Below are positions 1 to 64,000 of a stretch of 64,000 nucleotides of DNA, piece after piece. This stretch comes from Loripinus fragilis (Eukaryota > Mollusca > Bivalvia > Lucinida > Lucinidae). Made by a program: the position numbers and the translations under genes. The stretch spans positions 28,284,108-28,348,107 of the forward strand of contig OZ026530.1 in assembly GCA_964019695.1 (NCBI GenBank), given 5' to 3'. The notes beneath the pieces are model-generated. The model was not told the origin of the DNA. It worked only from the letters and a program-made list of their open reading frames with translations, and did no database searches. Every line of letters begins with the position of its first letter. The stretch's first letter is position 1.

Positions 1-59
1 CATAGGTTAAGATAAGCGAAATTTTTGAGGATATTTTTTTTCTTACCTATCAGTTTTAG

Positions 60-245
60 CATATGTTTGTGTGCTCATTGGGACTGTTCTTTTGAGTACC
101 CACAATATGTTTTGGTTGAGAAATAAGAAAATTAATTTTTTGGGTACACACTCTTAACTTAAGGCCTGTCATCAGTGTCAAACAGTTTTGATCCAGATCA
201 GGCCCAACATTTTGTCGGGCCTGATCTAGGTCCAAACTGTTTGCA
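60..245. mobile_element. Palindromic MITE (GTACCC/GAGCACCC family), copy 1, with hairpin
   Basis: Contains CATATGTTT arms and a degenerate GGGACTGTTCTTTTGAGTACCC core, then ends in TTAAGAGTGTGT-like sequence. Adjacent is an imperfect palindrome (180-242) with arms AAACAGTTTTGATCCAGATCA and its complement, a hairpin family seen elsewhere in the window. Confidence 0.6.
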
Positions 246-691
246 GATGACACTAGTGGGCAGAGTTAATAAATGATCTTTGTAGAAATAGAAATACATA
301 TTAATCCTTTTCCTGAAGAAAGAACTCCTGGTACTAGCCAGAAAAAAAAACCCAAAGATGAAACCATAAAACTTTCATAATCCTGATCTTTAGAAATTAA
401 AATTCTAAACTCTACAGTATGCCTACATAATATCAACAATTTCAAATTTAAGGGGGTGTGAGACTTATGTGTGAAAACTTATCTTTCATTATCATGATAA
501 TCCTGACCTTTAGATATTAAAATTCTAAAATCTAAAGTATGCCTTCAAAAAATAAACAATTTCAAATTTAAGGGGGTGTCAGACTTGTTGAACATTCGTT
601 TAATTCTCATGCACAGACGTAATGAAATTTCAAATTTGGAATGTTCTCTCTATTTTTGAAGGAATCATTCATTTTTCCAGATTATTAGAAC
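246..691. other. Intron 8 sequence with a short direct duplication
   Basis: The stretch TAATCCTGATCTTTAGA to AAGGGGGTGTGAGACTT (about 378-465) is repeated with changes at 500-585. No gene or known element recognised. Confidence 0.5.
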
Positions 692-1016
692 AAGAGGGCT
701 GTAGTGGCCCTGAGTCGCTCACCAGTCTGTACTATGTGCACCAGTCATATATATTAATTTTATGCGACCCCTAGGGAGGGCCTTTTTTGGCCCCAGGGGC
801 ATTATTTGAATAAACTTGGTAGAGATCCACTAGATGATGCTACATACCAAATATCAAGGCTCTAGGCCCTGTGGTTTCAGACAAGAAGATTTTTTCACGT
901 TTTCCCTATATTAAGTCTATGTAAAAGATGTGACCCCCAGGGTGGGGCCATTTTTGACCCCAGGGGCATTATTTGAACAAACTTGGTAGAGGTCCACTAG
1001 GTGATGCTACATACCA
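692..1016. repeat. Degenerate GACCCCAGGGGCA-type repeat, left part
   Basis: Two diverged units containing GACCCCAGGGGCATTATTTG and GTCCACTAGRTGATGCTACA at about 750-850 and 925-1015. The same units recur at 1865-1960 and, more diverged, through 2560-3060. The repeat begins at 692 with AGAGGGCTGTAGTGGCC, and its other end may be the GCTCACCTTGTCACTATGTG segment near 3481. Together they look like one long repeat interrupted by other elements. Confidence 0.6.
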
Positions 1017-1776
1017 TAGCTCCAGATAAGGCTTGGAAGCAATTGGGTATTTACCCACCTCTTTCTAGCTTAACTGGGTATTTCAAATTTTAAATTGGGT
1101 ATTTCAAGTTTTTGTATTGAGTATCCATCTGAAAGCAAATAAGCAATGAAACCTGACCTAGTTTGTCCTGATTTTTGTTGTTGTTTACTTTCGGTTTCAC
1201 TTTCAGAAAGCCCACTGACAATACTGCTTTTATATGAGGTAACACTAAGAAAGAAATAGAGCACAAGTCAGTTTTGTTTTACTGCTTTAGTATATCTGAG
1301 ACCCGAGACCAGGTGCTTTTTCCGACTTATTTCAAAAATCCAATGTATTTATCAAAATCAAGTCATCTATGATTCTTCAAACCTTCAATGTAATTTTAAA
1401 GTTAAGTTACGAGACAATATTATTCCATTGCTCTGGGGCTTTTTCGCCCACGTTTCACCATTGTTATCATAAAGTCAGACAAATGTAGTAATTGTGTAAA
1501 TATTGGGTACAGCTAAACAGCGAAAAGAATGTTCCTGGACTGGTTTACAATTTAATATACTAGATTTGGCACCACGTCGTGTATAAATTTATACCCAACA
1601 ATTGCCTGTGTTGTATGCAAAATCGGCAATCGCAAAGTGTCATATGCTATGAAAAGGTTCGGAATTGAGTATCAAGGATTTTTTATTGCGTTTTTTACGC
1701 ACAGAAATTAATTTAATTGCGTTTTCAGGTCCAAGCAATTGCATAAATACACAATACGCAGCCTTATCTGGGGCTA
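1017..1776. mobile_element. Non-autonomous TIR element inserted in the repeat
   Basis: About 760 bp bounded by inverted ends TAGCTCCAGATAAGGCT and AGCCTTATCTGGGGCTA. It interrupts the repeat unit between GATGCTACATACCA and its continuation ATATCACGGCTCTAGG. The interior next to the left end (CAATTGGGTATTTACCC) resembles the interior of the element ending at 10844, so the two may be related. No transposase frame is visible. Confidence 0.6.
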
Positions 1777-2169
1777 TGTATTTATCAAATATCACGGCTC
1801 TAGGCCCTGTGGTTTCAGTCAAGAAGATTTTTTCACATTTTCTCTATATAAGCCTTTGTAAAACATGTGACCCCGGGGCGGTATAATTCTTGGTCCCAGG
1901 GTTACTATTTGAACAAACTTGGTAGAGGTCCACTAGGTGATGCTACATGCCAACTATCAAGGCTCTAGGCCTTCTGGTTTCAGACAACACGATTTTTTAA
2001 GTTTTCATCTCAAAAATCTATTTTTAGCCTCTGTGACCTAGATATGCAATGGACCAAAACCTTTTGAACAATTTTGGTGAAGGGTCACCCAAGGATAATT
2101 TGTATGAAATTATTTCAAAATTGGACTAGGGGCTTAGAAAGAGTTATCATTTAAGTCAATTGTTAATAG

Positions 2170-3445
2170 CAGGGTTCATGCAGACTGTACAAAACAAAAT
2201 TCTCTGACATTTCCCTGACTTTTCCCTGACGCCAATTCAAACTTCCCTGACATAACTGTACTTGTTGGAGAAACTTGACTTTATTAAAAGCTGTGTGTTT
2301 AGTCTGTGTAGCTACCGTGAACAGCTCTGTGATAAATTTTAATTTTGGAAAGATTTATTCAACATTTAAAACCCTAAATATAGCAAACTGTTAGCAACAG
2401 ATGACTCACGACAACCATTGATAGACTTTGAGCACAAAGTGCTTGGCTGAGCTAACAAGAGGCTTAATGAGCTTAAACTGCTCACCTGAGATGTTGACTT
2501 AATGGTTTCAGAAGATTTTTATTATTATTCTTTTTATGAGTCTATGGGAGCAAATCACCCACATGTGTGCTAGTGGTGGCCAATTTGAACCCCAGGGTTA
2601 AAGGCTGCAAAGGGTCGGTTGGATTTACGTAGTGAACCACTATGCATTGCTGCATACTAAATATAAAAGCTATTGGCTTCATGGTTAAAGTTTCCCCCAC
2701 TACAAGGAAGCTTATGACAGACTATCAGGGCATGGCCAAGTTTGACCCCAAGGGCATGGTTGGCACAATTCAAGACATTGCTATATACTAAATATATAAA
2801 CTATGGGCCTCATAGAAAATATTTTTAAAGTGTTTTTCCATTATAAGTCTATGAGAGCTATTGATCACAAGGGGCTCTCAAAGGGCTTGATTGGCAGGAT
2901 TTAAGTTGGGGAGCACTAGACGACGCCACATACTGAACATATATGGTTTCAGAATTGTTTTCCCATAATACATGTAGCTATAATGATCCCCATGGTGTGG
3001 CCAGTTTTGACCCCAGTAGCTTGATTGGCAGGATTTATGAAGGGGACTACTGGAAATTGCTACATATTAAATATATAAGCTGTGGGCCTAATGGTTTCAG
3101 AGGAAGTTTTGCCCAAGTTTTAAGTCTATGGGAGCTTTATGTTTTATTTCCCCAACCTGATGAATCTTTACATGAAATTTCATCACATTAGGCTAACTGA
3201 CATTAGAGATATACTTTTGAAAGCAATTAAGAAGCTATCAAAATGATTTATGTTAAGAAACTGCTCTAGTAATTTTCTGTTTCTCATCATTTAATAAAAC
3301 TGGAAATTATAAAATTCCCTGACATTTCCCTGACATTTTAGCGAATATCTGTTTTTCACTGACACAACATAAAGTTCCCTGACAATTCCCTGACCTTGAA
3401 AATTTTTTAATTTCCCTGACATTTCCCTGACGCGTATGAACCCTG
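2170..3445. mobile_element. CAGGGTTCAT element with TTCCCTGAC subterminal repeats
   Basis: Inverted ends CAGGGTTCATGC (2170) and GTATGAACCCTG (ends 3445), flanked by AATAG and AATGG, a probable 5-bp target duplication with one change. Both ends carry several direct copies of TTCCCTGAC (2205-2255 and 3315-3432). The middle (about 2460-3130) is made of diverged GACCCC-type repeat units. No coding sequence recognised. Confidence 0.6.
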
Positions 3446-3979
3446 AATGGGTGGACAACGGACGAAGACCGATCACAAAAGCTCACCTTGTCACTATGTG
3501 ACAGGTGAGCTAAAAACACTTATGTGAAATTTTGCACAGGTTTATTTATTTTTTAAAATATCCTATAGTTGTATCTATTTATCACATGCTTTCTTTACCC
3601 CAATATAATCTTTTCTGTAAAAGTTATAATCTGTGTTGCTCCAAATATAAAATTCTCCATATGAAGGCGTATGGATGCTACTATGTACCAAAGACTATCC
3701 TTTTGTATACTAGTGACTGACTCCCAAATTTGTACTTCCGCAAACAGTGATGATCAGATGAAATGCTGGATGAATTCATCAGGGTCTACTCTGTTTGCTA
3801 AAACAAAAAGTTCTTTAGAAAAAAACAAAATTATTTGGAAATTATAACCAGTGACCCCTCCACATATACAATGGACCATCCCAAGTTTATTGTATCAAGC
3901 CAGAAGGAACTAGAAATGTGTCCATGGGACACGGATGCCCCCGCTATTGCCAAATTCGCATAAATAGGGCATTGTCATT

Positions 3980-4625
3980 AACAAAGGGCCATAACTCTAA
4001 TAATAATTGGTGGATTTTATCCATAATCTAACTTGACCTGTATTTTATGATTACATACCTGTGTATGAAATATGAATCCAATACAACAACGTATTCAAAA
4101 GATATCGCCCGGAAACCATTTTTCATAAGGAGATCAAGGGCCATAACTGTGATAATAATTGGTGGATTTTATCCGTAATCAAACTTGACCTGTATTCTAT
4201 GATTATATACCTGTGAATGAAATATGAATCCATTTCACCAATGTATTCAAAAGATATTGCCTGGAAACCATTTTTCGTACCGAGATCAAGGGCCATAACT
4301 CTGATGATAATCAGTGGATTTTACCCGTAATCGAACTTGACCTGTATTTTATGATTATATACCTGTGTATGAAATATGAATCCAATAAATAACTGTATTC
4401 AAAAGATATCGCCCGGAAACCATTTTTTATTCGGAGATCAAGGGCCATAACTCTGATAATAATTGGTGGATTTTGTCCATAATCGAACTTGACCTGTATT
4501 TTATGATTATATACCTGTGTATGAAATATGAATCCAATACCCCAATGTTTTTAAAAGATATCGCCCGGAAACCATTTTCGTACGTACGGGACGTACGTAC
4601 GTACGTACCTACGTATGTACGGACA
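3980..4625. repeat. ~158-bp tandem repeat, about four units
   Basis: Four units containing AAGGGCCATAACTCTGATAA, ACTTGACCTGTATTTTATGA and AAGATATCGCCCGGAAACC, followed by an (ACGT)n-like run (4583-4616) and a C-run. Non-coding; lies in SMU1 intron 8. Confidence 0.85.
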
Positions 4626-4712
4626 AGGGTGATGCTATATGCCCCCCCCCCCCCATTATAAATGGTGGGGGCATAATAATCCATTAGTGTATAAGGTGTT
4701 ACAAAAGATTAC

Positions 4713-4840
4713 CTGATACTTTGATCAAAGGATGCACTCAAAAGCTGTCCATTATCTTTAGAGAAATAAACACAAGTCACTCCTTTACTATGGGCTCTTT
4801 CAAACTTTCTTAAACACTGACCAGTCAAGATCTTCCAAAC
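4713..4840 (-). CDS. SMU1: SMU1 exon 8 (WD40), left-most copy with the donor
   Basis: 128 bases encoding [40 protein letters not shown] and SIR (last codon split). Matches the third WD40 blade of SMU1. Acceptor TTTCTCTTTCTAG, donor GTAATC. The first 91 bases and the acceptor also exist as 16 further tandem copies upstream in intron 7, but only this copy continues into the rest of the exon and a donor site, so it is the only one that can give a normal protein. Confidence 0.96.
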
Positions 4841-7800
4841 CTAGAAAGAGAAACATTATCTTTAGAGAAATAAACACAAGTCACTCCTTTACTATGGGCT
4901 CTTTCAAACTTTCTTAAACACTGACCAGTCAAGATCTTCCATACCTAGAAAGAGAAACATTATCTTTAGAGAAATAAACACAAGTCACTCCTTTACTATG
5001 GGCTCTTTCAAACTTTCTTAAACACTGACCAGTCAAGATCTTCCAAACCTAGAAAGAGAAACATTATCTTTAGAGAAATAAACACAAGTCACTCCTTTAC
5101 TATGGGCTCTTTCAAACTTTCTTAAACACTGACCAGTCAAGATCTTCCATACCTAGAAAGAGAAACATTATCTTTAGAGAAATAAACACAAGTCACTCCT
5201 TTACTATGGGCTCTTTCAAACTTTCTTAAACACTGACCAGTCAAGATCTTCCAAACCTAGAAAGAGAAACATTATCTTTAGAGAAATAAACACAAGTCAC
5301 TCCTTTACTATGGGCTCTTTCAAACTTTCTTAAACACTGACCAGTCAAGATCTTCCATACCTAGAAAGAGAAACATTATCTTTAGAGAAATAAACACAAG
5401 TCACTCCTTTACTATGGGCTCTTTCAAACTTTCTTAAACACTGACCAGTCAAGATCTTCCACACCTAGAAAGAGAAACATTATCTTTAGAGAAATAAACA
5501 CAAGTCACTCCTTTACTATGGGCTCTTTCAAACTTTCTTAAACACTGACCAGTCAAGATCTTCCATACCTAGAAAGAGAAACATTATCTTTAGAGAAATA
5601 AACACAAGTCACTCCTTTACTATGGGCTCTCTCAAACTTTCTTAAACACTGACCAGTCAAGATCTTCCATACCTAGAAAGAGAAACATTATCTTTAGAGA
5701 AATAAACACAAGTCACTCCTTTACTATGGGCTCTTTCAAACTTTCTTAAACACTGACCAGTCAAGATCTTCCACACCTAGAAAGAGAAACATTATCTATA
5801 GAGAAATAAACACAAGTCACTCCTTTACTATGGGCTCTCTCAAACTTTCTTAAACACTGACCAGTCAAGATCTTCCACACCTAGAAAGAGAAACATTATC
5901 TTTAGAGAAATAAACACAAGTCACTCCTTTACTATGGGCTCTTTCAAACTTTCTTAAACACTGACCAGTCAAGATCTTCCACACCTAGAAAGAGAAACAT
6001 TATCTTTAGAGAAATAAACACAAGTCACTCCTTTACTATGGGCTCTTTCAAACTTTCTTAAACATTGACCAGTCAAGATCTTCCACACCTAGAAAGAGAA
6101 ACATTATCTTTAGAGAAATAAACACAAGTCACTCCTTTACTATGGGCTCTTTCAAACTTTCTTAAACACTGACCAGTCAAGATCTTCCACACCTAGAAAG
6201 AGAAACATTATCTTTAGAGAAATAAACACAAGTCACTCCTTTACTATGGGCTCTTTCAAACTTTCTTAAACACTGACCAGTCAAGATCTTCCATACCTAG
6301 AAAGAGAAACATTATCTTTAGAGAAATAAACACAAGTCACTCCTTTACTATGGGCTCTTTCAAACTTTCTTAAACACTGACCAGTCAAGATCTTCCAAAC
6401 CTAGAAAGAGAAACATTATCCTTAGAGAAATAAACACAAGTCACTCCTTTACTATGGGCTCTTTCAAACTTTCTTAAACACTGACCAGTCAAGATCTTCC
6501 ACACCTAGAAAGAGAAACTTAACTAGAATTTGTGTTTGTGAAACACTGTGCCCCTAACAAATGCTTGTCCATTTTTTTAAGACCAGGGTTATGTTGTTTA
6601 AAGCTTCTAGCTAGTAGATCATATGGTGTAAACAACCCATATTGTACACATTGTATGCTAGTAGATACTATGTATATTATATAATATGCACTTATTATGC
6701 TGAACATGGCAATTTATAAGGACTGGCTAGGCCAAACAATTTTTTATATAACTTTGTTTTGGGTAACAGGTCTGATAATTTTAGATAGGGTGGGAACACT
6801 TTTTTTTTATTTTATTTTTTCATTCACAGAAATGCCTTTCAAAATGCATAAAATTATATGTTTTCCAGAAAACTTGAAAAAAAAAACCCTAGGTTTCACC
6901 AGTAAATTTTGGTAAGGTGGGGCTACTCAAAACAAAAGTATTTTTTTTTATTTGGCCAGTATCTTCCAATTCTTCATAAACTCTTTTTGAGCCCTTTGTA
7001 GACTGGAAACCCCTAAATGGGTACTTTTGCTGCCCTCTCTTTATCAGCCAGGTGTCCTGGCTCTACTAAGCCTTAATGTCACCCAGGTCCAGATAACCAA
7101 ATATTTTGACTGTAAAACTGTGGTTATTTTCTTTTCCATCAGTTTAAAACTGTGCTTTAGGGGCTTCTTTTGAGTACTCACAACATAATGTTTTGGTTGA
7201 GAAATAAAAAAAAAAATAACATAGATCTAGAAAAGCAAAATTATTTAGCATACATTTTTGTATCCACCAGTTTAAACATGTGTGTTGTGTGCTCAAAAGA
7301 ACCGTCTCCATGAGAGGGGACTTTTGAGAACCCACATCATACATTTTGATTGATAGATAAAAAGTTTACATGGGTCTAACGAAGCAAAATTTTTAGCATC
7401 AGGGCAAGTTTAAAAAAATGTGACCGTTCAATTTTTTAATCCCCATGCTCTTAATATAGAATATTTTTATTTAAATTTATCCCTCAAAGGTGTGTTCTGA
7501 TGCCCATTCATTTGTTACCAAATTTGAAATAAATCAAATGACAATTAAAAAAGATATGTCATTAAAACCACCCCAAAATGTCAGGAGTGTAACGCTTTTT
7601 GTGTGACATTTTTTCACCCTGTGAATGATCTAAGGAATATATTAGTAAACATAGTGATTTTACACCAGTTTAAGCTTTTGTATATCATAAATTGACATGT
7701 TGTAGATAAAATACATAAAGCAGGGCTCTTTATATAATCTACCTATTGATATAACTTGGCATTTTGGAGACATGCCGTTCAAAATTTACATGAGGTAAAA

Positions 7801-10800
7801 AAACAATGCTTCTTCCAATATTAACTGCTACAAGTTGACTATACATGCTACATATATGTAACTTGGTCACAACACATACAGACATGTGCAACATCAACTG
7901 AAGCTTGGATTTTAATCCTAACTTCACTTCACATGGGTATGCGTTTCTTCAAATTTAACAACCCACTGATGTCAGGAGTGTTACGAGTGTAACACATTGT
8001 GTTTACCCTCTCACAATCTTTCTGTATGCTGCCCAATACCTTTATTTTTCTGTTTTCCAGGAACACATCCCCACTCCAGATAATCAGTAAAATTTACTTG
8101 TTGCATCAGAGGATTGAATTTCCTCACAGAGCATGATTTATGATGTCAGGAGTGTAACACATGTAATTTTGTTGCATGTTCTTCAGTGTAGGTGATGAAA
8201 TACATGCTTTTAGCTAAAAGCAACCAAATATTATGATAATGCAGACATTGTCCTAGCAGTGGAAACTTGTTTCTTTCCTTTATAACAAAAATGCCAGTTA
8301 TTTTTTGTAAAAAAAAGCCAATTTTTAATATAATAGCCATTTTGTAGGTATAAAATAATATGCATAAATAGAAAGATAGTGGTCAGTGTTTTTTCACCAT
8401 GAGATTATTCTTTTGTCTTATAAATGAAACCATCAAATAATGATAAAATCTTCTTAATAATGTATTTACAGATAATGATAATGTATACAAATTGTTGCAC
8501 TCCTGACATTGTTATATGTAATAGAGATATATCTTTACCAACCCTTCTAATCTAAGAGGCATTTCAATGAATGACCTCAGCATCAATTAGAAATAGGAAA
8601 GCTATTTATAAAACTTTCTTGTATCAGGAAATCAATGAGAAAACTTAAGGGGGTAGGGGATTTTCTCGGCTCAAGACCAAGGAACCAAGAAATCCGCTTC
8701 AGAAGGAGTAAAGAAATATATAGGGAAAAGGTAAAAACTAATCTAGTTGAGATGACAAAATAGAAAATATCATCATATAAGACTAACTGTCATGTAAAGT
8801 GATGAGAAAAGTTCATGGATCAAGATAAATACTTCTGTCTTACCATGTCAGGAGTGTAACAACTTTCAATTTTGTTCTTTTGAGAGTTCGAAGTCCGTTT
8901 TTGTTTGTTAAAATCCTTAAGTAGTATTTTTTAAAAATGTTTTTAACTAAAAGTGTACACACTGTTCTAAGTAGTAGGGAGGCACTAACCTTTGATTGAA
9001 TATTCTATCAAGACAAGCTTTTTAGTGCTGATGATCTTGAATATTCAAGATAAACAGCAGTTAAGTTATCAACTTTCATCAAAAGCAAGTTATATAATGC
9101 TGTGAAAAATAGTATACCATCACACTATTTGTTACCAAAATGAGCCTGATATTTCAGAAATATATAGTATATATGAAATATAGATTGTCTATATCAACAT
9201 ACTTGTACCGGTCAGGGGTGTGGCAATATAGATGGTTTTATACTTGTGTTACTTCAGACTGCTTTTTTCTGAAGTTTATTGTTCATTTCTGGTCTTTTAA
9301 AGCAGTTCATGTATAACATTTTACAGCATTTAAATCATGCTGTTGTCACCTTATTTTCTCATAATAGCTGAAGAATAATGGGTGAATTCTTCGTCTGGTA
9401 AATATTTTCTGACCCAACCATTACAAATGGCTTTAATAGTGGTAACCACCACCTGTATGTCATTTGAGTGTCATATGAAAACCCCCAAATCATATGAGAT
9501 CATTTTAAGCAGTTGCTTGGTAGCAGAAGAAATTATATTTTATCTTTGAAATAAATAAATAGCAATGAATGTCAGGAGTGTAACATTTCCTTTAATAACA
9601 CAGTGTTTTTATAATGTCAAGCATTAGAAAGCCAGACATCCAGACCCAAAAAGGCTAATGATTTGTTCTTCTATAGATCCTAACGTCTGCAAATCAATGA
9701 GTTTTCTTTTAATATGGGCTTTAATATCAAAGATTTCAAAACTTTAAGCTCTATATGCTCGAAAGTCCTTGCCAAATTTATAAAAAGTATCATTAATTTC
9801 AAAAACATGTTTTAAACACGCCAGTTTTGATGCCAAACGTGGTTTATAATATCCATTTCATCATATTAGGTCAAAGTTTCAGGACTTGATAATTTACTTG
9901 ATGTTTTCATGACCTTGAATAGAATAGATAAATTTTGGTACAAAATCTCTTGATAATCTTAATCAAGAGGTTGATAAAAGAAAACTATGAATACTATTTA
10001 CAAAAAACTTAAAATTTGTCAAAATTCAGGATATAAGACAACTTATGCTACAAAAAAGAAAGCTCTGACATAATGTTTATTTTTGAACCCCAATGTCACA
10101 CTTTGGTCACATTTTTTTTTAAAACTTGCCCATCAGTACCTTAATTAGTAAGTGTATTTACCCAAATCAATTATCAAAAAAGCAATAAGAACTGAATCGG
10201 AAGCGTAACAAAACGCAAGAGAAATTCCGAATAGGCAATGCGAATAAATAGCGGCATGTACCGTCTTTTATCACTTTGCTGTCCGTAAACTCCCATATTT
10301 TCCAGTATAAGATCGACAGGTCAGAATGTTTGGCACTATTGGGAAGTTTGCACTGTTCTCGGTTCAGTTTTAGTTCAGTGTGGCTAAAAGTTACAGTCAA
10401 CTGACCGGTTTTTAATCGAGAGATAGCATCGTGTTTGCCCAAAATGGCTGCCAAGTCGAAGTGGGGGCGAAATAAGGCTAATTTTATGCAGCAAAGCAAT
10501 AGAATAATAGTTATTTAAGTTGGTCTTCGTCCAGGTAATGTTGATTAACTGCTTTATAAGTGTGTCAGACCAGGATTCAGAATTGTATCCTCAATTTTCA
10601 ACAAGAATAGACATCGCTGAAATCAAAACTGAAATTAGCTTTCATTCGGGAGTGAATGTGTCTAAAACAAACTATAAAATCATGGGAGTTTTAACATCTA
10701 CGAAAATACCCAATTGAAAAAATCAAAATACGCAAATAATCATTTCTTAGAAATTTTGAATACCGAATTAAAATTTGAAATACCCAAATGAATGAAAAAG

Positions 10801-13800
10801 GAGTGAGTAACATACCCAATTGCTCAAAATTAATTAAGGTACTGAGCATACTAAAATAGTGATTATTTTCATAATCGTCCGTTTGAAATTGTGCTTTGGG
10901 TGCTCAAAAGAACCATCTCATTGAGATGGTTCTTTAGAGTACCCACAATATATGTTAAGGTTGAGGATTAAAACTAATTTTCAAACACATGCTGTTATCT
11001 GGAAGCCTGCATGATATATCACTTATACTCCAGGGCCCGGAATTACAATGCCTCCTTAGAGTTAAGGAGGACTTAAGTTAAGTATTGATATTTCAACATG
11101 CTATATTAGATACTAAATAAATTGCCTGGATCGATGCAGTACTTGTGGTCAAAGATACTATTGTGATCTACAGAAAAAATGAAACTATTTTGATTTAAAT
11201 CAGTTTGAAATGTTATTTTTCTCATCCTGAAAAATCAATACTTAACTAAGTCTTCCTTAACTTTAAGGAAGCCCAGGCCTTTAGTTAAGAGTGTGTACCA
11301 AAAAAATAATTTTCTTATTTCTCAACCAAAACATATCTTGTGGGTACTCAAAAGAACCGTCTCAATGAGACAGTTCTTTTGAGCACCCAAAACATATGTT
11401 TTAACTGATGGATAAGAAAATATTTACAATTATACGCTCAAAAATGTTGTTTATCTAAACCTATGTACTTACTTTAATTTTCCCGTCTTGTGAACCTGTG
11501 GCCAACATTTCTGAGTCTCTACTAAAACACATACACAAAACAGCATCGTCCATCATCATAAAATTATCCTGTGCCTGGTATCGCAGATCCTTTCTGATTT
11601 TCCCCGTCGTAAAGTTCCAAACTTCCACGAAGCCGTCCACCGAGCCAGTGACTAAATACTGGCCATCTGGTGAGAATCTTGCACACTCTATATGAGCCTT
11701 TTGTCCAAACTGTAGTGACAAAGATAGGACATTGCAAATTACTACAGAGCAGTCCCTTTCTAACACAGTTTTCGCTACAACACATTCATGTTGTGGCTCC
11801 CAATTTTTTGCTATGGAATTTTACAAAGGAATTATAGGAAAATGACCATGAAATGGTCATTTTCATATAATTCCTTTGTAAAATTGTTCCTTTATAACAA
11901 GGTTCACTTGTAACATGTTTAATTCCTATGGAACCAAAACAGAGCAATAAAGGGACTTCACAGTACATACATGTTAAGTCAACCATGGTTATGCTGTTGT
12001 ACATGTGTTGGTGCAAGTCACATTCAACAACCTTTCAGGTTTCATGTATATTACAACAGTCTAACAGTTATCATAGAATCATACTATTCTTACGAAGAAT
12101 GCTCTTTGTTCTTATTTTGCTACCGGCGACTTCTGTCAGGTGCTGATATTAAAACCGTTGAAAACAGTTTGGACTGAGATCAGGGCTGATCTAGAACCAA
12201 ACTGTTTGACACTCTAATAGAGTTTCTAAAAAACTTTGAAAAAAAAGGTTGGCAGACATCAAAAGGATATAAAACTACCCAGCATGCAAAGAGTTAAAGT
12301 TCTCTTAGAATAGTCTCCATGAAGTATGTGACCAGACCAGGGTTCAAACTCATAATTTTTAATTGCAGACCATAAGTTATATTCTCAATCTTGCTCACTA
12401 CAAAATGAGCTGTACTGACTGGTCAGCTGAAACATGATTTTTAGCAGGACTTAAATAACTTGTTTAAAACATGTACTTGGTTAATAATTGAAAATGGCAG
12501 TGGCCTAGAAAAAATACACACTAATATATCTTGAGGTCTGGCAATGGTAGCCATTTTTCTGGCAAGTGTGTAGCACGATGTTTAGAAAACTGAACCTGTT
12601 GAGCATCATATTAATTTACTCTGAAGGAAAAGTTAGTATAAATTCACATGATGAAAATACATACGCTAAATGAAGTAAAATTTTGATTACTAGTGGCCTG
12701 TCAAAAAAACCCTAGACAAACAGTGCAGACCCAGATCAGACTGATTCTGAAGAAGCAGTCTGATCAGTGTCTTCTCTGTTTGCTTTTCTGACAAGCATTT
12801 TGTGAATTCCAGTCCTGAAAACCAACATTTTATTTGAGAACAGAATGAGACAGTGTTAAAAAATTTAGACCAATTACTGTACCTTAATTGTTTTGCTAAG
12901 TTGTGTGGGATATTTTTCTTCTTCTTGTTCCTTTACTGCTGCTTTACCACGGAACACATCAATTGTCGTACCTGGAGAGAGAATAAATCTTATACAGTAT
13001 TAACACATCAATTGTCGTACCTGGCTAGAGAGTCAATCTTATACAATATTAAATGAAATAATCTTTATACCCCTGATATTAATAATTAAATGAACCAGAA
13101 ATCAAGACATTGGTAGTACTTATCCCTTATTGTGTTTGGAGGTAGCTAAGACTCAGACGAGCACAAGAAACTTTGCTGCTCTCATGCAAAAAGTATGAAA
13201 ATAGATGAGAAATCCGACCAAATTGACCATGACAAGAAGAAAACAAGACCAAACTCTGCTTTGGACCTGCGTCATCGGTGCACATCTTCAATGGGTGAAC
13301 AATCATTATGCAAAGTTTGAATATAAAGAAATGGAATCGGTTTGAATTAATTGCAGAATGCACACAAATAAACAATTTAAGCACTCCAAAGGTGGTGTAG
13401 ACATAATAATGTCTAAGTTACACAATCCCAAAAATATTATCAAATGTGCACAAAATATAGGGCGCACACATGTTCAATGTGTGAGCAATCATAATAATGA
13501 ACAATCATAACGTATTAAGTTTGAAGATTAAGGAATAAAAACTAATGGAGTCACAGATTACACAAACCAGACATCCCCTTAGCATTTCGGATGATAAAAT
13601 ATCTAAGTTCAACAGACCTACAAAATAAGAACAAATTTATCAAATGTGCACAAAATACGAGATGCACATTAGGGCTGGCTAATCGAAGCCACAATGCTAA
13701 TCGATAATCGGTCCTTGCATTTCGATATATAACCGATTAGTAATCGCTCAAACTTGACAGAGGGTCTCGGAACGTTTTGACAACTCTTGCATGGTCAACG

Positions 13801-16800
13801 ACATTGATTTTCCCATCATTTCACAAAACAACACTAAGTAGGACGTGTTATAGATTCAAAAGATAATAGGTTTTAAATAAAAAGTGGCACCTTTGCTCAA
13901 AACAAGTTGTCATCCACTCTGTTGGAAGAAAATTGAAAGAAAGTCGGTAATTGAACTCGTTGTCCGCCATTGTTTGTTGTTAATTTCGGCACGTTGCGTG
14001 ACGTCATACAAAAGGACCCCAAGTATGCATGACACGAACAACTTTGTGTAAAATAAGACCCACTGTAAACGTCGGTAAAATTGAAAGCTTCTAAACTCGA
14101 ATTTAACCGCGGAGAAAAACAACTTTCATGCTAGATTATTCATCTGATGAATTTTCTTGATTTTGTACTACTTTATTTAAAACAGAGGAGCGTAGGTATA
14201 ACTTTTTCTAACAATCAGTTGTTGAGTTAGCCTGCAGAGTACAACGTTTTACTACTTCGTTACAGCAATTTATACGCATCTACTGTTTACGACAATGCAC
14301 TTTACGGCACTTCCGGTTTAAATAGAAAATAAAAGGAGGCAATTACGCTTGGATTTTAATTGAATAAATAGACAAAACATACATTAAAAGTAACCGATTT
14401 TTGAATTTTCATATCGATAATCGTTTTTCTTTTGTGTATCGACCGATTAACCGATGTTTCGATTAATCGTGCCAGCCCTAATGCACATGTTCAATGTATG
14501 AATAATCATTATGTAAAGTTTGAATATTAAGGAATTAAAAATTTGGTGTTACAGATTACACAAACCAGACACCCTCTAAGCATTTTACAGAAAAAAAGTC
14601 GAAGTTCAAGACCGCAAAAAATGAAAAAAAAAATCATGAAATGTATACAAAATAGAAGGTGCACAACTTCAATGTATGAACAATCATTGTGCAAAGTTTG
14701 AATATAAAGGAATGAAAACTGTTGGAGTTACAGATTACACAAACCAGACACTCCCTATGCATTTCGGATGGAAAAAATGGGTAAGTTCAACGCCTGTGAA
14801 AAATGTTAAGATATTTATAAAATGTGCACAAAATAGGAGGTGCACATCTTCAATGTGTGAACAGTCATTATGCAAAGTTTGAATATAAAGGAATGAAAAC
14901 TATTTGAGTTACAGATTACACAAACCTGACACCCACTACCCATTATCAATGGAAAAAATGTCTAAGTTCAACACCCGTAAAAAATAAGAAAATATTTATC
15001 AAATGTGCACAAAATATGAGGTGCACATCTTCAATGTATGAACAATCATTAGGCAAAGTTTGAATATAAAGGAATGGAAACTGTTGGAGTTACAGATTAC
15101 ACAAACTAGGCACCCCAAAAGTGTTGCTGACAGATAGACGGACGAACAAACAAACAGACGGAAGGAGTGGACCCACTACTAGACCTGCTTTCTCTAAGGC
15201 AACACAGGTAAAAACTGATTTTGTTGCACGCAGACAACAAAAGCAGACCAGCCTCTGCATCTGTGCAATCTCATCAGTACCTTTATCATGGACTGCATTA
15301 AAACTCCATTCGTTACAAGCAAAATTTCAATATTCTAGCTAGCCTCTGTAACTGAGCAGGCTGGTTTGAACATTACCTGGTTGCATTCTCCAAAAACAGA
15401 TTTTCTTGTGTGATGAGGCCCAAATATGTCCTCTAGCAGCTTACAATAGATAACTGCATTTTTGTTAACACTTTCCTTGCTAGCAGCGGCTTTTAATGTC
15501 TGCTAATAACCTTTACAAACAGTTTGGACCCAGATCAGGACAGACATAACACTGGTCCTGATCTGGATCCATACCATTTAAACCTGCATGCTCAGCTATC
15601 TAGTGGGGCTAGAGGACTAACTTTCGGCCTGAATCTTTATCTAGACCCTAACTAATTGTGTGCGAGCAGGAAGGGATCTGGCAAGTATGGGTAGTCTCGC
15701 CTGAGCCTTAGCTGTTACATGTGTTAAGTATCCTAATCTCATGACCAGGTTCTGACAGTTATTATTTTATCCTGTGGTCAAATTATAGCCTCACTTCACA
15801 TGTACTCAAATGACAATGTAATATATTGGTATGCGTTTATCGTAATAGCTAGGTCAGGGAATGTAGGAGTGAATTTAATTGACCAGTCATTATCTTCAAA
15901 TATTTAAGCCTAAATTTTAAACTAAAGAATATAATGTGAAGTAAATGTTTACCTTTAACCACCAATTAACAATGTTAAACCAATAAGCATTTTGTTTCCT
16001 GAAAAGCCCTAAACAGGTACTTTGACCAACAGTGAAGACGCAGATGAAAAATGTCCCACATTGTGGCATATCATCTTGGTCTGCACTGTTTGCAAAGACA
16101 AAATCCACCTTCAAAGAATTTCAATTTTGAAATTATAACCTGTGGCCCCTCAATATAAACAATGGATAATCCTGACTTAACTATATCAAACTTTATGGGA
16201 AATTCCATTGTTCTACAAAGGGTTGTCATGTCTAAAAGCTCACCCACCTGGAGGAAGCAATCCTTGATGCTGTTGCCACTTCAATGCCTGACCTAAGAGA
16301 GCTAGGAGACGAGAGGGTGGTACAACATTTACCTCCCCTGACAGAGCTGCAGCAATGGCTGCCCTTCTTCTTTCCTTAGTCTGGCCATCAGCATAGGCCT
16401 ACAAATATACAGTCCACAATGTAAAGTACAGAAGATCAGAAGATGTACATTTAGAACAGCTCAAGAGATTTTGGTATTTCATCAAGAGATTAATAGGAGA
16501 GTGTACCATCAAAAACAAATTTTCTTTATTTCTCATCTAAAACATGTGTTGTGGGTACTCAAAAGAACCGTCTCAATGAATACGTTCTTTTGAGCACCCA
16601 AAAAACATGTTAAAATTGATGGATTAGAAAATATTTACAATTTTATGCTAAAATATTGTCTATCTTGACCTATGCTAGATCATATTTGTAAAATCATACT
16701 TTAAACAGGCATACATAGCTATTTAGTAAGACTAGACCCTTCAAATGTGGCCAGCACCTTCATCAATGTCCCTACTTGTGTGTGCGTGTAGTGAAGGCTT

Positions 16801-19800
16801 TGGTGAGACTGAACTGTCTGTTAGGACAAGTTTGTAGCTGCACTCATATGGATAAGTATCAACATCTCCTGAGCATGACTTCATCACCTTCATCAATGTC
16901 CCTACTTTGCATGTGTATGTAGTGAAGGCTCTGGTGAGACTGAACTGTCTAATAGGGCCGGCTTGTTGCTGCACTCATATGTGATAAGTATCAATGTCCC
17001 TACTTTGCTGCATGAAGTGAAGGCTCTGGTGAGACTGGACTGTCTCAGGGTTCGTATTTTAGCTCTCATACTGGCAAAATGCGAGTTAAAAAAGCAATTA
17101 GCGAGGTGGTATTTTCTCTACTTGCATTTTCTTGCGAGTGGAAATTTGGGGCTGTTATCAGTGGTTCTTATCCTAGATATAAATCTTCTCTCCAGTTTCC
17201 TTAAATGTCCTTCATTTCCTTTTTATCCATCGGAAAAACCCTGTCAATGGCAGAGGTTTACATTGGATACAACCTCAATGCGCAGACGCATACTATAAAC
17301 TCCCCAGCATGGTCGGGTCTCAGCCAATCATATGCTTTCTAATTTTAGATTGTAACAAATATTCACAAGTGGGTAGTTCGTTAGGTCATTGGATTTTTGC
17401 GATCTAAAATTAGAAGGCTATTTTTACAGCGCAATACGATTGGACAAAACCAATCTTTTTCTTTCTAGAATTCTTTTTTTAAAAGAAATGAGGGAGTCTT
17501 TTTCTTTTCATGTAAAATCGTCCATGCATATGACAGGAAAGCTAGGATTGAACCCTCAGACATTGGAAAGGCATACAGAAAATGGATTTGACTAACTCCC
17601 TGAAATGACAAAACTCTTTAAAACAGCATAATATGTTGCACAATCTGAAAGACCATTCTCTGATATTCCAGCCTTTGTAGAGTTGCAGCCTTAAACTACT
17701 CAGAGTTAATTTACCAATACCTTTAAAACAACAGCTTATTTCTGAATTTCTGTTCATTAAACTAAAATGTAGAAAATGCAAGTTGTTTTTCCATTTAGCA
17801 AGTAGCCAAAAAATTCACTTGCGAAAATATGCAAGTTGAAATCTGGCTAGATTCGAACTCTGCTGTCTGTTAGGGCAGGCTTGTTGCTGCACTCATATGT
17901 GATAAATATCAACATCTCATGATCAGGCTCACATAAAAAGATGAATTGCAATGTTATCTTGTAATAAAATGAAATTTTGGTTCTTATTGCATATAGCCTT
18001 CAGCTAAGGCCTAGAAAAGCCAGTACAATTGGTCAAGGTGCAGTTTTTTTGCCCATTATAAACCGATATTGGGTCGTGTTCCCAATGGCAAAAAGTATGT
18101 TTTTCCCCAATTAGAGGGTCACTGATGACGTCTTAAAGGCAGAAACTAGCTAGTCTGGCCCAGGAAATATGCACACTCTAGTTTCAGTTCTTTGGTGCAG
18201 TCTTTGCTTCCAAAGGATACCCTTAAAGAACATATTTGGAGAAAATTCCCTATTCAGGGAACAAAAAAATTATCACCATTTTGTTACATCTTTACTGCAC
18301 TGTACCCGCCGAAATTGTATTTTTGCATTCCAAAATTTGAAATGTGCTTATTAGTAAACCAAATATTTGATTTTTTGGGTTATTTGATTATATTATACAA
18401 CTTGTTTGTTTTTTGACTGATTCCTTAAGTCCCATCAACAATCTTTCAGTTAAACAGGGACGGGTCTTCCTGGGTTGAACCAGTACTAAGCTAGGATAAA
18501 TGTGTCTTGCTTAAGGACCACAACACAGTGACGCCGGTGAGGCTCTAACCAGCAGCCCCTTTGTCTCGAGTCAAGCACTCTATCACTGCGCTCCCTTATA
18601 CAACTTGTGAGTTTTTCCCAATTTGGTAAACAACAGTGCGCCAAATTCCCAATTCTCGGGGTCGAATCAGGTTCCTGTAATGGGGAGAAAAAGCCCTGAA
18701 CTGTTATGCTTGTAAACATAACTGGAATCCTGTGAGTTAATAAGATTTAAATTGGGGAAGAATGTATATAAGTATGCAGCATGGTAATATTTAATTGTCC
18801 CATAGATGTTATATGAGCATCAATGCAAGAAAACCTGACTTTGTTGCAGTCTGATCAGCACCTTCCCAATCTAGAATGTACAGAAGTCAAGTTTTCTCTA
18901 TGCAAAATTTCAATATTCAAGATAGTTTCGGTAGCTGAGCATGCATGCGCGGATCCAGAAAGTTTTGTCAGAGGGGGTCCAACTTTGACCTTTTTTTGTT
19001 GTTTTTTTAGATGATGAGGGGAGGGAGAATCCAGCGAAATGCCATTAAATGGGGTTTCGCTGGCGTGCCGATGATGGCCCAACATTGAATACTTGCTTGT
19101 TTAAAGTTAGCTTTGTGATTTTTCAGGAGATCCTGACCAGTATTGCTAAGAAACCCTATATTTTTGTGAATTTACAGGGGGTCCAGACCTCCTGTCCCCC
19201 CCTCTGGATCCGCCTGTGGCATGTAGCTTTGAGCCTTACTTGGTCACAAACCACAAAGACATGTTTTATTGCGCCTAGACTCTCATATTGTTTTTTCATG
19301 CATACCTCTCTGGGATCAAAGTAAGATCTGGCTAACATGTTCTCCAGATGGATATATCTGTCTGGCTGGTTATGTTTCATCATGATCATAGGATCTGTCT
19401 GTCTCAGTAGAGACCTGGCAGCACCCAGTTCTCGTAACTCAATCAACTCTAAAACAATCTGAAAATAGATGGGATCAAAGTAAGATCTAGCTAACATGTT
19501 CTCTAGATGGATGTATCTGTCTGATTAGTTATGTTTCATCATGATCGTAGGATCTGTCTGTCTCAGTAGTGACCTGACAGCACCGAGTTCTCGTAACTCA
19601 ATCAACTCTAAAACAATCTGAAAACAGATGGGACCCTAAAACTTGGCACACACTATCTTCTTATTGACTAATATATTTCCAATAATGCTATGGTGCATGT
19701 TTTGTTTGTGGTTTGTTAGCATCCCACTCAACAGCTCTATAATCATGCCGAGACAGTCAGTTAACCTACTGTAACCACATTTTTTTCCTAGACATGCATA

Positions 19801-22800
19801 TACTAAACGGTTAACCAATACTGATTGTAGTACGAGGCCTGGCAATGGTTGATATTAGAGTATATCTCATGTAAAATACCCATACAAAACTTCCATAGGC
19901 AAGAGTAAATGTATATATGATATTACAAGAATCTGTCGCGTGTGTGGGATAGAAAAATCCATCTGGATGATCATCCTTTGGCATCACAAGGCATGTGGTG
20001 TGATGAGAGATCGTGGGGGATTATAAGAATCTATCATAAGTGTGAGGGTAGGATAGAAATAATCCGTCCTGAGGATCGCCGTTTGGCATCACTCGGCTTG
20101 CCGAGTGATTTGTTTGTTTGTTTGTTCGGTGCTTAACGACGCATCAACCCTTGTGGGTCATTAGCGTCAGATGGTATTAAACTAAACATGATGTGGATGG
20201 AAAAAGTAAAAATTTGTACGATGCTTGCCGAGTGATGACAAACGGTGATCCCAAGAGACGGATTCTTCTATCCTACCCTCACACGAATAATGGATTCTTT
20301 TTCATGCTCACTACTGTTTGTTTATTTTAAAATTAGCTTCCAGAAGTCCCTGAATACGCTAAGACGCAATTCACATGATGACTTCACTTTAACATAACAA
20401 TGACGTCACTTGACGACCATGTGCGTGAGTTCCAATACAACCACTGTATGTATCCCTCATGTGACAGCCTGGGTAAGATTTTCTACCCCAGGGTAAAATC
20501 TCAGATATCCTTATCCGGTGTGCAAGAAAGCTTTTTCTATCCCTTCCTCACACAAATAATGGATACTTTTTCTTGCTCATCATTTAATTTCACATTTTTT
20601 TTATCTGAAAAAGCCCCCCGAAGTTTCTGATTGTGCTGAGATGGAACACTACTTGATGATGTCACTTTAGGATAGCAATGGTAATTGTCAACAACAAGGT
20701 GACCCTGTCAACAACATGGTTACCCTGTCAACAGTAAGGCGACCCTGTCAACAACAAGGCGACCCTGTCAACAACAAGGTGACCCTGTCAACAGCAAGGC
20801 GACCCTGTCAACAACATGGCGACCCTGTCAACAACAAGGTGACCCTGTCAACAACAAGGTGACCCTGTCAACAACAAGGTGACCCTGTCAACAACAAGGC
20901 GACCCTGTCAACAACAAGGAGACCCTGTCAACAACAAGGTGACCCTGTCAACAGCAAGGCGACCCTGTCAACAAGTTTACCAGGCAAGGCTTTGAGATTG
21001 CTTGGTGATATCGCCAGGCTTGCCGAGCGATTCAACATGTGTTCTCAAAGCCAAGCCTGGTAAACTTGATATCAAAAGACATGAACCTGGTATTCTATTT
21101 ATCAGTTTACCCATTGTTTCACTCTTCAAACTAGCGATAATGACGTAATTTTTTATTTTTGTGTTGATTCAGCGTCTTAAGCAACGTCATTCAAAAAGTG
21201 CAATGTTAGCATGACCTGATAAAGGCACATGCTGTGAGATAGACAAGATTATCAGGCAACTTGCAACAATACAGTTATTATGAGAGGTAAAATGTTATGT
21301 CAGACCTACCTACCCTAATTTTGGGGGAGGTTAAACGGGAACAAAATTATGTTTTTTGGCTCAACCTATGTTTTAGTCTAGAATTATTTTTATTCGCCTG
21401 GCATGTACATCTGAAGGTCTGTCGAACATGTATACCTGTTCATAAAGATCTATGAGTTTCTGATCAGGAAGTTTCAAAGACTGTATAGCCTGTAGTACTG
21501 TATCCCAGTGTCCGCTAGTAATGTCTGAGACAAACCCGTCCACAGAGTCAACAGTGTTCAAAGATATACCACTTTCTTCCTGTAATAAATAAGAAAATTT
21601 CATCAGGTCAGGGCTCTCACACCCCTTTTTGGAAATGGGACCTGGGCCCATGGAATTGGGAAAATTAGCGGCGTTTTGACTCAAATTGGGAAATTTGACA
21701 TTGCCCTTATGTATGACATCAAATATAATGCTATAATAAATGTTAATTAGTATACTATGAGAAAAGGGAGAGAAAGAAGATACTGTGATTGTATTCTAAT
21801 ATTCTGTGAAATTGTAATTATGTAACAATATGTTCTGTATTTTTATTATATGAAATAAAGATGGAAAACAAAAAAAAAAAACAAAAAAAAATTGGTCAAA
21901 TTGGGATTTTTTTTGTCTGAAATTGGGAAAAACATACTTTTTGTCATAGGAATTGTGGCCGAATTTCGGCCCGAAAATTGGGTGATCAAGAGCCCTGCAG
22001 GTATAAATTCAATAGAACTCAGCAATACTAAAATTTCTTCCGTTCATCACCCACCTTTATTCCTAAGGGAGCACAGTGACTCAGTGGTAGAGTGCTTGAC
22101 TCGAGACCGAGGGGCAGTGGGTTCGAGCCTCACCGACGTCACTCACTGTGTTGTGTCCTTAAGCAAGACACATTTATAATTATTTATCCAAGCCTAGTAC
22201 TGGTTCAACCCAGGAAGACCCATCCCTATATAACTGAAAGATTGTTGATGGGACGTAAAGAATCAAATAAAAATAACAACAAAAAACACCCAAAAACACT
22301 TTTATTCCTAAACTCATCCCCACAAATGCACAACATGTCTCGTTCCCTTATAAAGTATGAGTGCCGTTTGATCAATGTAACCCTTTTTTGGTAGTAGACT
22401 AGTAGTGTACACTTTTGAAAAATGAAATTTCAATGAAAATGAAAAATGCGATTTCTAGGGGAGTTTTTTTGGCAATGGGACTGAATGTAGCAACTGCAAG
22501 AAAAATACAATGTATATACAATGTATATGTAGACCTACAGGACCAAGGTGGCCAATCATGTTTGGTACATGTATGCCAAATATTTTTATGTACTACACTC
22601 TTCCCCCATTCTTACCCTGTTAACCTGCAGCATTCAAGTTATAAACATGTATTTTCAAGCAGAGAGGAAAACAATGTTGATCCTGATTAGATGGCTTCAT
22701 GAGAAGTCAGCTGATCTGGATCTACAGTGTTTCCAAAAAAGGATAAATCTGGTTCAGCAGGACAAGGGTTAGATTATTTTGTGCTAGTATTCTGACAACA

Positions 22801-25800
22801 CCAGCAACAAAATCAGCCATAACTTTCTTATTGCTGAATGGATTTGCACGAAATAAATTGCAGATATCGGGGATTTCCTATTTTTTTTAAATCGGGGGCC
22901 AGCAGCCTATTGAATTTGGAAAAAAGCATTCGGATCACCAAAATTGGGAAGTTTGATCCTATCTTAAAGAACTGGACTGCCATTTTAAATACAAATGTAG
23001 ATTAAAAAGCATATTATAAGAAATAAGCAGTGTAAAGCATTTGTTGCTTTAAATGCCCTTCATAAAAATTCATATAAAATGTTAAAGAAAATATGTTTTC
23101 ATTCACATGTTTATGCCAATTTTCATGCATCTGTAACAGCTATTTTTGTTCAGATTTTCATGAAATTTTCACCAGAATGTAGAACTAAGAAATTTGGAAT
23201 GATAAAATTTTAAGGATAAACACCATTTTGGGAAGTTTTTGCTCATTTTTACATTGGGAAGGGACTGATATTTGGATCCAAAGCAGGCCTATGAAAATGG
23301 CTGGATACATACCTCATTGTCACCTGTAATATTATTATTAGCAAAATGAAGATTTTTTTGCCAACGAAGTGTAAAATTTCAGACCATGATGTGCAAATTA
23401 TTTCTGAATTGGGTAACTGATAAAACTATAGTGCAAATGAAACTTAACTCTTTCATAAGTCTGAAGAATAATGCTCCTTCTAACAGCATAAAAAGTACTT
23501 TTACTCTTAAATTAGTTTTACAGACTGTTTTATATCTGTTACTGTAGATCCTCAGAAACACAATGACATGCATATATACTTTCTTGGACCTAACCTTTTC
23601 CAGATACCTCTCAGCCCTCCAGATAATCAGGGCTTTTTTGAGCAATTTTGGGAAAAGGCCCCTGGCCAACATAGGGAAAAAGATCGACTTAACATCAAAA
23701 TTGGGAGAAATAAACAGCACAGAACATAACAAGAATAGCAAAATATATCCTCAAAATCAAGTTATTTTAGATTGTATTATACCAAGCATACATGTACCAC
23801 TTAAGCACAAGTGCTTAAAGCTGCATAGTCTGTAACTTTTGATCTTTTAATTTTAGAACTAATGTTTCTATTTTTCAAGAACACAGTAAAAAAACTAAAA
23901 TTCAGGTATACATTTTACCAATTTCGTAAATCTTAACAAAGTATCAGTATCGAAACAACAGCATTTATATTAAAATCAACTGTCTACAGTTATTGGAGGG
24001 ACGCAAATAATTATCGACACGAGTAAAACACACCTGTTTTATAGGATAATTCACTTTTCCGTGCAGTTTTCCGCTCTAGTGAACAGATTAATTGTGAAAA
24101 CATAACTTAATTCACCTTTTACAAATGATTTAAAAAGAAAATAAAATTTTTCGAAAAATGTTCATAGTTACAGAGTATGCAGCTTTAAGTATCATTCTGA
24201 TATGGGTCATTGTTTCTCATAAGTAGTAGGTCTCTAAAAAAAGTATAAAAAAAATGTTGTTTTTTTCCGCCCCTAGAGATGGGCAGAAAATCCCCTGGAT
24301 AATGGTGCATAATTGATTTTTTTTCTATTTCACAACCAAAACATATGTTGTGGGTACTTAAAAGACAAGTCTCAATGAGACTGTTCATTTGAGCACCCAA
24401 AACAAATGTTAAAACCAATGGATAAGAAAATATTCTCAATTTAACTCCCGAAAATTTGGATTTCCCGACCTATGCATCTTTTTACCAGGACTTTAGTTAA
24501 GAGTGTGTAAGGAAAATTTAATTTTCTTATTTCTCAACAAAAACATATGTTGTGGGTACTCAAAAGAACCGTCTCAATGAGACGGTTCTTTTGAGCACCC
24601 AAAACATATGTTAAAACTGATGGGTAAGTAAATATTTACAATTTTACGCTGAAATTTATTGCTTAGGCCTAAATGAAATATATGTGTGGTTCCTGTTGCA
24701 TACCAACAAAAATTTAGGGTAGGTAGGTAGGGAAATTATTAAATTTTGTTATAACATTTAACAAAGACAATAGAGACAAAATCTGAAAAAGTGCCCATTT
24801 TAGGTATTTATCTCCGAAGACCATTTTAATGTTTAGGGTAGGGTGAAAAAAATTAGGGTATGGTAGGCAACAGGAACCACACATACATTTCATTTAAGCC
24901 TTATCTAAAACTATGTTTTACATACCTGAAGGACAGACAAAGTTTTCATCAGATTGTTCTCCTTCAGGTACTGCTCTATAAGACGAACCACACTGAAAAA
25001 AAGAAGATTTTTTAACCCTTTGTATTTGGGAAACCTCTAAATGAGAACTTTTGCAAATGAGCTGTGACATGTGTGATTTCCAACAATGTGGCTTTTTGAC
25101 AAGTGCAGACTCAGACAAGCCTGTGCAGCCTCCTTTAAGCTTAGAATCTCAAAATTGTGTTCAGTCAGTAGCTTAGAAGTCATAGATTATTCAAGTGACT
25201 AGCAAAGGCTCTGATCAGACTGCGCATATGCGCAGGCTGATCTGAGCCTTTGCTGATCGCACATACCACTGTATTACCACATTGTTGGAAATCTCATGTC
25301 GCGGCTCAAATAGCGAAGGCCCAGATGAAATGCAGCACAATGATCCATAAAAAAGGCAAAGCAATGCACACAAAAGGGCATAATTTCCAAATTTTTAGAC
25401 AGCCAGGGCTCTCACAACTATTATGGAAATGAGGCCCCGAGATACCAGTGCTGGAAGTTTCTACTCATCCGCTCCCCATGGTGAGTGCCTAGACTTTATG
25501 ATTAGTTAACTTTTTAATCTGCTTGTACTGCATGGCTAACTGTTAATTGCTTTCAGAAAGGATTAAATTTATTGACAGTGCAGTAAAGTCACATACAAGC
25601 AGGAATTGGATCCATTTTATCTGATAACACAGTAATTGAATCGTTAAGTCCACTGACCTAATATTTACAGGTGGTTGACAAAACATGGACCGTCACTGAC
25701 TCACGGACTACCATAAAACCACAAACCAAAGTACAAAACACGGACCAAAGTACAAAACATGAACTAACGGATCAATATTCACGGACTGATCTGACAAGAC

Positions 25801-28800
25801 ACAGAACAATAACATTAAACGTCCAACGTTACGTTGTAACGTCACGTCGTCATAGATTCTAACGTTTCAACCATGAAAATTCCAACTCCTGAGTAGCAGA
25901 GAACTGCTATTGAAAGGGCAGTTGCTAAGATCATGTGTTTGATTTATCTTGTTTGATTTGATTGTTTACATCCCATCAACAATCTTCAGTTAAACAGGGA
26001 CAGGTCTTCCTGGGTTAAACCAGTACTAAGAATGTGTGATGAATGTGTCTTGCTCAAGGACCACAACGCAGTGACGCAGATGAGACTCAAGCCCGCGGCC
26101 TCTCTGTCTCGAGTCAAGCACTCTACCACTTAGCCACTGCGCTCCCTCACAAAAATCAAGTTTACCCCCTACCTAAGATCTTTGTGAGACATATGAAATG
26201 CCCAAAACTGACTAATGGAAATGACTGTGGGGTCTATGCCATTGCAAATATGGTGAGCATACTGCATGGTATAGATCCTAGAAATATAGGCTATAATGTG
26301 TCTGCCATGTGGAGACATCTTCAACAAGGACTCAGGTCTCAATAATTAGAAAATCACTGTTTTTCCCCATAGAAAACTGTCTTTTGTAAAAAAAGAGCCT
26401 GTGTTAAAAGTTACAAGCATTCCAATTGTTGTACATGTTGCATGCAAGAGAATATGATTGCTTCATGTTTACATGTACAGAATGTAAAAAATGGTTCCAT
26501 CCTTGCTGTCAACTTATCACCCAAACTCACGACAAAAATCGGTCATCAAAAATAATAAAATGCCTGGATTGTAGATCTTAAATGCAGGGTTCTCACACCG
26601 CTTTTTGGGAATGGGGCCGGGACCCATGGAAAAGGGGAAGATTGGCGGCGTTTTGACTAAAATTGGGAAATTTGACGGGAACATCTGCAGTTTTCTGGGA
26701 CCAAGCTTATATGTTTCTCAAAACAAATATAATGCTACATAATGAATGTTAATTAGTGTACTATGAGAAAAGAGAGAGAAAGAAGCAAGTGTGATTGCAG
26801 TGTTCCCACAAAAATTTTAAAGTGTTTTTTTATACCCCCTGTTTATGAAATTTGAGGGTATGAAGTGAAATTTGAGGGTATGACTTTAAAATGAATTAAA
26901 ACTAAAAACAACATTTCTGAATGATTGGTTTAACACAGAAAATTGTTAACACATTACTTGCATTAACCATTTTCACATTATTTGCTGATTCCTACTCTGA
27001 AAATAGGCAATATTATATGTGAAACAGGTAATCAGAATCCCACTGAAGAAATATCAATTGACGTACAGCGACAATTTTTCAGGCTTTTAGTGCTGTTTGG
27101 GAGTTCGCCAGTGTGCTGGTTTTTACTCCTGATACTGGTTACCGCTATCGCGGCTGCTATCACGGTTTCCTAGCCTGATAGCAGGGTACCAGACTGCTTA
27201 GCAACGAGTAAACAGACAGTTGGCGCGCACCGTAAATCCTTTTGAAAATGTAACTAAAAACGACCAAAGCGTCATTTAGACTCACAAACAAAACCAAGGT
27301 GACCAAGTTTACATCAGAATGAACAAAAAATGACGAAATCCTAGATTTTTTAGAAATAAAAACGCGTGTGAGTTCACGTTATTACCTCAAAATATATGCG
27401 TGATTTTACCATTTCTATGTGATTCATGCACAATTCTATGTGAATGGGAACACTGGATTGTATTCTATTATTCTGTGAAATTGTAAATATGTAACAAATT
27501 AACAATATGTTCTGTATTTGTTTTATATGAAATAAAGATGGAGACCCCCTCCCCCATATTTTTTCTTTGTCAAATTAGGAATTTTTTGTCTGGAATTGGG
27601 ACAAAAGCTTACTTTTTTGCATTGGGAATGGGGCCTAATTTCGGCCCCAAAATCGGGTGATCGAGAGCCCGAAAATGAGATAATTCTTTGTTGCATTTTA
27701 AGGGTTTTCTCCACAGACCATTCCATTCACAGACCAGTCAAACAATCTCCATGGACCATTTCATTTACGGACCAGCGTCAATCTATATCCACGGTCTGAC
27801 CATTCCATTCATGGACCATTTAATCTACAGACTAAAGTCACATATCGCTAACATGCCCATTGAATGCTGACAATCACCATTCACGGACCATTCCACTCAC
27901 GACCATATATAGACCAATGCCACGGACCTATAACCTACAGACTGATATAACATCATATAACGTTAACAATGCTAACAATCACAGACTAAATCTGATTTTA
28001 GGTTCATTACCGACCATTAGGGTAAATAAAACGATCAACAAATCTAAAACTTTATTCTATACCAATTTTTCGATTGGTACGCGAGTCTGTGATTGGTCCG
28101 GGTTTTGTCAATGGGCATATTTACACTATGGATGTCAACAGCAACTCTTTCCATTGGTCATGCAATTCCCCGCAAGAAAATGTGTCGGAAAAAACATACA
28201 TTTGCTTGTTTTTCAAGCACAGTAAGGGCTCTAAAGGGGTAGATGACAGCAACATCAGACTAAAACAAGGGGTGGGGGAAAAAACCTGAAGAATAAGCAT
28301 AAACCAATAAGCTATGACAGGACTAAAAGGCAGCATGTTTTTAATTGTTTTGAAATATTTGGATGACAGATCCAGCGAGACAGTTTGATTTGATTCTTTA
28401 CATCCAAGTCAACAATTTTTCAGTTATGTTGGGACAGGTCTTCCTGGGTTGAACCAGTGCTAAGCAAGGTTTAAGGTGTCTTGCTTGTCAAGTCAAATCT
28501 ACGGAGGACCATATTTCACTTCAACAGGATCTTCAAAATCTAGAGACATGGGCAAAGACATGGGGAATGCGTTTCAATGCCAAGAAATGCTACATCATGA
28601 GCATTAACTCCAAATTCAGGCATTTCTACCAGCTGGATGGCCACATTTTACAACAAATTCCAGGAAATCCCTACCAAGGTGTAACCATATCTGATGACTT
28701 GAAGAGGAGCTCACATATCTGCAAAATTACTAAGAAAGCTAACTCTACCCTTGGATTCCTCAAAAGAAACTTAAACACTGCCCTCTAAACTGCAGGATGA

Positions 28801-29752
28801 CAGCCTACATCTTACTTGTAAGATCAACACTCAAATACAGTTCAGTGATTTGGGACCCCTATCTCCAGAAAGATATTGACAAACTAGAAAAAGTTCAACG
28901 CCAGGCTGCCAGATTCATTTCAGGAGACTACACCTCAGGAATCATGATTGCGTAACACAGATGCTTACAGACCTACATCTTCCCCTACTCCAAGACAGAT
29001 GGAAAGCTAACCGCTTGGTTTTCTTCTTCAAGGTGGTCGAGGGGCTGGTGCCGGCACAGCAGACCCATGACTATTTGACACAAGTACGTGGTAAACGCCA
29101 AATTAAATCTAGGCAATTTAAAGACTGTGACACCCATAATATAATATCATTGACAGACAAGTTACCAATAACAGCAGGTGTTTTAAGACTGTGCAGTGCA
29201 AATCTGAAATGTTTAAAATCTCATTCTTTCCAAAAACTATCATAGATTGGAACCGTCTTGAAGAAAGTGTTGTGCGCGCAGAGACAGTGACCGGCTTCAG
29301 GAAGGCCGTCCCCCCCTTGGACTAAAAAGACATTCCTAGCTCTCTCCTGTCGCGTATGTGCTGAAAGGCTCTGCAACGTAAATATCCAGATAAGGGACAC
29401 AACACAGTGAGGCTAGAAACCCCAACCCCCTGAGTGCATCTACCGCTGAGCTCCCACAGAGAGGATGATTATAAGCGGCTATTTACATAAGCAATGCAGA
29501 TCTAAAACAGGTAATAGTGTATGCAAACAATGAACATGTAAAGCAAAATTGTTGTTGTTTACACACGAAAACATATTACACGTACAAAAGCAATAAAAGT
29601 TAGAAAGATCAGATATCAAAAGTGGACCCAAATATGCATGTTCATCATTTTACATGTAAATGCGCTATTAAGAAAACGTTCAAGAGGCAGAAAAATGCAA
29701 GAGAAAGGTAAAAACTATGCTTTTACTCTGCAGATTCTATTTCGACCGCCAT
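4713..29752 (-). CDS. SMU1: SMU1 homolog, WD40 spliceosome factor (exons 1-8; 3' end outside window)
   Basis: Eight minus-strand exons join without a frame break into about 331 residues that align along their whole length with animal SMU1 (about 513 residues in vertebrates). Order: residues 1-31 with the LisH helix pair ([14 protein letters not shown]), 32-130 CTLH region ([38 protein letters not shown]), 131-210 linker ([20 protein letters not shown]), and from 211 WD40 blades ([37 protein letters not shown]). In animals SMU1 pairs with RED (IK) and acts in the nucleus in the spliceosomal B complex before activation. All introns are GT-AG, and phases match at each junction (for example GA|T for Asp9 and CCAG|GT for Pro-Gly). 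The remaining WD40 blades were not found in 1-4712, so intron 8 runs off the left edge. The gene is about 25 kb here because its introns are filled with repeats. Confidence 0.96.
4750..6517 (-). repeat. 17 x 104-bp tandem array of SMU1 exon 8 acceptor plus partial exon
   Basis: Seventeen units with constant 104-bp spacing, starting at 4750, 4854, 4958 and so on to 6414 (plus-strand left edges). Read on the minus strand each unit is TTTCTCTTTCTAG followed by the first 91 bases of exon 8. Units are almost identical. Variable sites: the third base of the first Val codon (GTT/GTA/GTG), a GAA/GAG in two units, CAG/CAA in one, AAA/AAG in one and AAA/ATA in one. The six left-most units alternate GTT and GTA, showing spread of a 208-bp dimer. 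104 is not a multiple of 3; reading through a junction hits TGA in the next unit, so use of any upstream acceptor would truncate SMU1. Confidence 0.97.
6518..7396. other. SMU1 intron 7, MITE remnant, no gene seen
   Basis: Ordinary AT-rich intron. The part at 7140-7380 holds degenerate palindromic MITE arms (TTTGAGTACTCACAACATA and AGAACCGTCTCCATGAGAG). Nothing else is supported. Confidence 0.5.
7403..10130. mobile_element. 2.7-kb TIR element with internal TGTCAGGAGTGTAAC motifs
   Basis: Bounded by inverted ends GGCAAGTTTAAAAAAATGTG (7403) and the complement ending AAACTTGCC (10130), flanked by identical 6-bp CATCAG on both sides (7397-7402 and 10131-10136). Inside, the 15-mer TGTCAGGAGTGTAAC or close variants recurs near 7580, 7972, 8142, 8504 (inverted), 8847, 9212 (diverged) and 9570, often about 350-390 bp apart in otherwise unrelated sequence. 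No transposase frame, so non-autonomous or decayed. A 6-bp TSD fits a few superfamilies (for example IS3EU-like) but the assignment is open. Confidence 0.78.
10137..10844. mobile_element. CAGTACCTTAATTA element, interrupted at its left tip by the 2.7-kb element
   Basis: The right end is TAATTAAGGTACTG (ends 10844). The matching left end CAG|TACCTTAATTA is split: CAG lies at 7400-7402 and the rest from 10137. Removing the 2.7-kb insert and one CATCAG restores an element of about 711 bp flanked by AGCAT at 7395-7399 and 10845-10849, a 5-bp target duplication. Contains several short ATACCCAAWT motifs near the right end. The 110-residue open frame at 10167-10499 shows no recognisable domain. Confidence 0.75.
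10885..10990. mobile_element. Palindromic MITE copy
   Basis: Core GGTGCTCAAAAGAACCATCT then CAATGAGATGGTTCTTTAGAGTACCC, a snap-back of about 25-bp arms; same family as 24531-24614. Confidence 0.7.
11280..11460. mobile_element. Palindromic MITE copy next to SMU1 exon 7
   Basis: Starts with TTAGTTAAGAGTGTGTACC, core GGGTACTCAAAAGAACCGTC / GACAGTTCTTTTGAGCACCC, ends ATATTTACAATTATACGC. The end lies about 12 bases past the exon 7 donor. Confidence 0.75.
11473..11709 (-). CDS. SMU1: SMU1 exon 7 (first WD40 blades)
   Basis: 237 bases, 79 codons, starting [20 protein letters not shown] and ending [11 protein letters not shown]. Contains a complete WD40 blade ([13 protein letters not shown]) and the start of the next ([13 protein letters not shown]). 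Acceptor GTCACTACAG, donor GTAAGT (consensus). Strong identity to SMU1 throughout. Confidence 0.98.
11818..11884. repeat. Long hairpin in SMU1 intron 6
   Basis: Arms ATTTTACAAAGGAATTAT and its complement, continuing through AAAATGACCAT / ATGGTCATTTT, with two central mismatches and a very short loop. A spontaneous cruciform or MITE core; function unknown. Confidence 0.75.
12158..12212. repeat. AAACAGTTTGGA...CCAAACTGTTT hairpin
   Basis: Imperfect palindrome around GATCAGGGCTGATC, one of a dispersed hairpin family also at 180-242, 12718-12785, 15519-15582, 16010-16095 and 39957-40024. Confidence 0.6.
12718..12785. repeat. Hairpin repeat (CAGACCCAGATCAGACTG type)
   Basis: Arms ACAGTGCAGACCCAGATCAG and complement around a short centre; member of the dispersed hairpin family. 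Confidence 0.55.
12883..12971 (-). CDS. SMU1: SMU1 exon 6
   Basis: 89 bases encoding (G)[29 protein letters not shown], split here as [12 protein letters not shown] and [17 protein letters not shown]. It matches the acidic linker just before the first WD40 blade. Acceptor CTCTCTCCAG, donor GTACAG. The 3' splice site and the first 19 exon bases are duplicated just upstream (13002-13052). Confidence 0.95.
13002..13052 (-). repeat. Tandem duplicate of SMU1 exon 6 acceptor
   Basis: A 49-bp unit (12953-13001: 19 exon bases plus 30 intron bases) is followed by a near-identical copy at 13002-13052. The copy retains the acceptor CTCTAGCCAG and 19 bases of exon, then passes straight into the functional acceptor. 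It differs by a few substitutions and a 2-bp length change, so it is older than the exon 8 array. Confidence 0.88.
13210..13661. repeat. ~170-bp tandem repeat, left block
   Basis: Degenerate units with CAATCATTATGCAAAGTTTG, TACAGATTACACAAACCAGA and CAAATGTGCACAAAATA. The array continues at 14489-15115; the two blocks are separated by the hAT-like insertion. Confidence 0.8.
13670..14480. mobile_element. Non-autonomous hAT-like element, 811 bp, with 8-bp TSD
   Basis: Ends TAGGGCTGGC and GCCAGCCCTA form perfect terminal inverted repeats, with further AATCGAWNNNAATCG similarity inside. Both sides carry the identical octamer ATGCACAT (13662-13669 and 14481-14488), the classical hAT target duplication. 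It sits inside a tandem repeat unit. No transposase frame, so it depends on an enzyme encoded elsewhere. Confidence 0.92.
14489..15115. repeat. ~170-bp tandem repeat, right block
   Basis: About three and a half units, clearer than the left block; each has GGTGCACATCTTCAATGTAT, AAGTTTGAATATAAAGGAAT and GAGTTACAGATTACACAAAC. Small open frames in it are by-products of the repeat. Confidence 0.85.
15519..15582. repeat. Hairpin repeat
   Basis: AAACAGTTTGGACCCAGATC and GATCTGGATCCATACCATTT arms around GGACAGACATAACACTGGTCC. Confidence 0.6.
15590..16247. other. SMU1 intron 5 between repeats
   Basis: Contains a decayed hairpin repeat (16010-16095: AACAGTGAAGACGCAGATGA and CTTGGTCTGCACTGTTTGCA). Otherwise nothing recognised up to exon 5. 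Confidence 0.5.
16248..16398 (-). CDS. SMU1: SMU1 exon 5 (linker)
   Basis: 151 bases encoding [36 protein letters not shown] and [14 protein letters not shown]. This is the conserved stretch between CTLH and the propeller of SMU1. Acceptor ATATTTGTAG, donor GTGGGT. The last codon is split CCA-G|GT with exon 6. No duplicated acceptor is seen here. Confidence 0.96.
16505..16665. mobile_element. Palindromic MITE copy in SMU1 intron 4
   Basis: AACATGTGTTGTGGGTACTC, core AAAGAACCGTCTCAATGAAT, then GTTCTTTTGAGCACCC and ATATTTACAATTTTATGC. Confidence 0.7.
16752..17045. repeat. ~120-bp tandem repeat, three units
   Basis: Units with TCATCAATGTCCCTACTTTG, GTGAAGGCTCTGGTGAGACT and GCTGCACTCATATGTGATAA. 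A further partial unit lies at 17870-17915. Open frames here are repeat by-products. Confidence 0.8.
17046..18405. other. SMU1 intron 4, no gene recognised
   Basis: AT-rich sequence with scattered remnants. The 111-residue frame at 16963-17298 spans a repeat and shows no domain. Confidence 0.45.
18406..18595 (-). mobile_element. tRNA-derived SINE, minus strand, 13-bp TSD
   Basis: Reads on the minus strand GGGAGCGCAGTGATAGAGTG, a B-box-like region and the common body ending in GTTGATGGGAC. Flanked by identical TTATACAACTTGT at 18393-18405 and 18596-18608, a clean target duplication. Confidence 0.88.
18944..19219. mobile_element. GCGGATCCAGA MITE
   Basis: Inverted ends GCGCGGATCCAGAAAG and CCCTCTGGATCCGCC. 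Interior GGGGTCCAACTTTGACC and TTGGGCCATCATCGGCACGC-like sequence (minus strand) also occur in the copy at 62703-62998. Confidence 0.7.
19306..19458 (-). CDS. SMU1: SMU1 exon 4 (CTLH end)
   Basis: 153 bases, 51 codons, reading [26 protein letters not shown] and ending ARSYFDPRE. Acceptor TATTTTCAG, donor GTATGC. An older second copy of most of the exon lies immediately upstream (19471-19630). This copy is the functional one: it has no stop and it has the donor. Confidence 0.97.
19471..19630 (-). pseudogene. Tandem duplicate of SMU1 exon 4 (broken, no donor)
   Basis: A 159-bp unit (12 bases of intron end plus 147 of the 153 exon bases) is repeated directly upstream of exon 4; a dozen or so differences were counted by eye. 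The copy keeps an AG acceptor (CTGTTTTCAG) and reads [20 protein letters not shown], but one codon of the MKHNQPDRY region has become TAA. The last six exon bases and the donor are missing: the copy runs straight into the next copy's acceptor. It cannot make a productive exon, but it still offers a 3' splice site. Inclusion would give a truncated message. Confidence 0.92.
20040..20284. repeat. Hairpin with GGCTTGCCGAG apex, split by a SINE tail
   Basis: Arms of about 57 bp (TGTGAGGGTAGGATAGAA to GGCATCACTCGGC and the complement at 20227-20284). The apex has received a 113-bp insertion. Confidence 0.75.
20110..20222 (-). mobile_element. SINE 3' fragment with (CAAA)n tail and 14-bp TSD
   Basis: Minus strand ends CGTTAAGCACCGAACAAACA, a 3' tail typical of mollusc SINEs. 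Flanked by identical GCTTGCCGAGTGAT at 20096-20109 and 20223-20236. 5'-truncated, no pol III boxes. Confidence 0.8.
20687..20972. repeat. 20-bp minisatellite, 14 units
   Basis: Unit GACCCTGTCAACAACAAGGT at 20-bp steps from 20701 to 20980, with single-base variants (AAGGC, ATGGT, AGCAAGG). Not in frame (20 bp); lies in SMU1 intron 3. Confidence 0.95.
20973..21067. repeat. 25-bp-arm hairpin abutting the minisatellite
   Basis: Arms AAGTTTACCAGGC..GGCTTTGAGA and its complement at 21043-21067 with two mismatches. The loop contains CCAGGCTTGCCGAGCGAT, the apex motif of other hairpins in the window. Confidence 0.85.
21436..21579 (-). CDS. SMU1: SMU1 exon 3 (CTLH start)
   Basis: 144 bases, exactly 48 codons, starting [12 protein letters not shown] and including [18 protein letters not shown] and LIDLYEQ, the start of the CTLH region. 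Acceptor TTTATTACAG, donor GTATAC. Only 24 bases separate the exon from the target-site duplication of a 389-bp transposon, so the branch point of intron 2 may lie in or next to transposon sequence. Confidence 0.97.
21609..21997. mobile_element. CAGGGCTCT element, 389 bp, 5-bp TSD
   Basis: Ends CAGGGCTCT and AGAGCCCTG, flanked by CAGGT at 21604-21608 and 21998-22002. A second copy lies at 26585-27672. Sits 29 bases upstream of the SMU1 exon 3 acceptor. Interior contains TTGGGAAATTTGAC and a T-rich stretch; no coding frame. Confidence 0.82.
22067..22300 (+). mobile_element. tRNA-derived SINE, 11-bp TSD
   Basis: GGGAGCACAGTGACTCAGTG with A-box, GGTTCGAGCC-type B-box, body TTGTGTCCTTAAGCAAGACA and tail AAAGAATCAAATAAAAATAA. 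Flanked by TTTATTCCTAA at 22056-22066 and 22301-22311. Pol III transcribed family, LINE-mobilised. Confidence 0.9.
22312..23814. other. SMU1 intron 2, remnants only
   Basis: Holds diverged pieces similar to the CAGGGCTCT element (around 22865-23285 and 23625-23705; AAATTGGGA motifs). The 120-residue minus frame at 23379-23741 shows no domain. Confidence 0.45.
23819..24184. mobile_element. TTAA-flanked MITE, 366 bp, copy 1
   Basis: Inverted ends AGCTGCATAGTCTGTAACT and GTTACAGAGTATGCAGCT, flanked by TTAA at 23815-23818 and 24185-24188. TTAA duplication is typical of piggyBac and Kolobok types. A second copy is at 52140-52505 in the opposite orientation. Confidence 0.9.
24300..24475. mobile_element. 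Palindromic MITE copy
   Basis: ACATATGTTGTGGGTACTTA core, AGACAAGTCTCAATGAGACT, GAGCACCC and ATATTCTCAATTTAACTC; adjacent to the next copy. Confidence 0.7.
24487..24655. mobile_element. Palindromic MITE, best preserved copy
   Basis: TTAGTTAAGAGTGTGT at the start, core GAACCGTCTCAATGAGACGG as a perfect palindrome extended by GGGTACTCAAAA / TTTTGAGCACCC and ACATATGTT arms, ending ATATTTACAATTTTACGC. Seven copies lie in the SMU1 part of the window and none was noticed right of 30 kb. Confidence 0.8.
24926..24992 (-). CDS. SMU1: SMU1 exon 2 (LisH)
   Basis: 67 bases encoding the end of Asp9 and residues 10-31, including [18 protein letters not shown]. This is the LisH dimerisation motif of SMU1. 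The acceptor is TTTTTTTCAG and the donor GTATGT. Separated from exon 1 by a 4.7-kb intron full of mobile elements. Confidence 0.96.
25059..25307. mobile_element. MITE with GACATG..CCAACAATGTGG ends and hairpin centre, copy 1
   Basis: Inverted ends GAGCTGTGACATG(T)GTGATTTCC and the complement ending CATGTCGCGGCTC, flanked by AAAT on both sides. The centre is a strong hairpin (CAAAGGCTCTGATCAGACTG, TGCGCA centre). Other copies at 49387-49621 and 53737-53974. Confidence 0.85.
25940..26150 (-). mobile_element. tRNA-derived SINE, minus strand
   Basis: Minus strand GGGAGCGCAGTGGCTAAGTG, GTAGAGTGCTTGACTCGAGA and body AACCCAGGAAGACCTGTCCC. Lies just 5' of the Ulp1-like fragment. TSD not clear. Confidence 0.8.
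26158..26345 (+). pseudogene. Ulp1/C48-type protease C-terminal fragment
   Basis: Reads [37 protein letters not shown] and [20 protein letters not shown] before a stop. The NGxDCG(V/M)(Y/F)A block with the nucleophile Cys is the hallmark of C48 (SENP/Ulp1) proteases. The conserved Gln six residues before Cys is Leu here, and the His and Asp parts are absent, so it is a remnant. Such Ulp1 modules in invertebrate genomes often travel with mobile elements. Located in SMU1 intron 1 on the opposite strand. Confidence 0.7.
26432..26581 (+). pseudogene. PHD-like zinc-finger tail after the Ulp1 fragment
   Basis: Reads [20 protein letters not shown] then [17 protein letters not shown] and IIKCLDCRS before a stop. 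The C-x2-C, H-x2-C and C-x2-C spacing with KKWFH resembles a PHD or related zinc finger. Same strand as the Ulp1 piece but in another frame, about 90 bp downstream, so probably one old gene or element with frameshifts. The stop codon is followed directly by the AAATG duplication of the next transposon. Confidence 0.55.
26585..27672. mobile_element. CAGGGCTCT element, second copy, itself interrupted
   Basis: Left end CAGGGTTCTCACACCGC, right end GAGAGCCCGA; AAATG flanks both sides (26580-26584 and 27673-27677). Apart from a 658-bp insertion it aligns with the copy at 21609-21997. Confidence 0.75.
26798..27455. mobile_element. CAGTGTTCCCA element nested in the previous one
   Basis: Ends CAGTGTTCCCA and TGGGAACACTG, flanked by GATTG (26793-26797 and 27456-27460). 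The sister element at 21609-21997 has a single uninterrupted GTGATTGTATTC here, confirming the insertion and the 5-bp duplication. No transposase. Confidence 0.88.
27673..28383. other. SMU1 intron 1, GGACCATTCCATTCA-type degenerate repeat
   Basis: Short irregular repeats of ACGGACCATT / ACAGACCA (27713-27990), also faintly at 25685-25800. The 121-residue frame at 27860-28225 has no domain and uses this repeat. Confidence 0.45.
28384..28481 (-). mobile_element. SINE 3' part, split by a LINE fragment
   Basis: Minus-strand SINE body (AACCCAGGAAGACCTGTCCC) stops at GTGTCTTGCTT and resumes at about 29390 with CACAACACAGTGAGGC up to GAGCTCCCAC (29458). The LINE piece in between was inserted into the SINE or joined by rearrangement. 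Confidence 0.65.
28490..29325 (+). pseudogene. jockey/CR1-type LINE reverse transcriptase, C-terminal part (decayed)
   Basis: Across frames it reads [51 protein letters not shown], then after a frameshift [20 protein letters not shown] and [20 protein letters not shown], later [18 protein letters not shown] and finally [18 protein letters not shown]. This is the thumb and C-terminal end of a non-LTR retrotransposon ORF2. Several frameshifts make it non-functional; the catalytic YxDD region is missing (5'-truncated). Confidence 0.88.
29459..29726. other. SMU1 intron 1, start region
   Basis: Sequence directly downstream of the exon 1 donor; no element recognised. Confidence 0.4.
29727..29752 (-). 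CDS. SMU1: SMU1 exon 1 (coding part, start codon)
   Basis: Encodes MAVEIESA plus the first two bases of Asp9. The ATG lies in a good start context (A at -3, G at +4). A GTAAAA donor follows directly, and the split codon GA|T is completed by exon 2. The N-terminal pattern M-x-(V/I)-E-I-E-S-x-D is the SMU1 start, so this small exon is assigned despite its length. The 5' UTR continues toward higher coordinates and its end is not visible. Confidence 0.9.
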
Positions 29753-29945
29753 GCTTGTTGGTAAAACCCAGTAGCGAAAACTACTCCCCAGCGCTCATAT
29801 CGCATATACGGCTAAACTCCCCAAATATAGTTTCCGGGGTGGGAGCTTGTAGTCTTACTTGTAGTCATCGGGAAACTTATTAAGCCCCAAAGGCTTGTTT
29901 TTCCCCTCTGCTTTCTTGTTTTCTTGTCGTCGCTTCCGGTTATTG
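29753..29945 (-). promoter_or_regulatory. Putative SMU1 5' UTR and proximal promoter
   Basis: Sequence directly upstream of the start codon. It contains ACCGGAAGCG on the minus strand (29931-29940), a good match to ETS/GABP sites common in TATA-less housekeeping promoters, and no TATA box in a suitable place. The transcription start cannot be read from sequence; the assignment is positional. Confidence 0.35.
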
Positions 29946-30720
29946 TGTTACATAATAAAGTTAGTAAATTTCTGATAAGTCATATCTTGAGTTTTCCCAT
30001 AACTTGTCCAGTTCTCCACCTATCGTTTTTATTCTCAGTGGACCAAAGATACATTTTTGCGTGTTCAGCAACGTATGTTAATTGCCTAGTCTGGCTCCCT
30101 CCCCTAGATCTACCTATCTAGGAATTGTGAGATAACAGGGCACCAATTAAGTTAGTTGCCATAGATTGATTGATGTTTATTTGGTAAAATCAACACATAC
30201 ATACATGTACAACAGCAAATTAAAACATATAGCACATGAAATATCACATTAATTTAGTATTTTAAAATATGGATTTTTTTATTATATAAATCTCTGATGA
30301 TATTAAAACTTATAACTTAAGATGAATTTGAATGGATCTGACACAAATATCACATTAAGATTATCACTTACTGATAATCTTAATGTGATATTTGTGTCAG
30401 ATCTAGGTTTTCACATATTCTACACAATAATGCATTTTTATTTAATTAAATAACCAATTTTTAAATAGGCACAAAATAATAATGATGAGAATGACTGACA
30501 TCTCATTCATAGCTCACACTCCTGAACCTCTTAAAGGATCCAAGAGTGCGAAAGATGAATGCAAGCAAAATTTGTAATTTAAATGAAAGATGATGTAAAG
30601 GTAACTGTATGCGTGTTGAAATAACCCAGGATAGCCCATGAAACCCCTAAGGCTTTTTTTCCAATGGGGTCCTGTTGGTTAGATCCAAGAATGCAGTTAG
30701 GAGAGGAGTGGGCAAAAACC
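29946..30720. other. Intergenic, hairpin at 30335-30403
   Basis: No gene. Contains a perfect 31-bp-arm palindrome (30335-30365 / 30373-30403, arms GATCTGACACAAATATCA...) with a 7-base loop. TTGATTGATGTTTATTTGGT near 30165 may be the poly(A)-proximal end of a minus-strand LINE. Confidence 0.5.
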
Positions 30721-30721
30721 T

Positions 30722-31530
30722 AAAGTGCAAATTGAAATACTAAATGCATATAAACATAGGTATCTGATTCCATAAGTTGCAGTTGAGATCTAAGGTATAA
30801 TTGCCTTGCAGCAGATTTGAAACCATTGAAAGTGCACTTTTGTTTGACATCCGAGGATAGGGAGTTCCAATCTTTAATTCCATCGTAATAAAAAGTTGTA
30901 GCTGCAACACCACTGACAGAAGGCACTATAAAGTTTTCAGTACTACCGCTAGTGAAATGATGATGAACATCAGAAACTTTGATGAAATGTTCAGACAAAT
31001 ATGACAGGCCAGTTCCATTGAAAATTTTATGCAAATGACTCAGACGAAGTTGTTTACCCTGAAATCCACATTCAACATATTAAGACTATTTAGTTCTAAG
31101 AAACCAATAGGAGATCTAGGGCCAAGATTTTTAATGAACCGCACAGTTTTGGTTTGAATAATCTGAAGTTTTTTCTTCATTTGTTTGTTCAAACCTGAGT
31201 ACCATGAGGAGCATGCATAATTTATGTGACATAGGATAAGTGCCGGGTATATGGATTTTCTAACTTTTTCCCCCAAAAAATTGCATTGTCTATAAAGAAA
31301 TTTAAGGCTACCATTGACTTTTTGAACAATAGAGTTAACAATAGCTTCCCTAGTTAATTGATCATCTAAGTAAAGTCCAAGATAATTATTTTACCGAACG
31401 CTGTGCCTAAATTGTACGGCCATAACATTCAACTGAAAAATTATTTATTTTCCTGAGTTTCCGCTTAGAGCCAAATATATTGCATTCTGATTTCCCCATA
31501 TGCAAGGAAAGTTTATTATCAACTAACCAA
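30722..31530 (-). pseudogene. LINE ORF2 C-terminal part, minus strand (decayed)
   Basis: Minus-strand frames read VDNKLSLHMGKSECNIFGSK, VNGSLKFLYRQCNFLGEKVR, YPALILCHINYACSSWYSGL, MKKKLQIIQTKTVRFIKNLG, LSHLHKIFNGTGLSYLSEHF and YDGIKDWNSLSSDVKQKCTF. This is the RT thumb and tail of a jockey/CR1-like element. Frameshifts interrupt it, and at 31540 it is cut by another repeat. Confidence 0.85.
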
Positions 31531-31540
31531 TTGTACCTAA

Positions 31541-32165
31541 GCAGAGCGACAGGAGCGAACCTAGCTACCTTTAAAGTAAGAAAGGAGGCAAAGATCAGAA
31601 AACAATTTAATAAAGTACCACACCTGACCCAGGATACCACATGGGAAAGTAAAAAATACAATAAACATCACCAAACAAGAGCCAAGAGATCAGCCCTTTC
31701 CCAGCAGGTGACCACAAGGCAGCAATGAACAGACGCAAAAGCATGAGACACACAAGACACAAAAAACAAATGATCCACAAAAGAAGTACCACCTTGTAAC
31801 GGTCAGTAAAACATTTTACTGGAGGGCTTAAACTGGTTTCACGGCGCCAACCTCACCCTTAGTTCAGATGTGTAGTCTGCTTGATTTTGTATAACAGCCC
31901 AAAATAGAAGGTGAGTATGGTCAGGAAATACCACAACCACAAACTGCAGACAGACCCAAGGCACCGCGAGGAAGATCCACACAAATATCACGAATCACCA
32001 GGGAGACAAACTAAGCAAAGCAACCATCTCTCTTCGCCATTAAGATGATTGCAAAACTTGAATGGACATAAAGATACCTACAACAAAACATAGAACAATT
32101 ACAGACTCCCACAATGGGAGTAACAATAAACAACAAGTCAACAACAACAGAACCACTGTTATCAT
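31541..32165. repeat. Dispersed repeat family R1, longest copy
   Basis: Contains AGTACCACACCTGACCCAGG, CCACATGGGAAAGT, CAGCCCTTTCCCAGCAGGTG, GGAACGGTCAGTAAAAC-like and ATTACAGACTCCCACAATGG. Partial copies at 35803-35966 (reversed), 49935-50215, 51180-51290 and 54140-54460. No coding frame; nature unknown. Confidence 0.7.
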
Positions 32166-32594
32166 TAAACATACATTCTTGAAGACTGACGAAATCTTCT
32201 CTAGAAAAATGACATTATGCATTTACCCTTTCTTCCAATATTGAAAATGATAGTCCTGCTAATCATTGAAAGAGAGGGACAGCGGTCATAGCTTTTGAGT
32301 TTGACATTTCCAAATGCTTTCGCGTTTCATGGCTATTATACAAAATGAAGTAAACTAGACTTCAGAAGTTATTTTCCCCCAATTATGTGGTTGACTGGTT
32401 TCGCTCCCGTCACTCGATCTATATTTTCTTCCTGCATCACCCTCTTCCCAGTACTTTGTGCAGTTTGCGCTGTCTGTGCAGAATCAAAAAAGATGGTAGA
32501 AGACTAAAAGCAAAATAGTGAGGAATGATACAAATGTGATAGTATTGTGTTAGTGAAGAGTGAGGTTTAAAAGCAAATCAAAAATAGAGTTATC
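32166..32594. other. Unassigned stretch between repeat R1 and LINE
   Basis: No supported feature. Confidence 0.4.
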
Positions 32595-32751
32595 ACCTTA
32601 AGGCGATCTGCGATTTATCTTACAGATCCCTTCTTTGAAGGAATCAAGATCAGCCTTGAGGACAATATCAGATGGCAGAGCATTCTAAAGAACAAATGTA
32701 GCAGGATAAATTGATAGCTAATAATAAGTGGCGGATACATGCCTTAAAAGT

Positions 32752-32788
<37 letters not shown>

Positions 32789-33978
32789 ACGGGTATACCG
32801 CTGGGGTTTCTCGAAGTATGTAGGAATTTGGATAGCCACATGGCTATAGATGATTTTGTTGAACGTGGTTTTTTACGTTAGTCAATGCGCCGGTTTTCTA
32901 GGGATTGCCAACCTAGGTCATCAAACATATTTGGGATGCTCTAATACAGGTAGTAGTATATTTTGACCGATCTGGCAGCTCATCTTCGAGTCATTTCAAT
33001 TTTGTGTATGTTTTGTTTAGTATGTGTGCTCTAGACTGGGTATGCATACTCTACTTGGGGTCTAACCAATGTTTTATATGCCAATTCCTTGACAGCCTCA
33101 TTTCTTGTTTTGTTTTTACGTTTCTTTTATGAAGTCAATGGTTCTGTTGGCATTTGCAGTGATGTTATGGATATGGTTGTTCATTGTGATAAAGCAAAAG
33201 TATGTGCACAAATTACTGGTTAACCGCTTGTTCAAGCCTGCCCAGGAAAAAGTGTGGTTAGGTGAAATGACCGTCCGGCAATGACCATAGCTGTTGACTT
33301 GGGACGTAAAACAACAAAACCAACCAACCTTGTGATATTGGTGCACATAGATACGTTGCACTATCTACAGCTTATAAAACCTGACCATGGATAGTGTACT
33401 GAGACAGGAGTGGTTGTCTCGACCTTGAGATATGAAGATCTTGGCACTTACTTGGGTTGAACTACATGTCCCAGGTACTTTCCTATTCTTAGAGGGTGTC
33501 TAAGTCTGACTCACCTTATCAAAGGCTTTACTGAAGTCTAAAAGAACTAAATCAGTTTGTTTAAGTTTGACGAATTGCCTTCCTAGGTCTTCTACCAATT
33601 GGAGGAGTTCAATCTCACATGACCGCTTTTACTTGAACCCATGCTGGAGATCAAATAGGACTGTATGGTTGTTGAGGTGTTTGGTAAGGTCGGAGGCCAT
33701 TACATGCTCCATCACCTTGAATAAAATAAATGTCAAGGGGATTGGCATGTAATTAGCATGATCGCACTGATCATCTTTCTTAAAAAAGGGCTTACACTTG
33801 TTTTCGTCCATTCCGGAGGCTAACGATTTTTCAAACAACAAATGGATGCTTCTAAGTTCCTTGAGCGAATTTGGTCTTATTTCATCAGGGCAGGCTGCTT
33901 TATCTGGGGCGCAACTTAATAATTTATTGATACCGTTCAGGTTTATGGAAATATTGGGCATGACTGGATAATTACATT
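32595..33978 (-). pseudogene. jockey/CR1-type LINE reverse transcriptase (decayed), minus strand
   Basis: From high to low coordinates: LLSCAPDKAACPDEIRPNSL, FEKSLASGMDENKCKPFFKK, HANYMPIPLTFILFKVMEHV, then after a frameshift TDLVLLDFSKAFDKV (RT motif A with the first catalytic Asp), later NEAVKELAYKTLVRPQVEYA and near the end NALPSDIVLKADLDSFKEGI. The order and motifs are those of ORF2 of a jockey/CR1-clade LINE. Internal stops and missing parts (no clear YxDD) make it dead. The 5' side is interrupted by the foldback element and may continue at 37830-38650. Confidence 0.86.
32755..32785. repeat. (GT)n microsatellite
   Basis: About 15 GT units inside the decayed LINE. Confidence 0.95.
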
Positions 33979-33979
33979 T

Positions 33980-36900
33980 AAAGGACCAGTGTCTATAAGG
34001 CCTGTTTCACGGCCACTATGAATTTCCTTTAAACTTTGTGTAATAAAAGTAGCATGTCTTGGCTGTAATATCATAAAATGTTGGATCAATAGATGAAGTT
34101 TTCTGAGTTGTATACTCATTTGAAGTGGGTGGAGTAATTCCACCCCAAACAGGGTTACGCTACGAAAACGACTATATTTTTTATAACCATATGTAGCTGG
34201 GGATCAGCCATTTCAAGATTATTTATGGGATAACAGATATTAAAACTGACACCTATGATGTTTTAAAATATTTTTAAATGATAAGTATTTATTCACTTGA
34301 AAGTCATACCAATATTTTAGTATTTTTTCTTCTCCAACTTTACGCAAAACCACAACATCTTATCATACTTGAATGGATTCAATTGATGTTTAGAGGTAAC
34401 ATAGTATATATGATGGTAATTATAAAATTATGAGGAATTGTTACCATGGTGATCACTTAAAGAATTATCTGCCCACAAAACCAGCAATTTTTATTTTTTC
34501 ATTTTTTAAGAGTGGGTATACATGCATTAGAGATTTTAGATACATCATTGCTTCTAGGTTACACAATGATTGGTCATGGTGTCTAGAATAAAACAAAGGC
34601 TTCAGATAGCTGACATGACCTTGTGTACAAAGGTCAAGGTCACACATACTTAGAACTTGTCTATGGCTCAAACCGCGAGTACCTCTTTCATTTTTTTGGA
34701 TCTAGTGTGTACATATTCGCCACAATGATTGTCTATTATGTGTAGATTATAAAAAAAGTCTCAGAATATACATATGACCTTAAAATCAAGGGACAAAGTC
34801 AAATATTCTTATAAAACTGTCACACTGCTCATAATACTTAACTCCTCTTTGGTGTATTGATGGGATGTGTTCATATTTAGCACAACAATTGCGTATGATG
34901 TGTAGATTAAAACAAAGGTTTCAGATAGCTGATATAACCTTTTGGTCAAACGTCAAGGTCACACATACTTAGAACTTGTCTATGGTTCCAAACGTGAATA
35001 CATCTTTCACTTTTTGATCTAGTGTGTACATATTCGCCACAATGATTGCCTATCATGTGTAGATTAAAACAAAAGTCTCAGAATATGGATATGACCTTGA
35101 AATCAAGGGTCAAAGTCAAATATTCTTAAAACTGTCACACTGCTCATAATACAAACTCCTCTTTGGTGTATTGATGGGATGTGTTCATATTTAGCACAAC
35201 AATTGCATATGATGTGTCGACTAAAACGAAGATTATCGATAGCTGATATGACCTTGTGGTCAAAGGTCAAGGATAAACATACTAAAAACCTGTAAAATTG
35301 CTCGAAATCCAAATGTCTTCTTCATTTATTTTGACCGAGGGTGTTCAAATTCGCTCCAATGTTTGCATATCATGTGTTAATTGCATCAAATGTCTCGGAA
35401 TATATTTATGACCTTGAAGTTAAGGTTCAAATTCAAATATTTTTTAAAATCTGTCTTACGGCTCTTAACACAAACACCTCATGCATGCATTGATGGAGTG
35501 CATTCATATTTAGCACAATGATTGCTTATGAAGTGTAGTTTAAAACCGAGGTTTCATATTGCTGATGTGACCTTGAAATCAACGTCAAAGTTGCACTTGC
35601 AAAAACCTATGTACAGTTCATACTGAGAGTTCCTCTGTCATTTCTTGAGCGAGAGTGTTCATATTTGGAAGAATGATTGCCTATGGTATGTTGTTTGTTT
35701 GATTTGATCCTTTTTATCCAAGTCAATATTTTTCAGTCAAGTCATGTCAGGATGGCTCTCACTGGGTTGAACTGGCACTAAGCAGGATTTAATGTGTCTT
35801 GTCTGTCATGTCTTTTTCTTGCAATCTTGTGGTCACCTGTTGGGCAAGGGCTGACCTTGTATGTGATGTTTTCTTGTGTTTATATCACCTTCCCATACTG
35901 TGCCCTGGGTCATGTGTGGAACTTGATTGTATCGATTCCTGACCTTTGCCTTCTTCTTTACTATTCTCAAGGACTATATGCAGTTCCACCTGTGAGGCTC
36001 AAAGCTGCGACCCCTCTATCTCGACTCAAACACTCTACCACTGGATATTGCACAGGCAGATTGGTCATGTGTGGAACTTGATTGTATCGATTCCTGACCT
36101 TTGCCTTCTTCTTTACTATTCTCAAGGACTATATGCAGTTCCACCTGTGAGGCTCAAAGCTGCTACCCCTCTATCTCGACTCAAACACTCTACCACTGGA
36201 TATTGCACAGGCAGATTGTGTGGTGATTACGATAAAAGTTTCAGATTACTGCTATGACCTTGGAGTGAAAGTTCTAGGTCAAATATATCTTACAAATGTT
36301 GACGTGAATTCTTTTTTAATTTTTGTTAGAGGATGTCCATATATAGCGAAATTATTTCTTAAGGTGGGTACATTAAAATGAAGGTTTCAGAGAACCAATA
36401 TGACCTTGGGATCAAAAGTCAATGTATTTAGAATCGGTCCTACAGCTCGCAACATGAACTTCTGTAGTCTTTGATAGAGGTTCTATGAATGCAAATTAAT
36501 TTTATAAATACATGTATATTACCAGGTTGCTTCGCTTCTAGTGCCACTCCTCTTACTTTTTCAATGGAGGATATTCATATTTGCAACAGTGTTTGTCGAA
36601 GGTATGTAGATGACAAGAAACTCTGTTTTCCAGTCAAAGGTTAAAAATTTAAAACTCAAAATATTCAAAAATATTTAAACTTGTAAAGTGAGTATCCTTT
36701 AATACTCGTAGTTTTGATGAAGATTATATATGTTTTGCGCACTAATTGACAAAATATGTAGATATCATCAATGGTTTCAGGTCGCTGCTATGACATATGA
36801 TTTAAAGGTCAAGGTCAAAGTATTTGCATTTAGAGCAATTGACAGGTTTTAAGTATGTGTGACCTTGACCTTTGAGCACAAGGTCATATCAGCTATCTGA

Positions 36901-37828
36901 AACCTTTATTTTAATCAACACATTATAAGCAATTATTGTGCTTAATATAAACACACCTCATCAATGCACGAAAAAGAAGTTTGTATTATGAGCAGGGTGA
37001 CAGATTTAAAGAATATTTGACCCTTGATTACAAGGTCATATCCATATTCTGAGATTTTTTTGAAATCTTCACATGATATGCAAATATTGTAGCAAATATG
37101 AATATGCAAGGTCAAAAAATGAAAAAGGTGTTCACGTTTTGAGTCGTAGACAGGTTTCAAGTATTAGTGACCTTGACCTTTGACTACCAGATCATAACAG
37201 CGATGTGAAACCTTTGTTGCATTCTACACACTATGAGCAATCATTGTGTAACCTAGAATCAATGATGTATCAAAAATCTCTAATGCATGCAAACCCACTC
37301 TAAAATTTTGAAAAAATAAAAAAAACCTAGTGTTGTGGGCAGATAACTCTTAAGATAATCGCCATGGAAACAGTTCCTCATAATTTTATAATAACCATCC
37401 TATATACTATGTAACCTCTAAACATCAATTGTATCGGTTCAAGCATTAAAAGATGTTGTGGTTTTTCGCAAAGTTGGAGAAAAAAAAACTAAAATTTTGG
37501 TATGACTTTCAAGTGAGTATATACTTATCATTTATAAATATTTTAAAATATCATAAGTGTTAGCTTTTATATCTGTTATCCCATAAATAATCTTGAAATG
37601 GTTGATTCCCACCTGCATATTGTTATAAAAATATAGACGTTTTCGTAGCGTAACCCTGTTTGGGGTGGAATTACTCCACCCACTTCAAATGTGTATACAA
37701 CTCAGAAAACTTCATCTATTGATCCAACATTTCATGATATTACAGCTAAGACATACTACTTTTATTACACAAAGTTTAAAGGAAATTCATAGTGGCCGTG
37801 AAACAGGCCTTATAGACACTGGTCCTTT
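33980..37828. mobile_element. 3.85-kb foldback element inserted in a LINE
   Basis: Ends AAAGGACCAGTGTCTATAAG and CTTATAGACACTGGTCCTTT are inverted, and the similarity continues inward for roughly 700 bp on both sides (for example GGGGTGGAATTACTCCACCC at 37660 against its complement near 34140). The interior is built of about 300-bp units with GACCTTGAAATCAAGGKTCA and GTGTTCATATTTAGCACAA, arranged inward from both ends, so the whole element can fold back. It splits LINE sequence (RT on the left, pre-RT linker on the right). No transposase frame. Confidence 0.8.
35695..36225 (-). repeat. Broken SINE plus 166-bp tandem duplication in the foldback loop
   Basis: A minus-strand SINE 3' half (35695-35802), a reversed R1 fragment (35803-35966) and a SINE 5' half (35967-36055); the last two parts are then duplicated in tandem up to 36225. 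This places composite insertion and duplication inside the foldback element. Confidence 0.7.
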
Positions 37829-37829
37829 G

Positions 37830-38650
37830 TCTGGTATTTGCTGGTCGAAGTGCAATTGAATCTTCTCTATGCAAAGCTGACCGATAAGAAGGGGTGATAA
37901 TTGGGAGAAGACTGACTAAAATTGTCTGTTTTTTCAAACATTGACATTTTTGTAATTTTGGGAGTTGGTAGTATTATAAGCCGAGCGTCTTTTTTATGGG
38001 ACATCTGCAAACAGTGCAAAACCAGGTTTTCCACTTTTTGCAAACAGAAATTTCTTTAAAAATTTGAATTAAAATGAAATATACCACCCAACGACCCTAA
38101 AATTGGAAATGTACTCCTCTGATTGATGAGTTCGGCATAAATGGGTTAAGAAGCAAGACACCTTAAGCATTCTGTCTGGCATTTTTGGTTTTATTAAGGA
38201 GAAGAGTTTCCTTTTGATACAAACCCTTAATTTTCTGATGTGGTTTCAGTCTGGTCTTCGCTCAAACCAAATATAAACTGAAGGTAGTTATTATAAGCCT
38301 CCCTTGATTTTTTTTGCACAAGGTGTTTCATCTGCTTAAAATGATGTTTGTCATTTGGCTTACCTTTCTTCTGTTTCTGATAATAGCAATCTCTTTTCCA
38401 AATCAGTCTTTTAATTTCCTGTATTAGCCAGGGTATACTCTTTTTGTAACAGATAGGCATTTTTGAATGGTTGTTTTGAAAGCTGACACTTTTTGGCTAG
38501 AATTGTTTATTATGTCATTTTTCCTTTCGATCATGAAGGTTCTAAGACCTGACCAGCTAGCTTTTTTTAAACAGGGGTACTTTTCAAGGTACCTGCTTGC
38601 TTTGTTTGGGTTTACATTTAAATGTCATTTCAATATTGTGGTCGGCAATA
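37830..38650 (-). pseudogene. LINE ORF2 linker between endonuclease and RT (decayed)
   Basis: Minus strand reads YLEKYPCLKKASWSGLRTFM, QKVSAFKTTIQK, then after a frameshift SIPWLIQEIKRLIWKRDCYY and HHFKQMKHLVQKKSREAYNN. PW-x-(x)-EIKRLIxKRD is the conserved pre-RT region of jockey/CR1 LINEs. Probably the upstream part of the LINE at 32595-33978. A decayed hairpin repeat lies at about 38000. Confidence 0.82.
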
Positions 38651-39365
38651 CCTGGTGAGACTGTTACATTATGTATAAGGGTTATAATCCCTGAGTAACC
38701 ACAAAGCCACCACAGTTATATCGGGTCGCTGGTGGCATTTTGACGGCATATCGGCAACCTCCCCTGCTTGTGGCACGCTATTGGGCCACTCTCAATTGAA
38801 TTTGGAAAAACGCCAATTAAAGTAGTTTCTTTCTGTTCCATTTTCCTATCATAACTTTTCCTAATATAACATATTATATCACCTAATTTTGTTGATATTT
38901 TACTGCCATCACTCTTATTCTTACATTGGTTTTTGATAAAACTGGTATTCGGCCCGCCTAAGGGCCGCTGCCCATCGAATCTTGAAAAAATGACATTTAA
39001 AGTTTGCTGTTTGTATCTTTGCGCATGCCAACATGTGGGCGTACCTACTACACATTGTAGGAAGCCTTCAGTCCCTCCTAGTTGGGACTTGAGCAATGAA
39101 TGGTACGTGTAAATCATCATTGTTAAATGTAAAAAAAGGAGAACAGATTTAAAGCAGTATCAAGGAAGAATTTATTAAAAAAAAACAAAAACAGCGGACA
39201 GACAGCGACCCATGGTTTTTTAAGAGTATGCTGGGCCGACCAGTTGCTGAGTTGCATATCCGTCGGGGGGGGGGGGGGTCCATTTGGGAACCTATATCTG
39301 GCCGGTGTGTAAAACATGTCCGGCCGATGAAGGCCCACTGTTGGATTGCTGGTTGGGATGCATGT
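38651..39365. other. Unassigned insertion between LINE parts
   Basis: Separates the endonuclease and linker parts of the LINE. Contains a 134-residue minus frame (38716-39120) without recognisable domain and a G-run (39264-39279). Probably another mobile element. Confidence 0.4.
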
Positions 39366-39490
39366 ATTACACTTAAGTTGACTTACCATTTGAAGCGAAT
39401 GTCTAAGTTCTGCAATACTCTCAGCATCACACTCTGTGGGTCTGTAATAGACTGCGACATATAGAGGTTTTGTTGCAACCATCTCTATAT
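39366..39490 (-). pseudogene. LINE endonuclease fragment
   Basis: Reads MVATKPLYVAVYYRPTECDA and ESIAELRHSLQMVSQLKCN. The LYVAVYYRP block is typical of the APE-type endonuclease of jockey/CR1 LINEs. Only a short piece remains. Confidence 0.65.
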
Positions 39491-39529
39491 TTACACAGAT
39501 TCACTCGCATTTTGTTTTGAGATGCTTCT

Positions 39530-39738
39530 GTTGGAGGCGCAGTGGCTCAGTGGTAGAGTGCTTGACTCGAGACCGAGGGGCCGCGGGTTCGAGCCTCACC
39601 GGCGTCACTGCGTTGTGGTCCTTGAGCAAGACACATTTATCCTAGCTTAGTACTGGTTCAACCCAGGAAGACCTGTCCCTGTTTAACTGAAAGATTGTTG
39701 ATGGGACGTAAAGAATCAAATCAAACAAAATCAAACAA
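39530..39738 (+). mobile_element. tRNA-derived SINE, best preserved copy, 10-bp TSD
   Basis: Starts TTGGAGGCGCAGTGGCTCAG; A-box TGGCTCAGTGG and B-box GGTTCGAGCC of the pol III promoter, body TTGAGCAAGACACATTTATC, tail (TCAAAY)n. Flanked by AGATGCTTCT at 39520-39529 and 39739-39748. Length 209 bp. The clean boundaries suggest a young insertion. Confidence 0.95.
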
Positions 39739-39956
39739 AGATGCTTCTAGATCCGCCACTGGAATTTTGTCTATCATACACTACATTCAGGAATGTTAGC
39801 CTCAACATATTTTGATGCGATAATGGGGGTAATAGTTTTTCTATAATATTTCCTGTAGATTTAGCCATTTTTACAGTGATATATACATGGTCGTAAAGGG
39901 TCGACACTGTAGACATTCACCTATATGAGCCTAGCGTCCTTTTTGGAGGATACAGA

Positions 39957-40024
39957 CAAACAGTGCATACCCAGATCAGACGCCGCAAAACGTGACGTCT
40001 GATCAGGGTCTCCACTGTTTACTT
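39957..40024. repeat. Hairpin repeat
   Basis: AACAGTGCATACCCAGATCA / TGATCAGGGTCTCCACTGTT arms around GACGCCGCAAAACGTGACGTC. Confidence 0.65.
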
Positions 40025-40769
40025 ACAGAGTATCCTAATAAAATTTGAATAAAAATGAAACAAGAAAAAGTATAACATGTTATTACATCCTTTATAAAGG
40101 CGTTGCTACATGCTATTTAAATTTTTTAGTTATTTCTTCATGCTGTTTTGATACAAACTCGGAATTCACGGAAATGTTCCCCATGATACACCTCTACCAA
40201 AATGCTCATTTGATTACAAATGGCTATTATATATTCAAACAACTCTCTGAATATGTGGCCCAAATAATGTCACAGAAAATGTTCCTCAAAACTCCCTCTA
40301 CCAAAGTTGAACACACCGATATGGACTAATGAACGGTATAGCCAGCCACCAATACTAAAGCAAATAAATCTTCAAACATCTTATTCTGATTCTGTACCAC
40401 CGGCCCATATCAAAATTAATTTCACCCAAACGTTCCCCAAAATGTTTTTTTTCAAAATTGTACAAGCTCCATGGAATATAATTGCCACACCCAATGAATC
40501 TTATGAATGCTATATCTTTACCTTATTCGTCAAAAATAACCAAGTTGTCACAGTGATGTTTGATCTGTAGCAAGGGTTTATAAAAAAAGACAGACTTTAT
40601 CTAACCCTAGTGACTCATGGCCCGGAGCTTTGTCAGTTGGTCCTGGTGTGGTAAATTACTGAAGTGTTCGTGAATTATTCTACCGAATAGCACCCTCTAC
40701 CAAAATTACACCAACAGTTATGTGCAGTTAACATTGCACCGCCCTTGTTCACCAGCTACAAAAAGTTCA
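40025..40769. other. No gene recognised
   Basis: Repeated short phrases with ACCCTCTACCAAAA and GTTCCCCAAAA suggest an old degenerate repeat; the open frames at 40045-40570 have no domain. Confidence 0.4.
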
Positions 40770-41210
40770 AATATTTACTGATGGACTTTAAAAACGCAAC
40801 ACTTGGATAGCAGCTTTAATTTATGTCTCGAAAAAGAAAGCAGAACAATACTTTTGATTGTATGTTAAAGAACATTCATTTGTAAGTAACCAATGGAAAA
40901 CTTGTCCAACTAAGATGAACTTAATGCATTAAAATGTAAACTTTTTCAGATAGGGGTCAATTGTTTCATGTGACCAAATGTTACGAATGAAAGATTCCCT
41001 ACTTCTTTAAATCAGGAAACACTAGAAGCATCAAATTTGTATCATGGCCTTTGTTAGTCATCGAGAAATCACTCTCATATTGATTTGCAGGTCTGCGATA
41101 CAGCATATTTGCGTATATGACGTTTATCTGGGTGTACCCTTTCATTCAATAGCTTAAAATCTCCTCTACTTAAGAAATGTTTAAATGGCTAAATTCATAC
41201 GGAGCAAATA
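40770..41210. repeat. Segmental duplication, unit 1 left part
   Basis: Aligns with 45500-45925 (for example GAAAGATTCCCTACTTCTT against GAAAGATCCCCTTCTTTCT; ATTTGCAGGTCTGYGATACA). Its continuation is found at 45079-45240 on the other side of the TIR element. Confidence 0.82.
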
Positions 41211-43149
41211 CACGGGTGGTAATGTCGTAAGGGGCGATCAAAAGTTATGCAAACGGTCGCATTACGAAAGCGTCCAGATATGAGTGACAGGATGAAAATA
41301 AAACAAGCAAAACATGTAAGTTAGCGACTTCTACATTTATTTCAATGTTTGCAAATTAATATTCAGAAATCAGGCAATGCTATTCCCAATAGTTATTATT
41401 TTTGTGTAATGGGAAACAATAGTGGAAGTTAAAACCGAGTAGTTAGTCTAAAAATCAATTTCTCCTGGACGAGGGTGTGTTGATGTTTTGGCTTCGATCT
41501 TAAATAAACATGGTTTAGGGGCTTTTTAACATGTTTACTGGCAGGTTTAGTGACACAAATATACTTTACATGAATTTCTTTTATGCCTTAATAATGTTTA
41601 GTCAAAATCGGGTTAAAAATGTTGACATAGACTAAATAGAAAAAAATCAACACTTACGACATTGACTTCCCCTTACGAGTCAGTTAACCCTTACGAGCCA
41701 GTTTGGTAAACGTCTTCCATCTGATAGACAATGGATTAATCTTAAATTTCTGCTAGAAAATTCTTGGTCTAGCGCTTGCCCATTATCCATACATGATGGA
41801 GGGTCTCAATGGAGTACCTTTGAAATCGCTAATCAGTAAAATTTGGGCCCATAGATCGCTAATTTGTACAGTTATGCCAACAAATCGCAAACTAGTCAAA
41901 ATGAGGCCCCCAAATTGCTAATCAGTTAAATTTTGGCCCCAGAAATCAGTAATTTTTAGGCCCAAAAAGCCAGTAGCCTGTCTGGAGGCATTTACGAGGT
42001 GGAATATCAGAATAACGTTTTTCCATCCAGTTCGTTAACTGATTAGACTCACCATTGTGCTATTTGGTATTTCTTTGCCCCTAAATCGCTTATCATTATA
42101 TTTTATGCCTTAATTCGCTGACCACTAGAAGCTCTCATTCCGCTATTGGTTAAATTTACCCTCAAAATTTGCTTACCGTTAAATTTTAGGGCCATACTTT
42201 GTTAATAAGTAAACCCCATTGATACCCTCATGATATGCACTTGAAAGTAATCATCTAATCTTTAAAGCCTTCGGCAAAGAATAAAATGCTTTTGAGACTG
42301 TTTTCTGTTGTTCTTTGTGTAAAGAAGAGTAAATTAGGACAGTAGTACCGCATGGTTTGAAACCATTACGAGAGCAACCATGTGATCAGAATTCAAAATA
42401 ATTCAGTAGAATTTATTACTGAATGATCTGGTTCCAAACTAGCGAAAACATTACACATCAAAGACATGGCAACCAGGGTGCTTCTTTACCTATACAAGAA
42501 TCTTAAAACATCTTCTTTGAAATAATGATCAGAATTTGAAAAAATAACACTAATTCACCCTCTACAAAATAGCGAAAACACTAAAACGATTGTGACCTGT
42601 CAAAAACGTGGCCACCAGGAGGCGTGACTTATTGAAGAAAGGAAAAATTCAAATATCTTCCCTTAAAGCAACTCACATTTACAAAGTCATGAAAACTTGG
42701 ATTTTATAACCCCCTCCCCTTTATTTCTCAGTTTCCATCTTCAAACTGGGTACCCATTTTCGACCAAACTGAGTGAATGCATTGCCTTTTTTACGAAGAG
42801 TGTAAGATGCACTAAAATTCTAAGGATAGGTGGGCCCGTTAAATCCAAACGTTAAACGCCTTCTTTCTGCGCATACGTACGAATAATGCTAAGATATGCG
42901 ATGTGTGACCTAAGATGTGTTTTACATATGTTGTGTATGTATGTAGCGACATTTCAATGTCCGAATGCTATCTTGGATCAATGGAGAGGTGGGGGAGAGA
43001 AGCATCTAAAACTGAACTGAAAGACATGTTTCAACTTTCCAATGATAAACGTTATGTATCTTAGCAGTTTACGTACACATGCACAGAAAGAAGATATTAC
43101 ACTTTTTGATTCAAAGAGCACTTCTATCCATTCCTTAATAATTCAGCAC

Positions 43150-43235
43150 ATTTACACTTTGAAAAAATAGTACTGGTGTAGCTGGGAATCTAACCTGCGG
43201 CTCCGGGTTCATCTGCTACACCACGGCAGCTCCTA
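43150..43235 (-). other. tRNA-like fragment
   Basis: Minus strand GGAGCTGCCGTGGTGTAGCA then GGTTAGATTCCCAGCTAC; resembles a decayed tRNA or SINE head. Stem pairing is incomplete, so not a tRNA gene call. Confidence 0.3.
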
Positions 43236-44084
43236 GATGTTTGAGGTGATGTTTAAGCAGACCCGGGGAAAAATATAAACGAAACTGTAGCCCTAGGCAA
43301 GTGCAAGCAGAGGAGTTGGGGTATAGGAAAGAGTTTGGTTGTGGTGGTGCACTCCAATTCGCTGCAATTGCTTTTTTTAGCTCTGTCCAAATCCTTGCAT
43401 GTTAAAATACCAGGTTACGTAGCGAAATCGCTTGGAATACACCACCTCCCAATAATGACCTACACGTCCTGTGGAAGGTGTGAGAGGGAGGGGCGTCTAT
43501 GTTCATTGTTTCCTGGCTAAATTATCAGGTCGGCTTACAATCCACTGACTACTTTGCTCCACACCCCTTCCTCAAGATATATGTATCAAACATGCCCCAA
43601 AAACATTTAAATTTGAGTATACCCCACCCCCAAAACTATTTCCAGTCTTAGCCTTAGCCTAAGAGTGGACCAAACATGACCTTCCCCGCCCCCCCCCCCC
43701 CCCCAAAAAAAAAAAAAAAATCCCACTTAGTAGCCACCCACACACCCCTCCCACCCCCAGCAAAAAAATAAACGAATAAACAAAGAAAATCACCAAGTGT
43801 GAACATGCACATCGGTTGGGGTGGTGAAGGGGGGGTGGCTATATTCAAAAGTTTCCGTCTACAGTATTAGTTCCCCTCTCAACTATGCATTTCTAGCACG
43901 CACCCCACCACACACGCACACGCACCAAATATAGCTTACCCCCTTCCCCAAAGTATTACTATCTTACCTTAACCTTAATGAGAGCCCAAAATGACCAAAC
44001 ATCCCCATTCTATGGCAAACCCCTACCCCCACTCCCCACACCTCACAAGACAAGTATAATACTATTCAAAACTTTGTTGATCTC

Positions 44085-44215
44085 AAAATCGTGTTGAACC
44101 AGTACCAAGCAATTAATCAAGTATTTGTTTGAAGCCACAACACAGTGCCTTTGCTGAGGCTCGAACCCACAACCCCTCGAGCTCGCCAATAAGTCACCGC
44201 TCTCCTCAATATAAT
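44085..44215 (-). mobile_element. tRNA-derived SINE, degraded
   Basis: Minus strand GGAGAGCGGTGACTTATTGG, GGTTGTGGGTTCGAGCCTCA (B-box) and TTGTGGCTTCAAACAAATAC. Inside the 3.87-kb TIR element. Confidence 0.65.
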
Positions 44216-45078
44216 CAACTTGGAATTGAGCCATACCATGCGAAAATGTGTCTTATGGATTTCTAGGCTGACCAGGTAAAATTCAAACCAGCCTCCTCAG
44301 CCACAGAAACAAGCTGCATCATTGGCATTCTAGTTTTTAGTATGATAAGGCTGGCTTTAACATCAGTAGATATCCTGCTATCAAAGAAGCGAAATAATGG
44401 ATGCTGTTTAGACTGCGCAGGCAGGCCGATCTGCGCCTTTGTTGGTCGCAATTGACATTAAGCACGTTTTAACATGACGAGGATAAATTGAATTTATATC
44501 AGTGACAAGGCATGCATTACAACGAGAATATTTTCTAAAACTAATCTATTCTACTTTTCTCTTTCAACAATCCAAGTTTATTCGTCTTGTAAGGGGCAAT
44601 CGTACCGTTAGGGGCAACCAATGTCGTAAGGGGTAATGGGCACCTTAAACTCGTCGCAGACACAAATTGACGTGGAGAAGATGGTGTATATGGCTTATGC
44701 TTGAAAAATAAGTTGGAAAGGATATGATTTTTTTTACAAAAATAAAGCATTTAAGAACAGTTATTGAACAGAACACCTCCATTAGCAACCACTAAAATGA
44801 TATTATGCGTGCACCTTACTCAGGAGAAAGTATATCATTCATTAGATGCAAACTTTCTTACGTCAGATTCTTTTGCCTCTTGTACAGAAATGGACATTTT
44901 TGGGAATAGCTTTCTCCGTTTCCTTATATTAGGCTCCAAAATGGTAAAACAGTTAAAACATGACTACTCACATAGCTGATTCCATTGTTTATTGCTCCCG
45001 TAGCTCATGTCCGGATGATCTCGTAAAGATTTCATTTGCATAACCGTTCGATTGCCCCTTACGACATTACCACCCGTG

Positions 45079-45240
45079 TAATAACGTCGTCCAGTTTAGT
45101 TGTACAATTAAAACTTAAGTCTTTGCTGAAGAAGCCAACTCATGATAACATTATCGAAGCAATGGAAGTTTACATTCAACAGCCTTTTGGAAGATATAAG
45201 TGGAAGTTAGTGTTGCGTAATTAAAGTCCGTCAGTATATA
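45079..45240. repeat. Segmental duplication, unit 1 right part
   Basis: ATAACGTCGTCCAGTTTAGT and GAAGAAGCCAACTCATGATA match 45929-46090. The possible frame LKKPTHDNIIEAMEVYIQQP has no known relative. Confidence 0.8.
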
Positions 45241-45499
45241 ATTATATTTGGAAATTGTGCCCGATCCCTAGTGCCCATTCAAAGCTAGATGGAAGATGGA
45301 CAATTTCGAAACCACCTAATCCGTTTTAAGAGAATAAATGGCACTTCTTGCGAAATCCCAGCTTCTGTACCTACAAATGAGCATGCTCAAATTAGATTTT
45401 GCACTTGCACAGGAAAGAGAATGCTAACGGCAGGATGACATGTACATGTAAGTCATACACAACCTTTGAATAACAGTATCTCCATCGCTTGTGAGAATA

Positions 45500-46090
45500 T
45501 ACTGATGGTTTTAAAACGCTACACTAGGATAGTAGCGTTAATGTATGTCTAACAAACAATTTGATTGCATATTAAAGAGAGTGCTTTTGTGAATAACACA
45601 TGAAAAAATTGCCCATTTCAAATTAATTTTAAAAATTAACGCATTGAAAATGTAAAATATTTGAGATAGGGGTCATTGTTTCATTTGACAAAAATTTTAT
45701 TAGTGAAAGATCCCCTTCTTTCTTTTTTAAATCAAGAAACACGAGAAGAATCAAATGTGTGTCATGAACTTTGTTAGTCATCGATAAAATGCTTTAATTT
45801 TGATTTGCAGGTCTGTGATACAGCAGGTTTGCTTTTTTGTACGTTAATCTGTGTGTACCCGTTTATTCGATGACTTAAAATCTCTGCTACTTAAGAAAAG
45901 TTTCAGTGACTAAAACTTTACGAAGCAATAACGTCGTCGAGTTTAGCTGTACAATTAGAGTTTAAGTGTTGGCTGAAGAAGCCACTTCATGATGACATCA
46001 TCGAAGCATAGGAAGTTTACATTCAAATGTGTTTTGAATAGTATAACGGGAAGTTAGTGTAGCGTTTTTAAAGCCCGTCAGTATAGTATA
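45500..46090. repeat. Segmental duplication, unit 2 (empty site)
   Basis: Second copy of 40770-41210 plus 45079-45240, without the TIR element. Diverged by substitutions and small indels, so the duplication is old. Confidence 0.82.
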
Positions 46091-47125
46091 AGTTATTTTT
46101 TTATTATCATGACCTATGCATATTCAATATTGTAAAACAACATATGATAAGAGAGTTGCACCTGACCCAATGTGCCTATATGTCACCAGATACTTAAATG
46201 TATCCATCCATTATCAGCGCTTTCTTCAACTGACAAAAAGGGGGACACGTACTAAAATTCAACTCTTGGTTGAAGCCTTGTCACAGTTGTGACATATTTT
46301 TGGAATTAGCCACTGGCCCCAAATTTAAAACAATTTCAGTGAAATGTTCCTCGTGATGTACTCTACTAAATCGCACACAACTGTTTATGCTCTGCTGAGA
46401 ACATTGATCACCAGAGCTAATACCAGAAATATATTTAAACCTCCTACATATATTGTTTCACAGAATGTTTTCTTTTGTGTGAGCTGCTTGTAACCATGTT
46501 TCTCTATTATCATATTTCCACCATACAACGACTGTCATAATGCGTTGTATGTTTCTATTAATGTGCTTGTTCTTAGTCCAAAATCAGCCTGCGCACCAAT
46601 ACAGTTAATGGGTAGTGTCATGGAGCTGGCAAGGGAGTGCCTACATGTACGTGTACGCCAAAACGCATGTGCGTACAAACCGGCGCAACCAGTATTGTTT
46701 CTTAAGCCACTAACTTTGATTTTCTGAAGACTGAAATGGTAAAAATAGTATTAACTCTTTGCCCCCATTGGAAATTTTATGATATTTTTTGTTGTCTGTT
46801 GTTGTTTTGTCTGTGTGTGTGTGTGCGCGCGCGCGCGCACGCGCGCGTGTGTGTTTTCAAAATCAATTCTTAATACAATCTGAGAGTCAAACAGATTGGA
46901 TCCAGATTAGGCCCAACGTATTTTCTTCCATGCAGAGATCATGCTAGCTTTTCGCGACCATGAAATGATAACGACTTCCTCCAATATGTAACTTGCACGA
47001 ATCGGCTTATAATTGTTCGTTAAAGGAATTTCTGCTCATAATTATCTCGAAGCAAATATTATTTGGAGTAAATAGGTATTCTTTGTATTTTCATATTGGT
47101 AGCCCTGTTCACAGGTGTTTATATA
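46091..47125. other. No gene recognised; GT/GC microsatellite
   Basis: Alternating (GT)n(GC)n run at 46811-46853, a Z-DNA-prone sequence. Half of a hairpin repeat at about 46885-46920. Otherwise unassigned. Confidence 0.45.
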
Positions 47126-48038
47126 TACGCGTGGAAAAAAGTAAAGGAACACTTGAAGCCCTAATTTTAATTTTTGAATATCGGAATTACCTGAAGGCTT
47201 GCGATTCTGGAATTTGCCAACTTACAGTTTGAATTGTTGAAGTCCATTGAATTTCATTTTTGTGCTACGGAGGATACAATATGCCGCACATAAATAATTT
47301 CCATTTTCCTGAATACACGTTTGCTTTTTAGTTTGTGCACACCATGGAAGTGAATTTTGGAAAGCAAAAACAGCATAAAATGAAAGAACTGAACAAATCT
47401 AATGAATGAATGACTTTGGTTTTGAAAAAGAGTGTATCGGCTTTGAGTAACATAACCGTATACGATCTGCATTTCGCACTAGTTCCTATGGAAACCGATA
47501 TTCTTTGATAATTTCTAAAATAACCGAAATTCGAATACTTCTGCTGTGATTTTATGATAAAATGTATGTTTTGAAAGTCCTGAATGGTCATATTCAAAAT
47601 CTGCCTAAATCATAACAACCTGCAAAATGTATAGACAAAGAAGAAAATGTGGCATAGAATCTTGCCATTGGTTAAGTATGCCCCCTCCTCCGACAAATGG
47701 TCAGGAAAGTAAAAGATTATGATCAAAGTTTGTCACACAGACTATCAGCTTTTTGCTAACGAAAAAAGTACAATCAGACTTCATGGAAGGAATTTATTGC
47801 AAGAATTATCAGTAGGGTCCAAAAATCAGAAATTAAATTTCCCAAATCCAAAATGGCCGCTTCCAGCCACAGTAATCGCTTGATACTCATCAATTTCACA
47901 TTGAAGCAACTTTAGATAATACAGATGTTGATTGTTCAAAAAGTTTTGTTAATACACTTTAAGAATAAAGGAAAATGTTAGTCCAAAGTTTAGCCTCGTA
48001 ATACAAGAGGTGTTCCCTAACTTTTTTCCATGTGTATA
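47126..48038. mobile_element. Tc1/mariner-like non-autonomous element
   Basis: Ends TACGCGTGGAAAAAAGTAAA and TTTTTTCCATGTGTATA are inverted with a few mismatches over about 30 bp (GGAACAC..), with TA at the borders. About 0.9 kb, no transposase frame. Confidence 0.6.
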
Positions 48039-49386
48039 CATGTATATTACGCATCTCCGGCTATTTTTATGAGTGTTAGGTGCAATCGAATCAGCAGGAT
48101 TAGTGATTTGTGAAATAAATTTTGGAAATTTTATGAATTAGATCTGCTAGATTACATGTACATATCACACTACATGTTCGCGTAAAAAACTTAAATTTAT
48201 GATGAAGATAATAGGAGAGCGGGTAGGCAAAAATTGGCTAACTTCATGGTAATATTTGACTTATTTATTTTTTGTTTTTATTTCATTCAGCAACAAAAAG
48301 TATATTACATAACTCTTATGATTATTTCTGAAATTCAGTGCAAAAGAGCACATTGGTCTTGTTACAGCTCAAAATTCAAAGCACCCGCAGATTTTAGCCA
48401 CCACGCCATATTGGCCAAATGATTATTCTTAACCCTGGTTACAAAGAGACTCGGATTGTTTCTTATATATGTACGGTTATTTTGAGCCGCGGACAACCTG
48501 ATCTCGTGGCCTAGTGGTTAAGTGTGTCGGCATACGAAACAAGAGGATCCAAGTCGATTCTCAGGGTGGGTACATATTTTCAGTGTTTTAGCATTTTAAT
48601 GCTTAATTGCTTCATATAGAAAACAGTCATCATCAAAATGACCGAAATGATCAATCTTTAACTTTTTATATAGGCGTATGCATGAAACCTTAGGGGGAGA
48701 GGCTAATTTTGGCCCTCTAGTAAGTTAATTAGTTCGTGACCCCAGATTTTTATTCTTTTGTCTAAAAGGTATTATAATAACCCATGAATTAAAAATAAAT
48801 TCTTGAGATTTTCAATATCAGATTTCTTTATACATAATTTATTCTTAGGTTCCAATTTCGACGAATGACAAATTTATACCATACTGTATCCTGTCACGGC
48901 TTATGTTTACAAATAAACTTGAATATTTTCTAGAAGGTCTGTCATGACCAATAATTTAAGTTTTAACTTAAATTATTGGTCATGACAAACCTTCTAGAAA
49001 GAAGCTGGCTGAAGATTACAACTTTTTTAGCTTGATATTTAGAACTAGTGGTATTCTTTCATCTGTTTAAAAATTTGGTCAAATGCTTAAAACTTCCATA
49101 TGAGATTATAAAAAACTAAGTACGGTGACACATAAATGGAATGTCCATGCATAAAACAAGCTGTGTGCAAAGTATTTCAACCGGCGAAGTCCGGCTGGGT
49201 AAAAGTGATATAAAACTGGAGTGGAAATGAAACAATAAATAAGCTCACATTGACACAAAGGAGTATATATTTATTAAAATCTTATATATCTAAATCGGAA
49301 AATTGTAGACAAAACAAACATGAGAAAGAGACGGATCAGATTAAACAATAAACGAAAGGAGATAAATAAGGGCGCATTGTATTAGA
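48039..49386. other. No gene; tRNA-like piece and a long palindrome
   Basis: 48496-48575 resembles a tRNA-derived SINE head (TCTCGTGGCCTAGTGGTTAA, B-box-like GTCGATTCTC). 48928-49000 is a palindrome with arms of about 35 bp and one mismatch (GTCATGACCAATAATTTAAG). Confidence 0.5.
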
Positions 49387-49621
49387 ACCGCGACATGTGA
49401 TTTCCATCAACGTGGCATTTTGACATGAATAGTCTAAGACGAGTCTGTGCAGCCTCCTTTTAAGCTTAGAGTTTCCAAATGGTGTTTGGTCAGTAGCTCA
49501 ACAGTCATAAATTATTCAAGCGACTAGCAAAGGCTCAGATCAGACTGTGCGTATGCGCAGGCTGGTCTGAGCCTTTGTTTGTTGCACATACCACATTGTT
49601 GGAAATCTCATGTCACGGCTT
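49387..49621. mobile_element. MITE with hairpin centre, copy 2
   Basis: Ends ACCGCGACATGTGATTTCC and GGAAATCTCATGTCACGG; centre AAAGGCTCAGATCAGACTG with a TGCGCA-like core. Confidence 0.82.
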
Positions 49622-49934
49622 ATTTTGTTTCCCGGCAATTTATTTTGGAAATCTGTCTACATGACCCTGTCATACTGTTGTGTTCATCAGGTGGTCATAC
49701 TGGTGATCGTCTTTCTTAAATGTTAACAACAGATAGACAAACTATTGCATTTTTCAAGACCACTCATTTTTGAGGAAAAAATTCTAAATTAAATTCTTGT
49801 TTTGTTATTACACTAGAATCTACGAGAATCGGATGGGTCGCCTGCCAAATTTAAACCAAAGTGTGTCGAATTGATATCCCTCGACGACGGGTTATCTTAA
49901 AGAAACATGTAAATCGCAAAACATCAAAAAAAGT

Positions 49935-50215
49935 AAGTGAGTATGATCAGGAAATACCACAATCACAAACCGCAGACAACCCCATGGCACCGCGAGGAAG
50001 AGCCACTCAACCATCACGAGACACCAGGAAGACAAATTAAGCAAAGCAACCAGCTCTCTCTTCCCCATCAAATGATTGCAATACTAAAATGGACATAAAG
50101 TAACGTACAGCAAACCCTAGAACAATTACAGACTCCCACAATGGGAGTAACAATAAACATAAAGTCGTCAACAACAGAACCATCGGCTTAGAACGGACAG
50201 CAGCCTAAACCACCG
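49935..50215. repeat. Repeat family R1, partial copy
   Basis: Aligns with 31905-32160 (GTGAGTATGATCAGGAAATA; CAATTACAGACTCCCACAAT). Confidence 0.75.
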
Positions 50216-51179
50216 GGGGGGGGGCTTAAATGCATTTAGAGGTACCAAATCTTCGCCCTAGATACTGCTGTTGTTAAAATACAAGAAAAGTTCAGCTCTC
50301 AACCTTGGGTACCATACAGATTATATTTTAAATCTTGAAAAACGGATCTTTCAGAAGTAGAGAGACCCTACAAAAACAGAAACAACAGACTCGGTTTTAA
50401 GCGGTGTTCTGCTTTCTTGTCAGAACCCGATATTCCTGAAGGACCAGAATACGAAAAGAATCTCTGTCAACTGTTTTAGGTGCCGCTAGTTTATAAATAT
50501 ACTTAATTGCTCATTTTCTAAACATGACCTTTCAACGCGACCAAGAGGTCAGGGGTCAAAGTGTCTGCTTGCATATTGGTCTATACTGCTTTGCCTTTAT
50601 TTTGATATGCAACATGTTTTGACCTATTGGTCCCACCTGGGGCCGAGGGTGTGTGTAAGGACAGAACATTTGCTTGCATGGTGCTCTTGGCCCAATTCCC
50701 TTTAATTTGATATGCAACGTGACTACTTTCAGAAGAAAATGTTTTGACCTTTTGACTCCATCCCAGGGTCGAGGGCCTGTCTAGGGGCAAACTGTTTGCC
50801 ACCATCTTGCTGCAGTAGTGGATGATCTTCAAATTCTAGTTTGATCTTATTTAATGAGGTCTTACCCTTCTGTAAACTTTGAATGAAATTGATGCATCCC
50901 TTTAAAGGTTATTGATTGGAACCCAAATTTAGCCAAAACTTAAGTCAAAAAGAGCCTTTACTCAGTTATAATTTTGCGGATGGTCTCAAAATTCAAACTT
51001 TGCCAGCATTTAATGATGGTTAACCTTTCTGTAAACTTTGAATAAAGTTGATAAATCCCTTTAAAAGTTATCGATCGGAAACCAAAATGTGACAACGCGG
51101 ACGAAGACGACGACGACGACGACGACAGAGACATGATCCCTATGTGTCGACATGCTTCGCAGGCAACACAATTAAGAAA
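50216..51179. other. No gene recognised
   Basis: Contains GACGACGACGACGAC (51105-51126) and phrases with GGTTGTTTTGACC-like repeats (50560-50780). The poly-Ser open frame on the minus strand is a product of the GAC run. Confidence 0.45.
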
Positions 51180-51290
51180 CACAAATTAGAAAGACGGCAA
51201 AGATCAGGAAACAATACAATCAAGTACCACACCTGACCCAGGAAACCACATGGGAAAGTTACAAAAATACAATAAACATCACCAACCAGA
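51180..51290. repeat. Repeat family R1, short copy
   Basis: GGCAAAGATCAGGAAACAAT and AAGTACCACACCTGACCCAG, as at 31590-31640. Confidence 0.7.
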
Positions 51291-52139
51291 TCACATTTAG
51301 TACCATCTATGTAGACAAAATTGGTTTGGCCAAATGGAAAAAAAGTTTTCAAAAACAAAGCACATTTCACCTTTAAGCTACGATCTTCAAAAAGGAATGA
51401 GCGGAAATACACACACACGCACTCACGTTTGCAAGCACGCACGAACGCAAATATAAATGTGGCAGAAAAAAAACCTTAAGTTATTTACAATGATGTCCAG
51501 TCTTAGGGTTGTCTTTCAAAATGATTACATGCCAGAATCATTTGTAAGATATACTTTTTGACCAGTAAGATATTTGTTTTGAACAGAACATTATTTGACC
51601 TAAATGGATGCATGGCTCTGAGTCCCCAGTGGGGTGGGAGTTGGGGGAGGTACTTTCAATTTCAAAATATCGGGCATGTCAAGCCGCCCAGACAAATATT
51701 TTAGGATTTTGCCAATCCCCAAAAACATTTATGTTCTGTGCTTTGACCACAAAAAAGATCATAAAACAAAGAAATGACCGAACGATAGTCAAGTTTAGTG
51801 GTGACCCCGTACAAATATCCCCCCACACAAATTGAACCCCCAAAAGGAACCAAGCCTACGAATATATAAAGCTATCAGAGTACCATTCCTTGCTTAGACT
51901 GAGCCCCCAACACAATTTCGCATCATGAAATAGAGGACATATGTACAAGCATGATACAAAGTTAGAAATACATACAAAAAGTCAATATTAACACAGCAAA
52001 CTGAATAAAGAAAATATGAAACTTTTTTTGGTCAATATTCAATGCACAAAATAAACTAAGAAATCAATTGATGGATATTGAAATTCATATTTTGTACAAA
52101 TTACAGAAACACTTTATTATCACTGCTCAAAAACTTTAA
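51291..52139. other. No gene recognised
   Basis: AT-rich sequence without a supported feature. Confidence 0.4.
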
Positions 52140-52505
52140 AGCTGCATACTCTGTAACTATGAACATTTTTCGAAAAAAATTATTTTCTTTTTAAATCATT
52201 TGTAAAAGTAGAATTAAGTTATGTTTTCACAATAAATCTGTTCACTAGAGCGGAAAACTGCACGAAAAAGTGAATTATCTTATAAAACTGGTGTGTTTTT
52301 CTCGTGTTGGTAATTATTTGCGTCCCTCCAATAATTATAGACAGGTAATTTTAACATAAATGCTGTTTTTTCTATACTGATAATTTGTTAAGATTTAAGA
52401 AATTGGTAAAATGTATACCTGGATTTTAGTTTTTTTACAGTGTCCTTGAAAAATAGAAACATCCGTTCTAAAATTAAAAGATCAAAAGTTACAGACTATG
52501 CAGCT
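52140..52505. mobile_element. TTAA-flanked MITE, copy 2
   Basis: Opposite orientation to 23819-24184, same inverted ends, TTAA at 52136-52139 and 52506-52509. Same length. Confidence 0.9.
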
Positions 52506-52812
52506 TTAAAAGCACACTACGTGTTTTGTCATTGATCATAATACAAACGCACTCATAGTCTGACTCATAGCGAGAGTTGGATTAAGAAGGCAAAGACGTG
52601 TTTGTCCTGTATTTAATTTGGTTACCCGCCAAAGATGCTGCTTGTTGATACAAATGAAGTCATCCCTTTCCAGAAATGTCCACGGAACGCTCTACGTAGA
52701 AATGGAATTTTGTTAAAAGTACCCTTTTTTAAAAACCAACTTTTAAGACGAATTTTTCAAACAAACATCACAACGGCATCTGTACATTATATAGCATTGT
52801 TACGTTTAAGAA

Positions 52813-52956
52813 AACACCAGAGGCGAGTTCAATAATGCGAGTGCTCGCCGAGCGCTCGTTGATTGGTACCTATCTTTATTCATAATGTGTATAGCCTGGC
52901 ATCAGTACAACGAGCGCCCGAGAGCGCTCGCATTATTGAACTTGCCTCGGGTTACG
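52813..52956. repeat. Inverted repeat with GAGCGCTCG arms
   Basis: GAGGCGAGTTCAATAATGCGAG / CTCGCATTATTGAACTTGCCTC arms plus CTCGCCGAGCGCTCG near the apex. A foldback of about 45-bp arms. Confidence 0.75.
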
Positions 52957-53159
52957 CTATAAACAAATTCTAAAGATTCGACAGAGTTTCAGAAAAAAAA
53001 TGACATTTTGAAGAAAAATAAAAAAAATTAAAATTTGAGCCATAATATTGAGTAGCGATTGTTTTGTCAAACTTTTTTGGATCCAATACTTCGACTATCC
53101 ATGCAGAGATAGTAAAATTAATAGAGGATCTTACATGAGTGTTCATGTTTTAATGAATT

Positions 53160-53245
53160 CATTAAACGAGTTTAGGAAAAGAGATAAAATGCGAGGCTTG
53201 CCGAGCATTTTATCTCTTTTTCACAACGAGTTTAATAAAGTCAAT
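53160..53245. repeat. Hairpin with GGCTTGCCGAG apex
   Basis: AAAAGAGATAAAATGC / GCATTTTATCTCTTTT arms around GAGGCTTGCCGA, flanked by AACGAGTTTA on both sides. Confidence 0.75.
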
Positions 53246-53736
53246 AATACGGGAGCACGAATGTTAGACTCCATTTAACACCTGTCATTAAAATTACTTA
53301 CAACCACATTTTTTGCGTTAACAAGTCAAGATTTTGCCATCTTTCACGCAACGTTATAATGGACGTCATTACGTCACGAACTAATCTGTAAACCACTTGT
53401 GGTTTATTGATTTAACTGCATTGCGTTATATCGTTCCCAGACGCGACGTCATTTGATAAGCTGGGTGTCTGCCTTAATGTCTAGTGAAATGCATGTCTTG
53501 TCTATTAGACAGGGGTTAACATTATCACCTATGGACAATTATCAGGTGTTCCTTTACGGCGACGCGGGAGCAGGATATACTGTCGCAAATTTTTGACGTT
53601 ATCCAATCAGATGTCGCATTACAAAAGCAAGTGCATTAGAATTGCTAGTAATTGCCAGTATTATTCTGTTTTGGTACAGTATGTCACCAAATACCATTAC
53701 CATAAACTAAAAAAGATGCATACTCCTAATACCATA
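53246..53736. other. No gene recognised
   Basis: Contains several ACGTCA sites; no element boundaries or coding sequence seen. Confidence 0.4.
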
Positions 53737-53974
53737 CGAGCCACGACATGGGATTTCCGGCAATGTGGTTTGTGCGACCAGCAAAGGCTCAGACCTGCCT
53801 GTGCATACGCGCAGTCTGATCAGAGCCTTTGCTAGTCGCTTGAGTAATCAATGGCTGTTAAGCTACTGACCGAACATCATTTGGAATTTCTAACCTCAAA
53901 GGGAGGCTGCGAAGTCTCGTCTGAGTCTACATTTGTCAAAATGCCACATTGTTGGAAATCACATGTCACGGTTC
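53737..53974. mobile_element. MITE with hairpin centre, copy 3
   Basis: Ends GAGCCACGACATGGGATTTC and GAAATCACATGTCACGGTTC; centre GCAAAGGCTCAGACCTGCCT / GATCAGAGCCTTTGC. Confidence 0.82.
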
Positions 53975-54139
53975 ATATAATACTGCCTTGCAATGCCATT
54001 GCATACTGGTCGCGAGTCTTCAAATGTCTTACTACTCCTGAATGTTGAGTTTCTCAAGGTCTCAAAGATTAAAAAAGTATGGCCATTCATCAAACCAGCT
54101 AAAAAGACGCGCTTAGGATCGCCTCACTAAGAGAATATA

Positions 54140-54460
54140 GAATTCTTAAAGTAAGGGGACAAAGATCAGGAATCGATAAAATCAAGTACCACATCTGACC
54201 CAGAACACCACATGGGAAAGTGACAACAACACGATAAAACATCACATAAAAGAAAGCCAAGAGGTTAGCCCTTTCCCAGCAGTTGACCACAAGGCTGTAA
54301 TGAACAGACAAGAAAGCATGACAAACACAAAAATAAATCAGAAAAGATCAACAAAACAAGCACCGCCTTGGAACGGTCAGTAAAACTATCTTTACTGGAG
54401 GGTTTAAACTGGTTTTATGGTTCAAACCTCACCCATATTTCAGATATGGATCAAGACAAA
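54140..54460. repeat. Repeat family R1, partial copy
   Basis: Aligns with 31570-31880: CCACATGGGAAAGTGA, GCCCTTTCCCAGCAGTTGAC and GGAACGGTCAGTAAAACTAT. Confidence 0.75.
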
Positions 54461-54479
54461 TGGATCTTTAGTTTGGACG

Positions 54480-55200
54480 AAAGATCCCTAACTTATCGAT
54501 GTATCATCTCTTATTAAATTCAAATTGTGATATAAAACAAAGATAAGAACTCAACAGTTTAAACAACTGAATACCGGAGTAAAAGAAATCCAACAGTTAA
54601 ACTCTGGTAGGCCCGACTACAGACACAACATCCGGTCCTATCCCTCTCGTCGATTGTCAAATGAAATTCAATGTGGCCAAATGTCACTCTATGAGAGTGA
54701 CTCTGCATCAGCATCACAAACAAATACGTTTTGACTAATCCCTACACAACCAAATTTTGGAAAACGTTTAGTCAACAAAATATCTTGGTATAACCGACTA
54801 TGATAATTTGGACTGGGGTCAACACATTTTAGAAATTTATTCCAAAGCAACTAAGACACATGGTGACCTTCGCAGGAAATTGGCTTTTGCACCTAAGAGT
54901 ACTTAGGAAGTTGAATGCAAAACTTTAGTCCATCCAAAACTAGAGCATGAAGCACCATTTGGAGCCCTTCCTCAAAACGTTAGATTAATCAGGTAGAGAA
55001 AGTTCAGAGGACAGTAGCCCACTGGACCTGCAGGAGATGGCAAAACACAAGCAGTGTCGGCGAGATGCTTGTTGAGCTTGAGTGGCCATCTCTTGAGGCC
55101 TGAAGGGATATGTCCTCCCTGCTTCTCTTTCATAATACTCACATGTAGAAAAAAAACAAGTACCTGACCCTTGCTCACCAGTAGGCCATCACACAGTGCT
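54480..55200 (+). pseudogene. jockey-type LINE ORF2 C-terminal part (decayed)
   Basis: Plus-strand frames read LGITDYDNLDWGQHILEIYS, KATKTHGDLRRKLAFAPKST, CKTLVHPKLEHEAPFGALPQ and further on pieces equivalent to LLSLSGHLLRPEG. Same RT-tail layout as 28490-29325 but more decayed, with stops and frameshifts. Confidence 0.75.
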
Positions 55201-56613
55201 CAATATTGTAGATACTAGACATATTGTGGTCTACCAAATGGTACAAAAGTATCTAATTTCATGAACTATTGTAAGTGTTCTGCACTCTTTTCAAAAGATA
55301 CAATGTTGTTTATTTCACTTAAAATTTTGCGTTTTCCAGTATACAAACAGTACATGTATTCACAATAATATTTTTCGTGTCTGCATTATGATATCCCCAT
55401 AAAATTTGTGCCTTAACCTTGAGGAAAATTACTTCTTTAAATGATACCCAACATGATAGGGTTTTTAAATCGGTTACTTAGATAAAAGACTATGCTAAGA
55501 ACTTTCGTTATAATAGTGAGAAATGAATGAGTTATGGCAATTAAAAATTTTGTTGAAATAAACATGAAACACTTCTTGTACAGTGATGCCCTGAAGAACT
55601 CCTTGTTTCCCCAAACTATTTAAAAAGAGGAACAGTCTTTCTGCTTCGGTGGACAATATTGAAAAAGACAGCCGAAATATTTTTTTTATCGAAATTCAAA
55701 AGTAACACTCTCTGGCGTGTTCAATCGAGCTAGTTTACAAAGAAGGAAAGAAAGAAAAAAATAGGTCAAAAATACATTATACCATTTTTCATAAATAATT
55801 CGCAAACCTTTGATATCCTTCAATTGTTTTTCTAAGTATATGTCTTTGAAAGTATGCATAAAATAATCGACGGCAACGCGAGAAACCCTGTCTTCGGGGT
55901 TTACGAACAACAAAGGCACAGGTCAGAGGCTGTGCATCCGCGTAGACTGATCAGCGTCTTTGTGATTGGTTTTTTAGAAATTATCGTCATCTGGCTAGTC
56001 TCTCTAGCTGAGGAGACTGGTTTGAGTCTCGCTTTGTCGGAAACACCGAAGACCAACGAAGACAGGTTTTGTCGCGTTGAGGCCCATTTAATAATTCCTT
56101 GGTATTCTTCTGTTGGGTCTTGCTATGTACGGTCCTGCCAGCCAAGAGTGACAGTGACGTCATGTTTTGTTAAAAAAGTTATTCGGGCTTTATAATCATA
56201 GGTCACTTGTGTATTAATCCTATCCGCAGGATAGGATTAATACACAAGTGATACATCGATTCGCGTTAATTTAAGTGGAGTGAACAGGTTAATGTTTTAC
56301 TTAACAATTGTAAACAAAATATTACGTCACTGTCACTCCTGATTGTCAGGACAGTACATGTAATGGTGTGGTGTTCAAGTGATCCTTCGAATGAACATAT
56401 GTCTGTACTGAGGCATCGAGAACATTTTCACATGATACACAGCTGAAATAGAATTTAACCCTTTTAAGACCAATGGAACTTTCCATAAATTGCTATGCAG
56501 TCAAGTCAGGACGTTCCATTGTGGATATTGAGGGGTCAAAGGTTATTATTAAAAAATATTGTTTTTCTTTCTCTAAAGAATGATTTTGTCTTAGCATACA
56601 GTACATACACTAA
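55201..56613. other. No gene; hairpins
   Basis: 55905-55970 is a decayed hairpin repeat (AAAGGCACAGGTCAGAGGC / GATCAGCGTCTTTG). 56203-56251 is a perfect 23-bp-arm palindrome (TCACTTGTGTATTAATCCTA) with a 3-base loop. The 113-residue frame at 55854-56195 spans the hairpin and has no domain. Confidence 0.5.
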
Positions 56614-56802
56614 TTAACATTCTGCTCGTTTCATCGAATAGAGCAGAATATTTGTCTAGTCTGTACTAGCATTAACAAAGGTTGTGCAGTATATTATTAC
56701 TCAGTCGTCATGCACGGACTGAGAATAATCAGGTATTTGTGAACGAAGTGTCGTGAAAAATCAGTTCTAAGGCGGCTTCACAGACGTGAGCAACACACAA
56801 AA
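56614..56802. repeat. 189-bp direct repeat, copy 1
   Basis: Appears identical to 62069-62257 (TTAACATTCTGCTCGTTTCA to GAGCAACACACAAAA), 5,455 bp away. Confidence 0.93.
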
Positions 56803-57112
56803 AAGCGAAGGACGTTGGTCTATATTTCTGGAGTAAGAAGATAACATGGCACCGACCTAGGGTATTAACAGCAGACAGAACGAGATGAACAAGTTGGTTT
56901 CTACAGAATTAAAAAGATAAGTGAAACTCAAAAACTTATTTTGTGAATTTAAGGTAGCAAAAGTGCGTCTGTCGCATCTGCAGATTATAACACAAAAGGT
57001 AAATGCATTCAATGTGTAGAAGATGGCATGTTCAAAAAATAGATGATTGTGACAGAAATCTAAACTATTATTAAACGGTATATGAAGATGAAGAATTTAG
57101 CGAAAGGTACAT

Positions 57113-57600
57113 TTTTATCTGAAACGCCTTTAAGCGGAGAATGTTGTATACTATAGAGCAAATAAAAATAACGCAACACACTACATATATATTATGAAAG
57201 AATATACCAGGGATAACCCGATCATATTTTCAAACACGTTCATGTATAAAGATGTCAAGAGCAGGCTATAAAAGTTTATCTGAAACGCTCAAAAGCGGAG
57301 TATGGTGTATAATATAGAGCAAATAAAAAATAACGCAACACACTTTATACGCATTATGAAAGAATATACCAAGGATATCACGGTCATAGTTTCAAACATG
57401 TTCACGTATATAGACGTCAAGAGCAGGCTATACACGTTTATCTGAAACGCTCAAATGCGGAGAATGTTGTAAAATATAGAGCAAATAAGAAATAACGCAA
57501 CACACTACATACACATTATGAAAGAATATACCAGGGATATCACGATCATAGTTTCAAACACAGTCACTAATTTAGGCGTCCAGAGTAGGCTATATACCCT
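57113..57600. repeat. ~162-bp tandem repeat, three units
   Basis: Each unit has TTATCTGAAACGC, ATAGAGCAAATAAAAATAAC, GCAACACACTACAT and AAAGAATATACCAGGGATA. Confidence 0.88.
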
Positions 57601-57639
57601 CATGAATTTGGGGGCATTTCCTGGTTTTGCAAAGAAGAT

Positions 57640-57645
<6 letters not shown>

Positions 57646-57675
<30 letters not shown>

Positions 57676-57678
57676 GTT
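57646..57678. repeat. (AAT)n microsatellite
   Basis: About ten AAT units. Confidence 0.95.
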
Positions 57679-59369
57679 AGAATAATAATAAAATAAAATT
57701 GTTAAGTGAACGACGGAATCAATCACAGTTTTACATATAACGTTCTTACATTTCAGTTTCCAATATTTGGAACAACGACAGGTTATTAGAACCCACATTG
57801 GCTAGAAAGTAGTTGACGATTATTTACATCTGGAGGTCGCCAGTGATGAGGAGGATCAGAAACACATTTGAAGAGCTCAATCCAAGTTGGCATTGGAAAT
57901 TTGAAAGTCCATATTTAAAGCACATTGTAAAGATAAGTACAGACAGCAGTTTTTCTTGTTTTCATCAGACAGACATTTCAGATATAAAGATTTTTTTAAA
58001 ATGCGAATCTTGGCGCTATACATAGGTTGGTAGTACAGATCAGTTAGATCATGAGAGACGATAACGAAGGTGGGTGGATTTGCAGAGAGTAAGTACAGAT
58101 AAATCCCCATGAAATAGGCTAAATATTAATATAAATAGATGCATGGTCATATTAGTACTTTACGTTGGTTATAGAAGAGGATTACACTTTATCTATCTAT
58201 TTGCTGTACTGATCGCGACAAATACTGTTGTTGTTTTTTTGCCAGAGAGTGTTTATCTTAAAAAAGATGGAAATTTCTGGCATGTAAAGAGGTCTATGGG
58301 CAACATCACAGTGCCATAAACAGATCAACAACAACAACAACAACTTACAGTAATAAGACAACCAAGAGATCCACTCATTACTATCTTAGAAATGTATTCT
58401 CAAACTTGAAACGTAGCCTCGTGCTATTAATACTCTACTGTAAAAATAAAACGGCACAAAGCATATATTAGTACTGGATTGTAATAGCATAAGCAATTAT
58501 TTGCATAAATCTAAGTTTAAAATACAAAAAAGTTGCAAGATAACATGACAACAACTTCAAAACGATATTACATGAGCTAATTTGAAAATGGTGAGGCTTA
58601 TATTAATTACATGGATAAAGCTCAGTCAAATGGAACGGTTTCAGCTTTCTCATGGTCAGACGCAGGTAAGGAAGCATTTTACATACAGAATTCTTTACTG
58701 GAATTGGCGAGCATTGGTCAAATATTGTGGAAAGTTTTAACAGTGATGTTATTATGGTGGTAAACGGTCAAAGAATAACTGCATTTGTAAATGACTGTTT
58801 GTGTGGAATCAAAGCTATATCGCAGTATGTATTTAAATTTTGCTCATAGGCAGCCCTTATTCCTGATATTGATTTTTTTTCTTTATTTAATGAAATTTGG
58901 ATTTCTTCTGTTTGAAGAAAATTATCAATTGAACCGTTTATGCATGTAAAATGATTCATACATCTCTTCTGCTTGAAAAATGGGTAGGTTTATGTATGCT
59001 GGAAGATGGAGAAAATGTAAAAGATAATCAAAGAAAGGAGATTTCAATTAGAAACATAAAGTTATCAGAGTGTACGAGCAGAAATCGCTGCATCCACAGT
59101 AGAATATATGTTAGAGACATGTCAGTTAAAGGTACGCTTGTTAGAATAAGAATGAGTCATTCACCTTTGAAAAGGGGTCAGTTGTTTTAAAGGCGTAGTT
59201 GTTAAAAGCTAACGTCAGAGTATTGAAAGAGAATATTGCATTCGATTCTGAATTATTTGCAAACGAAAAACGGTGATATATGTTGGCTATGCAGATATGG
59301 ACAATGTTATAAATAGTGAGACATAATTAAAAAATCCAAATACACTTGCAGTGTAATTGATTTTCCCAG
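57679..59369. other. No gene recognised
   Basis: AT-rich; the open frames at 57813-58025 and 58951-59190 show no domain or homolog that can be recognised. Confidence 0.4.
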
Positions 59370-60840
59370 AAGTGGAATTTCAAAGGTTATTTCCCAAGGT
59401 AAGAATATATACCATAGGAGCAGTAGATTTATGTGAGAAGAGCAAACTTTCCTCATAAGAGAGCTCTAAAAATCGGTTGGTGACTAGGTCACATGTCATT
59501 TCCCAGAAGAGGAAACAAGAAGTTCCCCAGAAGTGGAAAAAGGTATTTATCTGGTATAAGGTAATTTTGAGATTGCCCAGGAGGCGGAAACGATTTTCCC
59601 AGAAGTGGGAAAAGTATTTACCTGGTAGAAGGTTATTTTCAAAGGTAAAAATATATATCATAGGAGCTGTAGATTTATATTGGAAGAGCAAACTTTTCTC
59701 ATAAGAGAGCTCAAAAATCGGTTGGTGACTAGGTCACATGTCCGTTCCCCAGAAGTGGAAATATGAAGTTCCCCAGAAGTGGAAAAAGGTATTTATCTGG
59801 TATATGGTACTAATTGAGATTTCCCAGGAAGGGGAAGCGAGTTCCCCAGAAATGGGAAAAGTGTATTTATCTGGTAAAAGGTAACAATTTGAGATTTCCC
59901 AGGAAGTGGAAACGAGTTCCCGGGAAGTGGAAATGGTATTTAACTGGTAGAAGGTTATTTTCAAAGGTAAGAATATATATCATAGGAGCTGTAGATTTAT
60001 GTGAGAAGAGCAAACTTTCCTCATAAGAGATCTCAAAATTCGATTGGTGACTAAGTCACATGTCATTTCCCAAGAAGGGGAAACATGAAATTCCCTTGAA
60101 GTGGAAAAAGGTATTCATCTGGTATCAGGTTATAATTGAGATTGCCTAGGAAGTAGAAACGAGTTCTCCCAGAAGTGAGAAAAAGGTATTTACCTGGTAG
60201 AAGGTTAATTCCAAAGGTAAGAAAACATAACATAGGAGCTGTAGATTTATGTGGGAAAAGCAAACTATCCTCATAAGAGAGCTTTAAAATCGGTTTGTGA
60301 CTAGGTCACATGTCCATTCCCCAGAAGTGGAAATATGAAGTTCCCCAGAAGTGGAAAAAGGTATTTATCTGGTATATGGTGCTAATTGAGATTTCCCAGG
60401 AAGGGGAAGCGAGTTCCCCAGAAATGGGAAAAGTGTATTTATCTGGTAAAAGGTAACAATTTTAGATTTCCCAGGAAGTGGAAATGAGTTCCCGAGAAGT
60501 GGAAATGGTATTTAACTGGTAGAAGGTAACAATTGAGATTTCCCAGGAAGTGGAAACGAGTTCCCCGGAAGCGGAACGTGGTATTTACCTGGTAGAAGGT
60601 AATATTTGAAATTTCCCAGGAAGTGGAAACGAGTTCCCCGGAAGTGGAAAATGGTATTTACCTGGTAACAATTGAGATTTCCCAGGAGTGGAAACGAGTT
60701 CCCCGGAAGTGGAACGTGGTTTACCTGGTAGAAGGTAATAATTGAGATTTCCCAGGAAGTGGAAACGAGTTCCCCGGAAGTGGAAAAAGTTATTTACCTG
60801 TTAACAGATAATAACTGAGATTTCCCCGGAAGCGGAAGTC
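59370..60840. repeat. Compound minisatellite of TTCCCAGGAAGTGGAAACG units
   Basis: Short units of TTCCCAGGAAGTGGAAACGA, GTTCCCCGGAAGTGGAAA and TATTTACCTGGTAGAAGGT, about 80 bp each, embedded to about 60300 in higher-order units of roughly 300 bp that also hold ATAGGAGCTGTAGATTTAT and TTGGTGACTAGGTCACATGT. Beyond 60450 only short units remain. The GGAAGT core resembles an ETS site by chance or design; non-coding. Confidence 0.88.
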
Positions 60841-62013
60841 AGGTTGAAAATGCAGACTGAAGGTCTTGATTTTCTAAAGATGCAAAAGTCCCTTAGAGCA
60901 AAATCAATGAACAAATAAAAAAAAAATCTCAGATGAAAATAAGGGTAGACTTTCAAACAACGAAGTATTTGGTTTTAGTATGGTTTTGGGAGAGAAAATG
61001 TCCTCCATATGAACAAAGATGGAGGAGTAAATATGGTTGTATAGAGCAGTATTTAGAAGATAAAAAATGAGGTCAATGTTTATTACAATAAAAAAAAAAA
61101 ATGTATTCACTCATAAAAAATCAGGAGTAGAAAAGGTGATTTTCAAAATAATGCCATGATGGTAAGTTACGTGAAATATCAAAATTAAAATGTCAGTAAA
61201 ATGGATATGGTATATTTCTAATGAGCATTGCGTTTATTTATGTCAGAGAAAGAAGAAAATTAAATTGACTGATATATGGGATCACAAACAAATGACAAGT
61301 TCAGTGTTTATTATAGCGTAGATACAAATAAGTTAATTCCAGATGAGTTCCCAGTATAGAAGTTGCCCGATTATTAGCTCAGTATCAGAGTTAGCAGAGG
61401 GGATCTGTTGAGTATAATAGATATGGCAGTTTGTTGTACTTTAAGAGTTTCAGACCAGCCGTTTGCACCTGATTATCTCATTTTAATATGCGATACATTT
61501 AGCAAAACAAAAGTAAATAAATAAGTAACTAAAATGAGTACCAGATACAGCCATTTTAATCAGACAAAGTATTATATGCAAATGGGCATGAAAACAATGA
61601 TATTTTTGGAAAATAAATTTTAGATTCCAGCATGATTGCAATGAAAATAAGAATAATATGTTTTGACAATAAGGCTATTTGTATATGGCTATTTGTTTTC
61701 ATTTGTTGCAGGTATTGGCTCAATCAGAAACATATAACATCATCTGTTTTGACAAAGGGATTTAGAAGGGACTTTCTGAGCAAATCTCAACACATTGTGT
61801 CCTGAAGCAAGCGGAAGTACAGATAAGTACACGTATACCACGTGGTTAAGCACTGTCCGCTGGAAGTCACCTGACAGTAAAATAAGTACGTTAAAGATTT
61901 TGGAGACAAACTGTTAAAAATGACAGAGGTGATGTCTATGTGAGGCATTGTGATGTGACTTATTAGAATCTATACAAAATTTTGTCGCTCTCTTTCTAAC
62001 ATTTGTATTTTCT
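60841..62013. other. No gene recognised
   Basis: AT-rich, no boundaries seen. The 20-bp GAATCTATACAAAATTTTGT at 61967-61986 recurs inverted at 62255-62274. Confidence 0.4.
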
Positions 62014-62590
62014 AAGCGCGCCAACATGCAAACTGTGTTTGTTTTCTTTGTTAGAGTAAAGAATGGACTTAACATTCTGCTCGTTTCATCGAATAGAGCA
62101 GAATATTTGTCTAGTCTGTACTAGCATTAACAAAGGTTGTGCAGTATATTATTACTCAGTCGTCATGCACGGACTGAGAATAATCAGGTATTTGTGAACG
62201 AAGTGTCGTGAAAAATCAGTTCTAAGGCGGCTTCACAGACGTGAGCAACACACAAAATTTTGTATAGATTCGAGCAAGCGATCTTGCCGTGTTGATTTGC
62301 ACGTCGTCATTGCTATGTGGTATACTGCACTGTTAAAATCACAGCAAGTTTTCGCCAAACAAAAAATAGAAAGTTTGGTGTCATGTGGGCTGGACGGCAG
62401 GTACTTCGGCAATGAGAAGATCTAAGGGTTAAGTAAGCTGTGTTACTGGCAGGGCTTTTACAAGCACTTCTTAAATAGATCTCATCAAGGTCTACAACGT
62501 CCTTCCATGTCACGCTGCTCATATGCTCACATTAAAGCGCGCCAACATGCAAACTGTGTTTGTTTTCTTTGTTAGAGTAAAGAATGGACT
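62014..62590. repeat. Composite insertion bounded by a 56-bp direct repeat
   Basis: AAGCGCGCCAACATGCAAAC to AATGGACT occurs at 62014-62069 and again at 62535-62590. Between them lie the 189-bp copy (62069-62257), a 20-bp inverted copy of 61967-61986 (62255-62274) and about 260 bp of unassigned sequence. Confidence 0.85.
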
Positions 62591-62702
62591 GGTATGTCTC
62601 ATTTTGCGGCATTTCATCTGGGACCTCACTGTTTGCATAACTAGCCGTTTTGATAAGGATATGGCCAATTCATTTTATATAAGGCCCAAAGGGTTATCAG
62701 TC

Positions 62703-62998
62703 ATGTGCGGATCCAGAAAAGGGGATAAGGGGTCAAGACCCCCCCCCCCCTGGAAAATCACAAAATTATAGTTTGTTTTTAGCAATACTGGTCCTAGTCC
62801 CATTAAAATCGTAAAGTTACCAAGCCAGCATTCAATATTGGGCCATAATCAGCACGGCAGCGAAACGCTATGTAAATATTGCCCGCTTATAGCCATATTT
62901 GGATCATTCCTCCCCACATCAAAAAAAAAAAAAAAAAAAAAAAAAAAACTTGTCAAAACTTGACCACCCTGACAACATTTTCTGGATTCGTGCATGCT
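62703..62998. mobile_element. GCGGATCCAGA MITE, copy 2
   Basis: Ends TGTGCGGATCCAGAAAA and TTTTCTGGATTCGTGCA; C-run and A-run inside (62740-62750, 62921-62948). Related to 18944-19219. Confidence 0.7.
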
Positions 62999-63103
62999 CA
63001 GTTACTCGTATGCCACTTACTAATACTCTACATCGTTTATAGGGCTCACTTTCAATTTGTTTAGGGTTTTGCAAATATTGATAAATTTTTCGGTGCAATA
63101 TCA

Positions 63104-63126
63104 ACACACACACACACACACACACA

Positions 63127-63170
<44 letters not shown>

Positions 63171-63171
63171 C
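63104..63171. repeat. (CA)n(CGCA)n microsatellite
   Basis: About 12 CA units followed by about 11 CGCA units. The Cys/Arg-rich minus-strand frame is an artefact of this run. Confidence 0.95.
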
Positions 63172-64000
63172 TATAACATTTCAAACATGACAACCATATT
63201 ATTTGTTGGGACTTAAGCCCATAAACAAACTAAACCGCCATAAAGTCTCATAGAATTTTTTAGCCAAATCCGACATGACGACGCCACTTGCTTAAAGAAC
63301 CTATACAATATCCATTCTTAGGTGATGATTGTGTTGCTGTTAAATGAGTTTTTGTTGCCTCCATCTTTTGCATCTGGTTCATGTGTTAGGATATAGTTCT
63401 GTTTTGCAATTGCCATGCAGATGAAGCTTTAACCTTCTGTCTCATAGAGACGCCTTTTAACGCTTGATCATATTCACTTGATATTATGATGTACTCAAAA
63501 CTTCAGCGCGATCCGATTAGGCCTTGAGCTGGCTATAGACCCCCCTCCCCCCAGGGGGAATTTCGTACACTATGATTTTCTAAAACTACATTATATAAGA
63601 CACAAAATAAAAGATGTTAGCCCTCTGAGAGTGGCAGCGTTAACGTTTAACATCACGTTATATACGTTACCCCCCAAAATAGCATTAAACGTCCCTGACA
63701 ATGTCTCAACCATGACATGTTCGTACATATTTGCATGCTGACACAGGTTTATGAACTCCTTATAACACAGTTACATATTTTTAGTATTAATTTTATAAAT
63801 GTCTTGAGTTATTACCGTTATATACGTTACTTAGTGTTTCCTGCCTTATTTTCGAGTAGCAGTATGGTATTTATTGACTATACGTGTATTACATCTGTCA
63901 CAGAATACAGTAAATCTATAAGGCTGCTACTTAAATGATTTAAAGTTCTTTATCATGGTCGCCTACACTATTTTTCAGGCCCATGTTATGTATGTTACCT
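63172..64000. other. No gene recognised
   Basis: No element or coding sequence supported; contains two TATACGTTAC phrases (63660, 63820). Confidence 0.4.

Follow-up and report, generated by a model that had tools for sequence, protein, structure and literature searches.

A seventeen-unit minisatellite across the exon 8 acceptor of SMU1 in the bivalve Loripinus fragilis

Introduction

In the bivalve Loripinus fragilis, the SMU1 transcript would present the spliceosome with a row of acceptors in front of the single donor of exon 8. Two readings suggest themselves: the array may be a device by which the gene controls its own splicing, or it may be a minisatellite that happens to lie across an intron–exon boundary. 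Here, the question is approached through the anatomy of the array, the consequences of entering each acceptor, and the frequency of comparable repeats at other splice sites and in other genes. The window analyzed is a stretch of 64,000 nucleotides (contig OZ026530.1 of assembly GCA_964019695.1, positions 28,284,108 to 28,348,107, forward strand); coordinates refer to this window unless stated otherwise, and negative coordinates lie beyond its left edge.

Anatomy of the array and of SMU1

TRF detects an array of period 104 with 17.0 copies at window 4750-6518 (98% matches, 0% indels, score 3433). When the minus strand is cut at TTTCTCTTTCTAG, the array falls into exactly 17 units (window 4750-6517), with 16 of 16 spacings equal to 104 nt. 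Every 104-bp unit lies across the intron–exon boundary, with TTTCTCTTTCTAG supplying 13 intron nucleotides and the start of SMU1 exon 8 supplying 91, all on the minus strand. In a tblastn search with human SMU1 (a query sequence that aligns with PDB 5o9z_L over 1-513), all 17 units align at SMU1 residues 290-319. Unit 17 alone extends through the remainder of exon 8 to the donor (ATCAG/GTAATC); there is therefore one authentic copy of the boundary, with the others on its intron side. Both the phased 17-unit structure proposed in the initial annotation and its remark that only the copy nearest the donor is complete are thus borne out by TRF, unit splitting, and tblastn. The unit 1 acceptor is preceded by AGTTAAG and those of the other units by GATAATG. 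The features of the array are as follows:

4713 to 4840, minus strand: SMU1 exon 8, the sole complete copy, 128 nt, 43 residues (unit splitting, tblastn, gene model)
4841 to 4853, minus strand: unit 17 acceptor TTTCTCTTTCTAG, closest to the donor (unit splitting)
4854 to 6517, minus strand: 16 upstream units, each an acceptor with 91 nt of exon 8, without exon remainder or donor (TRF, unit splitting)
6505 to 6517, minus strand: unit 1 acceptor, first in transcription order (unit splitting)

The array occurs at a single place in the 1.99-Gb assembly, the one assembly searched. High-identity SMU1-like exons are likewise confined to this locus, and the other matches in the assembly are WD40 sequences of 19-37% identity. 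Some 60-130 bp past the exon-8 donor, a separate repeat of 152 bp x3.9 followed by CGTA repeats and a C run (window 3984-4655) resembles the tail of a dispersed element.

Provided that the exon-1 candidate is correct, SMU1 has 12 exons on the minus strand, of which the array exon is the eighth. Exons 9-12 fall beyond the left edge of the window, with exon 12 about 20.8 kb from that edge. The exons upstream of the array are as follows:

29727 to 29752, minus strand: SMU1 exon 1 candidate (MAVEIESA), donor GA/GTAAAA (motif pattern only)
24926 to 24992, minus strand: SMU1 exon 2 (tblastn, gene model)
21436 to 21579, minus strand: SMU1 exon 3 (tblastn, gene model)
19306 to 19458, minus strand: SMU1 exon 4, functional copy (tblastn, gene model)
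16248 to 16398, minus strand: SMU1 exon 5 (tblastn, gene model)
12883 to 12971, minus strand: SMU1 exon 6, functional copy (gene model)
11473 to 11709, minus strand: SMU1 exon 7, donor AAA/GTAAGT (gene model)

Measured up to unit 17, intron 7 is 6632 nt long. Among the best 120 of 1355 matches to the spliced protein, the closest named proteins are those of Ruditapes philippinarum (94%), Dreissena polymorpha (94%), and Mactra antiquata (93%), which makes a heterodont bivalve the most likely source; the same 120 include a 490-aa SMU1 that is 99% identical to the spliced product and is encoded on a 1688-base contig. There, exons 7, 8, and 9 are each read once in the normal frame, and the contig is too short to be genomic DNA of this gene.

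Acceptor strength and coding consequences

Entry at any of the 16 upstream acceptors is predicted from the sequence to give the same first stop, a TGA 39 aa past the junction and 112-1672 nt ahead of the exon-8 donor. A stop that far ahead of a donor predicts nonsense-mediated decay (NMD) by the usual rule, and alternative use of the array would thus introduce an NMD-type stop, as a poison exon does. The in-frame TGA foreseen in the initial annotation is accordingly found for all 16 acceptors. Its description of the acceptors as "strong" goes further than their pyrimidine content: between -23 and -4, the last acceptor of the array has 12 of 20 pyrimidines, as against 11-15 in the ten other acceptors of SMU1, though its longest pyrimidine run in this interval, at 10, is second only to that of exon 2 (12).

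Other duplicated splice sites in SMU1 and elsewhere

Exon 8 is not the only exon of SMU1 with a repeat at its start. Of its 11 acceptors, 4 lie at tandem arrays, whose units of 159, 49, 104, and 22 bp bear no relation in length, and 0 of 10 donors fall within TRF arrays of period at least 15, the class in which the four acceptors are found. The donor of the exon-1 candidate, added later, has no spanning repeat in the BLAST control described below. Two of the additional arrays lie in the window:

19471 to 19629, minus strand: exon-4 acceptor decoy with 147 nt of exon, 159-bp unit x2 at 93%, in-frame TAA (TRF, tblastn); the duplication spans 19311-19633
13002 to 13032, minus strand: exon-6 acceptor decoy with 19 nt of exon, 49-bp unit x2 (TRF); the duplication spans 12953-13052

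The array at the exon-12 acceptor (22 bp x3.1, window-relative -20794 to -20727) ends at the AG and contains zero exon bases. Stops or frameshifts would also follow on entry at the exon-4, exon-6, and exon-12 decoys, as at the upstream units of exon 8.

Another gene was reached through a WD40 match elsewhere in the assembly. Among natural proteins of the PDB it matches FBXW7 best (E 1.3e-113), with designed WD40 proteins scoring higher, and it is not known to encode a splicing factor. One of the six FBXW7 exons found (matches above 55% identity) carries the mirror form, in which the exon end and its GTAAGT donor are repeated (128 bp x2.8 at 92%, positions 926-1291 of the FBXW7 stretch); the donor of the third copy is damaged. 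Boundary-spanning arrays are thus present in two genes, at acceptors in SMU1 and at one donor in FBXW7. A restriction of such duplications to acceptors, suggested by the SMU1 counts, was dropped on account of the FBXW7 array. About 300 bp past an FBXW7 exon, the intron holds a further repeat of 182 bp x3.0 at 100% (positions 3498-4043 of that stretch).

Boundary duplication is not present in every gene, given the parts of CLTC examined. Among 28 CLTC matches, 27 of them at one locus, none repeats most of the query part of another, a comparison that small duplications would escape. Three weaker matches at about residues 80-231, with overlaps of up to 32 residues and with stops inside them, may be intron overhangs. 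The DNA of five CLTC exons has no direct repeat of at least 18 bp within about 65 bp of the ten match ends, which approximate the splice sites. In a WD40-like gene on C2 (exons WD40-like by eye; 37% identity to SMU1), a 22-bp x2 repeat at 100% (positions 210-254 of its stretch) lies just upstream of an acceptor and may duplicate the branch region; the AG is outside it, hence its exclusion from the counts.

Background frequency of repeats

Over 304 kb, 7.9% of the sequence lies in TRF arrays; for the SMU1 span the share is 9.6%. Two controls, both devised after the pattern had been seen, address whether splice sites are hit more often than this background would give. In a BLAST control for same-strand repeats within 2.5 kb, such repeats span 3 of the 22 SMU1 splice sites (3 of 11 acceptors and 0 of 11 donors, exon 12 not being counted as spanning) vs 43 of 300 random gene positions. 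When acceptor positions were shifted circularly relative to the TRF arrays, at least four hits occurred in 0.9% of shifts, with a mean of 1.06 (P = 0.009). Taken together, repeats fall on SMU1 splice sites at about the rate seen elsewhere in the gene, and a preference for acceptors is possible, though unproven.

Other repeats of the region include nested tandem repeats of 73, 250, 322, and 572 bp at window 59383-60837; a 155 bp x2 repeat at 99% (window 35908-36218), apparently a recent duplication; and a C2H2 zinc-finger-like tandem array with a period of 84 bp, as judged by eye, at window-relative 268567-270090. In the right-hand neighbor of the window, for which the longest ORFs were considered, a 56-bp x2 repeat lies inside an apparent reverse-transcriptase fragment (by eye). 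A Pfam scan of two window stretches found no family.

Changes among the copies

The 17 units differ by at least six changes at five unit positions, all of them exonic and none in the 13 intronic bases. As classed by eye, five of six are synonymous in the exon-8 frame (chance P 0.001-0.007, depending on the mutation model); counted by sites, four of five are (P 0.006-0.020, if the sites are independent). Private changes number one in unit 1, none in unit 17, and one each in the internal units 5 and 7. Between the exon-4 decoy and its functional copy there are six synonymous and four nonsynonymous changes, one of the four being the stop, and in FBXW7 the changes are synonymous in 5 of 7 cases for copy 2 (2 nonsynonymous) and 3 of 6 for copy 3 (3 nonsynonymous); changes on the functional side are counted in as well, and the numbers are too small to discriminate between models.

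A synonymous excess is unexpected for non-coding units unless exchange passes them through the coding position. A contraction by unequal exchange may place any unit beside the exon tail, where it would be coding and selected. Alternatively, the excess may stem from selection on how the units are used.

Origin and significance of the array

The exon-8 array is most likely a greatly expanded minisatellite of the kind termed a mirage, probably neutral and, we infer, spliced mainly at the donor-proximal acceptor. Its history would have begun with a duplication that took in 13 nt from the end of intron 7 and 91 nt from the start of exon 8, followed by growth to 17 units through unequal exchange or slippage. 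Because a duplication of the acceptor and exon start keeps an intact exon beside the donor, exon definition would favor unit 17, from which the exon is 128 nt long, vs 232-1792 nt from the upstream acceptors. With exon 7 joined to the donor-proximal acceptor, the normal mRNA would persist, and some transcripts may be spliced to upstream acceptors and degraded by NMD. Seventeen near-identical acceptors facing one donor also constitute a natural test of 3' splice-site choice, since usage along the array should differ according to whether exon definition, first-come-first-served scanning, or a kinetic model applies.

An autoregulatory array, in which high (or low) SMU1 activity would direct splicing to upstream acceptors and the resulting NMD-sensitive mRNA would set the SMU1 level, is unlikely. 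The uniform stops behind all 16 upstream acceptors and the mostly synonymous changes among units are what such a device might show. On the other side, stops or frameshifts are predicted at the decoys of three other exons (4, 6, and 12) too, FBXW7, which is not known as a splicing factor, bears a mirror-type array, and one of the two controls found no excess over background. SMU1-specific regulation, the first reading considered, was lowered by the FBXW7 array and the random-position control. The initial annotation had left the choice between a decoy or poison-exon regulator and a neutral VNTR, and it is the latter that the comparisons support better: three other SMU1 acceptors and an FBXW7 donor are duplicated with other unit sizes, the exon-4 decoy has a stop of its own, and the BLAST control lacks an excess. 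The other control, by circular shifts, did give an excess at acceptors. A regulator is the less supported of the two readings. One study describes human Smu1 both as a regulator of alternative splicing and as a general splicing factor (PMC6692369). Because SMU1 is itself a splicing factor, leakage into the upstream units could feed back on its level; such feedback through the array is not likely, and is testable. Overall, there is a small chance that the array has a regulatory role.

A real copy number far below 17 is highly improbable. Tandem repeats are hard to assemble, and this one is known from one place in one assembly; the differences at five unit positions, however, follow no period across the units, which simple stuttering would not produce, and SMU1 also holds duplications whose copies have diverged (93% and 90%). 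The least probable reading is recursive splicing, in which CTAG/GTRTGG would act as both acceptor and donor and 104-nt pieces would leave stepwise, yielding the same mRNA whichever unit was entered. By an approximate matrix, TAG/GTATGG scores 7.2 and TAG/GTGTGG 6.4, vs about 5-10 for SMU1 donors, and A or G occupies +3 in 13 of the 17 units. Joining to exon 7, however, turns the site into AAA/GTNTGG, which scores 1.2-5.5 by that approximate matrix, and the coding unit bears the weak GTTTGG; another donor-like site within the unit, CTG/GTCAGT, scores 6.6 on the same approximate scale. The 104-nt "intron" of a dual site would have a donor-to-branch distance of about 70-90 nt, as judged by eye. 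In the human substrates MINX90 and MINX120, this distance is 66 and 96 nt, and splicing slows as it shrinks within that range (PMC6692369). A splicing switch that is sensitive to SMU1 and tuned by copy number, to which each unit adds an NMD-feeding decoy acceptor or an AG/GTR dual site, is a very unlikely reading of the array; were it correct, the number of repeats would set SMU1 output and vary among animals.

Comparison with known systems

The array shares features with several known systems. Poison exons and NMD-coupled autoregulation likewise involve a stop-introducing splice choice in the gene of a splicing factor; unlike them, the SMU1 array has no separate cassette exon. Introns are reportedly also gained by tandem genomic duplication of segments with AGGT, and here too the tandem units hold AG/GT; unlike in that process, the SMU1 duplication covers an existing acceptor.

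The closest parallel is found in amphioxus, where minisatellites over intron–exon boundaries, or mirages, are described in Adh3, the globins BflGb6 and BflGb9, and TnC, with a similar case in PGBD5 (PMC3087553; PMC3902484). According to these reports, mirages affect either exon end and differ in length between haplotypes, and RT-PCR shows splicing to be undisturbed (PMC3087553); in BflGb6, the 3' end of the intron and the 5' part of exon 2 are repeated (PMC3087553; PMC3902484). As described there, the amphioxus mirages and the clam arrays are alike in being boundary-spanning tandem repeats at either exon end, with one authentic copy, in several genes. They differ in host, a cephalochordate vs a mollusc, and in size, the two BflGb6 haplotypes having 6 and 3 units vs 17 in SMU1 exon 8. 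The clam is further set apart by four affected acceptors within one gene, known here from the DNA of one assembly. A literature search that reached few subscription papers found no mirage of this kind in molluscs. The SMU1 array is an unusually long mirage, of the kind reported from amphioxus, in a bivalve. With four SMU1 acceptors and an FBXW7 donor added by this animal, mirages may be frequent in genomes rich in tandem repeats.
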